64,000 nucleotides of DNA from Hexactinellida sp. DTS-2022. Lineage: Eukaryota > Porifera > Hexactinellida. Below are positions 1 to 64,000 of this stretch, in pieces. The DNA lies in NCBI GenBank assembly GCA_028753945.1, contig JAPNXP010000014.1, positions 3,534,001 to 3,598,000 of the forward strand. The letters run 5' to 3'. The notes below the pieces were generated by a model that was not told the origin of the DNA, did not search any database, and was given only the letters and a program-made list of their open reading frames with translations. Position numbers and translations under genes: made by a program. The first letter of the stretch is position 1; every line of letters starts with the position of its first letter.

Positions 1-165
1 ACATCTCGCAACAGCATCGAACTTCTCATTACTATTTATTATTCTGACGGGAACATCACTAAATCTTTCTGTTACCTAGTGTAAAATGATAAAATATATT
101 TGTGGTTCCAATTAACAATACACAAAATCAAATCAACTAAGAATACACACATGAATACGTATGCT

Positions 166-2945
166 TTAATGGAATTTTTTTAACTTTCGCTTCTCAGTAT
201 TCTTGAAAATCACCATAGAATTGTAATTTTTAACCTTATTCGCTAAGAAACAATTCCCAGCTACGAATACAAGCTTCTGAAGGACATGGGAACCATTCAC
301 ACTACAAGATGAACTCCTCTCTCCATAATTTACAACCATCAGCATCTTATAATACATTCATAGATAAGTCAACAAGAATTTTTCTACAATGACCTCTCAC
401 AAATATCTCCATTAGTTCGCTATCATTTTCTATCAAATAAAGATCTTCCAAACAGTGACAATAGATTATAGGACTACATCCGATGGATATTTCAAACCTC
501 CTCGATCAGAGAGTTCTAATAGTTTGAACTTAGATATAGTATCAGATTCATCGATGAGTAAATATCTTTCAATAGTCAAAGAATCCCGGCATATACGACA
601 TGGTTGACTACGTTTCAAGTATTGATGTACTGAATAGCCAGCAATAAAGGCTAATGACTGAAGTACCTGAAATCCACAGTCAATGGCTGAGAGGTCTGAT
701 ATAGCGCTCAAGAAAGGATCAAGGTCAACTTCACTGGTAGAATCTTCGCTATCCGATGGTGAAAATGATTGAATGAACTCTTGCAAAGAAGTACTAGAAT
801 CATTCTGATTGGAAAATAGACGTAGTATATTGGATACTTTAAGACGACGTTCTGATTCTAAGATCTGAAGATAGGAAACATGATAATTAGCTCCTGACAT
901 CATACGATATAGTCCAAAATGATGTTCTAATGGATCAGTCTGCAAGAAAGATGTCAAGAGGTATGAAAACCAACAGTCCTGAGTTAGAAAATTTGCTATC
1001 TGTGGCAACTCGAGGCATGCTTGTTTGAAGCTGGTAAACGTCTGCTTGCTTAATTTGCCACCTTTCCCAGATAGTGACTCCCAAGCTTCTAGCCAATAGA
1101 CAATCCTAGTCAGTAAGAGAAAACGCTCATCGTTAAATCTTATTGGATTAGACAATGGGTCGTTCAACCTGATATGTTTATATGGCATATTGATATTGAA
1201 AATTTTCCAGAGAGATAGGAGAATCTCAACGAAATCAGAGGTGTTGCATTTGAATGCAGGAGAACGCTGCTCATCCTGGATAGCTAGAGCAGCAATTGTA
1301 GATTCGTGTACTACTTTTATAACCAACTTAACATTTTGACGTTCTAAATTGGATGGATAACAAGCCTTAGAAGTCAAACGAGGGGCAAGTTTAGCAAGGC
1401 TATCTCTCAGAATTATATAGTATACGGATATCACGGAAAGAAGCATGACATATATTCAATGGATAAGCGCATCGGTCAATAGAAAACAGTTCAAATCAGG
1501 ATAAGAAAAGAGCTTATTATCAGTTTGTTGATTCAACCAATTATTGCGAATAGTTTTCAGAATATGTACGAAGTCAAATGTAAGGAAAAGACCTCTGCTT
1601 ATATCACAAGGGTGTGGTACTCGAGTCTCCAGCTTTCTATTAGGGGAAAACAATTTGAAAAGTTTCACATTAAGGGGGTAGTTGTCAGTGGAGATGATTT
1701 CAACGAACAAGCCACAATCTTCAACATCATGAATACAAGATTTGATAGTGTCGAATAACTTTTCAGCTGTTACAGAAACACATGGGAGTAGACGAACAAT
1801 ACAAGACCATTTCTTATACAGACTCGACACCATGATAGCGAAAACTGTCTTGGTAGGATTATCTGGATCGAGGTTTGAAGCAAACAATCCCCCTCCTTTT
1901 CAAGTCCAAAGGATGAATACAATTTTTGTAAGGTATTGGAATGAGGAAGAGAAAAGCAAGACATGCTCTGTAGATAGTGATAAAAGCAGGAGAAATGAGA
2001 TGTGTTTTAAGAGCTAAGATCTGCTTCAATACGTTATACCTCCGCCTATTTTTTGGAACAAGACTATTTCGAAGCTGACAAAGAACAAACTGGAGCCTTG
2101 AAACTTCAGGACAAGGAACCAAGTCATCATCAGATTTACCGTCGTACATGTTATCAATAACTTGTTGGATATGACTTTCCGCAGATGCGATATGAGATGT
2201 GTTATCAAAATTAGTGGAAATATTCTCAGAGATTTTGGGTGCAGATGGCGGAATAGAAATTTCAATTAGAAGCGAATCAATTTGTCGAACATCACATAGC
2301 GTTACGATAGAAATTGGAAGATTTACACCATTATGAAAAACTTTGACGGACAAGTTAAAATTTACCGATAAGTACGTATTAACTTCAATCTTACAACTAT
2401 CTATACGAGGACGCAGAAAAATTAATGTATATTCGTCGGGATACCACGTAGACCATATACTAGCAATTGAGAGTAAGGGTAACTTAGCTTGTAAATCATG
2501 GAAACTGTGGATCTTGAACTTTTCATTCACTTCGACATCTGACTCTAGACTTAGTTTAACTGCTTGATAGAGAAGTTCGTCATCCTTGTCCTCTAGAGAT
2601 AGACGTGTGCGTTTGGTGGCAGAATGAGATGAATAGTACCGTGGACATCCCGGTAAAATAGTTGGCACAGCTCCATCTTTCAGCTTAAGACGGTTTCTTG
2701 GTAATTCTCGATAACTTCCGTCTCCATTGGGAACTTTGTGTGTTGTTTCGACTTCATCTTCTCTAAAATGTTTTGAGCACACGTACACGACTTTCAGTTC
2801 ATCTATATCATCTCTGTGTAGCGCTCGTAAGTCGTAACCAAGCATGTCTCAGTTCATCCGGCGTCTGTGACATCTTGAACACAGGTATTCTGTCGGTTGG
2901 GTCATAATTGCTTTTACAACCTGGTGCAGAACAGTTGTTGGGCAT
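166..2945 (-). pseudogene. P-element/THAP9-like transposase, decayed
   Basis: A THAP-domain DNA transposase of the P superfamily, broken by frameshifts and stops. The ATG at 2945 opens a C2CH THAP finger (CSAPGCKSNYD at the start). After a frameshift near 2850 it continues with VCSKHF and the closing AVPTILP motif. A second frameshift near 1890 leads to the RNase-H-like core, which shows TDNYPLNVKLFKLF and then DFVHILKTIRNNWL. An in-frame stop at 1456 is followed by the C-terminal part with FLQTDPLEHHFGLYRMMSG, a very characteristic P/THAP9 signature. A last segment lies at 166-357. The linker between the helical domain and the core is too short for the family, so an internal deletion is likely. 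I see no intact start-to-stop frame and infer an inactive copy. I did not identify terminal inverted repeats. Confidence 0.88.
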
Positions 2946-5290
2946 GATAATAGCTAGGTTAACGGAAACAGATTGGAAAGTATCAGAAAGGTGGATTAAT
3001 AAAGAGAAATAGTGAGAAATAACGAGATATTAGTGGAAATACAAATTTTTAGATAAATGTTTATATATGTACATTAGTGAATAGATACATTATGGGTTAT
3101 TAATAATTTCATCTTCAAAATCAACCCTGGTTGCAAATTGACCAATTTTATGGTTGGTTTGGCATATTATAGACTATTTAGTATCAGAAATAGCCAATAA
3201 ATGATATTCCCTTCGAAATCAATTCATATCGGCTAACACATCCCTGGTCCGAAATCCACATTTTGATGTTAGGCCTTATGTATAGTAGGCTATGTCTAAC
3301 ACTATTTGTATCACTCCTTACAGTGCTTTATGTATATCAGAGTAACGGCTATGGAGTAAAAGTTCGCTAAATTCATCAGCAGATTTTGGCATACCAGGAT
3401 TTGAAGTTTTCTTCAATTTGAAATGATGCATCTTGTATTGCGGTACGAAATTTGTGGTCCTTCTGGGTCATTACGGCATGTGTCATCAAAAATATCACGT
3501 GACCTACTACTGATGTTTCCACCGCTCTCTAGCTTATTTCGGAGAGCAATATGTTTGGTTTTATTTGCATCGACTTCAAGGTTGTGGTCTTGTCTTTGAA
3601 TGAATTAATTTAAAGAAAGGAATATCTTTCCAGAACCTTGACACTTCAAGTTTATATATAGGGGGGGGGGGGGGCAGATATTGGTATTTAATACTGAATC
3701 TTACATGTGAAAAATGAAATCTTCAAATTCACAGTTGAAATGTTCGAGTTTATTCAATTCAATTTTGGAATAAGCCATCAGAATTGATTAAAACGATTTG
3801 CCAAATATGATCATTTGACTTCTGCAGATAGATCTCTTTCATAATATTATGTAATTCGTAATAAACCCATCAATGAATCTATGATCACATATATGTGCGC
3901 AACCAACATGAACAATTCTAAGGAATAACCTAATTATTAAGTGGCAATAGTATATTTGTTGATAAACAGGGCGACTGGCCGTACAAACGATGCGAGATTC
4001 CCGATCGGGGGCCCCTTGTGGGACCGCAGACCCCCACTGCGATTACTTTCTGAATGGAATCCCGCATGGGCCCCCCAAGCCCAGCACGCCCCTGTTGATT
4101 TATCACAGATCCTAGTACATAAGATAGTTACAATTAATTGCTGGATTGATCAATGATATCTATAATATTAAAACACAAACCTGGGTGGGTGGATGTGTGT
4201 ATATGTGTATATAATTTTTTGTATGTTCCGAGTTGATTGAAGAAACTGGGCGGTTTCCAAATGTTACTTTTGGTCCCCGCCAACAAGTTGAGGTTTCCAC
4301 TAAAAAAAGATTCTCACACCTCAAAATTTCTCACATCCCGACAAGTTCTGCCGTGTTCTGCCGCGAAGCGACCTAGCAAGCAAAACGCGCTAGTGTTCCA
4401 TAATCACACGTTGGTATAATCATTGGTCAAAATCCCACATTGATATGTTACAGTCAGTCAATGTGTAAAGTTAGACAATATATAAAATTACTGAAATTTT
4501 TTGTCAATTTGTAAAATGACCAATCCACTTAGTCAATTTGTAAATGACTGAAATTGATAGACATTTTATAAAATGTCTGAAACTATAAACTTAAATTTGA
4601 CAGAATGCCTGAGATTAACTCAATAGTCAAACATCAAACTGCACTACTAAGTTTAATTTTCTCATTATAATGTGTAAATACAAATAAGGTAAACAAAATT
4701 ATTAGACTGAGGATTATAAGTTACTATAATATTAAGATAGTAAATATGTCACTTTTTTTGCAGATTAGGCTTAAATACACCTACTATTGCAAATCAGTCG
4801 GGCTTAGAACCACTTACATCTGTTAGTCATGCATCCTTTTCCAGTTATTGCACAGTTACATTTTGTAAAACCTTGACCACCACAATTCGATTCTTTGTGC
4901 ATAGCCTCACGAAATCTAAACCTCCATATCTTGACGTATATCCTCATATTTGTAAAGTTTTTGATGACAAAGATCAAATTAATTTCTCACGAAACGTCCT
5001 TTATGTACCCCGAGCGAACTGCTATGCGATATAAATCTCTCTCATCTCGATCCAAAATAAAACCCATTATGTGCGTGGGTCAGCTTTACCAAGATCTACC
5101 AAAGGTATCGGGATACTACGTTATCACCTGGATCACCAGCAACCTGTTCAAGTAGACTGCGTTGAACCATAATTTGACTTTGTACTACCAAACCATCTCG
5201 AGCTCGCTTGCGTTGAATACCAATATTTTGATGCATTTCTTCAAGATTATCTGTTATTATATCCTGAGAATTTGTTTGTAGTGGGACGCG
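2946..5290. other. Non-coding, AT-rich, repeat debris
   Basis: No convincing coding sequence. It holds a run of 14 G (3661-3674) and a GC-rich patch at about 3950-4100 with GGGGGCCCC and GGGCCCCCC blocks resembling the ends of hAT-type MITEs elsewhere in the window. The rest is unremarkable AT-rich DNA with a short GT-rich stretch near 4185-4225. Confidence 0.5.
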
Positions 5291-5523
5291 TTAGCTTAAC
5301 AATTGTGCATTTAGTGATAAAATCATCAAATTTGTTGTGCAACTAGAAAAATGTATATATAATGATTTAAGATCGGGAGGCACCTAGAATTCGACCTATA
5401 TGGTTCCAATTATGTCATTTTAATGCCCATATGTGGTAAATTGGTAATATGAATAATTACTCAGCCACTTAACCTTATATTGCTTCAAAATGTATTATTA
5501 GGTATAGCCCCAATTGAATTTGA

Positions 5524-5623
5524 GCGTGCCCCACCTGAGGTGGGGCCCGGGGCACAGGCTTAAATTAATGCCAGTGTGCCCCACCTGTGCCCCACCAGTG
5601 GTACCGCGCAAGCGCCGCCACTG
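5524..5623. mobile_element. Truncated CAGTGGCGG-type hAT MITE
   Basis: It ends in GCGCCGCCACTG, the terminus shared with the intact elements at 15132, 54571 and 57456. Its interior has the same GTGCCCCACCT blocks as the copy at 15132-15267. The left terminus is missing. Confidence 0.55.
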
Positions 5624-5639
5624 GTGTGAGCCAAACTGG

Positions 5640-6193
5640 ACTACTCTCCCCGAAGCATCGAAAGCGTGTTATTAACTGTTGTGGATGCAAAAAAGGTTTT
5701 CTTGGCCAATGCAAATGCAAACTAGCAAATCTGCAATGCACTGCTCTTTGTGCATGTGAAGTAGAGCCGAGAGATAAGACACGAACACGACACGACACGA
5801 ATTCGTGTTCGTGTCGTGTTAGGCCAAGATTTTCGCTTTCGTGTTCGTGTTTAAAGTTCTGTCTCGTGTCGTGTTCGTGTCGTGTTCGGTTAAAGTTTCA
5901 TGGGGGATTTATTATTAATATTATACAATACTTGTGGTGAACAAGTTATTGTATAATATTGGTATGTTATGATCTTAATTAATTATATTTATTCATTTAA
6001 TTTATCCAATTTGTATTTCGTGTTGATGTTCGTGTTTCGTGTTGACGTACGTGTTTCGTGTTCGTGTCGTGACATATTGGTGTGGCGCAATTCGTGTTCG
6101 TGTCGTGTTAGTGTCACATGTTTCGTGTTCGTGTTAGTCTTAAAGATAAATTGAACACGACGCTCACCTCTAATGTGAAGGAGAGTGTGCGCA
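5640..6193 (+). pseudogene. Cys-rich (CXC/tesmin-like) coding scrap split by a MITE
   Basis: The frame read from 5640 gives a string with Cys spacing CCGCKK..GQCKCK..LQCTALCACE, resembling the CXC (tesmin/TSO1-like) Cys-rich domain that also occurs in transposon proteins. At 5762 it is interrupted by a 411-bp hAT MITE. After the second copy of the 8-bp duplication the frame resumes as CEGECAQN and then stops. I infer one Cys-rich domain interrupted by the insertion. The gene it belonged to is not identifiable. Confidence 0.4.
5762..6172. mobile_element. hAT MITE with CGTGTTCGTGTCGTGT interior
   Basis: Termini are TAGAGCCGAG and CTCACCTCTA. It is flanked by a perfect 8-bp duplication, ATGTGAAG (5754-5761 and 6173-6180), typical of hAT. 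The interior is built of variants of CGTGTTCGTGTCGTG on both strands. No coding capacity. Confidence 0.85.
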
Positions 6194-7232
6194 GAACTAG
6201 CTATATGGCCTATTAATTGATAAAATGATGATTATTTAGATTATTTTTCATTCTATTTTGAACAACTTTGTGGTCTAATTTAGGATTTCTAATTTTTAAT
6301 ATAATATTTGACATTTAGTTTTTTCCACTAACATTTTCCACTAAGTTATTAGTGGAAAAATGTTGTGATAAATATTAAATACACAAATAATGTTTAAGGC
6401 CTAGTAACAGTGGAGCCGTGCTTGAATACATTCTGGGGGGGGCACAGAGTGTCGTAGTTAGTGACCAGATCAATGTTTTTCGGGACAAGCCTCTAAAAAG
6501 GGGGGGGGTACAGGAGATTTTTGGGGGCCCCGGGCTCATAGAGCACGATGCCACTGCCTAATAATGGCCTTTTGAATACAGATAATATGTTCAGGTACCA
6601 CTCTAAGTTTAAATGTCCATCAGAACATGTAATTTGATTGTGTCAAGTTTTAAACTTGTATCACAAAATATTTGTTAGCGGTAAACAGATTTACAAAGGC
6701 GTAGCACGCGGTCCGGCTAGACCGGCCATGGCCGGACCAGTTTTCATTTATTCTACTATATTATATAGGAGGGTCATGTTTTTGCCGGACCACTTTAACT
6801 GTTTGGCCGGAGAGTTTTCAGAGCCGTGCGACGCCCGTGATTTATGTTATGAAACCAAATTGGCTAAAAGATTTTCTGTACTAGATAGAGTTTAGCTTCC
6901 AACTGAAAATGTTCAAAATAGCCGATCCCTAAATAATACATTTGGAAAAGATATTTCGTAAAATTTCCGAATTATTAGTTACATGACCATATATGGACAT
7001 AATTGGAACTAATTGGCTAACACATTTCTGTATTTGATAGAGTTTAGCTTCAAACAGTAAATGTTTTGTATAGCCGACTTCCTATACCTAAATAATACAT
7101 TTGGAAGCAATATAAGGTTAAGTAGCCGAGTATTATTCATATTACCCAATTTACCACAAATGGGCATTAAAATGACATAATTGGAACCATATAGGTCGAA
7201 TTCTAGGTGCCTCCCGATCTTAAAACATTATA

Positions 7233-7492
7233 CCGTATTTCCCCGAATAAGCACCGGGGGCTTGAATAAGCGCCGGGTCAATAAAAATGACATTGAAATG
7301 TTTAAATTTATACACATTATTTGATCACTGTAATGTAATTCTATTGATTTTGGCAACTTCGGTAGATATACTGTTAGTGGAAACCATTAGAACCGAAGTT
7401 AATATTGTATTCTAGATTTTTCACAAAGTTTTCAGGACAATTTTGGCCCACGAAAACAATAAGCGCCGGGGCGCTTATTCGGGGATATACGG
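7233..7492. mobile_element. TA-flanked MITE, CCGTATTTCCCC family (copy 1)
   Basis: Inverted termini CCGTATTTCCCCGAATAAGC and GCTTATTCGGGGATATACGG are flanked by TA dinucleotides (7231-7232, 7493-7494), as for Tc1/mariner-type MITEs. It sits in the right arm of the 5291-7570 element. The left arm near 5350-5360 is the uninterrupted site. Confidence 0.85.
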
Positions 7493-7908
7493 TATATACA
7501 TTTTTCTAGTTGCACAACAAATTTGATGCTTTTATCACTAAATGCACAATTGTTATTAAAATCTTAGCTAATCTGCCTCACTATTGTGTGTGTGTTTGTT
7601 TGTTTGTTTCTCCAGAATTATTTGGAAAGACTACAAGTCCTAGAAAGCTGAAAATTTGTATACAGGGGTAATTTTGTACTGCGACAACGATCTATTTGTC
7701 TTTGAAGAGAAAATATTAACATTTAAATGTGACAAAATATGTTAGCCAATTAAATTCTAGGGTTTATTAGTATGGATCAGCCATTCAATTAGTATAAATA
7801 TTTTCTGAGGCTGCAATCTGATTCATTGAAAATAAGTTCATCTAACCAATCATTTGTGCCTGTATTACAATGCATGTTTTTCTTTTAGTATGCCTGACTA
7901 TAAATACT

Positions 7909-8057
7909 CAGTGGCGGAACCAGGGGGGCCAGGGGGGCCATGGCCCCACCTTTTTGTGGCTGGCCCCCCCTAGAATAACAATGTTGTACAATGTGCCCCC
8001 CTAAATCCTCCCTGGCCCCCCAAAGCTCCCCTACCTGAAATCCTGGCGCCGCCTCTG
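7909..8057. mobile_element. hAT MITE, CAGTGGCGG family
   Basis: Starts CAGTGGCGGAACCAGG and ends CCTGGCGCCGCCTCTG. Flanks TAAATACT and TAATACTT are a near-identical 8-bp duplication with one indel. GC-rich, non-coding, 149 bp. Confidence 0.75.
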
Positions 8058-8115
8058 TAATACTTAGTTTTTTTAGAACCTACATTTTTTTCTTCTTTAG
8101 ATTGACTTTCTTATT

Positions 8116-10010
8116 ATGCCTCCCAAACGGAAGCCAGAGATTCAGGGGGGAACAGATTTACATGCTGATCGGAATCGTTGGGAGCGAGCCAACGAGACTC
8201 CTTAGCAGACCCGACTCCGTCTTGATACGCAAAGACAGCTTCAGTCTACTATTCGAGATGGAGAGTCGGAGAGTGACCGTACTGCGCGCCTCGATAATCA
8301 TAGGCATACCAGTCGGTGTATTTAGAGTCTCAGACTGACGAGCAAACTGCTGCGCCCCTCGATAAGAAGAGGGAACACCAGTCGGTCTATTTATAGTCTC
8401 AAACTTACGAGGAAACTGCTGCGCGCCTTGACAATCAGAGGTAATATGCTACCATGCCTAGAGCAGGAGAGACAGCAGAGCAGCATGCTCAGCGTATGCA
8501 GGAAAGGGTTGAGTTGTATGGTATTTCCCTCATTTCCAAGTCTGCCTTGAATTTATCTATGTCACAATCTGGAATCTGCCTGTGAGGTTACTGATAACTT
8601 TAGCGCCGAGTATTCAGTTGGAAGTATGACTTTTTCATGCACTTTTTAAATTCTTGGAAAGTGAAAGACTTTCAACTAGCACCAGATTATTTCCCAAATT
8701 TCCACTCTGTGTGGGCAGGCCAAGGTTGTTATTCTCTCTTTAGCTACGCCACCTGACCTGCTTGCTCACTTGCTGACAGCGGGTGACACCAGAGGGAGAG
8801 CTTTCAGAGATAACATCTGAGCGTATAACTCTGCTCTTGCTTTCGCCTCGCTCGGAGTTAACCTGGATAAGCAGCTCGCCAATGCTAAGAGAGGAGCGTA
8901 CACATTCCGTATTCCCGGGACTGTGCACCACTACATTGGACAGTTCATGTCGAGAGAGGGACAGGCCCCGGCATTTGCTCAGATATATATCCATGACGGT
9001 ACCCCTGAGGCTGAAGCGCAGATTCGCAAGCAGGCTCTAGAAGAGGCGTCTCTACCAGTGCTCGACAAATTAGGTGGTTTGGTTAAACCGGCCGTTTTTT
9101 ATTATTTAGCCACCAGAAAAAGTGAGGTGGTGGCTTAATTAGCCACCATCAAAATTTCATTTTGTCGAGCACTGGTCTCTACCCGAGCTCCTGTGTCTAC
9201 AGGCTATGCTGCATGAAGTTAATCCGCATGTCTCCTTCTTCAGACAGGGAATAGACGTTATGCGAGAGCATAGAGGTGCAGACGTGAGGATGATTATTAT
9301 ATCTGAAGGCGACTCTGATCCCCGTAGGTACAACGCCCCCATTGCACCTGAGATCAGCTAATAAGAAATTCCCTGCAGCTCTAGAACTCATCTACACGAA
9401 TTTCGCTGACAAGTTTGTGTGGGACAAAGAGAAGCTTGAATGGAAACCGAGAGTTAAGGGGCATGGTAAAATGATAGCCCGTATGTACTCCGCTCATCCA
9501 GGGGAAGGACCACGTTTATACCTTAGGACACTTCTCAACCATGTCACAGGCTGCACGAGTTTTAAGGACGTCTGTACTCTCCCTGATGGCACCGTCTGTG
9601 ACACCTATAAGGAGGAACGTCTGAGGCGAGCTCTGTTGGAGGATGATCCGGAAGTTGATGAGTGTTTGTCTGAGGCAGCTACCTATTCTATGCCAGCACA
9701 GTTGCGTCAGCTATTCGTGACTATTTTCCTGTTTGTTGAGCGATCTATTCCACTCGCTTTCTCGGTTAAGTACAAACCCTCTTTGGCTGAGGACTTCCTA
9801 TGTCGGGCTAGAACTGTATTTGCTAATGTAGAACTCGACGAGCATATCTTAAATATCGTAATGCTTGATCTTGAGTACCTAATGCAGAAACATGGAAAGT
9901 CCTTAGCTGATTATCCAGGAATGCCGATCCCTACTAATGTGAGAAATCCGTATGAGGAATCGAGTATCATTATGGATGAGCTTGATTATAATGTCAGTGA
10001 ACAGAATTAA
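8116..10010 (+). pseudogene. Helitron Rep-side protein, decayed
   Basis: N-terminal half of a classical Helitron RepHel. It starts with MPPKRKPE (ATG 8116, just after a pyrimidine-rich AG that could be a splice acceptor). Arg-rich text with in-frame stops follows, then the Helitron_like_N signature with HHYIGQFMSREGQAPAFAQI (about 8920-8985). A 119-bp MITE interrupts at 9056. From 9342 the frame is open for 222 codons and matches the post-Rep linker (GEGPRLYLRTLLNHVTGCTSF, read in two parts; QLRQLFVTIF). The stretch that should carry the HUH and two-Tyr nuclease motifs, between roughly 9300 and 9345, is missing. The protein could not catalyse transposition. Copy decayed and non-autonomous. 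Confidence 0.85.
9056..9174. mobile_element. hAT MITE inside the Helitron gene
   Basis: Termini CAGTGCTCGACAAA and TTTGTCGAGCACTG, 119 bp, flanked by a perfect 8-bp duplication GTCTCTAC (9048-9055, 9175-9182). It carries GCCACC/GGTGGC inverted blocks and interrupts the Helitron Rep reading frame. Confidence 0.92.
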
Positions 10011-10059
10011 CTAGCCTCTACTTAATGCTGACTAGTTTAGTATATATAACATTATAATT

Positions 10060-11429
10060 GCAGCTGTTAACGATACTAATTCGTACTCTAATGGATTCTT
10101 TATCGATGGACCTGGAGGGACCGGAAAAACGTTCCTTTATAACACGCTGTTATCCACGGTCCGTTCACATGGTCATATAGCATTAGCCATGGCTTCATCC
10201 GGTATAGCAGCACTGCTCTTACAGGGTGGAAGGACAGTTCACTCTAGAATGAAGGTCCCTATCCATTTGAATGAAATTTCTGTATGCAGTATTTCCAAAC
10301 AGAGCGCATTAGCCAGGTTAATTCAGCGCACGAGACTTTGTTTGGGACGAGGCTCCTATGATACATACGTATACATGCTGCAGAGTGTATCTACCGTACA
10401 TTGAGAAATCTCTGTTCATGCGATATTCCATTCGGTGGCAAAGTTATTGTGTTTGGAGGTGATTTCCGTCAAATACTGCTTGTAATCAGACTTGGGACCG
10501 AAGCTGATGTGTTAGCCTGTCTGAACAGATCGCCTTTCTTGAGTTATGTTAAGGTTCTCAAACTCACTATAAACATGCGACTCCGTAATTTATCTTCAGG
10601 TGATGCATCCCAAGTTAGTGACTTCTCCAAATTCCTTTTAAGAGTTGGAAAGGCACTGAGCCCGAGGATGGGAATCATATGATTCACGTAGACCACAAAT
10701 ACGTAGTACATGTAGCAGGCGAGTCAGTTTCTGACTTGATTGCTGCTACTTACGGCGATTTAAAGTAAACTATAATAATCAAGATTATACTTCTCGCAGT
10801 AGTTTGATGTGTCCTAAGAATGATACCACTGATTTTATCAATCAATACGTTATGAACCTGATACCAGGGGAAGCGAGCACGTTATTAAGCGCAGACTCGG
10901 TAGGTAAGGAGCAGGCGGCTATGTACCCCACTGAGTTCCTAATTTTACTACACCAAATGGTTTGCCTCCTCACCGACTCTGTCTTAAGGCTCACGCTTCT
11001 ATTATTGAGTAGTATTGACCCGACTCAAGGAATGTGTAACGGCACTCGGTTAACATGTAAAAGCATTCCTGAATCGCATGATTGACGCTGAAATTGCTAC
11101 AGGTATTCATAAGGGTGAACGAATTATCCATGACTCCATCTGACTCAGATTTTCCGTTTGTACTCAGAAGGAGGCAGTTCCCTATTCGTCCTGCCTTTTG
11201 TATTACCATTACCAAAGGGCAAGGACAGAGTTTAGAAAATGTGGGCATATTCCTACCATCTCCGAATGCTATTTTCCGCCATTGTCAGCTTTATGTCGCA
11301 TTGAGCCGAGTTCAAAACCCTGCCAGAATAAAAATTATGGTTTGTGGCGGCACCCCCTCTTCATCAGGCAGAGCCTGGGTTAAGAATGTTGTATACCGTG
11401 AGGTATTCTACAGAGATTTTCTGACATAG
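10060..11429 (+). pseudogene. Helitron PIF1-type helicase, decayed
   Basis: Helicase half of the same Helitron. Walker A is DGPGGTGKT (10105-10131), followed by MASSGIAALLLQGGRTVHSR, VIVFGGDFRQIL, NMRL, and the C-terminal TITKGQGQSLENVGIFL and LYVALSRV motifs of the PIF1/RecD2 family. The frame shifts at least at about 10400, 10680, 10800 and 11085, so no continuous protein is made. Order and spacing match a normal Helitron helicase. It ends in VFYRDFLT at 11429. The next bases are already the RT-like ORF, with no obvious Helitron 3' hairpin between. Confidence 0.9.
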
Positions 11430-12557
11430 AAGCCTTCTACCCCAACACCCCACATAGCCTAGTGATCGACACCATTATATTATTCAACCCCCACCTTCCA
11501 AACCAACTAAGGATATTTAAACACCTTCTCAACTTCAACTTTGCCACCGACGGAACGCTCATTTACCATCTGGGAAACACGGGCATCCCAATGGGTCTAC
11601 CCCTCGCACCCAAACTGGCACGAATGTGCACAGCACACCTAAACCACTACTGCATACACCATTGCAAACCCTCACGATTCACTTCGATGACGTGGCCGCC
11701 ACCTACCCAATTGAAGACCTCCCACTCCAACCCTACAAACTAATTCCAACCGAATCGAATACAACACAGGACATCAAATACCTACCGGCAACTAAAGAAT
11801 TAATACCAATATCAGGCATGGGGCCAAGCCAGCCCTTTGGACTTAAGCCCAATTTTGAGAGGGCTTAAATCCGGACTTAAGTCTTCCTTCAATAAAAAGG
11901 CTTAAGTCCGGACTTGGACTTAAGCCCTTTATAGATGAGCTTCAAGCCTTTTCAAGCCCTTTTTCAAGGGACTCATTCAATAAAATACGGTATGGATTTC
12001 TAAATAATTAGAGTAAAAGGCCTTATATCTCGGGCTTAAGCCCTTTATTAAGGACTTGAGTTTGGACTTAAGCCCTTTTCAAAAAGAGCTTAGAAAAGGG
12101 CTTGGGCTTAAGCCCTTTTGAAGAGGCTTGACCCCATGTCTGACCAATATAACAGAAATATCAACAACCTGTACTACTTCACCCACATTCACACCACCCT
12201 TCAAAAAAATGTGCGCAAACACCTACGTAAGCTCAGCCTTCCCCTGACACGAATCGGCACAAACCCAGCAAATACATTACATTACCTCGTAAGAAAATAC
12301 GTACCAGCATTAACAAGACTCAGGCACAAACCAACCGAAGTGATCCAAAAATTAACCAGCATCGCATACTTTCCAAAACACTCCGCGAAACAAACCTGGG
12401 AATTCAAAACCATCATAAAATACTCTTTCTCAGATACTCGACCAACCAAACCCCAACTGCAACCCCCTAGCAAAAAAGCACTACCACCTAATCTCCAACG
12501 TACCTTTAGCCCCACTGAAGGGAATACTAAGCTATCAAAAGAAGAGCGACCATAGCA
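11430..12557 (+). pseudogene. Reverse-transcriptase-like ORF (GxPxG ... FDDV)
   Basis: An ORF in a C/A-rich, G-poor strand. It begins with YPNTPHSLVID (compare the 'YTNIPH' start of Penelope-type RT palms) and contains GIPMGLPLAPKLARM (about 11580-11625), the RT motif 4-like GxPxG...AP. After a +1 shift near 11665 it reads IHFDDVAATYP, a YxDD-type catalytic motif with Phe at the first position. A 322-bp MITE (11817-12138) interrupts. The frame then resumes as SDQYNRNINNLYYFTHIH and runs to 12557. Known: GxPxG and xDD are core RT motifs. Inference: degraded RT of a Penelope-like or unclassified retroelement. The N-terminus appears truncated at the junction with the Helitron. Confidence 0.5.
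11817..12138. mobile_element. MITE built of GGCTTAAGCC blocks
   Basis: Inverted termini CATGGGGCCAAGCC and GGCTTGACCCCATG enclose about ten variants of GGACTTAAGCCC and its complement. It splits the RT-like ORF. I found no clear target duplication, so the superfamily is open. Confidence 0.7.
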
Positions 12558-13008
12558 CACACCACTGGCATATTTGTAGCATCAAACAATTCACAAAATG
12601 CAACAGTTGTATCCCAATTATTAAGCGAAAACCACCACACCCATCATTACATGCTTTCGATGGCGTTGCATTTACATCTTGCATCATAAGGACGAACAAA
12701 ACACAGACGCAAAACACCTCTACATAACCTCAGCGAATACCAGTAACACAACACTTAAACTCGCCAACATATAAGACACAATACACTGCATCCTGAACGG
12801 AAGAAATCTAGGATGGCAAATACTATACACATCCCAGCCACACACAAACGACCGTACAAAACTGAAGATAAACAGATAGAGAAATGGCAAAGTTCGCCCA
12901 TAAAGAACTTCCAAAAGCAAACATCCACGAGAGAAAACACATACTAAACTTCTACAACAAAAGTAACGCTGCTACAAACAAAACACACCCCTAAAACACC
13001 AAAATATA
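12558..13008 (+). pseudogene. GIY-YIG-like nuclease segment after the RT
   Basis: The frame starting at 12661 reads WRCIYILHHKD, then KHLYITSAN and SNTTLKLANI before a stop, and after it GWQILYTSQPHTNDRTKLK. The order CIY...LYI(T/G)...N...T..KLA resembles GIY-YIG nucleases (GIY, YIG, Arg, Asn/Glu), which follow the RT in Penelope-like elements. Just upstream, HWHICSIKQFTKCNSC offers a CxxxxxxxCxxC pattern. The key Gly and Arg are replaced and stops interrupt, so this is a suggestion rather than a firm domain call. Confidence 0.35.
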
Positions 13009-13115
13009 CCCAAACGACCGAAAATAACTAACATACACAGAAGCAACCGAAAAGAACCAACATACACACAAAACGACCGAAAAATAACCAACATACACAC
13101 AAAAACGATCGAAAA
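13009..13115. repeat. ~30-bp tandem repeat, ACGACCGAAAA...CATACACA
   Basis: About 3.5 imperfect units built around AACGACCGAAAAATAACC and AACATACACAC follow each other. They lie in the G-poor region downstream of the RT-like ORF. Confidence 0.7.
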
Positions 13116-13804
13116 AGAACCCCGCTGAAGTGCGAGTTATACAATCAGAGAAAAAACCAACTGCCACTCAAGGGCGCGCCTGCAATACCTTATTGCTCTA
13201 AAAGCCGGCGTAGCAAAGGAACTATTATGGTTCGATTAAACACACAAATTCTGCAACCAACAACACTACCAACAAGGACGACTACTACACCTAACAACAC
13301 ACACACAAGCAACTCAATACCACCTAAAACAATACCACTTAAACGACACCATCAAACCAATACCAACAACTAAATTCAAATCACAACCCATTCCACCACT
13401 CTAGATACAGCTAGTACAGCAACTAACGAGCAACAGCATTTGCAACAAATTGCAATACTGCTACTACACGCTACTATACACTGATCTACTCGCATCAAAA
13501 GACTACAGTCAAGTAGCAGTGTATAGTTAATGCTACAAAAGTCAGTACTACACAAATGCTACAGCAAAGATAAAGCAACAAATCAATGCTGAGCAAAAGT
13601 ACAGAAGCAACTGAGTACAACTAAACCATATAGAACCTGCATTCGTCCGAATGCACATTGGACGAAGCAGGAACAACAAAGTTAGTGATTCTCAAAGACC
13701 AAAACCCAACAAGTATTTATACTAAAACCCAACTCCGGTAACAGACCTAACTCAAAGCACCAACAGTACATTGAAACTAACCACCTCTAATAAACTGAAG
13801 AGTC
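13116..13804. other. G-poor non-coding spacer with a hairpin
   Basis: No ORF. The + strand is rich in A and C with many CTACA/CAACA motifs. A hairpin lies at 13474-13526, where CTATACACTG pairs with CAGTGTATAG around a 20-30 base loop. I see no other gene signal until the TATA box at 13805. Confidence 0.5.
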
Positions 13805-13812
13805 TATAAATA
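13805..13812 (+). promoter_or_regulatory. TATA box of the OTU ORF
   Basis: TATAAATA lies about 110 bp upstream of the ATG at 13921, with a pyrimidine-rich leader between. Position and leader fit a TATA-driven transcript of the OTU ORF. Confidence 0.5.
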
Positions 13813-13920
13813 GACGAAACACGAAAGTCATTACATAATTTTACTATTGAACTATTTTCCTTCTTCAACATTATTAAACCTTTACTCAGCACAGTGCACT
13901 CCACTCAGGATAAATGTACC

Positions 13921-14809
13921 ATGGATGTATCTCTTTCATCCTCTCCTCCTACACAATCTGATCTGAAGACCCGGTCTTTATTCCTGTGAAAAGGGTTTCT
14001 GTACCAGATGATTCTGAGTCACTCAGTAAGAAGCCTAAGCTAACTGAATTCAGTGATAATATCCTCAGTCCATTCCTGGATTCTCAATCTACTCAGTCTC
14101 CCATGAATACTGTTTTGCCTGATTTGATGTTTGATGGTATTATCACAGGCCCAGTAAATACTATGGATATTGATTTGCTCAATTGTTCCATTAATAACTT
14201 GACTCCTCTTAGCAAGGAGGATTGCTAGTGGTATTGTGTTAGATATTGAACCAATTTTAAAGAGTAGAGAAACATTACATCGCCCTCTTATTAATAATTT
14301 GATGCAATACTACTGTTCATTGGAAAATAGTTTGGCAAATACATTTCACATGAATATTTCTTTAGTACCAGTATTTGCAGATGGTAATTGTTTGTATCGA
14401 GCATTATCCCATATTATATTTGGTACTGAATCGAAATTTGAAATGCTAAAGCAGAATCTGATTGGTAGATTCATCTCGAGCCCTGAACACTTCCCTAATG
14501 TTATGGAGAAATCGGGTTTGTTCTCTGAGTAGGAATTGCATGAGCACGTACAACGCATTTCCGCTCCTTATGAATGGGACACTGACGTACAATTAAGTAT
14601 TCTAGGAGCTTTAACTGGCATAGACGTCGTCTCCATTATTGCAACCTATAGTGATTGCAATAACTGGAGACTAGACCATGTGTATATCCATGGTCAACTA
14701 ACAAGTCCAATAGCAACCTACCATGGTCAAAATTTGGGGTAATGTATCATCGCATCACCACCATGTAGTTTCCGAAGACTTTGATCCGTTTTACTTAGTA
14801 GCTCAATGA
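13921..14809 (+). pseudogene. OTU-type cysteine protease ORF
   Basis: OTU domains are papain-like deubiquitinating or protease folds. The ATG at 13921 is followed by a Ser/Thr/Pro-rich, acidic N-terminus with an NLS-like SKKPKL, with frameshifts at about 13985 and 14225. The OTU core carries FADGNCLYRALSHIIFG (about 14375-14430), giving the catalytic Asp and Cys. A stop at 14530 interrupts, then the frame reopens to 14740. After one more shift, HHHVVSEDFDPFY ends at TGA 14807, with a His cluster where the catalytic His should be. SHIIFG is shared with the OTU of the Helentron at 34 kb, so both belong to transposon-type OTUs. An AATAAA at 14908 could be its poly(A) signal. Either a free-standing ORF of the RT unit or a Helentron fragment. 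Confidence 0.7.
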
Positions 14810-15123
14810 AGTAACAACAGCGTCGAAATCCTCCCTGCAGTTCAAAATGGCGAGGCATGACTAACTGTATTCAACATAACCTTAGTCAACAGAGTGGTTT
14901 ACTGCTTAATAAAGTGTGATTCCGCTGAGGGATGGTGCACTTTTGGCAAATTTTTGGCAAAACACCAAAAAGCATAAATATATCGATCAATTGATATGCT
15001 ACTCATGCTGCTCTTTTCGATGTTAAAGGGCGAAAAACGCAGTCATTTGTCACGAACACCATGACAAGTTTGAATCTGAGCACTTTGATAATGACAAACA
15101 TGTCATTAATATGTGCAAAATAT
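14810..15123. other. Non-coding, poly(A) signal AATAAA
   Basis: AATAAA at 14908-14913 about 100 bp after the OTU stop codon. Nothing else recognised. Confidence 0.4.
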
Positions 15124-15131
15124 GTTGGTTC

Positions 15132-15267
15132 CAGAGGCGGCGCGAGGGTGGGGCCAGGTGGGGCCTGTGCCCCACCTGAATTTTAGTGTGCCCCACCTCA
15201 TTAACGTAAGTATGCCCCAGTTTAATAGCCTGTGCCCCACCTGTGACGCAATTGAACGCCGCCACTG
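15132..15267. mobile_element. hAT MITE, CAGAGGCGG family
   Basis: Starts CAGAGGCGGCGCGAGGG and ends CGCCGCCACTG, with flanks GTTGGTTC (15124-15131) and GTTGGGTC (15268-15275), a 7/8 match. The interior is rich in GTGCCCCACCT, like 5524-5623. Confidence 0.88.
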
Positions 15268-15374
15268 GTTGGGTCAACAGAATTATCCTTACGTTTACGA
15301 ATCAGCTTATCAACATCACCACATTTAAGTATTTCGTAGTGACCAAGAATGTAATATTTCCTAATATATTTCGT

Positions 15375-15619
15375 CAGGGCCGGATTTACTATATCTGTGG
15401 GGCCCCTGAAATTTCGTTATTATACAATAATTTGAATATATTGGTAGTACTGTTGAGTAGATTTCTGAGATCGTAGAAACCTGTACTAAAAAAACATGGA
15501 CGCAATAGTAACATATAATTCTGAGATTCACCATAGAATCGTGAGATTTAGAGTAAATCTCGAGATTCAGTTGTAGTCGGATATTATTTGTATGTTACTT
15601 ACTTTGAAAATGGGTATTA
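15375..15619. repeat. Solo hAT-type terminus and AT-rich spacer
   Basis: CAGGGCCGGATTTA at 15375 is a typical hAT-MITE 5' end, but no matching 3' end was seen nearby. The remainder is AT-rich without genes. Confidence 0.4.
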
Positions 15620-15770
15620 CAGTGGAACTCTATAAGTGGGGATGTTCGAGACAATATTTTACAATTTTCATTGAAATACACCTCTATAAGTGAGGAATTA
15701 CCACTAACTGGGGAATGGGTGGATATCAGAATGTCGCCGTCCCAACTTCAGCCACTTAGAGGTATCACTG
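15620..15770. mobile_element. TA-flanked mariner-type MITE
   Basis: Termini CAGTGGAACTCTATAAGTGG and CCACTTAGAGGTATCACTG with TA on both sides (15618-15619, 15771-15772). Confidence 0.82.
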
Positions 15771-16085
15771 TACAATGTAAACGCGAAATCTTCCCATTAT
15801 GCATTATATAGTTATGACTTAAACCCTTCTAATGTGCAATTTAGGAGGATATAGTCAATAATTCTTGGAAAAATATCAACAATATAGATTTCAAATAATA
15901 AATAAACAATACAATATATATACATATACATATATAACAGGGTTTGCAATGCAATATCAGTGGAAATGTACTACAAAAAAACGCTATATTTTTGAAACAA
16001 GTTACAAAAAGTGTACAAATTAATGGCTAGAGGGAAGAATTATTAGTTAGCATGTAAATACATACACAAATTAGACAGGACACAT
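15771..16085. other. AT-rich, no gene
   Basis: AT-rich with short TATA/CATATA runs near 15905-15940. Nothing recognised. Confidence 0.5.
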
Positions 16086-16380
16086 ACAATACAACAGCTA
16101 CACTTTCCAGTACCGCTATTTCCTAGCTGATAATAATCTCCTAATCCTAAGCTGGTGGTGAAACCCAGATAGCAGGTACTCATATAGCGCAACTATTGTA
16201 ATTAAATACTAAGCTATATAAACCAGACTTATACAATACAACAGCTACACTATACCAGTACGCTATAACCTGCTGATAATACTCTCCTAATCCTAAGCTG
16301 GTGGTGAATCCCAGATAGCAGGTACTCATATACGTAGTGTAACTTTTGTAATTATAATACTAAACTATATAAACCAGACA
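16086..16380. repeat. 147-bp tandem duplication
   Basis: Unit 1 (16086-16232) and unit 2 (16233-16380) both start ACAATACAACAGCTACAC and both contain CTCCTAATCCTAAGCTGG and CCAGATAGCAGGTACTCAT. They differ by scattered substitutions and small indels, so the duplication is not recent. Confidence 0.88.
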
Positions 16381-16482
16381 CAGCTCAGACAAAACACATA
16401 CATCAGTCGATTCTGCTGAATTGGGTCAAACTATCCTCGGATCAAAGTTACACAATTAAGCAGAGTCGACTGTATATAAACA

Positions 16483-16878
16483 AGGGCTGGAACGAATATA
16501 CCGAATATTCGTTCGTTTCCAAACGAATATTCTCTTTGAAACGAATATTCGTTTGAAAGAATATTTAGCCCACCATACACGAGCAACAAAGTTGCGTCGT
16601 GTATGGTGATATTAAGGTGAACCAAATATTCGTTAAGAACTTTTCGATAACATGTAGATTGGAGAGATCGTCAAAATACATTCCTACAGAAACTAACCTT
16701 TTGTAATAACAAACTTGTGTCTAACACTTTATCGCTAAGATTAAACTATTGTAACATAAAAAAATAATTATTTTACACTGTATTAAAGTCTTGAATTGAT
16801 ATAATGCTTAGCCATCAAAACGAAATAATATTTGAGAAAAAGGTTCGTTCGTTACATTTCGAATTTTGTATCAGCCCT
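16483..16878. mobile_element. MITE, AGGGCTG...CAGCCCT family
   Basis: Ends AGGGCTGGAACGAATATAC and CATTTCGAATTTTGTATCAGCCCT (read in two parts). The family is shared with 58930-60819, whose right end has the same TTCGTTCGTT and CATTTCGAAT blocks. A hairpin with CATACACGA/TCGTGTATG lies at about 16571-16607. No clear target duplication here. Confidence 0.6.
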
Positions 16879-17539
16879 AATTTAAAAGACACTCACAACT
16901 AAAATAATTAATTAATGACAACTCACCTGATATTCTTTCTGTTTCGTCCCGTTTGGACTCGTCAGTTGCGTTGCCTTTCCCAAAATACACTTTAGATTGA
17001 TGAGTGTTGATGTAGTGTTCTGTCGTGTTTTCGCCACTGGGGATATCAGGCTTGCCGTGGATATGGATATCCATGGATATATCCATGGAGAGCTCCATGG
17101 ATGGATATCGAGTTTGTCATATACATGGATATTGTGGATATCCATTTCAAAATTGAACTTCGAAAAATCTTTCAAAGCAGGGTTCTAAAAATGAGCGTTA
17201 AAATTAAGTAGCCTTAGTTAATCTTGCACCCTAATTTCTTTCATCTAATAAAATTATTTACTAGACTTAACTTCATTCGTCACTCCTGAATAATTTACTT
17301 CCCCTGATTTTTTTTGGCTTTTTCGTTTATCTTTCATGCTATACTATTTAGCTCATTAATTAATTAAACCATAGAAGAGAAAATAGAATTCGAAGAAATT
17401 AGTCGCGATGGTATAAATGGAAGACTCCGAGATAAATCCTCCATTTACAAAGATGTACTGTGATCTCAAAACAATGATCATGTAAATGTCAAAGCAATCT
17501 ACCTCAACGACAAAAAAAAACCGTTCCTCTCGTGTGGAT

Positions 17540-18024
17540 TTTGTTCCAAAACATTTGTTTGGTATAAGTTGACAAACGGGAAAATGGATAAACCAGAGTG
17601 GTATGAGCACAGTGAAAGTCCACCAGAAAACCTGTAGCAATAAGGAGTCTACGGCGTCTACGTCTACCCAACAGCCTCTAATCGCCCATTACTTTGCTGC
17701 TGGAAAGCCATCGGAAAAAGGAAACCTCTGCCAGTGAAGGAGAAAAAGATGTGGAGGGATGAAGTAGTGGATCAGTTGAGTGAGAACCCGACCATCTCTA
17801 TCAACGCATGTGCCAAGTTGGCCTCTGCTCATTCCAACTATGCAGCCGGGATGACATTAAGAACGAATTATCTGTACAACTGGACAGTTGGGCGAACCTA
17901 CATCACTAGCGGTAAGGAGTGGCGGTCCCAAAGGGAGGCAATCGGGGAAAATTCCCCGGATCTAGTAGACTCTGCCCCGGGTCCTGAGTTGCTTTTCGCC
18001 CCTGGACCTGCCCCGGAATCTTAG
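17540..18024 (+). pseudogene. Possible N-terminal part of the hAT transposase
   Basis: A frame near 17530 reads FLSCGFCSKTFVWYKL, a CxxC as in BED/C2H2 fingers, and later MWRDEVVDQLSENPTISINA (17740-17800). Position at the 5' side of the hAT element fits a BED-finger N-terminus, but the motif is incomplete and the reading frame is not continuous. I do not recognise the Ser/Asn-rich part. Confidence 0.25.
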
Positions 18025-18525
18025 TTATTTTTCGCCCCGGTTAGACAGACATCGGGTTGAATTGCCATCCTAATCTTTTTGTAGAATTTACTATTGTTAC
18101 ATTAAGCAATTAGAATATTCCTCTGATGGAATATTCTAATTGATTGATTCTTTTGAACTTAAACCTCGTAAATTCAATTCATCGAACAAAAGCGACTATC
18201 AAAAATCTGTTCTTAGATGTTTTTATATTTACCAAACTTATACCAATTAACCTTAGGCGTCGGAAATGGGCCCGAAGTCTCCAGGGCCGGCCCAATCGAT
18301 TCAGGGGCCGATACGTTCACGGTATGCGTCTCGCTGCGAGTTAATGCAAGGGTTTATGTGCATCAGTGCATGCGGGCGGGTGGCCGGGTTAGCCGGACGC
18401 TTCATCGATCTACACGGTTCTAGGACTTTGGGAATGTGCCGGGTATCCGGGACGATCCGACGCCTATGCAATTAACATTATTGAAAGAAATGATTATATG
18501 ATAATCGTATTCCAAACTACTAATA

Positions 18526-18658
18526 CAGTGCAGGTGGTTCCCAACCTAGGATAGTGGAAGCTAAAAAGGCTACATTATTGTTAATGGGAAGGGGTACGCG
18601 TATCCCCTACATTTGTATATAAGGGGTACGCGCCTGAGAAAAGGTTGGGAACCCCCTG
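18526..18658. mobile_element. hAT MITE, GGTTCCCAACC family
   Basis: Starts CAGTGCAGGTGGTTCCCAAC and ends GGTTGGGAACCCCCTG, with flanks TACTAATA (18518-18525) and TACTAGTA (18659-18666), a 7/8 duplication. 133 bp, nested in the 4.15-kb hAT element. Confidence 0.85.
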
Positions 18659-19659
18659 TACTAGTAGATAAAATTTGAGTGGGGATTACGTAAGTACTTT
18701 AGGGTGATCCATGGTATTAAGGGTGGTTTCCATCCAGTTGGACGTTTGTGATGCAGAAACACTTCCTTAGAACATAAAGCAAAACATGCCCCGGGGGCTT
18801 AATCGTAGCCCCACCCCTGCCCCGGGAAGATCAGATCATGCGACCGGCACTGGCGGTAAGTGATGTTTCTACTTTATTCCCTACTGTACGATACGATTCA
18901 AAACAAAATTATGTGAAATTAATATATTTATAGCTAGCATACTATTCGATGAATAATGCGACTAATCTGAAAATAATCTGTAGCTATTATTACAGTATGC
19001 AAATAGAATGGATTAAATGGAATAAATAAATTTGATTCTTGTAATTCGACATGCTTAAATAATAAAGACAGTGATTTCAATACTGGGCCACTATACTATA
19101 GTATAGTCGGCACCAAGATATTATACAGGAGTAGAATTGAACACTCCTAACTGTCCTAAGGTCACTAGATTATGAATTTTGTACGCCTAAAAGGTTAATT
19201 TTATATTACTCTATAGGGACTTTCGGCAGTTATCGCGCTCCTAAATGCAAAAATATCCCAATTTATACGCCTCTAGGCGTATGGCGCGCTCCTGGATAAA
19301 CCCCTGGTCGGCACAGTAAAAACTAAATTCATGTTTACATGTACGATGTACATACCAACTTTAGATAACTTTTTAGAGGTATACAAGAGAAAGGAACAGC
19401 CTCATATTTACAATTGAAGCAGTTGTGTATGATGTGCTCACATTCTGAAGCGGCTGATTTCTGTGTCTCCGGATTATGGATTTTTGGTCTGGTAGGCACC
19501 AGCATCGAGTTGGGTAAGGTGTAATTATTGCATGTGGCCTGACGGAGGAATGAAAGTGGTTCCAGTTTCCCCTTCATCAGGAAAACCTTGACGACGTCTC
19601 ACATGACTTCGGAATTTACATACAAAATGTTTATAGAGGTAAGTTGTTTGGAAATGAAA

Positions 19660-21000
19660 CCAAGGTAGATATCTTTGTTACGACAGATAATGAAAACAAA
19701 ATGAAGGCGGCTTTTGATTGGCGATAGGAGACAGCTGATCACAACTTTGGAGGTAGAATTGGATGCACAGAACATGCATTGTCAACATGTCTCACTTGGT
19801 TATTTGATGCTGAACCAAAAGGACACTGCAAGTTTGAATTGAAGGTTCAGTTAATGGATAAAATAAACAACATTAAAATTCTATAACCGCCAGATGACAA
19901 GGGAAAGAAGCTGTTGAGAGCGATACAAGAGAAATCAACCACGCGTCCTTGTCGATCCCATTACAACAGACTGTTAGCTGCAGTGCAGAACTATGGGGTG
20001 TACGTCACAGGAGACGATAACTCCGTGGCAGACAATTTACCATCCCTAGCCCTACTAAAATCTGTGTGTTTGGAGTGTTAGACCAGGTGAAACACTTCTT
20101 TGACCGGGTTGAAGTGGAGAGTGTAACATCGCATCGGTCCTTTGTGAATTATCTGCTTCTTGATATGCATTTCTTCGTCGCCAAGTAGATGATTCTGAGC
20201 AACGTGTTACAATAAATTTATGCAAAGATCTGCGAAATCAAATGGAGCAAAAGTTGTGGATGTACTGTGGCTCTCCCTTTTCAGTCTGCTGCTTTCCTCT
20301 CAGGTAAGTAAGTAACTAGACCTACAATGACCATGCATGTTTCTAAAACTCACATTTTCAATCTTGCAGGTCTGGATATCCCGAAAACCATTCGAGGATA
20401 TGTAAAGCAGTACTCCCGATCGACAAGTGCGCTGCAGAAAAGCTTCGCTGACTCCTGGCTGAATATGGCAGCCGAACACGACCGCCTCGTTTATCAGCAC
20501 GTCGAAGAGCTCTCAAAATGTGTGAGCCACCAGACAAACTGACCGATCCACATGGCATTAAAAAGGTATGTCGCCAACACTCTGGAGACCCCTTTGAAGA
20601 TCTGTACCTGGTAACCGGTGTCAATGACGACGAGGAGGATGAGCTGTCGCCAGCCAAAGGTCAAAGGTTAGTACACTTGGTGTAGAGCTCCAAGTGTTGA
20701 GACATCCGGGGACCCATGAAGGATCCCACCGAGTTTTGGCGATACAGTCAGCAAACACGTCTGCGCACCTGTGCAAAGATAGTCTTCTCTGCGCCAGTGT
20801 CTTCTGCAGCCGTGGAGAGGTTGTTCAGCCATGCCGGCATCCTACTTTCGAAAATGAGAAAGAGGATGTCACCAGCTGTCATGAAGAAACTGGTGTACAT
20901 CATGATCAGGTACCAGAAGAAATTTAAGGGACTAATCAACAAACTAGGAATTGTCATCGACACGAAAAATATAGCAGAGGCCATCAATAACGACCCATAA
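19660..21000 (+). pseudogene. hAT transposase, catalytic and dimerization parts
   Basis: VDIFVTTDNENKMKAAFD at about 19665 contains the hAT catalytic-Asp segment. GCTEHALSTCLTW follows, matching the family's C..H motif. Then come RPCRSHYNRLLAAVQNY, and at the end PTEFWRYS...SAPVSSAAVERLFSHAG (about 20720-20850), the hallmark C-terminal hAT dimerization domain, continuing to a stop at 20998. Stops after 19725 and frame changes near 20080, 20300 and 20690 break it. The reading direction agrees with the element termini. It would have acted as a cut-and-paste transposase. Non-functional now. Confidence 0.85.
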
Positions 21001-21194
21001 AAAGAACTTCTTGAGGCTGATAGCGATGTTGACGAACTTTTATTATAGTAGTACAACATTCAGTTGATAAATACACATAAATTATAGAACCTAAATCTTC
21101 TGGATATTTTATTGATATTAGGTGTTAGAAATCTATCAATATCCATGGATATCCACAAAAATGGATGCGATTTTTCATCTCCACGGCAAGCCTG

Positions 21195-21991
21195 GGGGAT
21201 ATGCCGTTGCAGTCGCGTTTCCAATATCTGGGCTCACCATGATAGGGATTACGTTGCCTGAATAACCTCGGGCAGAGGTCCCCACAAGGTTCGATGTATC
21301 CTTGCCCTTGAGCGCTTTCGAAAATCAATGATGTTTGATAGGTGCATTATAATGTGGATATTATATTGTGGAGAATCAACCTACTTTATACAGGTGTCTA
21401 GATTCGGAGAGGGTATAATTTCCTGCCCTTCTCTTGAAATTCCATTGTCCTAGAGCGGAATGTTTCAATTTTTCACGAATGCAACCACTTTCAAGGAACT
21501 TTATAATTTCTCCAAATTCAGTAGAATTAATTTTCAAGTTTCAACGTAGATCTTTACAGATAGTGTTTATTTAGAGAATAAAGGTCAAAAGAAAATAATA
21601 TTAAAGTATACTGATATTTACATAATTTTCGATTATATACGTAATAAAGTAGTAACGTAACGAACTGTGATCATCTTAATTAATATCCAACCACAACTGA
21701 ATCTCGATATTTACTATAAATCTCAGAATTCTATGCTACTATTGCGTCCATGGTTTTTTATTACAGGAATCTCAGAATTCTACGATCGCAGAAATCATAC
21801 TGTATATTTCCAATCAGTTGATCGAATTATAAAAGTGAACCAGAACCAATCACTGAACCAGAAGAAAAATTTCGTTACAACTGATGAACAAAGAAAAAAT
21901 TTGAGAAATCCGGATTCGAGGCGCAAATCTACCCTTCCCTACCAAAAGTATTCGTACACCCAAAAATTTCCTTTGGAAATAGTACTATATA
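21195..21991. other. Non-coding repeat spacer
   Basis: AT-rich. The segment 21800-21950 is repeated in diverged form at about 53770-53890 (shared GAACAAA and GAAATC.GG.TTCGAGG blocks). No gene recognised. Confidence 0.5.
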
Positions 21992-22231
21992 CCGTATTTC
22001 CCCGAATAAGCGCCCCGGCGCTTATTGTTTTCGTGGACCAAAATTTACCTGAAATTTTCCTGAAAAATACAGAATATATTACTTAGGTGGGTTCTAATGG
22101 TTTCCACCAACAGTATACCTACTGAAGTTGCCAAAATCAATGGAATTACAATACACGATCAACTAATGTGTTTTAATTTTATCACACCAATGTCATTTTT
22201 ATTGACCCGGCGCTTATTCGGGGAAATACGG
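21992..22231. mobile_element. TA-flanked MITE, CCGTATTTCCCC family (copy 2)
   Basis: Inverted orientation relative to copy 1 at 7233. Termini CCGTATTTCCCCGAATAAGC and CTTATTCGGGGAAATACGG, with TA on both sides. Confidence 0.85.
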
Positions 22232-22362
22232 TAACTCTAATATTTATCGCTAATGTATACAAATTATATGAGATGTCGCCACTTTGGTTTCAGAATCGTA
22301 TTCTACGCCACCGAATTGACCATTGTAGAAGCTTTCAACTCAATTACATATTTATTAGTTTT

Positions 22363-22460
22363 AAAATTATCATCCGGTGTCACCATGTACCATTTCTTCC
22401 ATTTGTCCCCATGGTACAGATGGGAATAAGTGGTACATGGTGGCATAGGATGATAATTTT
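22363..22460. mobile_element. 98-bp hairpin MITE
   Basis: AAAATTATCATCCGG...CACCATGTACCA pairs with TGGTACATGGTGGCATAGG followed by ATGATAATTTT. Almost the whole element is stem. No duplication assigned. Confidence 0.65.
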
Positions 22461-22652
22461 CAACCTAATCAGTAGCTAATAGAGTTCAAAGCTTCTTTAA
22501 ATGTTTATTTCGAATGCGTAGATTACGAATATGTAATCTAAATTGCAATATTTCATGTATTTAGTGTACAATAAACATTATTATTGACACACTATATTAC
22601 TATTTTCTGTGGGAATGCTTATGGAGTACGAATACTTTTGGTAGGGGAGTGT

Positions 22653-22725
22653 ATAGGAAATCCGGAATCGAGGCGCAAATATATAGGAAATCCGGATTCG
22701 AGACGCAAATATATAGGAAATCCTA
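22653..22725. repeat. 30-bp tandem repeat, 2.5 units
   Basis: Units start at 22653, 22683 and 22713 with ATAGGAAATCCGGATTCGAG. The same unit occurs singly at about 21905 and, diverged, at 53840. Downstream, 22880-22960 matches 53985-54060. Confidence 0.75.
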
Positions 22726-23096
22726 GAACTCATCTCGCAAATGAAATCTCTATAACCAGTGGTCTAGCCAGGCTGGTATTTACGGGAAAGCTCGATAGAA
22801 TGGTGGCATACTATAGTTTTTACACTAAACATGCATGCACATTACTGCTGGCAATGAACAGAGGTAGTACAGAACGATTTTAGAAATGCATCTTATAGTA
22901 TAAAGTAAAGTAGGACCCAAACTATAGCGTTTTAATAGAAGAAGCATACTAATAATGTAATTTAAGAAATTAGCACTGAAAATTTGTATACAAGCCTGGT
23001 TTAGTTAAGATCCAGAGATTTAAAGAAATTACGTATTTGAATTGTTAAGTTTCATTGAAAATCATAAAACAATCAATTTTATGAATAGATTCTGTA

Positions 23097-25157
23097 TCAC
23101 GAATCAATTAATAATCCATCACAGAGAGGACAAGAAATTATTAAAAGTTTTGGTAATAATGATGACAATTCTTTCATAGTAGATTTTAAAATTTTCTTGT
23201 AGCATAGAATACAGTGAATAGATTCCTCTGCTAAGCTTATTTTCTTAAGTGTCAATATACAAGACTCGCTCATATGACCATTAACACAGATATAATACAT
23301 TTTTAAACAATCAAATTTTAGATGTGAACCACAGGCTTCACACGTTTCCTTATTAACAGCTTCAAAATTAGAATTTAACAGAGTCTGTTGATATTGGAGA
23401 AAGCAAAAATGAATTTCATTCTGTGGAATAAGATTAGAACCTGCAATAGATAATATATGGGAATTGAATTGGATTAGTAAGTATACTTCAACTGATAAAG
23501 AGTCGACAGAGCAATTTATATAATTATAAATATACTCTAATTTCATTTTAATAAGATGAGGAAGAGTCGATAAGAATGACGAAATTTTTTCGCAAGTTTG
23601 ACGTGTTTTATTAGACAAATATAACTTCGCCAAATCCCAATGTATTAATTCAGCAATGAATGGTTGAAGACTTTGATGTATAATTGGAATGCTTATGATT
23701 GGAATAAAGATAATTTTGTTCATGAGAGAAATATCATATTTAGACGGACGTCCACAACCAATGATCGCTCTCACACAAATAATAATAATATATAGACTAT
23801 TAGGAGAAAATGCAAAACTAAGCATGAGTAAATTAGAACTAGTTAACCCCACAATATATTCATTGATAAACTTAGAAAAGTAATTACTCTCTCTTGTTAG
23901 TGGCTTCAAATAAGATTTTTGATTGTCGTAAATTGCAAACGTAAAATCAACAAATCCCACAACAATATATCTCATAAAGAGTTTTGTGAGAGACGCTACA
24001 GGTGAGGAATGAGAAATATTAACACATATGAAATCGTTCTTCAAATAAGTGATGGGCAAATATTCTATTGATAATGAAAAGATAAACAAATAACTTCCTT
24101 TAACTAGAAAAATATAATTACAATTATTTTCATTTAATTCAAATTCCCATAAGATTGCCATAACTACAGCCCCGTCCTTTTCGTTAAAGAGGTTATAAGT
24201 AACTAATTCATTGTTATGACTGTTGAGTATAATTACATCGATTGTACCATCAGTAGAACATAATGCCAAATGTGCACTGTTAGTGAAGTTATCTGACCAT
24301 AATAACATATTGATCCAAGTAGAATTTGAATGGAAATATTTTTCATATATTACTTTATAATCCTCAAAAGAGCTCGTACTAGAAAGATATATTTTCCATA
24401 TTAAGAGTCTCCCATCTTTCATTCCACATCCCAGGAACATGAAAGGATTCCCATCATTACCTATACAAACCTTACTCCAATTAGCAGATACAATAGAAAC
24501 AAAATTAATCTTTTCATTCATTTTTTTATATGAATCAGTCCATAAAACATGTGAGCAAGGTTCATTTTTTAATATCCTTATTTTAAGAGGATCAATATAT
24601 AATGGATGAAGGAAATTCTCAAGTACCAATCCAGATTCGCAAGAATTGCAGTTAAATACATTGAGAGTATCTTGAGAAGTTATCACGCTCACTAAATCAA
24701 TACCTGATTTACTGCAGAAATCACTCAATAAATAAAAACTCTTCACTAAAACATCATTTTCTTTAATCATAAATTTTCCCAAATGAATGTTCAATCCAAC
24801 TTGATGGATCGTTTGAGTGGATTGTAGTTCTACTTCACTCATAGCTCTCTGTTTCCAACGACGAGCAAAAATATAAGAAACCAGCTTGAAACTAGTAAGT
24901 CTCTGTTCATTGCCAAGCCTCTGGGAGAACAACTGAAATTTCAAACCGAGATTATGAATAATTGGTCTTAACAGGAATATGTAATCAGAAGCAGTCGAAC
25001 ATAACAATCCCGAAGAAGAACTCCTAAGACTAAATCTATCTTGTGGATGGTGGGAGAGCGAGATAACTTCGCTTTCTAGAGGCGAATACATGGGCGATAA
25101 ATGTTCACCCAATTCGAAAATCAACTGGTTAATAATAGGAAAAAATAAATTAAACAT
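23097..25157 (-). CDS. GTF3C4: TFIIIC subunit GTF3C4 / TFIIIC90-like protein
   Basis: TFIIIC90 is a beta-propeller plus zinc-finger subunit of the RNA polymerase III factor TFIIIC, acting at tRNA genes in the nucleus. This 686-codon ORF has no introns. Residues ~180-400 show propeller-like strands (for example a blade near 'CGMKDGRLLIWK'). The last 81 residues have the TFIIIC-type zinc fingers: C606-x2-C609, C624, H628 and C633 of CVNGHMSESC, C649-x2-C652 of CILC, then C676-x2-C679 of CPLC. This order is the best evidence for the call. The human protein is about 820 residues, so this one is shorter. The ATG at 25157 was chosen because an in-frame stop lies 30 bp upstream with no other ATG between. 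It is the only intact long host-like gene here and its flanks are transposon-free. Another zinc-finger/propeller protein remains possible. Confidence 0.62.
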   Translation of the reverse strand: MFNLFFPIINQLIFELGEHLSPMYSPLESEVISLSHHPQDRFSLRSSSSGLLCSTASDYIFLLRPIIHNLGLKFQLFSQRLGNEQRLTSFKLVSYIFARRWKQRAMSEVELQSTQTIHQVGLNIHLGKFMIKENDVLVKSFYLLSDFCSKSGIDLVSVITSQDTLNVFNCNSCESGLVLENFLHPLYIDPLKIRILKNEPCSHVLWTDSYKKMNEKINFVSIVSANWSKVCIGNDGNPFMFLGCGMKDGRLLIWKIYLSSTSSFEDYKVIYEKYFHSNSTWINMLLWSDNFTNSAHLALCSTDGTIDVIILNSHNNELVTYNLFNEKDGAVVMAILWEFELNENNCNYIFLVKGSYLFIFSLSIEYLPITYLKNDFICVNISHSSPVASLTKLFMRYIVVGFVDFTFAIYDNQKSYLKPLTRESNYFSKFINEYIVGLTSSNLLMLSFAFSPNSLYIIIICVRAIIGCGRPSKYDISLMNKIIFIPIISIPIIHQSLQPFIAELIHWDLAKLYLSNKTRQTCEKISSFLSTLPHLIKMKLEYIYNYINCSVDSLSVEVYLLIQFNSHILSIAGSNLIPQNEIHFCFLQYQQTLLNSNFEAVNKETCEACGSHLKFDCLKMYYICVNGHMSESCILTLKKISLAEESIHCILCYKKILKSTMKELSSLLPKLLIISCPLCDGLLIDS

Positions 25158-27030
25158 AAAAAAACTTGAGACAAATTCATCAAAATAGGGCTATAAATAA
25201 TTAATTGTATGGTTCAAACTTCAAATCAATTCAATACAAATTATAGAAATATTTGAATTTCAAATCATTCTAATTAGCCAATTTGAAGGATTTTGCTGAA
25301 AAAGTTTAAGTGAAATCGTTTGTACTAGTATATCGGCTATAGAATTAAAAATATTTCAGAGGTTTGGGGCTAATCTAACAAATAATCATGGAGATCTCGT
25401 CATATTTACCTCGGGATACTCATTTACTGACTGTGCATAGGGATCGACCGTCGGTAGAATTCATCCGTCACCGGAACGGAACCTGGGTTAGTCTTGATAA
25501 AAATTGTATATCACGGTAGCCACTGATATTTCTCCAAATTATTAGCGATGCATGTTATTCTGCAGAGTGTTTGAAATATGCTACATATAAATTCTTAAAC
25601 AATGCAACTAGGGATAGTTATATCTTCAGCAGACGTTCAGATATCGAAATCATATTTACCAGATTTTGACGACTGATTGTCCGTTTTAGCGAATCAAATT
25701 AAACAAGACTAGAAATAGATGAATCGGTCATTGTTTCAATCCCACTTGCCAATATCAATCTTGTACTTTCATTAGAATTAGTCGTTCAAGCCTTTTTTAG
25801 TGACGCCTTTATTCATTTCAATTCTGGATGTATTTGGGTCATGCGTATGAGACGGCATAATTACATATTTAACGAACGGGTAAAGTTCCTCGCAGTATAG
25901 AAATAGGAAGGGATGTCTCACAACTTGACCATTTCTGAATAAGATAGATACCATTACACCAAACACTTTTATTGTTGGAGCCAGATGTACACTCCAATTA
26001 TCCTTCCCCCTAAATAATACGTGGGGCTTCGCAACCCTACATCAACGGCTATATATCCCCTAAAATAGTATAAAATCGGTTATTAATAAGTAATATGATA
26101 AGTTAGCTATAGTATAAAACCGAGAGCTCGTATCTAGCTATCTTACTTAAGATAATTTGAGAACCGAAACCATGTTGCTCAAAAATGACCCCATGTTTAA
26201 TGAATTCCGGGTTTTTTTAATAAATTTTCTGTCCGAGGTGCTCTCGAACATTACTATATCTGTAAAACATATATATTTACTATGTACAATGTTTCAAACT
26301 CTTGTACATTTAATTAATTTAAATTTAGGTTCAGAACAATCAAAAGATTGTTTAAATCGCCGATTATAAATTGATAATATCGACGGCATATCAAACACAT
26401 ATATTTCCTGAAATACATGCATTGTGAAGAGTAGTTTTAATGTTGGAAAAGTAACTAGCTAAAATTTGAGGGTGCTTCGACTGAAATCACTATTAGCTCT
26501 ACGAGTGATTTCGATTCTCTGAACTTTTGTAAACGCGTTTTAACTAACTAAGAGTTTCCGCATTTCAGTATAACTTTCATTGTTCTATTTTCGGCATGCT
26601 ATTGAATTCTTTAGAAATAAGGCTTCCATAGCAATAACACTGTAGTGTTGAAATAGACTTAATTAATTTGAGGAACTATAGAAGCTAGAGTTTCAAAAAC
26701 TTCTGTGTTATTTCTTAACCACTATTAGAAAAAGTGATGCATTTCTGAATAAATCGGTTAATGATTATGTTTCTGGATAATAAAACGAAGGGAAATACAC
26801 AAAAAGAGTCAAAAAAAATCAGTATTTTGCCTTTCGTGGGCCAAATATATATGAAACTATGGCACGATTAGTGCCAAGTTGCAACGTCGTGATTAACGTT
26901 GTAATATGTTTAATATGTCTACACTAGTGGGATAAAGTAAGTATGTACTAAATATATAAATGAGAAATGAGTTAAATATATCATATAGTCAATCAATCTG
27001 TTAATAATGCAATAAGAAAAGATAAATATA
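25158..27030. other. Non-coding spacer upstream of the GTF3C4-like gene
   Basis: AT-rich, no convincing ORF, no paired inverted repeats found. It would include the GTF3C4-like promoter on the - strand. I see no clear TATA box. Confidence 0.5.
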
Positions 27031-27102
27031 GCAGATCAGGGATTCGAACCCATGATCAACTGATTGTTGGCCATATATGCTAACCACTGAGATACATGTG
27101 CA
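27031..27102 (-). tRNA. tRNA-like sequence (pseudo-tRNA or SINE head)
   Basis: On the - strand a B box GGTTCGAATCC is perfect, and the A-box-like TATCTCAGTGGTTAGCAT lies about 30 bases upstream, as in tRNA genes. The T arm forms a strong hairpin (GATCATGGG / CCCTGATC). The acceptor pairs only 5 of 7 and the D and anticodon arms do not fold properly, so I read it as a degraded tRNA or the tRNA-derived head of a SINE and assign no anticodon. Confidence 0.45.
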
Positions 27103-27598
27103 AATTAATGTTAGTTTATATAATTAATGTATTTAAGTGCACGATATATTACATATAATATCAAGGAATGTCAATTGCGATATTGAAAATTGCTGAATCA
27201 TCAATAATGTCTCTAAATAGGTATTCTGAAGACTTGGGAGGATTTATCTTAGAAAATTTTAACTTCTCAAATAATTATAGGATATATTAGCTGCATTACA
27301 ATTTATAATTCGCTTTTTAATTTTGGCACTAAAGCCCCTAAATAGTCAGCCGAAGCATCCTTAGCTATAAGTAGTCTTGAACGTGACAGAGATGATTTAG
27401 TGCTCATGTCTATTAAACCATTTGGGAATGATTCATAAGTCTTGAAATATGATGATTTTCCAAAAATTTCATCTAGTCACTGTTTTTGTATTGAAAGTAA
27501 ATAAGAATTAAAAAAAAGTGAGTCTGACACGTATAGTGTACTAGTGGAGCGCCTACATTTGTCCGACACCGTATGTAGGCATTTGTCCGAATTTTAGA
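27103..27598. other. AT-rich spacer before the MULE
   Basis: No gene. The last 60 bp contain two stray CATTTGTCCGA motifs that probably belong to the MULE terminus. Confidence 0.45.
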
Positions 27599-27779
27599 TG
27601 TTGGCATTTGTCAGGCAAATTTTGTGCTATGTTGGTATTTGTCCGACAACTATTGTGCTATGTTGGCATTTGTCCAACAACTTTTGTACAATGTTGGCAT
27701 TTGTCCGACAACTTTTGTGCTATGTTGGCCTTTGTCCGACAACTTTTGTACTATGTTGGCATTTGTCCGACAATTTCTT
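27599..27779. repeat. 31-bp tandem array, left MULE end
   Basis: Six units with 0-5 changes each. All six keep TTTGTC. The last degenerates into AT-rich DNA. Confidence 0.88.
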
Positions 27780-27952
27780 AATTTGCTTTCCTATAATACT
27801 TTCTGTCCTATATAGCATATTCTACAATATATTTTAATCCTGATTATTATTTTGAAGATTACTATAACAATAATAAGAATAAGAAATATGATCATGAAAG
27901 ATATGAAAGATAAGAAATTATGTTGATTATTTCAGTTAATAAATATTTTAAA

Positions 27953-29560
27953 ACTATCCTGAATAACAGAACGACAAGTAGGACATGCATCTCCAAGTTC
28001 TTCAATTTGGGTACTGCAATCCTCACAACAGTTTGCGTGTTAGGAGGGCATGAAAATCCATGTTGTTTCTCGTGCCCTCAAATAGACCACACACAAATTT
28101 GCATTCAAATTTTCGATAATAGAAGCATCAGTCTGGTTGGAATTATCTTCTTCATCTGAACTTACATCAAATATACTTATCTCCGTTAAAGACCCCACCG
28201 TTTTACTGATATCCTTAATATATTCTAATGTCGAAAAAGCACCTTCGATGACTTTATCCTTACATTTACGACGATACTCCTCATTTAGCAAACACTTTTT
28301 TCTTTGCTCTTGTAATTGGTATCAATTTTTCAATCTTGCTAGTTCGTTGTCCGTATCTAGTATAGTTTAGTTAAGTAATTCCAAAAGGTTCCAAACCCTT
28401 GGTTGGTTGCATTTAATTATAGATTTCAATCTGCCATGGTAGCTCTCTGCCCCATTATTTGTAGAAATTCCGTGGTTCCAGATAGATAACTCTTCACTAG
28501 ATACTTGGTTTATCCACCTGCTTTGTATATACCGCTTCAATTTGGAAAAATTAACAAATTGATTATCAGTTAAGTTAGGACATGAGACTGTAATTTCATT
28601 GAAAACAGGCTGTATTGTTTCTGGTGGCAGGAAAGAGAGGGCCATAATGTGACGCAAAAAAGTGTGAAATGTAGCATTATGGGCATATGCATTTACCAAA
28701 TTACACTTTTGAACCATGTTCCAAATACGCTGGGTGTAATGAAACCAACAACCTTGTAGCTTGATACCATTGTATACTGTTTAGAACGCGTTTCGTGGTG
28801 CAATTTCCCAGTATAGATATTTGTGGATTAAATTGAGGAGTTATAGATTGAATTTTGAATAATACGGCCTCATAGAGTTCTTCAGATTTACCAGGTAAAA
28901 GACAGTGTATAGCTGGGAGGACGTGCTGATCAACAATGATAAATATTGTCCACAGCTGGTAAATTGTTTGGGCACAGTATAAGATGTACCATCAAAGGAT
29001 ATTTCTAAAATTTCGGCAGGTAAAACCATAATTTCATCAGAAAAAAATAAAAAGCTTGATTATCACCGACTGTTACGATATCCTTGAAAAATAATCCATA
29101 AGGGGTACCTGATAATGAAGTTTCTAATGAGGTTTGGGGTATCTTTGGCTGAAGTTGTCTTCTAGCGATACATCAGTGATTCACACTTCGCAAATGTAAT
29201 TGCTCTTCCTCTGAAATCTCTCCGTGTGACATCATTGAATATATTCCGCAAATTTTCGCCAGAAGATTTAGCAACTTCTTTACAATTAGCCTTCACAATA
29301 TACAAATCATCGTCGTACTTATCAATCCCATGGTTGTGATCTGCTTGTAAACTAATCAGATTACTTTCTTGGATGAGTTTAGCAGTAGATTTGCACCCGT
29401 TACGGATAAGAACGCATTTCAAATAGATTTGGTCACGTCTCCTTTTGGGCGCAAGATATTTGTGACCTTCAGATGTTTGATATATTGAGCCGCGATTTTG
29501 TTTATAATAAGTTGTAGTGAAGTCCATGTCAATTTTAATTATATCCATTCCTATATACAA
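27953..29560 (-). pseudogene. FLYWCH-MULE transposase with C-terminal RING-like finger
   Basis: The ATG at 29560 opens a FLYWCH finger (GHKYLAPKRRR, then YLKCVLIRNGC, then DHNH). Next is the MULE core, with ISFDGTSYTVPKQF (about 28960) giving the first catalytic Asp context, and the helical end with STNNGAESYHGRLKS (about 28440). The last part (28100-27953) reads CVVYLRARETTW...HANCCEDCSTQIEELGDACPTC, a C3HC4 RING/IAP-like pattern. One Cys is replaced by Tyr, another by Ser, and a stop falls just before the His. Stops and shifts at about 29160, 29030, 28840 and 28366 break the protein. Known: FLYWCH fingers are typical of animal MULEs. Inferred: the RING segment is part of the same transposon protein, as it is in the same frame as the upstream segment. 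Confidence 0.75.
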
Positions 29561-29656
29561 ATGATGTTTGTAAAAGAAGTGTTGAAGTTATACAAGATAT
29601 CTAGTAATTAATCAACAAATATGTGTGTTGAGTCAAAACATCAAAGTGAGAATTGA

Positions 29657-29775
29657 AAATGTTGTATTTGGACAAATGCCAACATAGTACAAAAGTTGTC
29701 GGACAAATGCCAACATAGCACAAAAGTTGTCGGACAAATGCCAACATAGCACAAAGTTGTCGGACAAATTCCAAC
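29657..29775. repeat. 31-bp tandem array, right MULE end
   Basis: Four inverted units of the same repeat as at 27599. The last is GGACAAATTCCAACATC. Confidence 0.88.
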
Positions 29776-29779
29776 ATCA

Positions 29780-29905
29780 AAAATCCAAAATTGCAGCTGT
29801 GCCGACGCATGTTCCTTTGGTGGCACTATATTTTGGTGGTGGTTTATTGATAGTGCCTCCAATGGAACATGCTGTCGGCACAGGCTGCAATTTTGGATTT
29901 TTTTT
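29780..29905. mobile_element. Hairpin MITE, ATCCAAAATTGCAGC family (copy 1)
   Basis: AAATCCAAAATTGCAGCTG at the left pairs with GCTGCAATTTTGGATTT at the right (loop about 40 bp). It abuts the MULE end directly. A second copy lies at 46536-46672. In both, CGCCATGTCAT follows and similarity continues into the flank (29919-30020 and 46905-47010), so the true element is larger. Confidence 0.75.
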
Positions 29906-30172
29906 CGCCATGTCATGAACGTCTCAAGGTGTTAGGACACCATTGACAAGTGGTAACGACTCACAAGGAACGATTGATAAATTGGAATTTGTTTATATCT
30001 TAGATAATATCTGAGATATAAATATTTAATGAGGTTTAACAATACCAATCATCCAGCTTGCTTATTTAGATCGGGTCAAAAAGATAAACAAAAAAATATC
30101 GAGATTTATTAACATAGCTAGTGGTTCTTGTATTTTAAATAGCTATTCTAGTACATAATCTACAGTTTATTT

Positions 30173-30766
30173 GGTACAATTTCACAATCTTACCTCACCT
30201 AGATATTTTAATGTTTTGTTAGAGGTTATTTTTTTATCCGATAGAGCTTTGAAAATAATGAGCATTGGTCGAAACAGGGAGAAATCGGATAAAAATTGAC
30301 TTAGTTAGACCAAATTTTGTGTTACAAGCCAAAATCTATGGGAAACTTCAAATACAGCAAGATTATTTGGAATATCGAATTTTGTGGTTAAACGCTTCCT
30401 TTTGATGAATGCTTATCGTAATTTAAAAAAAAATTAAAATGAATTTTTTTTTAAAAAAATTAAAAAATAATTAAAATTAATTTTTTTTTTTTAATTGAAA
30501 AATAAAAAATTTTTAATATAACTATAGGCATTCATCAAAAGGAAGCGTTTAACCACAAAATTCGATATTCGAAATAATCTTGCTGTATTTTAAGTTTCCC
30601 ATAGATTTTGGCTTATAACACAAAATTTGGCCTAACTAAGTCAATTTTATCCGATTTCTCCCGGTTTCGACCAATACTCATTATTTTCAAAGCTCTATCG
30701 GATAAAAAAATAACCTCTAACAAAACATTAAAATATCTAGGTGAGGTAAGATTGTGAAATTGTACC
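30173..30766. mobile_element. 594-bp palindrome, 240-bp arms
   Basis: The left arm 30173-30412 starts GGTACAATTTCACAATC and the right arm 30528-30766 is its inverted copy. Only a handful of mismatches were seen by eye. The 115-bp loop is A/T runs. No coding capacity. A foldback or long-TIR MITE. No target duplication assigned. Confidence 0.9.
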
Positions 30767-30940
30767 GATTATGGTATGTTATAAAGATTTAAGACAATAA
30801 AAGTTGACTTTGATTGTTTTATTAAGGAGAATATTGTAATAAAATAAGAGTAGTGAATTAAGCAATGAAGTACTTTAGAGTTAACTAGGCAATGAGGCAC
30901 TAATAATAATATGTTGAATTCTAAATGTTGAAATGATTGA

Positions 30941-31339
30941 TTAGAGTTGGTCCATTTCTCCCACATTAACCTCGTCTCCTGCATTCACCTCGTCTCCCAC
31001 ATTCACCTTGTCTCCCGCATCTATACTTTCATTTGCAATCATTTGGGAGGATTCTTCGATAAACGAAATTTCGGCAAATAATTTGTCCATTTTCTCCTTC
31101 AGAAGTGCAATTTCTTTTTTCAAAACCTTTATTTGATTGATCGAGGTGGCATTTTGTTTGTTGAAATTTGAAGTTAAATGTTGGATTCTCAGTTTCAATA
31201 CTTTGACCTCATCTTCTACTTGTTTCAACTTTGTATTTTGATTGTCATTTAACATCAACTTCTCAAGAAAGTGTTGTTGTTGCGTGATATATTGCTGCTG
31301 CTGTAGAATAAATTGTGTATATGTAATATTGCTGGCCAT
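30941..31339 (-). CDS. Small coiled-coil protein, unrecognised
   Basis: 132 codons from the ATG at 31339. Q-rich start (QQQQYITQQQHF), then a predicted long coiled coil (residues ~25-95, regular heptads of L/I/V with K and E), and an acidic tail of three GDxVNxG repeats. A poly(A)-type AATAAA lies on this strand at about 30820, 120 bp after the stop. No catalytic motif. It lies between a palindromic MITE and a second short gene. It could be a host gene, a transposon accessory gene or a chance survivor. The heptads and the poly(A) signal argue for real coding. Confidence 0.5.
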   Translation of the reverse strand: MASNITYTQFILQQQQYITQQQHFLEKLMLNDNQNTKLKQVEDEVKVLKLRIQHLTSNFNKQNATSINQIKVLKKEIALLKEKMDKLFAEISFIEESSQMIANESIDAGDKVNVGDEVNAGDEVNVGEMDQL

Positions 31340-32578
31340 AAGTAATTTTTGATAGAGTGAAAATGTATACTTACTATTTGGTTATACTGGTTTATTTGAT
31401 TCATTGAAGTCTTTGGAAAAAAATTAATTAAAAGAAAACACGGAAATCTTCTACTTCAACTTGTGAATAAATAACTATATTGAAATCAATATCCAAAGCA
31501 CAAACCGTATGACTTCTTTAGAAAATACAATTAAAATAAAACACAGAAATCTTATACGTACTTAAATTTGTGAAGACATAACAATATTCCTATCATTGTA
31601 AGTAATGTAATTCAACATACCCAAATTTCCGGTACTGAGGCGGGAGTACGTTCGCCAGCCAAGATACTAATTTACTTTGGACGGTGGTAGAGTTTTGGCG
31701 CTCATAAGGGTTTTGGCGCTCATTATCTCTGAGATTTTTGATATGTATTTAACTAATTAGTACGTTTATGAATAATTTAACAGCAAATTTCAATGTACTG
31801 TAAAATTTATTAAGTTTAATTATTTGCAATATTTAAACTATAAATTTTAAGTGAATTCACTACAATATTTGAATTCAGCACACTCGATAACCCCAATAAA
31901 CTTACTTGTTAACTATCCATGAGTTTACAAATGATGAAATTTCGAAATAGTCCTAGAGAATTATTTATAGCTACATTCATAGGTGAATAAATACATGCTC
32001 TAATTAAAATTATAAGATGAGGAGTATATAAATGGTTAATTTATGTATTGCATGAGATAAACTGGGAATCTGTCATATTCGTTTGTATCCCTGTCTACAA
32101 TCAAACCCCTTGTGTAAAAATAGATCCTAAGTTTCTGATGAATGTTTATATCTTTTTGTCATGAAAAAAAAAATTTAATAATATATTAATAATGAATTTA
32201 CTGTTAAATGTTTTAATAAATTAATACTACAAAAAAATCAAATTCAGTATGGATTTCATCATTCTGAGAATAGAATAATCGTTTCCTATTGAAGGCTGGA
32301 TGTAATCTTGAATCACTCTGGCAATATCTTTCTAACTAGTTTAATAATGTTTCAAAGTTAGATGATATAGACAATTTAGAATCCTAATTAGTTAGAAATT
32401 TTTCTATAGACACTTTTGTGTCGTGTACAAGACACCTTTATGACTTTTCAATAATAACAAAGAACTCGATTGCTCTTCAATTTTAGAATAGAAATATATA
32501 AACCTAAGAAATAATGTACTATTCAAACATCTTACTTTTGACTTGTGTAAGTTGTCAATAAGAGAACAAAATAGAAGG
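31340..32578. other. AT-rich intergenic region
   Basis: Between two divergently oriented short genes, so it probably holds both promoters. A GC-richer patch GGCGGGAGTACGTTCGCC lies at about 31640. A direct repeat GGTTTTGGCGCTCAT occurs at about 31710-31725. Nothing else recognised. Confidence 0.45.
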
Positions 32579-32586
32579 TATAAAAG
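32579..32586 (+). promoter_or_regulatory. TATA box TATAAAAG
   Basis: 78 bp upstream of the ATG at 32664, leaving room for a normal start site near 32610 and a ~50-nt leader. Strong match to the metazoan TATA consensus. Confidence 0.65.
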
Positions 32587-32663
32587 CCTTAATTCTAGTT
32601 ACATATTACGCAATAAAAATCCACGAACATTTTTTATAATTTATCATCATTTTCTATTCATTA

Positions 32664-33250
32664 ATGGCTCAGAATCTGAACAATTGTAAGATCAACAACT
32701 TGACTGTAAGTACAATTATATTATCAATAATTGTATCATCATAATAATTATTATAAATTAATAACGATTTTATCCATAGATTACTAACAATCCCAGAAAT
32801 GGATTTAAGAAATCGAGGAAGAGATATATAAAAACAAATCAATCTATAAGCTATTTAAAGAAAAAAATCTAGTCAACGAAGCAAAGAAATATTTCGTGAG
32901 TTTTGTTTCCTTATTCCTAGTATACTGTACTAGTGTGTTATCTTTGTATTTAGGAAATATGCAATTGTGACAACAAGAATAATTTGGCGGCCAAACTGAT
33001 CGAAATAAATAGACAGGACATATTACACAAACTTGGCTTACATACGCCCCCCGTTTCTCCCTCACTTACCACGCCCTCCGTTTCTCCCTCACATGCCACG
33101 CCCTACGTTTCTCCCTCACATGCCACGCCCCCCGTTTCTCCCTCACATGCCACGCCCCCCGTTTCTCCCTCACATGCCACGCCCCCAGTTTCTTCCTCAC
33201 CTCCTGTCTCTATGATTAATTTACTACAAACACAACAATTACATAAATAA
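32664..33250 (+). CDS. Short spliced gene with Pro/Ser repeats, unrecognised
   Basis: Best model: exon 1 from ATG 32664 to 32705 (donor GTAAGT), an exon ending at 32895 (ATTTC, donor GTGAGT), a 58-bp intron 32896-32953 (acceptor TTTAG) and a last exon 32954-33250. The middle exon reads NKSIYKLFKEKNLVNEAKKY, then ICNCDNKNNLAAKLIEINRQ. It ends in five or six 8-residue HATPPVSPS repeats encoded by a 24-bp tandem repeat (about 33045-33205). Exon 1 and the middle exon are not in phase with the acceptors I can see, so exon 1 may be wrong or the gene is frameshifted. No domain recognised. A TATA box precedes it. Confidence 0.45.
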
Positions 33251-33654
33251 CATTCTTATTAGCATAATTATTTTCTATTACTACAAACGTATACTATATA
33301 ATTAAAACTCTATTTATATCATGTTATCAATTGTAATTAGAATAATTTCGGATTAAATGGAATATACGTATACCTTGTGAAATAAGTACATTTCCTGGTA
33401 TTTGCAAAACCACCATAATTCATTATCAACCTGTATCAACAAATAATTTAACATCAATTAAGATGTATTACTTGAATTCACCTTTCACAAATTCCCCCAT
33501 ATATAAGATAATTACAGAATACTGCTTTAAATCTATGGAGAATTTCAATTCGGTCCCTCTTGGGCTGCTGATAATAATCAGTGGGTGCACTTGGGACACA
33601 CCTCAGTACCTTTTCCCCGAAAATAACCCATAAATTACTAACTGCACCATGATC
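33251..33654. other. AT-rich spacer
   Basis: No gene or repeat recognised. Probably 3' flank of the short spliced gene and the start of the Helentron 3' region. Confidence 0.4.
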
Positions 33655-33790
33655 CCTGTTACATAAGCCATATGCAAAACGGCACACTTATCATACAGAC
33701 AAGCCATATGCCTGGCACACTTGCCAAAAAAGCAAGCCACATGCTATCTCGCACACCTCATAGAGGCCATATGCTTCGCACACTTAGTAA
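33655..33790. repeat. Minisatellite CCATATGC...GCACACTT
   Basis: Four diverged units of ~33-37 bp, each with CCAYATGC followed by GCACACYT. It lies 180 bp beyond the stop codon of the Helentron main ORF, so it may be part of the Helentron 3' region. Confidence 0.7.
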
Positions 33791-33966
33791 CAGTTACATG
33801 TATTAATTAGCAAAGTATTATTAAACCTGATTGTACTCATAATGACAAACAATTATAGTATGAACTCCACGAAAATTTGGAATCTCATAAAGCTATGAAA
33901 TAGCATAATCCATTATTTGTCGAGAAATTCTACATAATAAAATAAACGCCAATAGCTAAAATACTA

Positions 33967-36900
33967 TTAAATCATGTAGATTGCATCATAGTGGTTCGTA
34001 CCACTTCCACAATGATTAATGGAATGAAATAGAACTATTAATGACTTTCCTTGATAGATAGGATCATTGGGTATACCTAGATTATTTGCATTATATACAT
34101 CAGTAATCACCCATTTAGACGGGTCTGTATCAGGAGCATTAATATAACTTACATTAATGCGGGCTAAAATGCCTAACATAATAAGTTCATTCACAATTCC
34201 CCAAGAGTAATTACGCTTCATATTACTCAAGTGTTGCTGAATAGTAACTGCATTATAGCCTTGGTGGCCACAGAAAGCAGCAACATAAGGACTTTGTTCA
34301 AATGTGTCTATTAGAGAACCACGGATATTATGATGCTCACTTTCATCACCGAAAATAATGTGAGACAATGTTCTAAAGAAACAATTCCCATCACTTATTA
34401 CAGGAACTATCCTGAAATTAAACCGATCTCTTATATTTGTACGCATAAAATCGTAATAACTAGTAGCAGAGACTCTAGACCCAGTATAGTTAGTCGGTCT
34501 TAAAGGTATTCTCTGTAGATTAATGCATGCTGCTAATGACTGTCTCATCGCAAATGTGAATGAATTAGCATTGTCATATGTATTTACGGGAGACAGCACA
34601 GGAGTAGGGATGTGTACATGACTAACAATTACATCCTGAATATCCTTGGTTGTATTATCATTTGATATTTGGTCAATATCAATAATATCATGTTGACTAG
34701 TAGCATGTGATATAATTGGTTGATTATCCACATTACTACAGTCACTAACAACACTTCCAAGAGAAATCAACATTGGCTTATGATCACTAAAGTATGATTC
34801 ATAAAAACCAGATGAACAGATCAAGTTTTTAGTGAATACACAATCCAGCTGAGATCCATAGTTAGTGGATACTCCAGACAAAGATTGCATTATCCCTTTA
34901 TTTGAAAAATACTTTACCAGGGTATCTCTCTCAAGAGATCGCGCAAATAAATCTATATTGAAGTCCCCAGTAACTATCAAGGAATCAGAGTTATCAATTT
35001 TACATAGAACCTGATCAAGTTCAGAGTAAAATTCCTTCATTAGGGATTGTGGTGATCGGTATATAGACATTACCACGACAGGTTTATCGATAATCATGGG
35101 ATCATAGAACTGGAGAATCAATATCTCGATCCTAGCGCCATTATGACAGCCTGAGTGTGCAACTAAAAACTTACACATCGCTGGATTTCGGGAGTATATG
35201 TGTGTACCAGAACCAGGAAGTCTAGCACTACCATCAATTCTACCAATGAGAGTATGACAAGGGATATTAAAGTTATCAGTGGCTAAAGTCATTGTCTCCT
35301 GCAAGATTAACACTTGGGATTGTACTATGAATTGATTTACGGTCAAATCTTCCCAGTGTTTGTTCAATGAACGAACATTGTGTACATAGATATCTGGACT
35401 AGTTAGTGGAATAGACCAGATAATAGCACAGTGTTCTCTTAACCGCTTAAGTTCTAAGTGGACAGGATCTTTTTCAGATAACTTATTAGTTAGTTTTAGA
35501 TTACCAACTACAAACAGACCAGATGCCGATTTAGCCCTACTGAGCGCGGTGTATAACGCATTACGTAGCAAACGTACTTCTATATGGACTACAACACAAT
35601 CGTAAGTATCGCCTTGACTCTTATGAATTGTAAGAGCTTCAGCTACTATGAAAGGAAACTGCTTCCTAACTATCTTATAGGAACTCACACCTTTCCCTCT
35701 CTGGAAACGTCGTGTTTCCAATCCAATAGGAGTCCAGTTCCTTGGAATTGCATTATCTCTAAGATAACGATGGTGAGACTTTGCTCGTTTATCCTTTCCT
35801 ACTGTTGGATCGTCAAACTCCATCCAGAGGATACAGGGAACTCGTTCCAGAGAATCGCTCTTGGTACCATAAACTATTTTCTTCAAGAGGCCAGTAGCTC
35901 CATTAACCAGACCATCTTGTATGTCGTTATTCACTGTCATGAGGTATCTAGCGCCCAGCTTCAAGAAGAGCTCATAGGGTAGTCCCTGGGTGTCACATAC
36001 CTTTAGGTGTTTAATAAGGTTACTCAGCTTGTCAGTTATACCTCCAGCATTGTCTCCTACTAAAGAATCAATAGCTATAAATCTAAAACCTTCAGTGGTT
36101 AATGCATTGAGAACAATCTCGTTATGAACATTAACACTGGCGTTTGTACTAAACAGATGGATAGATTTTATGGGAAGATTCTCATAAGAATCTTTCGCAA
36201 TAATTCTACTGGTAAAAAGATTTGTGTCATCCTCAGTTAAACAACAGTTAGCAAAATTGTTCAATGCTAATGCAAACTTCTGATCATCTTTTTGTCTCAT
36301 TATTTCCGTCAGTTCTATATATGAGAATTTTTCCCAAAGGTACGGACCAACCAGCCCGTCGTAATTATTGGCACTGGAGACTGAAATTTGAAATACATAG
36401 CTATCCATAACCGGACGTAACTGATGGAAATCTCCAACACAGATGATGGAGACACCACCAAAGTCCAGTGAATTGTCCATAATGGCTTTCAATCGCTTAT
36501 TAACCTGAGACAAAATTTTACTACCAACCATGGATATTTCATCTATTATGATATCTTTTAAATAGCTTAGCTTACTTCTTAATGTGTTACAAACATCAGA
36601 AGATAAATTGGGCATTTCGCCGTTAAACTCCGTTACAGGTAAAGCAAATGCAGAATGGAGTGTCATACCACGGATATTAAAAGCAGCTTTACCTGTAGGA
36701 GCTGTTAGCAGTACCTTAATAGCATCAGGCTTAGTGCCAGGTAGTGAATTCATAAATCTTACCAAACCTTCGTATAAGACTCGTACCACCGTACTCTTAC
36801 CAACACCAGCACCTCCTCCTATATAGAGATACATGGGCAGCTGCTTCATAGTCTTAAAGCAGTGCAGAGTGTGGAGGAATACAGTACGCTGAACCTTGTT

Positions 36901-37182
36901 CAGGCTGCGACACATCTCAAGGAATACCTCCTCAGTATTCATGTTAGGAATAGTGAAGAATCCTCCTACAGATTTAGTTCCGGGGTCACTATTGGGATCT
37001 ACAGTCCAGGGATTATCGTTCCCTGGATTGTCTACCTGGAAGTCAGTATCCTCAATAACCACTGCACCCTCATTGTTCATTATTTCCTCAATAGCAATCC
37101 CATCAAAGTTGAGCTCATCAGGGTCCAAGTCCTCGAGGATATTAATAGCCGCGTAAAATTGAGGATTGGTCTCTACTTTCAA
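33967..37182 (-). CDS. Helentron protein: PIF1 helicase - EEP endonuclease - OTU
   Basis: 1071 codons open. PIF1 helicase: Walker A GGGAGVGKST (122-131), Walker B IIDEIS (212-217), GDFHQLRPV (250-258), KSQGDTYD (521-528), ALYTALSRA (542-550). EEP endonuclease: HNVRSLN (601-607), LQET with E630, SIYRSP (706-711), TGDFNID (738-744), SDHKP (799-803), so the catalytic set looks intact. OTU protease at the C-terminus: DGNCFF with the catalytic Cys at 934, and NHYD (1063-1066). This order (helicase, endonuclease, OTU) is diagnostic of Helentron/Helitron2 elements. The true start is upstream: the Rep part continues at 37142-39982 but is in another frame, with a shift near 37180. The long open frame suggests a fairly recent copy. 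Confidence is for the call; function is lost through the Rep frameshifts. Confidence 0.93.
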   Translation of the reverse strand: MKVETNPQFYAAINILEDLDPDELNFDGIAIEEIMNNEGAVVIEDTDFQVDNPGNDNPWTVDPNSDPGTKSVGGFFTIPNMNTEEVFLEMCRSLNKVQRTVFLHTLHCFKTMKQLPMYLYIGGGAGVGKSTVVRVLYEGLVRFMNSLPGTKPDAIKVLLTAPTGKAAFNIRGMTLHSAFALPVTEFNGEMPNLSSDVCNTLRSKLSYLKDIIIDEISMVGSKILSQVNKRLKAIMDNSLDFGGVSIICVGDFHQLRPVMDSYVFQISVSSANNYDGLVGPYLWEKFSYIELTEIMRQKDDQKFALALNNFANCCLTEDDTNLFTSRIIAKDSYENLPIKSIHLFSTNASVNVHNEIVLNALTTEGFRFIAIDSLVGDNAGGITDKLSNLIKHLKVCDTQGLPYELFLKLGARYLMTVNNDIQDGLVNGATGLLKKIVYGTKSDSLERVPCILWMEFDDPTVGKDKRAKSHHRYLRDNAIPRNWTPIGLETRRFQRGKGVSSYKIVRKQFPFIVAEALTIHKSQGDTYDCVVVHIEVRLLRNALYTALSRAKSASGLFVVGNLKLTNKLSEKDPVHLELKRLREHCAIIWSIPLTSPDIYVHNVRSLNKHWEDLTVNQFIVQSQVLILQETMTLATDNFNIPCHTLIGRIDGSARLPGSGTHIYSRNPAMCKFLVAHSGCHNGARIEILILQFYDPMIIDKPVVVMSIYRSPQSLMKEFYSELDQVLCKIDNSDSLIVTGDFNIDLFARSLERDTLVKYFSNKGIMQSLSGVSTNYGSQLDCVFTKNLICSSGFYESYFSDHKPMLISLGSVVSDCSNVDNQPIISHATSQHDIIDIDQISNDNTTKDIQDVIVSHVHIPTPVLSPVNTYDNANSFTFAMRQSLAACINLQRIPLRPTNYTGSRVSATSYYDFMRTNIRDRFNFRIVPVISDGNCFFRTLSHIIFGDESEHHNIRGSLIDTFEQSPYVAAFCGHQGYNAVTIQQHLSNMKRNYSWGIVNELIMLGILARINVSYINAPDTDPSKWVITDVYNANNLGIPNDPIYQGKSLIVLFHSINHCGSGTNHYDAIYMI

Positions 37183-39982
37183 ATAATTCCCTATTCTGAG
37201 TAATCAGATTAAGATGGGTAGCATACATAGACTTAAAGTCAATATTGTCAGTATCACTACTGTCAGTTCTCCATGGTACAAAAAGCATTAACTGTTCTCT
37301 ATAAAAGTTAACTTCGTCCTGTATAATACTATACCTTCTAAATCGAATAATTTTAGCTTTACGACGAAGTCTCATAAAACCTGTATCTTTGAGAGAGAAT
37401 AGTCTCGGATTATCGACCAGGGAAGCTGCCTCGTCTTCCATATTTTCCTCATCAAAGTCGGGATTAGTTTTACATATTCGCTTACTAGATTGGAATTCAT
37501 ACCAAGCGGCAAACTCAGCTAGGCATGTTTCCTCTAACTCATCAGGTCGTTGCATGTAGTGCTCAATTAGACCTGACAGAAGTATATCTACAGAATCCTG
37601 CTCCATACCCATTAGAACGGGTTTGGACTTGAGTATCCTAACCCGTTTATTAGCAGGATTGGTGTTAATATAGACATTAGCTCTGCTGCACTTAGAGAGA
37701 GGGAGACTGAGGAGATGGTAAGAAACCTCCTGAGCTGATACCTCGCTACAGCTCTGAAACTTGTATGCAATTCCCCTCAGTCTCTCCTTAATAGTGGCAT
37801 TGCCTGCTTTCAGATGCATTAAGGCATCTTTCAACAACTTAGACATCCCACGTTGGGACTTTCCGATATACGAAATAACATAAACAGCACAAGTGGATGG
37901 ATCCAATATGTATTGGAGATCCATATTAGCCTTCCAGAGATGCAATATAGTCTTATTATGAGCTTGATTCGTATCTCATTCAAATTTCGTTTCAGAAATA
38001 TAGTAGGTCTATTTATACAAGATCTCAATGCAGTTATGTATTGCTCTTCGGTAACATAGAGTTCATTAAAGAAATCCTGTATCGTCGTTATACTACCTAA
38101 GTCAGTATCGCTCTTATCATAGGTGTCAATTAGCGAATATATTTTCTTAGCAGTCTCCTTAAGAGCTGCATTGGCTGCTATCTCCTCTTTGGTAGCCGTA
38201 CTGGCAGCAAACTCCAATGGTTCTAAAATTTTAGTTGATACCATTGGAGGGTACGGAATACCAAACCTACAACGCCGAAACGACTTTTTCTTATAACACG
38301 TATTTGTGTGCTTATGTTGCTGTAACTTAATATCATCCTCAGTTATTATACTGGTCTCATCTGGCAATTTAACTGAGATAGTACGATCAATAAATTTCTA
38401 TTACTTCAGGTAACGGATTGTGGTCATACTTAGGGGCATCTTGTACCCAAAGTAATGAATGCACATGTGGGGACCCTCTTTGCTGAAATTCTATCCTCAA
38501 ATAGTAATCAGTCAATTTACCAAGGGGACTAACCTCTGATCGAAGCACCTTAAATAGCTCCTTGGAGCGGTGATCAAAGTACCTAGCACAAGTGACAGGA
38601 TCTCTCCTTATCAGATCTGCTCTCTCGCTCCACTGGAATTCCAGAACCTCTTCAACAGACAGCTTAACGTCATCGAGGATCTGTTTCAGTATCCTTAGTA
38701 GCTCCAGCCATTTAGTCTCAGCAGCAGACAGAGTTAGAAAGAACGTGGGACATCCCAGCTGTTTTATCATAGACATCAGCTCTCTCTGTTTCTGCTGCCA
38801 GAATGCGGGGGTAGACCGGACTTGCTTTAAGAACTTAAAAGCCTCATCATCCTCAACCATTCTCTCCAGATTCTCGTCATTGAGAACATCAGACACAGTT
38901 ATAGCCTGTCCGTCTGTAGACTTAGTTTTTCTCATACAAATACTGATAGCACTGTTAAGACTAGCAGTCTACACCAGTTTGTACTTGAGAAACAGCAGAG
39001 GGATGTTAGTGCTACATCTCCTATCATATCTAGAGAATAAATATAATAGAATAATTAGCAGATGTGAAAATTATATTGAAACTTAGTTAATAGTAATTTA
39101 AATAACAAATATATTAGTGGACCATGGATATAACATAGTAATTTATCCATGGTCGAGTAACAAAATTATGTATATAGTAGAGGTTGAGATTATAAGTATT
39201 ATTAGATAGTAACTAACCTCAAAATGTCAGACTTTGATTTCTTGAGGATAGACAAGTCCTCAGGTAAGTCTCTGCATAGACCAGCAAACACACAAGGGTA
39301 AGCTAGTTCCTCTATAAACTTATCCGTAGTTAAGTACAGAGGTTTCCTCCCTTCTCCAGGAGCCAATTTCATTAAGAGGTTCTCATTAGACAGCAGCAGT
39401 GTATCTAAAGAACCAGGGTTAATTGGGAGATCATCCTTGGTCTCATCCCAATCATCAATCTCCTTCAACAACTCCTCAAGGTTATCGAAGAGCTCCTCGA
39501 TACCAGGAACGGTCTCAGAACCCTCTTGTTCTTCATCCACTACTATATCACAAGGCTCGTCATTCGGGTTAACAATAAAATTAATTAACATTACCACAAC
39601 CAGTACGTGATACAGAGTTAACCCAATTCTCTGAAACTACTACCTTCTCTAGCTTGAAGAGCTCAGTGGTAGAGAGATAGAGAGCGGCTTCTAACACTAC
39701 ATTAGGTCTTATCGTTTCGTATAAATAAGGTTTCGCGAACGATAACTTTCGAAACAATTGTAACTGAATAGTTTGTGACTGTAGGAATGTCCTAGGTAAC
39801 TGATTAACAGTCTTATCCATGTCTATGGGAACATTAACAACCATGCCATGCAGTCCGTGCTGTCTCTCCCTGCCAAGAGATCTGATGTTCATGAACTCGT
39901 GTCTGGGAGAGACCAGTCTCTGTTCAATCACAGTCAGACCAGATAGCTCAGGAGGGATCTCAGGAAAGTTAAGCCTCGGCAT
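37142..39982 (-). pseudogene. Helentron Rep (HUH nuclease) part, with an intron and frameshifts
   Basis: N-terminal half of the Helentron. From 39982 it reads FPEIPPELSGLTVIEQRLVS, the usual Helitron start. After a shift near 39590 an acidic linker follows. A spliceosomal intron fits 39217-39030 (donor GAG|GTTAGT, acceptor TCTAG|ATATGA), restoring phase to YDRRCSTNIPLLFLKYKL and SICMRKTKS. One in-frame TAG interrupts there. Then comes Helitron_like_N, and the HUH motif FQQRGSPHVHSLLW (about 38440). Next come HKHTNTCYKK and CRFGIPYPPM, and after another shift near 37980 the Y-x3-Y segment YVISYIGKSQRGMS. Frameshifts near 39590, 38390, 37980 and 37180. The N-terminal zinc-finger part usual before FPE is absent. 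Confidence 0.88.
39030..39217 (-). other. Probable intron of the Helentron gene
   Basis: 188 bp, GT..AG on the - strand (GTTAGT ... TTCTCTAG). Removal joins two conserved blocks in phase. Helentron introns are known. Here it is inferred from splice signals and phase. Confidence 0.65.
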
Positions 39983-40249
39983 AGCGCTATGTTAGGTACT
40001 CTGCCATCTTTGATGTTAAATAGCGACTAGTTATTAGTATTTAAATCTACTTAGCTATATATTAGACTATTAATGAAAGTTGAGATTTAGGAAGGATGAG
40101 GGAACGCGAAGTATTTAATAATATATGAAATTGTTTATTTAAACATTATGCATCCCTAATAAAATATTATATATTGTCCGGATGGAGGATTAAAATTGGG
40201 AAGGGCGGGGATGATAAACGAGTAAATTATTTTATGTGGCCTTAGTATA
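39983..40249. other. 5' flank of the Helentron
   Basis: No recognisable coding continuation of the Rep N-terminus. AT-rich. Confidence 0.4.
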
Positions 40250-40734
40250 CATTTTTCCGAATATATAATGAGAATGGATATATATAATCTGTATTTATAA
40301 ACGTTTTATGGACGAAAATAGTAAGTTGTAATTCGGATGCTACTTGTGTTTTAGCATGTGGAGGATTTATATTTTTTTTTAATTTTTAGAATGTCCCCAT
40401 TTGGCTGATTTAGTAGCCTTTGGGGTATGAAATAAATTCCTATATAGTATTCCTGTTATAATATTATTAGAAAGTAAGAACCAATGAAATTTATCATATT
40501 CATTTTTTTCTTTCTTTACCATAAATTGTCACCGTCATCGTTAAATAGCTCCTAAAAGCTTAACATCCCGGATTACTTGGGGTCAAAGGTATAAATAGAA
40601 AAACCCAATTTTCATTTTCACTTTCAATTGAAATTCAATTAACTTTCAGTTTCAATTTCACATTCCAGGGAATCCGCGAGTTAATTAACCACAAATCTCT
40701 GATTTTCAAAAGTGGTTCCATTGGACTCGCAATG
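40250..40734. mobile_element. Truncated foldback element, second copy of the 45722 family
   Basis: Matches 46030-46390: shared GGACGAAAATAGTAAGTTGT (with A/G changes), CCTTTGGGGTATGAAATA and GTGGTTCCATTGGACTCGC. A ~110-bp block with a TATAAATA (40592) is inserted relative to the 46-kb copy. The outer arm half is missing. Confidence 0.75.
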
Positions 40735-40995
40735 GTTGATGGTTGGCGACTATCTTGACAATATTGGACGACAAATTCCAACAGAGCTAAAACCTCTCTT
40801 GAATTGCATAAAAGTCATACCGTGTAATACTGCAGAGTGCGAAAGAAGTTTCAGCCATTTTAAAATTTCAGCAGATTTTTATTTTTTGATAACCGCACCA
40901 AATTTGTACGCATGTACTTTAATGCAGTGCGATCATTTTTGGATATTAATCGTCTGGTGCATATCAAATCCCATGCTCTTTTAAAGCAATTGACA
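40735..40995 (+). pseudogene. hAT-type transposase C-terminal fragment
   Basis: Reads VIPCNTAECERSFSHFK, a dimerization-domain motif of hAT-like transposases (compare A..ERSFS). After a frameshift at about 40880 it continues as NRTKFVRMYFNAVRSFLDIN and ends near 40995. It directly follows the foldback remnant. No termini seen. Confidence 0.65.
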
Positions 40996-41185
40996 GAGTA
41001 CCTATATTGGCCATGACAGCTCACCAAAGTTACCACGTCCAATAGTGTTCGCCGGACTTGTCCCCCATGGAATCTTGTCAAATTTTGTTATATCGTCTTT
41101 TTATTGTTGAATTCGGTTTCGAAGCAAAATTTCCGAAACTTTGATGTATCGCATGATCATATTTAAAATATTCCATCGCAACGCA

Positions 41186-41883
41186 GGAATTACTCAGGAA
41201 TGTGTCAAAAATTCCATTCTCCAATTTTGTGCTTCCACAATCAAGTGACCCCTCTTCTTGAGTATATTTATACACATACCGATCCTGTAAAACGTGATTT
41301 GATAAAATTCTTCGATATTATCTTGGTTGTTTAATACGTCTTTTATTGATTACGTATTACTTATACATTACGTATAATGTAATACCATAGCATTCTATAC
41401 TCTAAGTCAATGCCGCGGTTGAATGGACTTGGACCATGGATGAACTAGTATAGTCAACTAAATATATGCAATGCAATTATTCTTCGAAATTTGAAATCCA
41501 GGGTGCTTCTACTTATGTAATTGTTTTATATAAAGGTGGTCATGTACAAGACGCATATTTTTGAGGTACCACTTGGTCGAAATGACGTCACCGTATTGCC
41601 CCCCCCCCCTAGATTTTGGCCTGGCCACGCCCTTGCTGGTTGATCATAGATTTATCGTATAAAACGTACTGGCGGATAGCGTATCACGTATAATACATAT
41701 AATCGCATAATGCATATTAATTAACTTAGTTATTTATGGTAAATCTCGTATAATTGTATAAAATCATGTTTTAGTGAGTCGGTGTCAATTTAATTATACT
41801 CAGGTCAGGTAGCTTAATTGAGTCGAAGGATGGGTCACTTGATTGGGTAAGTTCACAATTGGAGAATGGAATTTTTAACACAT
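41186..41883. repeat. Inverted repeat pair, ~75-bp arms
   Basis: 41186-41265 (with AAAAATTCCATTCTCCAATT and CAATCAAGTGACCC) is repeated inverted at 41806-41883. A C-rich hAT-like terminus (CCCCCCCCCCC at about 41600) and AT-rich DNA lie between. Family unknown. Confidence 0.6.
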
Positions 41884-42282
41884 TCCTGATACATTTTGAT
41901 AGTATAGATACACATGAATAGGGAACCATAAGTCTGTTGAGTGACCTTTCCCCCACTTTTTATTACAGGAATACGCCACCTGTGAGGATTAACGCCGCAT
42001 AACGGCCGTTAACTTAAGGTGTGCAGCTGCGATCCGTCGCACTCGACCGAGACTGAAGGGCTCCTCCAGTATAAATTCAAAGCACTAATTTATATGTAGA
42101 AATAGAGAAGGAAATTAAAGATGGAATTATTTGTAACAAAACAGGATACTCCATTTTTAATATGATAATCTATACTTTACTTAAATAGTATACGTACTGA
42201 ATATCGAATGATCACATATTGATTCAAATTCACATTTATATTTTTGCTTTTTTAAATTCACATTTATATTTTGCTTTTTTAA
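41884..42282. other. Repeat spacer before the piggyBac-like element
   Basis: A GC-richer block at 41970-42065 (CGGCCGTTAACTTAA ... CGAGACTGAAGGG) occurs in inverted, diverged form at about 48776-48830. No gene. Confidence 0.5.
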
Positions 42283-43864
42283 GGCCCCTCTTTGGTTAAT
42301 TTAGTATTTGAGATTAGACTGTTTTCGTATAGTACCCAGTAAAGAATAGATGCATTGAAAATTTCAAGTGAATCTGAGCCGTACTTTTGCTGATAATACC
42401 AGTTTAGTGCTTAGGAATGTGTGTATCATCATGAAAAGGTCAATTTTCAATTAAAAATATATTTACATTTGGTTCAACTATTGCAAATTTGGTCTAAATT
42501 GTTTGAAACCAAGTCTAAACTAAAGAGGACATATGTAATTCGGGGGGATTTTTCAAACTAACCTCTAGCATACAAACTTTGGGAGTTATAGCCCTTTGAA
42601 GTTACATTTTGACTGCCAATTTTCACATTATTCGACGAATTATGTAAATATGCGGCCAAGTCGAACTTCAAAGATATAGAATTCTGAAAGTTTGCTTGGT
42701 ATAAGTTAGTTTGAAAAATGCCCTAGAATTACATATTTCTTCATTATTTCAGACTTAGTTTCAAACAATTTGGACCAAATTTGCAAAAGTTGAACCAAAA
42801 ATGAATAAATTTTTAATTTACTTTTCACACTATTATGAGCGTATTCCGGTGAATATATAGGATACCAATCTTTTCGAATTCGTTTTCAATTGTTAATCTA
42901 ATGGGTTTGCAATATTACATTGATGTGATAGCAATTTAGAGCTAAGCTCTAGAATTTATAGTTCTCGAGAAAAAAATATCATAAATCATCAAATTGGGCA
43001 CGTTTTATGCCCATATATGGTCATTTGGAAAAATTGTGCGAGTTAGGGTCATAAAATGTATTATGGAGGGATAGGAAACCGGGTATTGCGAGCATTTTGC
43101 ACCCAAAATTTTATTTATTGGACGACGGGTTTCTGAGATTCAATATAGAGATGTAAAAGGACCACCCAATGAGTTGAAACGTCAGAAAGTTTAAAATGCT
43201 AAAGCGTTCACAGTTTTTATCCATATTGTTTGAAACCAAGTGTAAACTATTGAATATACATTTAATTTAGGAATGAGCCTTGATCTAAACTTTACAATGC
43301 AAACTTTCAGAGTTATTGCCCTTTGAAGTCAGACTAGGCACCTTGACAGTCCAAATCTGACTTCAAATGACTATAACTCGGAACTTAATTTTTGGAATGT
43401 TGAAAATTTAGGTTTACAACCTAAGTAGATATGCAAATATACTTTTGTATGAATAACAACTATATTGAAAACAAATTGTGGCAGTGCCAGCCTACTAAAC
43501 TTTCAGTCCATTTGAAAAAGTCACCCTCCATGATGTCCTTCACATTCCTGAATCTTATAATGGTCGCTACAGCAAAACTATTAATCAGATTCACCTGAAA
43601 TTTTCAATGTGGCTTTACTTTCTGGTGTACTATCCAAAAACAATCGAATCTCAATTTATCTGACCAGCATTGTGTGGCCGTAATTTATATTACTCTCAAT
43701 TTGGCCATATAACAGACATTTCCCAATTTCAAATTGCTCTAGTGAGTTCAATTGTCCTCAGAATTAAGCCAAATTTTCCTATATTATCCTCCCGGGTATT
43801 ATAACTAATAAAAACGAAATAAACTCAATTATTTAAATAATTCAAAATTAACCCGAGAGGGGCC
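42283..43864. mobile_element. piggyBac-type non-autonomous element (TTAA)
   Basis: Termini GGCCCCTCTTTGGTTAATTT and AAATTAACCCGAGAGGGGCC are flanked by TTAA on both sides (42279-42282, 43865-43868). Subterminal inverted similarity extends about 150 bp (CATTGAAAATTTCA.GTGAATCTGA). An internal inverted repeat with TTTGAAACCAAGTCTAAACT lies at about 42473-42797, and a further diverged copy near 43200-43420. No ORF. 1582 bp. It ends 126 bp before the integrin start codon. Confidence 0.9.
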
Positions 43865-43990
43865 TTAATGGATGAACTATCTTTTGATTTTTAAAATGTC
43901 TTTTTTTTCCTAAGATGATACTCACAACTTGATACCTCTTATATAATGTTTACCTTATCTATTATTATTTTAGTTTGATATCAAATTATT

Positions 43991-44683
43991 ATGCAACATC
44001 GTATTCTATTTTGTATCTATCTCATATCTGCATATTATATTTCATTGCATGATCAACAGATTTGCTCTTTACAAGATTCTTGTGATGATTGCCTTTCTGC
44101 AGGAATTGAATGTATTTGGTGTGCGGACATGATTTTACATAATAGTACCACCAATCGTTGTATGTCTAGAGACTCTTCCGCTCAATGCAATAATATTGAG
44201 GATTTCGAAGGGAATATTTCTATCCTACAGGATGAACCATTTTCTCAATTAGTACAAATTCGTCCTCAAAGAATTCGTGTACGACTTAGACCTGGGGAGA
44301 CTATCCATTTTAATGCCACTGTGAAGCCTGCTCCCAATTTCCCTCTCGATCTTTACTATTTGATGGACCTTTCTTTTAGTATGCGAGACGATTTGACTAA
44401 CCTCAGGAGTTTGAGTGTTGATATCGCTACTCGCATCAACAACATTTCTAGTGATTCCCACCTGGGATTCGGAAGTTTTGTTGACAAACCATTTGCACCA
44501 TACATATCCACAACATTGAGTAATTTAAAAGATCCTTGCAATGCTATGTGTGAACCAGCTTACTCGTTTCATCATGTACTTAATCTCACAAATGATACAG
44601 ATCGATTTAGAACATTAATTGCTGCTGCTATGATATCAGGGAATCAAGATGTTCCAGAGGGATGTATGGATGCGTTATTACAG
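43991..44683 (+). CDS. Integrin beta subunit, N-terminal exon (partial)
   Basis: Integrin beta chains pair with alpha chains as cell-matrix receptors. 231 codons: hydrophobic signal peptide (1-19), Cys-rich PSI domain (C25...C49, CDDCLSAGIECIWC), the first hybrid-domain strands, then the beta-I domain with MIDAS DLSFS (D126, S128, S130) and ADMIDAS DD (133-134). GFGSFVDKPFAPY follows, then the short disulfide loop C183-x3-C187 before YSFHHVLNLT, and E223 of PEGC. The exon ends in CAG|GTGAAT at 44683, exactly between codons, a donor site used in many integrin genes. An AG acceptor (TATTATTTTAG) at about 43975 suggests a 5'UTR intron. The other ~500 residues are absent from the following 19 kb, so the next intron is huge or the locus is a fragment. 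Confidence 0.88.
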
Positions 44684-45143
44684 GTGAATTTTGTATTCAA
44701 ACAAATATGCACTAGCTCACTTCGCTTGCTAGGTCCCTTCGCGACGTGTTGTTTGTGCAACCACGGCTCTTTGGCACTTTAATTAAATGAGAATTTTTTA
44801 TCATTTTCGAATCTGGGAACGCTTATTACTTATTTGTATTAAGATGGCAAAATAACTCGAGAATGGGAAACGCAAAAAAATTAAAATTGGTTACCCCTTC
44901 TCCCTATGCTACAAATTACTATATATCTTAGTTAGTGTAGACGATTATTAAGGAACGCCATTTTATCTCAGTTGAAATATGTTATATTATTATAAAACTA
45001 GACTACATTGAAAATACATTAATTAAGTCACTGTTGTACAGATCTAAGCGATTGCAATCAACTGTCTGAACATTTGAATTAATTTTCAATCAATGAATTA
45101 GTTAATCGATTTAATTACCGAGGTTACTAGTTGAATAAAATTT
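44684..45143. other. Start of the integrin intron
   Basis: GTGAAT donor at 44684. AT-rich, no further integrin exon seen. A CTTCGCTTGCTAGG block at 44735 resembles the one at about 4370. Confidence 0.45.
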
Positions 45144-45531
45144 CAGGGTTGATAAAAAACATTGTTTTTTTTTTAATCAAAAAATTCCGATTTTATTGAT
45201 TTAAATCAGATTTTTTGATTTAGATCATAATTTTGATTTCATTTTTTGTTTTTGCAATCTATTTCACACTGACGTATATTATTTGGCTAATGGATTAATT
45301 ACATTGATAATGACTCATTATCAATTATAATTTGACTCTATCAATGTATTTCTTTTCTTTTCGCAAAAAACAATAGAATAATTAATCTGATTTAAATCAA
45401 TAAATCTGATTTAAATCCTAAAAATCGAATATTTTTGATAAAAATCAGATTTTTGATTTAAATCATTATGATTTTATTCATAATCATTTAAATCATGATT
45501 CAAATCACTTGATTTAAATCAAACAACCCTG
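45144..45531. mobile_element. MITE, GATTTAAATC-rich, CAGGGTTG...CAACCCTG
   Basis: Ends CAGGGTTGATAAAAAACA and AAATCAAACAACCCTG. The interior is built of (GATTTAAATC)-like palindromes. hAT-like ends (CAGGG), but I found no clean 8-bp duplication. Confidence 0.7.
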
Positions 45532-45721
45532 GGTGAATTATAAAATTCAGTGCTCAAATCAGCATTTGAACATATACGTGTTACATTATGTAACCAATGG
45601 ACAACCCCCTCCCCTTATGTCGAGCTTAGTTGATAATTGTTCATCACCTGCTTACTCTGAGAGCGTTATGTAATTACAGCTTCAACGGTTTCGTTAGCGT
45701 TAAATCTTTTCAGCTATGTGT

Positions 45722-46525
45722 TCGACCATGGCCTACTTAATATACGGCCGTGTATGTCACCGAGAAGGCCAAAAAAATAGAAGGCCAGTTTATAAATTTA
45801 ATTCTAGGATAAACTATATCCCTTAATAAGTTATTGTTATTATTTGGGTTGTATATGGGGTAATCAACCATTGCGAGTCCAATGGAACCACTTTTGAGAA
45901 TCTCAGATTTGTGGTTAAGCTGTTTAGGCGCCATTTCATGATGACACAACAAATATACAAAATATACAATTCGAGTCTAAAGAACTACGAGAAAATGAAG
46001 ATAATTTGCTAATATACTTAGTTTACATTTTCAGAATATAGAATGAGAATAAATATATATAGAAACCGGCAATTATATACGTTTTATAGACGAAAATAGT
46101 AAGTTGTAACTCGGATACTACTTGTAATTTAGCATGTGGTGGTTTTATAATTTTTAAAATTTTTAGAATTTCGCCATTTTGTAATTTAGTCGCCTTTGGG
46201 GTATGAAATATATCCCTATTTAGTATTCCTATTATAAAATTATTAGAAAGTAGGAAGAAAATGAAATTTAAGATACTTGAATTTTTTTCATTTACCATAA
46301 ATTGTTACCGTCACCATGAAATGGCGCCTAAGCAGCTTAACCACAAATCCGAGATCCTCAAAAGTGGTTCCATTGGACTCGCAATGGTTGATTACCCCAT
46401 ATACAACCCAAATAATAACAATAAGGGGCATAGTTTATCCTATAATTAAATTTATAAACTGGCCTTCTATTTTTTTGGCCTTCTCGGTGACATACACGGC
46501 CGTATATTAAGTAGGCCATGGTTCG
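45722..46525. mobile_element. Foldback element, ~220-bp arms
   Basis: Left arm 45722-45945 (GTTCGACCATGGCCTACTTA, ATACGGCCGTGTATGTCACC) is repeated inverted at 46308-46525. The ~360-bp loop matches 40250-40540. A CATGGCCTACT..ATATACGGC motif is shared with the arms of the 60996 foldback element. Non-coding. Confidence 0.9.
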
Positions 46526-46535
46526 ACTTAGGGTG

Positions 46536-46672
46536 CTTCAAAAAAATCCAAAATTGCAGATGTCCCGAGGCGGTTCCCTTTATAGGCACTATCTTTTGGT
46601 GGCTCTCGGCTGGTTAATGGATAGTGCCTCCAATGGAAAATGTTGTCAGCACTGCTGCAATTTGGATTTCGC
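46536..46672. mobile_element. Hairpin MITE, ATCCAAAATTGCAG family (copy 2)
   Basis: Same family as 29780-29905 with GATAGTGCCTCCAATGGAA and CGCCATGTCAT following. The flank 46905-47010 also matches 29919-30020. Confidence 0.75.
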
Positions 46673-47205
46673 CATGTCATCATCACCATGAAGATGTTAA
46701 ACCTTTTCAGACTTTTTCGGTAAGCATATAGAGTGGTGGATGTTTTCTTTTATCTGACATCATTTTCGATATATTCAAGTTTCAGTAGAATATAATAGGT
46801 GATGAGTCAGCATTTTTAATGTGCGTGTTGGGTGTTCACCTAATACCAAACCAACTCAAGTGAATATTTAATTCACAAAATTGTAGAATCACATTTTTTT
46901 ATGATGTCATCATCACCTTGGTGTCAAGACCCACTTGTATAGGTGGCATGTGGCATAAAGATCTATTGATAAATTGAAAGTTTGTTTCTATCTTGTATCA
47001 TTTATGAGATTAATGGAATTTAGCTAATTAGTATAAATATTTAATTAATTAATTAATAATTTAACAAATAATTATGGATAGCAAAATAAATTAAGTTCAA
47101 TTAATTACAATAATTATGAATTTAAATTGAATTTCAATATAATATTTAAATTCAGCTCACTCGATAACCGCAATCATCTAATGGATCCAGCTCTATTCTT
47201 TAAAT

Positions 47206-47358
47206 CAGGGGTCGGCAAACTCCGGCCTTTAGGCCGGATACGGCCTAGCTTGTATTCCAGTCCGGCACCACTTCCTAGGACATCTTCTTTCTTCTGTTCT
47301 AGCGCGCCTTCTTAACCCCTGAAATGGCCTAATGGTCCGAATTTATTGCCGACCCCTG
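47206..47358. mobile_element. hAT MITE, GGGGTCGGCAAACT family
   Basis: Starts CAGGGGTCGGCAAACT and ends TTGCCGACCCCTG, with flanks CTTTAAAT (47198-47205) and CTATAAAT (47359-47366), a 7/8 duplication. 153 bp. Confidence 0.9.
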
Positions 47359-47428
47359 CTATAAATTAATTAGAATTACATATGTCATTGTTTCCATTGT
47401 GTAAGAATATTTCTCGCAGATGTAAATA

Positions 47429-47939
47429 CAGTGTACTCCGCTTAATTGGGACAACTCCCCAAGAACTGAATCCTTTCCATTGAAGCTAATGCTTAAAATT
47501 TCGGTTAATCGGTACAAACTCCGCCTAATTGGGACAAACTCAACATATTGGGTACAAAATTGTGCTCGCTTAATAGAAATTAATATTGATCAAAACTAAT
47601 TTTAATCATCTGGTCAATTCTGAAAAAGGAATGGCAAAATATCCAAATAGGGCCGATTTTATTATTGAATTCCATAATTCTAAATTCACCAGGGATTATG
47701 ACCTTTGGTTCTGGCATAGTTTAAAACGGTTCACAGAATATTAGGGTAATAGTATGGGTTTGAGTCCAATCAAGTGTCCGCGGGCATTGGAGGAATCGTT
47801 GTAACATGTTTAAAATTAAAATTGTTGTAAATCGTAGGTAGATCACTACTTTACAGAATATTTTCGGTTAATTGGGATCTCCCCTTAATTGGGACAAGAG
47901 GCCTGCAACAAAAGTGTCCCGATTAAGCTGAATAGACTG
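47429..47939. mobile_element. TA-flanked mariner-type MITE
   Basis: Ends CAGTGTACTCCGCTTAATTG and ATTAAGCTGAATAGACTG, with TA on both sides. 511 bp, with inner TTAATTGGGACAA blocks. Non-coding. Confidence 0.82.
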
Positions 47940-49459
47940 TATAATCACATATTCTGTCGGTGTTATGGAATGTAAATCTTAGTTTTCAATTAGAAAATAG
48001 ATGCCTACTCGATCTCACTACCGGAGTCAATATAATTATCTCAATCTGAAACAATAGAATAAAATTTTACACTTTCAATTGAACTGAAGTATTAGTAAAC
48101 AAAGGGAATTTGCAACTCTATTGTGTGACAAACGCAACTCAATTTAAAAATTCGTGCACTGTGAAAAGGTATAGATTTTAATTCTCTATCGAATGCATAT
48201 AAATTGAATATTCTGGCACCATTTATTGTTCTTTTGCCAACATCAAGGTATTCAAACTTCCTCCCATTGTTGTTTAAACCGCCCTCACGATCCTGATCTC
48301 TCTGCTGTTCCTATGCAGCTATACTCGCTATCAAACAGTCTATTCTCTCCAATATAGCGATCGTTTTCAATCGTATTTTCACATCCTCTTTCCCAATACC
48401 ATCCAACTCACGCATGATTTTGGCAATTTTAATCCTTATTCTGCAAGACTTTCCATCGTAAATGAGTTGCTAGTCAAATACTGTATCAAGTCAAATATAG
48501 TTAGTTAGTGCAAATCAGGCTTTCATCAATACAAATTTTTTCTCCGCTCCTAGATTAAATTTCACCTTTCTCTCACGCGCCTAAAATACTCAATTTCTAC
48601 TACGTCTATGGAACCATCTCTCGATTTTATCACTCCTAGAAAGGTTTTATTTAAAAATTACGCCCCTTGCTCGAGTTACGCACTCCTGGATGGAACCCTG
48701 GTGCAAATATTGTAGGACAGTAGAGTAGATTGTGCTAGACGCTAGTTAAACTAGTAATTGTAATATCTATATGATGACCCCTTCGGTCTCGGTTAACGGT
48801 TGACTCAAGTTAACGGCCGCTATGCAGCCTTACTCCTCACCCTTTCTGCCATAGAAAATGGTAGAACGGGATGTTATATAGATCCCTTTTTTGATTTGTA
48901 TTTTTTAAACTTGTTTTTAATATTCTAAATTTATAAATGCAAATTCGTGTACAGCATGCTTGTTTACCTATAATAGCTATTGAAAGCAAACTTCTAGGTT
49001 GATTTTGAATTTCATCAATTTGTTTACCTATTTTTGTAACAACAATAAATATTCATATTATAAGTTTATAAATGCCAAATTCGAAATCAACATACTTGTT
49101 TACATATTATAACATTTATTTACCAATTGTAACATTTGAAAGTTAGCTCATATCTTATATATATTCGGTTTCTATTCCCCCCATCACTTTAATACAATCC
49201 GGACAAACACACAAACAAACAAACAACAATCGAGATTTGATAATATGGATGTATACTATTAACTAGGTTTCTATTTATACTACTCGTGAGATCTATTGCT
49301 CTGTAAGTGTATCAAGAGTTCTATCTCGCAATTAGTAAAAAATTGTTGGCATAAGAATATGACTAGATCAGAAATTGGTTGCAATTTCGAAAAATTACAT
49401 ATTTTAATGATTTCTTTATTTGGCAACGTATATTTCTTGTGAATAGATGTTTGCTCATA
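47940..49459. other. Repeat-rich non-coding region
   Basis: No gene. A diverged inverted relative of the 41970-42065 block lies at 48776-48830. A hAT-like 3' end (GGATGGAACCCTGG) is at 48690-48705, and a run of CAAACAAACAAACAA occurs at about 49210. Confidence 0.5.
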
Positions 49460-49630
49460 CAGTCGAAATCGGGTTTTTTTGCCTTATCGGGTTATTTTAC
49501 CTCCTTGCTTCTCCTTGTTTCTTCATAACCTCATAGAACTGTATATTATTAAATACGGGTTTTTTGCATATCGGGTTTTTTGCCTCTTTTTCCATGCAGT
49601 TAGGGTATCAAAAAAACCCAGTTTCGACTG
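49460..49630. mobile_element. TA-flanked MITE, CAGTCGAAATCGGG
   Basis: Ends CAGTCGAAATCGGGTTTTTT and CCCAGTTTCGACTG, with TA on both sides (49458-49459, 49631-49632). 171 bp. Confidence 0.85.
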
Positions 49631-49841
49631 TATTACATAGATACAACTCAAAAACCTAAGAAACTTAATTCAATGAACAATAAAGAAGCGTATTTATTTC
49701 TCAATAAGAGCGAGAGTTGTTCAAACGCAGCCCACAAATACATCCAGATCTTCGATTTGGATTAATCCAATTTTAATTATTTTGAATCCAAATTTAATAA
49801 ATTCAAATTGTCAGGGGTAAACTGCGTTAATTTGAATAATA

Positions 49842-50657
49842 TTGATGCCAGGAATACTCAACGGTCAACCTTTTATCCCTGTTGATGCGCAAGATAACAA
49901 TTTTTCCAAGAAACTGAAATGTGTTTCTACTGATGATTCAATCGCAACTGTAGCCACTGAACTTTTTGCAGAACTTCCAATAGTGAAACTGTGTGTTCAA
50001 ATCCTGACCAGTGAACACAAATAAGTGAGTTCAAATTGAAATCCGAAAGGTCTAGGCTCAATTTCTTATTTCAGCACATAATCGTATTCTTAGTCGTGAA
50101 TATGTCTCCGGAATGGATATTGCAACCTATACACTCAAATTAATTCTAATATTGAGCATTACAAGAAGTTATGGTTCTGAAATTTGGAATCAGGTACTTT
50201 TGCACAGCCCTTGAAACATTCACCAATTGATTATATATCTGCTTTCTTGCAGATACAGTTTGGAAATTGGTAACAGAAATAATCGAAGATTCGAAAATTT
50301 CCAAGACAGAGGGCATCATTTTTCTAACATATAAAAAAGTTGCTTCATTCTGATTCGATATATCACGTTCATATCGAATTAAATTAATCGAATGTATTGG
50401 GGATTACGGTTGATGCAGGTTTATCTTATTTATAGTTCATCAATACGCGAGAGGATTCTGAGATGTTTAGAGTAGATCCAGGTCAATACTCAATAAAAGT
50501 AGAAATTGCAAATAGGGTCGATGTTTCAGGTAGTCTTAGAATCTACAACAAAATAAGCACTACCCCAATTTCACAACTAAAAACGTTTTACTCTTTGCTT
50601 TCAAGGTTCTTTCGATTAAATACAGAAACTCTGCAACAGTGTGGAACCATGCGGTAA
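49842..50657 (+). pseudogene. Cluster of exon-like ORFs, unrecognised
   Basis: Three to four short open stretches are separated by AG/GT signals. The first, from ATG 49842 (MPGILNGQPFIPVDAQD ... VSTDDSIATVATELFAEL), ends in a stop at 50022 overlapping a GTGAGT. The next (HNRILSREYVSG ... YGSEIWNQ, about 50075-50192) ends at CAG|GTACTT. A third, TVWKLVTEIIEDSKISK, follows an acceptor TTGCAG (about 50254). The last is INTREDSEMFRVDPGQYSIK. Codon usage and splice signals look gene-like, but phases do not join. I do not recognise a family. Either a decayed host gene or exons I have mis-phased. Confidence 0.35.
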
Positions 50658-51494
50658 TAGCTAAAATTTGACATAGCCAAATACTAATTTAAATGCGTAA
50701 ATTCATTTCTATATAATGTTGAAGGAATAGAAAAATTTTATTCTCATTTGCCTGGTTAAATATATCATGCCTACACAAAGTCTTATAGTTATGCATAAAA
50801 TTTGAAAAATCAATTTCTGAAAAAAACACAAAATATCTATTGTTAGCCAACGTTGCTATTTTTTTATTATGCTAGATTCTTTGGTAATTCAAAACATATA
50901 TGTGTGTTCTTATACATCATTTGATAGATTTTAACTGGTTTTCAAACTGAACTAACAATATGATTATTTTTTATGAATTTTCTTTTCGGGCTATTTTATT
51001 AATAACTTCCTGCATTGTGGCAAATATTCCAACTGTCCGATCTTAGAATGCAAACAATTGCGAGCTGAATAGTTTTGCTTTCTTTATATTGTCTATTCAT
51101 CTAAGCTTCGATTTAAAACATTTATACGCCCGCCCAAAGGCGCTCAAATATATTTTCGAGCTAAAGTAAAAAGTTGGGTCAAAATGTCGGGCGGTTTTTC
51201 AATTTTCCAATTTTGAACATTTATCTTAATTGACTAATTTCCCTTCTAGTTGTTAACAAATAATGATTTAAAATAATATAAATTGATTTGCTTGAATAAT
51301 AACTATTGTAATCTGAACTAGCTCTTCAAATTTGACAATTTGAGTGAATTTGTTTCTAACAAAGACACATGTGACACTTAAGTAGCTAACGACAGATGTA
51401 TCATTATATCTGTACTAACTCTAATTGAAATTAGTCCTTATGTTGTTAAATCTCAACCCTTTACTGTTAAAAAATCGTTTCAAAGGTATAAAGG
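50658..51494. other. AT-rich, no gene
   Basis: Nothing recognised. Upstream flank of the TATA box at 51495. Confidence 0.45.
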
Positions 51495-51502
51495 TATATA
51501 AA
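51495..51502 (+). promoter_or_regulatory. TATA-like TATATAAA
   Basis: GGTATATAAACACCC resembles the TATA at 32579. Downstream ATG 51547 gives only five codons, so any transcript would have to be spliced or non-coding. Confidence 0.3.
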
Positions 51503-54391
51503 CACCCTAAACCTGCGTACAATACACATTATACAATAATTCACTAATGGAAAGCAATCAATAAATGTTAGTTCATACTATATAGTTACTGAATTTTTGT
51601 ATTAGCCTCCTAGGTATATTAACTTTTTTCATGTTTCCATAAATTTTTTTAACATAAGGTAGAGCAGCTATTGCAGTGTCATGCATAGATCGTAACCTCG
51701 AGTTAACGATTGGTATTATTTATTATGAGTCATCATCGGTATGGATTTTTGGGACAATTTTGATTATGTTTAATAGAAAATACAGATTCTGTGTAAATTA
51801 TTGGTCTACCAAACCTACCGAAGCCTACCCACATGATACGTGATCAATTTACTAATTGGCAATATTATTCATTACACTAATTAAACAATCGTTTCCATAA
51901 GAAAAATACCCTAGCGGGGCAAAAACAGGGAGGGGGGAGCAAAAGAACTTGGAGGGGGGCAATTGCCCCCCCCGCGCCCCCCCCCTAGTAAAACCCTGGC
52001 ATAAATGATAGTGATATATATCTGATTATTATTTACCCATATTAAAAATATTCAAAATAAATGAATGATGATGTCATTTTCAGATATTTCTGGTTGAGTT
52101 AAAAAATTGGATTCTACGGAGTCGATTTCCTACCTGTACTAATGCATCTTTTATGCGTACCATAAACGTAAATACCTATTACCCCATAGTCCCCATTTTG
52201 CCACACTGTGTCTGCTAAACTATGGTGCATATTCTTACTAGTGCACCTTTTCCTCTCTACCAGTAAGTTTGTTCGCAAAGTATAAAAAAATTGATATAGT
52301 CTCTATTAAGCGTTGTCGACTAGTTAAATTTCTGATGAAGATTTATCAAACCTCCTACATTTTCTGCTCGAGAATATGGCATGGAGTTATCATGTTGCCA
52401 CTGTCTTGTTAAAGTGTGTTCAATCGATTGATGTCATTATATTGAGTGGTGCTGGTGGCGCACTGTGGCACATGCTCATCTCAAAGAATTTGCATTGATG
52501 AGATCTTATTTTCCGATGAATCGCCAGTTTCAAGATTCGATTGCACTATTTAATGAGAAGAATTTCTGACGTTAGATTATATTTTGAGATTTGTTGAGCT
52601 CATCTATCGACTTCTACTATAGATATATCTGGCATCACCTCTCCATGGCTATTTATGCGTATTCCGCTGGTTAATGCTGCTTATATATCGCCTAGGTGCA
52701 GGATCACATAAATGATCTCCAAAATCTACATTGATCCAGACATCCATGAAGTGAGTTAGAGCTTTATTAACAGAAAAAATCGGCAATAAATTGATCTTCC
52801 ATCCTGCGATGGAGGTACCACCTTAATTCGGTGGTGGATTAAGGGGGAGGGGCGGATGGGGCGGTCGCCCGGGGCCCGAGCCTAAAGGGGGCCCAATACA
52901 AAGCTGTAATATTTGTATTGAGAAATGTGTTGCATTATAATGTTTAAGTAGTGAAAAAATGTCAACGATACAATTAATAGACAGCACACCTTAAAATTAA
53001 CAAGCCTAGTCCTAATCTACTTTACATTAAATTTTTCGAGTCTAAATATATTCTCCACTTCACAGTAATGCATCCTATTCACAAGTCGGGGGAAACTAAA
53101 AGAAACGAAACTCACCTTCGCGAAGAACAACTAAACAAGAACGTCTTAACTTCCTAAACTAGACACAATCACAATCCCAAGAATTGTCAGCCGAAGACTA
53201 TGAGCTTCATTTTATTCATTTGTATCTAGTTTTAAAAAAAACCCTCACAGACGGGATGGGAGTGTGCTCCTTCTGATTACACTTCCCCAATGTTTAATTT
53301 AACTAGAATTTCAATATTCAAATTACATTTCATCTTAATGTAATACAATTTAATTAATGTTTGAATTGTGAAGACTTCAAATGTTTAATTAAATTAATTA
53401 AAGATTAATTATTACAAATAGAAATTAGGAATACGTGCTAGTATTTACGTTACTATCTTGAATAATAAATTGACATCATCATCAACTTGTAATATATTCC
53501 AACTTCCAAGTGTTTCAATTGCACTTGTATGAAACACACTATTCACTTACAAACCAATCAATAACAGTCATTATCCTAGCAGATAGTAGGCTTATGTAAT
53601 ATGTTCTATTGTATTGAGTATACTATAGAGTAATTACAATATGGAGAAGATGGCTGATTTATGTAAATAATCGTTAATAAAACGTAGAATTGATTAGCGA
53701 CCTAATAATTTTAATTGATATATAGAAAGAATATCCTTAAGAGAATACAACCTCTATATTTTCAATAACTAATTCGAATTATTAAAGAGTCACTGGACCA
53801 GAATACAAATTTCGATATAACTGACGAACAAAAGCGAAATTGAGAAATCAGGCTTCGAGGTGATCATCTCCAGAAAATTCTATATCTCTTGTCCAAATTT
53901 TAAATCTCTATCCCTTATGGTTTAGTCAGACCATCGCGTACGGCCGGCCGGCCGGCCGGAAGTCCGACAGAGGTAAATTCAATAGTGTGCACTTATAGTA
54001 TAAAACTATAGTAGGACCCTACTATAACGTTTTTACTAGAAGAAGCACTCTAAAAAATTACTTGCAGTATGGACTCCAGTTTTATCGAGTCAGAGTATCA
54101 AGTTCCAGAGGTTGTAGAAGAGCAACAAGCTTTTAACTCAGAAAGAAATACAACTTGTGAATAACATTGGGTTGTGGGACGATATATCAGAAGACTTACG
54201 AAATCGTTGGATAGCAAAAGGTAGTGAAGAATGTAGAAATAATTGTAACGGCCCTGTAGGATTATATTTAGGGCTGTCCTCAAAGAAGCTACTAAAGGCC
54301 CGTGGTTGATATCCGCCCGGCGCCAATATACCCTTAATCCGTCTCTGCCTTAACTGGAAATGTTGCAAGAGATTCTTCCTATATGGTTATA
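51503..54391. other. Repeat debris, no gene
   Basis: Solo CCCCC-rich hAT termini lie at 51930-52010 and 52835-52890. A region at 52380-52560 with stop-riddled coding-like text (CVQSIDVIILSG) could be an old transposase, family unclear. 53770-53890 and 53985-54060 match 21830-21940 and 22880-22960. A (CCGG) run is at 53940-53960. No real gene. Confidence 0.5.
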
Positions 54392-54491
54392 CAGGTAAAC
54401 CTCCCAAAGCGGCACCCATCGGGAGAATGATTTTGTGCCGCTTCTCGGAGGTTGCCGCTACTCGGAGGTGCCGCTTTGGGAGGTTTACCTG
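54392..54491. mobile_element. TA-flanked 100-bp hairpin MITE
   Basis: CAGGTAAACCTCCCAAAGCG and CGCTTTGGGAGGTTTACCTG, a perfect inverted pair, with TA on both sides (54390-54391, 54492-54493). Confidence 0.9.
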
Positions 54492-54570
54492 TAGAACATT
54501 TATGAAGTCTATCACTACTAGTTAATTAGATAACGATAAATAACCTATTTATCAATGGCCTTCATTTAAT

Positions 54571-55475
54571 CAGTGGCGGCGCGAGGGGCGGGAATTCTTT
54601 TGTCTGTTATAGGAGTACTTAATGTTAATGCGGAAATGCTATACGGCCTGCACAGGCAGTCCATAATTACCGTAAACTGGGGCGACTTTGTCCCATTATT
54701 CCACGTTTATCAATGTATTTCTTTAAATAATCTCTGGGAATATTTTATTTGTCAATTAATTTTATTGGTAGCACATAACATGTTCAAATAATGAGATAGC
54801 TAAATTTTGGGGTACTTCTAACCAAATTATTCAAAAAGTTTATCTTGGGCCAAAGCTACCTATATCATGGAGTTCAAATTCTCCCATTATGTTAAACATG
54901 TGAAATACAAGCATTTGATAAGAAAACGATATTGACAAATCTTACAGTATGCACTTATTTGATTGGTTTAGAAAATTATTACTTTATACTGGAATCCATG
55001 GAAGACTTGGTGAACTATGTGCACATTGATGTATTTCCTCGAAATTCCAAGGAAGTTCTAAACATTATATCTTTGTTGATATATACTCTAAATACTCAAA
55101 TTAATAAAACAAGAATAACATACTTCACCAAATAATGAATAAATGTGATCATATTGATAATATGTTGAATGAAACTCACAATATAGTATCCAAGGTTTTT
55201 AAACCGCAATATTTCTTATTTAAAAAATATTTAATTAAAATTGCTATTGTGGGACAAAGTAACCTCCTGGCTCAAAATCGCCCCAGTTTACGGTAGCTGT
55301 TTTGCTGAGATTCCCCACCGTATACTATTATAGGACAGATTATTTAACTAAGTTTTGTAATTAAAAATATCGATTTTGGTTTGAATGTGAATTTTGGAAT
55401 GTCTACAACTATTGGGTTTTCCCTCCAGTGCATTGGTTCGCCCCCCCCAATGGGGCTGTGCTGGCGCCGCCCCTG
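54571..55475 (+). mobile_element. hAT element, CAGTGGCGG family, carrying a nested MITE
   Basis: Starts CAGTGGCGGCGCGAGG and ends CTGGCGCCGCCCCTG, with duplication CATTTAAT (54563-54570) and CCTTTAAT (55476-55483), 7/8. Without the nested MITE it would be 279 bp. A second, inverted copy starts at 63722. The target itself is a repeat that also occurs uninterrupted at 60267. Confidence 0.92.
54670..55293. mobile_element. Nested TA-flanked MITE, CCGTAAACTGGGGCGA
   Basis: Ends CCGTAAACTGGGGCGA and TCGCCCCAGTTTACGG, with TA on both sides. 624 bp. The paralogous copy at 63722 lacks it and retains one TA (about 63910), confirming the insertion. Confidence 0.92.
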
Positions 55476-55790
55476 CCTTTAATCCATGGTCCAGTTTCAC
55501 AAATTTGGTGCATAGGCCTTATATAACTTATGTCACGGTTCAGGAAATTTAGGGAGCACCTAGCAAGACAATTCTCATTCGAAGTGAATATAAAAGATAT
55601 ACTTGTTAGTTGACAACACCGAATAATCCCATACTCGTTAACCACCGACTTTCAATTATCAGCAAAAAATATTTGGTAAATTTAACCAACCAGGATCTCA
55701 TTGTGGATAACTTAATGTTGTGTAGGGAAGATCAGCAAGGACGTATAGACTGCATGTTATGAAAAATTAATTCATTAATAGAGGTTATTT
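55476..55790. repeat. Target repeat flank, CCATGGTCCAG
   Basis: 55476-55560 continues the repeat seen at 60267-60345 (CCATGGTCCAG, AAGGCCTTATATAAC). The rest is unassigned AT-rich DNA. Confidence 0.5.
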
Positions 55791-55933
55791 AGGGATGGGA
55801 CGGATGCGAATTTTTCCACTTCCGCGAATACGGATGTGCAAGCGGATACCAAATTTTTAACTCCGCGGATTCGGATGCGGATGCGGAGCTCAAACCTATT
55901 GGCTTTCATGTTTACAATTGTACCATTAATATA

Positions 55934-56328
55934 CACTGGACTCTCGTAATACGAAACAGGGAATATGCGAACAAGCTTTCATTCCCATACAAATACATGC
56001 AAATGAATGCATTGCAGACTATTAGGGAGTATGATCTGTGTAAGTGGTAAGCATCTGGCCTTTCTAAGAGTCCACCTGTAGATAAAGGATCCCCATTTAG
56101 ACGTTAACTGAAATAACGATATGTAAAAAATAGAGAAGTAGACTATAAGAGAAATGGGCTTAGAGAATAGATTATTAGAGAAGAACAATATTACGTCAAT
56201 TACAGTGCAATTAAACTAGTACAACTTGGAAAATTGTGAATATGGTTGAATAACAAAATTATGTTAGACATTTAGAGAAGTGGACTATCTGATAAGTGGA
56301 GAAGTGGACTATTATAAAGAACAGACTG
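55934..56328. mobile_element. Nested TA-flanked mariner-type MITE
   Basis: Ends CACTGGACTCTCGTAATACG and ATTATAAAGAACAGACTG, with TA on both sides (55932-55933, 56329-56330). 395 bp, inside 55791-57151. Confidence 0.75.
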
Positions 56329-56517
56329 TAATTGGGAGGGGAAGGATGTGGAATTGATAAACCCCGCGGATGCAGATGTTAGGCGAATGCAGATGTTTGG
56401 CGAATGCAGATTTTAGGCGAATGCGTGATTTTTAACTCCGAGGAATCGGATGTAAAGGCGGAGTTGATAAATCATGCGAAGCTCCGCGGATACGGATGCG
56501 GAAGCGGGAGCTCTGTG

Positions 56518-57135
56518 CAGTGTTTGCCAGAAAAGACCACCCCGGAAAAAACCCCATGGAAAAAACCGGTTTTTTCCACCCCGGAAAAGGGCACTAAATT
56601 TGGAAAAAACCATTTATGACCATATATGGCAACACTGCATGCCCATCTATGGTATGCTTCCATATGCAAGAGACAAATTTTCTAATGAGATTCTACACTT
56701 CTAGTGCACCGATTGTTAAATTTGGGACTTTTGAGAATGGGTCACTTCCCTAATGTTAAACTATGGTTAGTGGATTAACCACTGAATACACTGATAATAA
56801 GTCTGATATACTTATATGATATGTTTACTAATACGAAGTACCAAAGGTGCTAGGTGAACGCTGATAAGTGTGGTATACAGGAATTCTTCGATACCAAATA
56901 ATCATTTAAAAGTAATCTGACCATATGAAAGATATCAAATTGTGGAATATGCATTTACTTACTATAGACAGTAAAATAGTAACCGCACTGTCACCGAAAT
57001 ATATTAATCATGCGTGGGCCAGTAAATAGAAAAAGGCAGAAAAGTCCAGAAAAGGGCGATTTTTTTCCGGAAAAAACCGGTTTTTTCCACCTGCCCCGGT
57101 CTTTTCTAGAAAAGGGCGGTTTTTTCCGAACACTG
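56518..57135. mobile_element. Nested hAT MITE, CAGTGTTTGCCAGAAAAG
   Basis: Starts CAGTGTTTGCC, ends CGAACACTG, with a perfect 8-bp duplication GCTCTGTG (56510-56517, 57136-57143). The subterminal regions are A/T runs with GGAAAAAACCGGTTTTTTCC. Confidence 0.92.
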
Positions 57136-57159
57136 GCTCTGTGCCATCCCTAGTTATTT

Positions 57160-57455
57160 CTATTGATTGATAAGTTTAGTAGTATTGATTCATACTTGAC
57201 CATTTCTTGTAAATTTTGATTACGATATACAACTGGAGTCAATGCCTCAGTAAATCCCTAGGCCAATAGGTTGGTATTACAAAATGTGATACCAACCTAT
57301 TTGTTGCATGTCTAAAATGATGAAAAATCGTGCTGTTTGAGCTCATATATAATGCGGTGGACATATTTGTTTTTGCAATATTGGGACATATACAAAGATG
57401 CATATTGTGGCGCCTATTGGGGGCGCCATCCTAAACAATTCGGGTTACATCCGAT
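57160..57455. other. Short spacer, no gene
   Basis: A small hairpin ATAGGTTGGTATTACAAAATG... / GTGATACCAACCTAT at about 57268-57301. Nothing else. Confidence 0.5.
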
Positions 57456-57639
57456 CAGTGGCGGCCCCAGGGGGGGGGGGGGGCAGGGGGGCTCAAGCCC
57501 CCCCCTTGAATTTTATGTTCCCCCCTCTGAGGGGGGCACATAAAAACATAGATCAATGTTTGGCGGAGATTAAATTAAATTTGTGCCCTTCCTAATATTT
57601 TTCAGCCCCCCCAGACCTGGAATCCTGGCGCCGCCACTG
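57456..57639. mobile_element. hAT MITE, CAGTGGCGG family
   Basis: Starts CAGTGGCGGCCCCAGG and ends CCTGGCGCCGCCACTG, with flanks CATCCGAT (57448-57455) and CACCCGAT (57640-57647), 7/8. Confidence 0.92.
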
Positions 57640-57908
57640 CACCCGATCTGTTGAATGGCCGCGCCGCCCTTGATTACATTCCACGGGTCTAACTCGATCC
57701 ATCAATGAGTTATTCAATAAAAAGAATAAAGTATCCATTTATGATGATCTTATTCAATTGAAGCTAGTATTCAACTGAAGAAAATGTCTCCATAGATTCC
57801 TAGATAACGATAACCAATTTGTTGGTAATACTGTTCGAATGACTCTGTGCTTTGAATAACTAATCGTTAAAAACTCTTATTTGCCTTTCTGTGGGATAAT
57901 TGATTTAT

Positions 57909-58218
57909 TTATCGCCTTGAATGCTGCGTGGGCGTGTGGAATAACCTACAGCCCGTGTTGAATACTTTGGACTTTCTAGATTTCTGTCGTGATCCAATCT
58001 TTCGTGGCAGCCCTTGTTTTGCCTGACAAGTTAAACACATCTTTGCGACCTCGATTGAGCCTCGCAAGGGAGTTTTGGACCTCATAAATCGCTTGAGTTT
58101 CACTCTCCAAAAGGTGCAGCTCTATTACAGCTTTACAACGGACATTATTGCGGCAAGTACAATCTAGGACGGGAGAAGTATGAGCGAAAATATGGAATCT
58201 TTTCCTATACCGTAACAT
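57909..58218 (-). pseudogene. FLYWCH-like finger fragment
   Basis: On the - strand YRKRFHIFAHTSPVLDCTC followed by NNVRCKAVIELHL has the F..xC..xxC order of FLYWCH fingers, as in MULE transposases. The Trp before CxC is replaced by Asp. A frame change at about 58100 and short length suggest a scrap of another MULE. Tentative. Confidence 0.3.
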
Positions 58219-58481
58219 TAATTGGGGTTTAGGCTTTTGAAAATTGGATCAGCTCTGTTTTAAATGCATATTTACCATGGTTGTTTTATTTAAATAATTA
58301 AATTAAATTGTGATTTTAGTCAGATATTTATATTAAACAATCATGACTAGAATAAATCAAAATTGGAATTAATTCCATAAAGTTTCAATATTAATCGGTA
58401 TTCTAGTCGTGTTTGAGGGCGCTCAAACTTAATCTAAACGCGCAGATAATTTGCTTGTATGAAAGCCTTCTTCCTTATGTT

Positions 58482-58871
58482 CAAAGGCGTAGCCAGCTAT
58501 AGACTTGTGGTGGTGCGTCGGTGGTGATTGTGCTAATCGCGGTGGTGCCGGGGTTGTCTCATTCTGCCCTCCCCCCCCCCCTATTTCCCTAACAATTATT
58601 GGTCCATCGTATAATTATTTCACCATCTAAGCTGAAGTATCAATTACATAGGTGAAAATTTAAAAAATAACGATCCTAACTTTAATAGATCACATTATTA
58701 ACCTTTCAACTTCGTCATATAATTTACATTCTCGTCATTTCAAGTACGTAGGGACTTAGGAATTAATGCTCACTTCTTAAGGTTTTCTAAAAAATGCGCA
58801 CCGCTTGAGGTGATCGCAAAAACATCTTGGCGATGCGCCGCACCACCGCGCACCACCCTCCTACGCCACTG
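58482..58871. mobile_element. hAT MITE, (CAG)TGGCGTAGCC
   Basis: Starts CAAAGGCGTAGCCAG and ends CTCCTACGCCACTG, with a perfect 8-bp duplication CTTATGTT (58474-58481, 58872-58879). 390 bp, with GGTGGTGC blocks at both ends. Confidence 0.92.
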
Positions 58872-58947
58872 CTTATGTTGTTATATTAGAACTTTTCTAG
58901 TATAGGGTTTTCAGAATTAGCCTCAAACTAGGGCTGAGTCAAATATA

Positions 58948-59056
58948 CCGTATTTCCCCGAATAAGTGGCGGGGGCTTGAATATGCGTCGGGTCAATAAA
59001 AATTACAATGATATATTTAAACACATTAGTGGATCACTGTAATGGAATTCCATTGA
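58948..59056. mobile_element. CCGTATTTCCCC MITE, truncated (copy 3)
   Basis: Starts with the family terminus CCGTATTTCCCCGAATAAG and matches copy 1 for about 110 bp, then stops. The right terminus is missing. Confidence 0.7.
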
Positions 59057-59550
59057 TTTTCACTTATTAACAGTAGTATTTATTGATTTTGGAATCACGA
59101 CCACCCCGCTATTCAAAATTTTGGCCATTGTTTATGAACTAAAATTATTTTCAAACACAGAATCACGCCCCGTCAGCTTTTGGTAAAATAATTCATAACT
59201 CTACGCCCATGGTTACGATCTATATTTCTTAAACGATTATGATTATGATTACGATTACAATCTATAATTTTTAAGCGATTACGATTACGATCTATAATTT
59301 TAAGCAATTACGATTACGATTACAAATACTATAAACTTGTATATGATTAAGATTATGAAAACAACCCAAAATTACTAAATGCAGTCTGGCTAAGTCTGAT
59401 AAATTCGAAACTGAAAGTACTAACAATAAGTAAAGTGTCAATTTCAATAAACTAACTGTTACTATATATATTATGATGGAATTCAAATAAATGTGAGTGT
59501 TAACGAATAAAAGCACTTTCGCAAGTGCAATTCTACGAATTGATAATATA

Positions 59551-60041
59551 CAGTGTAACCTTGCTAACCGGGACCTCGATAACCGGGGAGCGGGGAATTT
59601 TTTTTTGATTTCGTCGTTTAATATACAAATGACTCTCTCTAACCGGGGAATTGCCCTAAGCGGGAATGGGGAATGTGATCTGGTTACGACTTCGTATATT
59701 ACTTTAAATCCTATCCTCGCTAAACGGGGAATTTATAACATAAGTCGAGATGAATAGTATTATTACAGTGTCTTACTAATAGTACTTTACTTAACACAAA
59801 CAATGAATTCTACTAGCTTCCCTAAATCTGAAAGTTTCTAGAACACTAATAAGCTACACGGCTAATTAGAATTTCCGAAAAAGTCTGTGATGCTTGCCTG
59901 CTTAAGTGTGCTAAAATATAAGTTTCAATAGAAAGTCAAGACCATAGGAAAATCAATAAATAGAGACACCCTCTAACCGGGGACTGGGGAATAACTTCAA
60001 AATCTGTAGTCCCAAATTCCCCGGTTAGCGAGGTTACACTG
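59551..60041. mobile_element. TA-flanked mariner-type MITE, CAGTGTAACC
   Basis: Ends CAGTGTAACCTTGCTAACCG and CCGGTTAGCGAGGTTACACTG (read in two parts), with TA on both sides. Internal repeats of CTAACCGGGGA. 491 bp. Confidence 0.9.
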
Positions 60042-60266
60042 TATCCTTAATTTCAAAGAGAAATACGCTAATAAAATAGCATGATTACGATTACAATTCA
60101 GTCAACTCCCGTTATTTCCATGTCGGTAATCAAATGGTGATTTATCACAATTCTAAAGTGTGTTATGCATGCCTTGATATCATGTTCCTAACTTCCTATA
60201 TAATTATAATGCATTTCTCAGGCTGTCAATACTAGCTATTGAGATAAAGATATGTTAGTCAATAAT

Positions 60267-60350
60267 CAATGGCCTTTAAGTAATCCATGGTCCAGCAAAA
60301 TCTACTCAGTAGTAAGGCCTTATATAACGAAGGTCACTTTATTGTATATT
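60267..60350. repeat. Empty copy of the CCATGGTCCAG repeat
   Basis: CAATGGCCTTTAAGTAATCC then ATGGTCCAG is the uninterrupted form of the site into which the hAT element at 54571 was inserted. Confidence 0.7.
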
Positions 60351-61573
60351 TCAATGGCATTATTAAAAAATTGTCTCAGACAAGTATTTAGGTAGTATAC
60401 TATATGTTAATTTTGGATTAAAAAGATTTGGACAAGTTTTGTTATGACTATCGGGATCTCATTTTATAGAGGCCTATAGAAAATGAATTATTTCATCAAT
60501 CGGAACATTTTTTCTTTTGAATCCGAACTCCTCTGTTCGGATTTGCGAGGGTGTACTGTGTATACATTTCTACCTAAACTAGCTGAGTAATAACTGACTT
60601 GTGTCTATTACACTTTGTAACTATGATTGTAACTAAAATCCAGTGGAAAATAGTTTTATATTAATTAATATCACAATTATTTAATATAAATATTTTCCAC
60701 TGTATTTTGAGTTTTGAATTTGATTTAATGTTTAGTCACCAAAACTCAGGAATATGCGCATGTTCGTTCGTTCAGAAATAGTTTTGTTCTTTGCATTTCG
60801 AATCTTAATTCAGCCCTACTCAAACCCCCATATTAGTATAAGATCCCTATAGTATTATGTTCACATTTTTTGGATATTATGATTATTATCAGTATGTCTT
60901 CCATTTTAAATGCTGGGAAGTAATTTTAACATACTGTTATTATTAATTACTTGCTATGCTTGGTAGGAAACAAGATCTGCATGTACTAATATTTATATAT
61001 AACTGTGCATAACCTACTATATTATACGGCTAGATAAGTCAAGTATTTGCTCATTTCATTTCCAGCCAGTTTTAATTTCTAATTGCTCGTTAAATGAATT
61101 ACCTATTGTCATGGAATAAACTAAACTTAGGTTTTCAAATACGCTAGAAACATCTAGAATACTTTTGATAATGATTTCACATCGGATTTAACCATAATGA
61201 CGTATTCAAATATACATACCCATATATGAAAATTATTATTCTATACTATTAAAATAGATCAAAAACTCAGAAAATGAGTACTTTATTAATTCCAGTATCC
61301 ATTTGGCATGTTGTCAATTGTCCATAGCAATTAGTGCATAGCAATTAGTGATCTGTCCAAATATCTTGTGTTACATTTAATAGTACATGAGGAAGGAAGC
61401 AGATCAGTGAAACCCGCCGTAGAGATCAGGTTTCCGCATTTAAATCCAACAAACGACAGAAAATCTAATTGTGTACCTTCTCCCATTACATATAATCCTT
61501 GTATTTTAGTTCCAAATAGAAAAAAATAAAAAGATTCATTTTCTAATTTTTTAATTTTTTAAATAGTATAGAG

Positions 61574-62498
61574 CAAGGTTGCAACCGAATAGTTGACCGA
61601 ATGGTTGCTTGCCGATTAGCTAAGAATCGGTCGCCTACCGAAACCCAGGATTATTTGTCATTTTGGATCGCATATACATGTATATCCATGTATATGTTGC
61701 AGTCCAAGTGCGTTTCAACGCCAAACGCGTTTGGCGCATTTTAATTCAGCCAAACGCGTTTGGCGTGTTTATATACGCCATTCGAGTTTCTAACATTATT
61801 TCTTTTTATTTGGTGTTATTTAATTCAAATTTTGTTCAACAATACAAATAATTTTGAATTATTCGGAATTATATTTCCCTCTAAGGCGAGGTACATATTG
61901 TTCAATTACTTAGTTTTGAACGTGAATTGTTTTTAATTCACAATGGTTTTAAATATTTAGTATAAGTCGCAATGGTATTATTTTAGTACAGAGATTAAAA
62001 TTAACAGTAAATATTGTAGAACAGATATTTGAATATTAATTAGATACATACTCTGTTTGTGAATAATCTAACTAGCATTAATTAAATAACAACAAATAAA
62101 AAGAAATAAGGTTAGAAACTCGAATGGCGTATATAAACACGCCAAACGCGTTTGGCTGAATTAAAATGCGCCAAACGCGTTTGGCGTTGAAACGCACTTG
62201 GACTGCAACATATACAAATACAAGTATTTGCTTCACCTGATAATGATATTTTGTTGAATATATGTTAGTATTCGGTTGACAAATTGTACTATTAAGTCAA
62301 CCGAATAATACTATTTGGTCAACCGAATACCAATATTAGATCAGCAAAATATTATCTTCAGGTAAGCCAAATCCTTTTATTTGATGAGCTATATAGATTA
62401 GGGTTCATAAAAAACCAATAAACCTGAATTTAGGTAAGCGAACGATTCTTAGCTAATCGGCAATCAACTATTCGGTCAACTATTCGGTTGCAACCTTG
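61574..62498. mobile_element. hAT MITE CAAGGTTGCAACC, nested in the foldback arm
   Basis: Ends CAAGGTTGCAACCGAATAGT and ACTATTCGGTTGCAACCTTG, with a perfect 8-bp duplication GTATAGAG (61566-61573, 62499-62506). 925 bp, itself carrying the 61691-62214 palindrome. Confidence 0.92.
61691..62214. mobile_element. Innermost palindromic element, ~130-bp arms
   Basis: TATATGTTGCAGTCCAAGTG at the left and its inverted copy at the right. Each arm carries two copies of an 18-bp perfect palindrome-like CGCCAAACGCGTTTGGCG or its near variant. The loop is AT-rich. No coding capacity. Confidence 0.88.
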
Positions 62499-62954
62499 GT
62501 ATAGAGTTATAATTTCCATATATGGGTATGTATATTTTATTACGTCATTGTTGTTAAATCCGATGTGAAATCATTCTCAAAACTCAAAAGTATTTTAGAT
62601 ATTTCTAGCGTATTTGAAAACCTAAATTTAGTTTATTCCATGACAATATGTCATTCATTTAACGAGCAATTGAAAGTAAACACTGGCCTGCAAATGAAAT
62701 TAGCAAATACTTGACTTATCTAGCCGTATAATATAGTAGGCCATGAACTGTGTATACTTTTATAAATGCTTAAAATAAAAATCTTGCTTTTATCATCCCT
62801 GTCAAATGGTTGTATGCCTAATGCACCGTATTCGTGCTACCAGCAAAGGTTCTTTGAGTTGCCAACCGGTGAAAATTTCGAGAAATTTCGGCAACCCAGT
62901 CACCCATTATACCAGTACCGATTTCAGACACTGTCCCAAAGTTCACGACAATTA

Positions 62955-63112
62955 CAGTGGTGTTCGCCTAATAGCAAGTCGCATTTTGCACGAAATTTCC
63001 TTGCTAATAGGCGAACTTGATATTAGAGGAACAAATTTAGCATTAAATGCTCGCTTGGGGACAAAAAGTAACTTGCTAATGGAGCAATATTGCTATTAGG
63101 CGAACACTACCG
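62955..63112. mobile_element. TA-flanked MITE, CAGTGGTGTTCGCC
   Basis: Ends CAGTGGTGTTCGCCTAATAG and CTATTAGGCGAACACTACCG, with TA on both sides (62953-62954, 63113-63114). Three inner CGAAAT/GCTAATAG blocks. 158 bp. Confidence 0.85.
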
Positions 63113-63114
63113 TA

Positions 63115-63721
63115 CTCTCACTTCTCACGTGGGCCCATTTCTAAATAGTAAGATATTAAAGATGTCCTACAACAAATGCTACGCCAATCTTATTGATGAG
63201 CTAAAAGTTACTGAAATATGTTCCAGGTGGTCTCACATTCATAACCTCACAAAATCTTAAAAAGTTCGAATTATCTTCTCACGGAGGTTACTTTCCGATT
63301 ACCACGATTCGGATCCTAAAAGGTTTTGGAATGGATATTATATCATGAACCTCTATCCACGGAAAAAGGTGAGGTATAGGGAGAAGGCCACCAGTTAATC
63401 CGAGTCCATATTTCAGGGATTAGCAGGTCGAATGCTCAATTTTCTTTGATGGACATGTTCTAATTGACAATTAATTATTCCCAAAAGGAAGCACAATAAC
63501 TGTGTGCTTTACGTCAATATTTGCTTATCTGAGGTTGAAAACACTATTGCGAGCAGAATCACAGTGGCACGAAGTGTTCTTATCCTGGAAGTAGCTATTT
63601 AGGTGTAAGATAGCGCATTAAATTACGTATATTATCTACCTATGGGAAATCGAATTCATAGAATCCATTGGTAAAATTTGATTTTACTATTACTTCAGAT
63701 GTGAAAGTTATGACGTAATTG
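63115..63721. other. Spacer, no gene
   Basis: AT-rich, no ORF or paired repeat recognised. Confidence 0.5.
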
Positions 63722-64000
63722 CAGGGGCGGCGCAGATCAGCCCACTTGGGGGGCGTTAGGGGGGCGGACCAATGCACTGGAGGGGGAAACCCAATAGTTG
63801 TAGACATTCCAAATTTCACATTCAAACTAAAATCGATATTTTTAATGACAAATTTATTTAAATGATCTGTCCTATAATAATATACTGTGGGTAATCTCAG
63901 CAAAACATCTAATTATGGACTCCCTGTCCAGGGCGTATAGCATTTCCAAATTAACATCAAGTACTCCTATATTAGACAAGCGAGTGCCCACCCACCCCCC
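63722..64000 (-). mobile_element. Second copy of the 54571 hAT element, empty of the MITE (runs off the window)
   Basis: Inverted relative to 54571-55475. CAGGGGCGGCGCAGATC is its 3' end, and GTCCATAATTAGATGT (complement, about 63903-63920) spans the empty TA site. The other terminus lies at or beyond 64000. Left flank CGTAATTG would be one duplication copy. Confidence 0.88.

Follow-up and report, generated by a model that had tools for sequence, protein, structure and literature searches.

A Penelope-like retroelement within a Helitron as the probable basis of adjacent reverse transcriptase and OTU domains in a hexactinellid sponge

Introduction

Canonical Penelope-like elements (PLEs) of the Penelope/Poseidon kind carry a reverse transcriptase (RT) and a GIY-YIG domain in one open reading frame (ORF), occur as tandem or partial-tandem units with a pseudo-LTR bearing a hammerhead and a TATA box, and show 5' truncation and insertion without target site duplication (TSD), while Athena and Coprina are endonuclease-deficient PLEs. 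Among the published descriptions, tandem arrangements are covered in PMC11167929, one insertion lacking a TSD and joined through microhomology in PMC3846280, and hammerheads that are usually minimal, without helix III, in PMC6155905. Helitrons and Helentrons bearing an OTU domain have also been described already (PMC4067079, PMC9741609).

Here we analyse a locus of Hexactinellida sp. DTS-2022 in which an RT, a segment resembling GIY-YIG and an OTU protease domain follow one another, an arrangement for which the first-pass annotation had offered two accounts, an undescribed lineage or a chance neighbourhood. The separate genomic copies of the parts refute the former, taken as a lineage uniting RT and OTU, and bear out the latter.

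Results

The window, by which we mean the whole stretch of 64,000 nucleotides analysed, contains an RT, a G-poor strand and an OTU remnant that are all real and yet are not one unit. The best explanation, to which we give a probability of roughly 0.9, is a set of nested transposons, with a Helitron hosting a 5'-truncated Penelope-like retroelement that itself hosts a hAT-type MITE. The features are as follows.

7584 to 11408, + strand: left part of the Helitron, with 5' region, repeats, Rep remains and a frameshifted PIF1-type helicase (similarity to copies)
about 11409 to 13892, + strand: 5'-truncated Penelope-like retroelement in the Helitron (RT copies and 12 of 13 empty sites)
11423 to 11812, + strand: first part of the RT (DIEAFYPNTPH, GIPMGLPLAP, HFDD), in two frames (tblastn with L026 ORF2, RVT_1)
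11813 to 12142, unstranded: hAT-type MITE of 330 bp, nested in the RT (TIRs, TSD, copies)
12143 to 12560, + strand: continuation of the RT (thumb region), in the frame 12112-12555 (tblastn with L026 ORF2)
12561 to 13002, + strand: frameshifted Cys-rich domain at the C-terminus of ORF2, the segment noted as "GIY-YIG-like" (alignment)
13003 to 13889, + strand: retroelement 3' UTR/pseudo-LTR (comparison with RT copies and aligned 3' ends)
13795 to 13819, + strand: hammerhead core, CTGAAGA, stem II GTCTATAAATAGAC and GAAA (pattern, Rfam, alignments)
13893 to 14951, + strand: right part of the Helitron, decayed, with the OTU domain (RepHel C-terminus) and 3' region (similarity and Pfam)

The RT is present as annotated, in pieces: a tblastn search with ORF2 of the relative at locus L026 matched 11423-11850 and 12144-12831 in four main pieces at 64-85% identity (82% and 78% over the first part of the RT); a piece of 13 amino acids matched at 100%, and a weaker match of 39% identity, itself overlapping, ran on to 12979. 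Pfam RVT_1 gave E=0.017 for the window piece and 1e-4 for an intact relative; it matched five of seven aligned members (best E 2.5e-7) and left the other two unmatched, with low scores of 22.5, 25.9 and 27.5 bits in the three members shown against a curated cut-off of 29.6. All five ORF2 proteins checked have a YFDD box, which reads YFDN for L048 in the alignment, and the "FDDV" that had been taken as a misfit to the Penelope layout is this box in decayed form, HFDD in the window. ORF2 is under purifying selection (dN/dS of 0.083 and 0.062). A scan of viral_contigs confirmed no relatives of ORF2.

Downstream of the RT, the strings CIYIL and LYITSAN do lie at 12.65-12.77 kb, in a region kept in relatives, and the Cys-rich domain at this place shows purifying selection. 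Its identity as GIY-YIG did not hold: Pfam matched GIY-YIG neither in the window piece nor in any of seven relatives, and hmmsearch or hhalign against three known GIY-YIG sequences and sequence searches of the PDB lent it no support. In the seven aligned members the place of the YIG strand reads FVT, FIT, FIT, YIH, YLH, YLG and YIV, so that its glycine is present in one alone. We found no relatives of the C-terminal domain in phages, and none of a host GIY-YIG domain in viral_contigs.

The retroelement forms tandem or partial-tandem copies with a pseudo-LTR: at L026, positions 697-4659 match 5420-9381 at 99.87%, at L027 and L028 fragments of the 3' end directly precede full units, and the arrays on contigs C9 and C7 have unit spacings of 4719 and 4698. 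The unit, of 4.7 kb, begins with the pseudo-LTR, which holds the minimal hammerhead core and the TATA box; next come a Cys-bearing ORF1 and, overlapping it in the -1 frame, an ORF2 with the RT and a C-terminal Cys-rich domain.

The 3' end of the window copy includes what had been read as a non-coding spacer of 1.1-1.3 kb before the OTU and is instead the retroelement 3' UTR, closing on the conserved TTATTAAACCTTTACTCAG at 13871-13889. Within it lies the hammerhead core CTGANGAG..CGAAAC, with 0.04 such occurrences expected by chance. The core is intact in seven of nine aligned 3' ends, and stem II covaries over three subfamilies (GTCTA/TAGAC, GAGC/GCTC, GTGG/CCAC) between unchanged CTGAAGA and GAAA flanks. 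The Rfam score in the window is 14.7 bits, under the 34-bit cut-off, and no hammerhead was listed at E 5 in six other loci; the fold of the window stretch is about as stable as that of shuffled sequences (z -0.26; 81 of 200 shuffles matched it), and the computed folds contain neither helix I nor helix III. We describe a conserved, covarying core of the minimal type in the pseudo-LTR, a ribozyme by prediction. The TATA box TATAAATA, at 13805-13812, sits inside the hammerhead stem-loop. It had been assigned to the OTU as its promoter, which we rule out because the box is conserved in retroelement 3' ends at loci without an OTU.

The name "Penelope-like", as proposed in the first-pass annotation, is accordingly supported by the tandem units, pseudo-LTR, minimal hammerhead core and RT layout, features read from sequence and not from an RT tree, while its endonuclease part finds no support in the sequence. 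An RT from some other lineage, LINE-like or unplaced and merely resembling PLEs, would suit the missing GIY-YIG, the separate ORF1 and the weak RVT_1 matches; we consider it improbable given the tandem units with pseudo-LTR, the hammerhead core within it and the DKG and RPIV/RPVV regions upstream of the RT core.

The depletion of G on the + strand was borne out, at 8-15.5% per 200-base bin over 11.4-14.0 kb apart from the two bins holding the MITE (19.5 and 17%). Such values could be expected from G-to-A hypermutation of the window copy, a cause that we reject as very unlikely: the tandem unit of L026, with open frames, is equally G-poor (A 0.368, C 0.301, G 0.138, T 0.193), and because both C and A are high there, the G-poverty belongs to the composition of the family.

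The MITE interrupts the RT and has TIRs of CAGRCATGGGG and an 8-bp TSD, ACCAATAT, at 11805-11812 and 12143-12150. We scored it at 40 places in the genome, the window copy included, and it is absent from the RT at all seven other loci. We take it to be of hAT type, a label that fits the CAG...CTG ends, the 8-bp TSD, the length of 330 bp and the many copies.

The surrounding Helitron, the ends of which are bracketed only, is colinear on its left with other Helitron copies at 75-93% identity and lacks some 1.5 kb of Rep at the 9355/9356 junction; its right part is 87-90% identical to the OTU-bearing ends of the 13 Helitron copies fetched. The OTU noted earlier is present as a remnant at 14203-14532 (Pfam E=0.0014, under the curated cut-off) whose frame resumes after a TAG. 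The window copy has decayed; at L037, Rep, PIF1 helicase and OTU all lie within a single 1453-aa frame (Helitron_like_N, an HUH Rep, E 9.5e-64; PIF1 2.1e-76; OTU 5.1e-7), as in described Helitrons and Helentrons with an OTU in one protein. None of the eight Pfam matches at E 0.01 in this frame is an AP endonuclease, and by that criterion the element is therefore not a Helentron.

Each of the parts has many copies across the host genome. In 12 of the 13 fetched OTU loci the site is empty, with helicase, 20-21 bp and then OTU; the corresponding window positions are 11408, where the helicase ends, and 13893-13895, where the OTU begins. The thirteenth, L039, has about 1.2 kb of other sequence between helicase and OTU. 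The seven fetched RT copies (L025-L031) match the window from 11422-11441, and five continue to 13889-13895. The retroelement replaces 20-21 bp of the Helitron target with no target duplication seen; the missing bases could have been deleted on insertion, or the Helitron copy may have lost them earlier.

Helitrons capture gene fragments, and an RT gene might likewise have been picked up as cargo. We reject such capture as scarcely credible: the RT block stops where free-standing copies do, at the 3' end of the retroelement itself, it breaks the RepHel frame, and it is missing from all 13 of the other Helitron copies that we fetched. A composite retroelement with RT, endonuclease and OTU protease as a single mobile unit, which the adjacency of RT and OTU on one strand had suggested, retains practically no credence, since the two have separate copies at different places in the genome: the search for copies sharing both found no OTU at any of the seven fetched RT loci and no RT at any of the 13 fetched OTU loci, all 13 of which have the Helitron helicase, in frame with the OTU at L037.

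Discussion

The empty sites show that the retroelement landed between the helicase and OTU of a Helitron; that a hAT-type MITE entered the retroelement in turn is shown by its TIRs and TSD and by its being absent elsewhere in the family. As L037 shows, the single RepHel protein of the Helitron ended in an OTU cysteine-protease domain, which from the literature may be a deubiquitinase shielding the transposition protein and plays no part in the retroelement cycle.

The retroelement family may represent a little-described Penelope-like lineage. It shares with canonical Penelope/Poseidon elements the RT, the tandem or partial-tandem units, the pseudo-LTR with hammerhead and TATA box, 5' truncation and insertion without TSD. 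Unlike them, it has two overlapping ORFs, a long A/C-rich 3' UTR and no GIY-YIG detectable by sequence. In lacking a recognisable endonuclease it is like Athena and Coprina, compared by description only, whereas it has a conserved Cys-rich C-terminal domain after the RT. A further likeness to these is one array of a sister subfamily near a contig end, on C9, where the end falls inside a copy. In contrast, the listed copies are mostly far from contig ends: those on C7 lie 12.8-19.7 kb from an end consisting of satellite and the others more than 100 kb away (C3, C5 and C10 being left out of this comparison), and no telomeric repeats occur in 300 bases at each of two contig ends. We do not claim a link with telomeres, as the C9 and C7 copies, both minus-strand, lie at opposite contig ends and thus differ in their orientation towards the end.

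In the life cycle that we envisage, the pseudo-LTR promoter would give multimeric RNA, a -1 frameshift at the ORF1 stop would yield ORF2 fused to ORF1, the RT would prime on a DNA end or nick, and incomplete synthesis would leave 5'-truncated copies whose joining duplicates no target sequence. The excerpted text of PMC5408684 contains nothing on frameshifting in PLEs, and among open-licence PubMed Central papers we found none on PLEs with both a hammerhead and a TATA box. A bolder proposal, which we hold tentatively and think rather unlikely as a whole, is that of a distinct Penelope-like lineage without recognisable GIY-YIG, making a Gag-Pol-style ORF1-ORF2 fusion through a -1 frameshift at a conserved CCTTTTTGTT on the ORF1 stop, with a single segment of 14-19 nt serving at once as the TATA box of the promoter and as stem-loop II of the hammerhead, and perhaps persisting partly via chromosome-end arrays.

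Our analysis removes a tempting false lead, the pairing of RT and OTU, and provides a clean example of threefold transposon nesting backed by empty sites. With its open frames under purifying selection, covarying hammerhead core and overlapping ORFs, the retroelement family merits specialist attention, and it could help to test by what route PLEs lacking a recognisable endonuclease integrate and whether pseudo-LTRs combine a TATA box and a ribozyme.

The RT and the OTU belong to different elements

The first-pass annotation had read the RT, the GIY-YIG-like segment and the OTU protease frame as one compact unit. Repeat copies of every part of the proposed unit are present in the host genome (G000; 112 Mb in 18 contigs, the window being G000:C6:3534001-3598000), so copy-based checks were possible, and we examined 13 OTU loci (L032-L044) and seven RT loci (L025-L031; matches on contig C5, at 3.32 Mb on C2 and on C10 were left out) with wide flanks. 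No RT match longer than 60 bp was found in any of the 13 OTU loci, nor any OTU match longer than 60 bp in the seven RT loci, and the single-unit reading fails on both counts.

The OTU is part of a Helitron. At least 53 matches to its stretch came from the 40 places scored among 97 candidates in the genome; of these matches, 36 start at window 13892-13896, and the top ones are 90-91% identical to the window. The helicase that precedes the RT in the window lies upstream of the OTU at all 13 loci, and at L037 a single 1453-aa frame holds Helitron_like_N, PIF1 and OTU. In 12 of the 13 Helitron copies the site is empty, the helicase end (window 11408) being followed by 20-21 bp and then by window 13893-13895; the exception, L039, has ∼1.2 kb of other sequence between helicase end and OTU. 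The window Helitron itself carries frameshifts and is missing ∼1.5 kb of Rep at the 9355/9356 junction. OTU domains are known from Helitrons and Helentrons, according to two papers (PMC4067079, PMC9741609). Immediately 5′ of the window Helitron, 5297-7555 contains long inverted repeats with arms of 87 nt and 63 nt, 98% complementary.

The RT is part of a separate retroelement, a 5′-truncated copy of which is nested in the Helitron. It stands beside the OTU because the retroelement inserted there, which bears out the chance neighbourhood that the annotation had offered as its alternative. Genome matches number 12 for one RT stretch and 10 for the other, with identities outside the window of 69-87% and 70-80%, respectively. 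Homology of the RT loci to the window starts at 11422-11441 and, in pieces, reaches 13889-13895 in five of the seven, which share the 3′ end TTATTAAACCTTTACTCAG or a near variant; it stops at 13468 in L025, close to the limit of the sequence retrieved for that locus, and at 12873 in L029. The retroelement block sits where the empty sites have 20-21 bp of Helitron sequence, with no target duplication seen around it. By eye, sequence resembling Penelope-like elements (PLEs) may begin slightly further upstream, near a CAGA common to the empty site, and the flanks of L026, L027 and L028 have no obvious duplication. At L027 an RT/RNase H-like frame (6462-6902, minus strand), apparently from a Ty3-type element, adjoins one retroelement copy on its 5′ side; at L030 inverted near-identical gene copies (576-1652, minus strand, and 1857-2885, plus strand; 97.7% over 1045 bp) adjoin a retroelement copy.

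Two features lie within the window copy:
Window 11813-12142: 330-bp MITE flanked by an 8-bp duplication, ACCAATAT, its inverted ends being CAG-type
Window 13795-13820: hammerhead core, CTGAAGAGTCTATAAATAGACGAAAC

The MITE occurs at no fewer than 40 places including this one, scored among 220 candidates, and is missing from the RT of all seven other loci; its insertion caused one break in the window RT frames and a local rise in G.

The retroelement family

L026 carries a 4723-bp unit in tandem, its repeats 99.87% identical over 3963 bp, with ORF1 of 461 aa and ORF2 of 749 aa (stop to stop). In a sister subfamily whose ORF2 is 52% identical, ORF1 (493 aa) and ORF2 (749 aa) overlap in the -1 frame as in L026. 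A protein search returned at least 68 matches (60 of 225 candidates scored). Three tandem sister-subfamily copies lie 16-27 kb from the end of contig C9, and the contig end itself (L054, the last 600 bases) falls within a sister-subfamily copy.

ORF2 is under constraint, with dN/dS of 0.083 (L026 v L027) and 0.062 (L046 v L049, where dS of 2.8 is near saturation), and 0.11 for the C-terminal 150 aa in both pairs; ORF1 gave 0.36 (333 codons). Motifs known as DKG and RPIV (or RPVV) precede the RT core of ORF2. The window copy has HFDD as its catalytic box; all five ORF2 proteins checked have YFDD (the divergent copy L048 has YFDN), and there is therefore no odd FDDV motif of the kind first proposed. 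The G-poor strand was correctly noted and is a family trait rather than damage, the L026 unit having 13.8% G, 36.8% A and 30.1% C. A second strongly G-poor plus-strand stretch, window 32501-34000 (GC skew -0.33 to -0.37), gave no tblastn match with the retroelement.

We infer that -1 frameshifting joins ORF1 to ORF2. CCTTTTTGTTRARGGAGTC is found at the ORF1 stop in seven of nine loci, the others being L025, truncated before the site, and L028, where the pattern is blind to a TTG variant. The heptamer C CCU UUU in four of seven loci (L026, L027, L031, L046) favours frameshifting. Against it, the heptamer differs in the other three, being ACCUUUU in two (L030, L049) and GCCUUUU in the third (L029), and ORF2 of L046 offers an ATG as early as residue 6, within the overlap; the first ORF2 ATG comes no earlier than residue 62 in L026 and 69 in L049.

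As to the GIY-YIG-like segment, CVYIL and LFVTSAN-like strings do recur in the ORF2 C-terminal region of the seven-member alignment, together with five invariant Cys (610, 615, 618, 636, 641), but the profile searches do not back the assignment: within HMMER's filters and to a limit of E=10, Pfam GIY-YIG matched neither the window piece nor any of the seven members, and comparison with UvrC, YhbQ and one host GIY-YIG protein by hmmsearch and hhalign gave no support. Across the whole host genome the Pfam profile had one match, located elsewhere. The region may still hold a divergent GIY-YIG fold.

The hammerhead core

The hammerhead pattern was found twice against 0.04 expected by chance, and seven of the nine 3′ ends aligned keep the core intact; the nine include L026 twice, while L027 and L028 each contribute the two ends of a single element. 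The exceptions are L030, with an insertion at its end, and L031, in which the first G of GAAA has changed. Stem II reads GAGC/GCTC and GTGG/CCAC in sister subfamilies, with both partners of pairs 2, 3 and 4 changed and CTGAAGA and GAAA constant, and the chance of a stem this long or longer is 2e-4, 3.5e-3 and 3.5e-3 in the three subfamilies. Against a hammerhead, however, Rfam scores the window core at 14.7 bits (cut-off 34) and at E 5 lists the retroelement ends in none of six other loci, the window stretch folds no better than shuffles, and helices I and III are absent from computed folds. PLE hammerheads are mostly minimal, without helix III, according to a review (PMC6155905). All three subfamilies have TATAAA within the stem-loop; the TATA thought to drive the OTU therefore exists but belongs to the hammerhead segment of the retroelement.

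A second hammerhead-like core, CTGACGAGTCCAAACGGGACGAAAC (window 16911-16971, minus strand), scores 20.9 bits with Rfam Hammerhead_1 (E 0.008 in a 211-base search), under the cut-off of 34. At L031 a Type III hammerhead (3631-3680, plus strand; 47.1 bits, cut-off 48.5) lies in an insert within one retroelement copy.

Implications

Transcription would start from a promoter in the pseudo-LTR, the retroelement 3′ region, with tandem RNA as its product; frameshifting would give an ORF1-ORF2 fusion protein, and target-primed synthesis and microhomology joining would complete insertion. These steps match those described or proposed for PLEs in two papers (PMC11167929, PMC3846280). The by-product of this analysis is a probable Penelope-like family.
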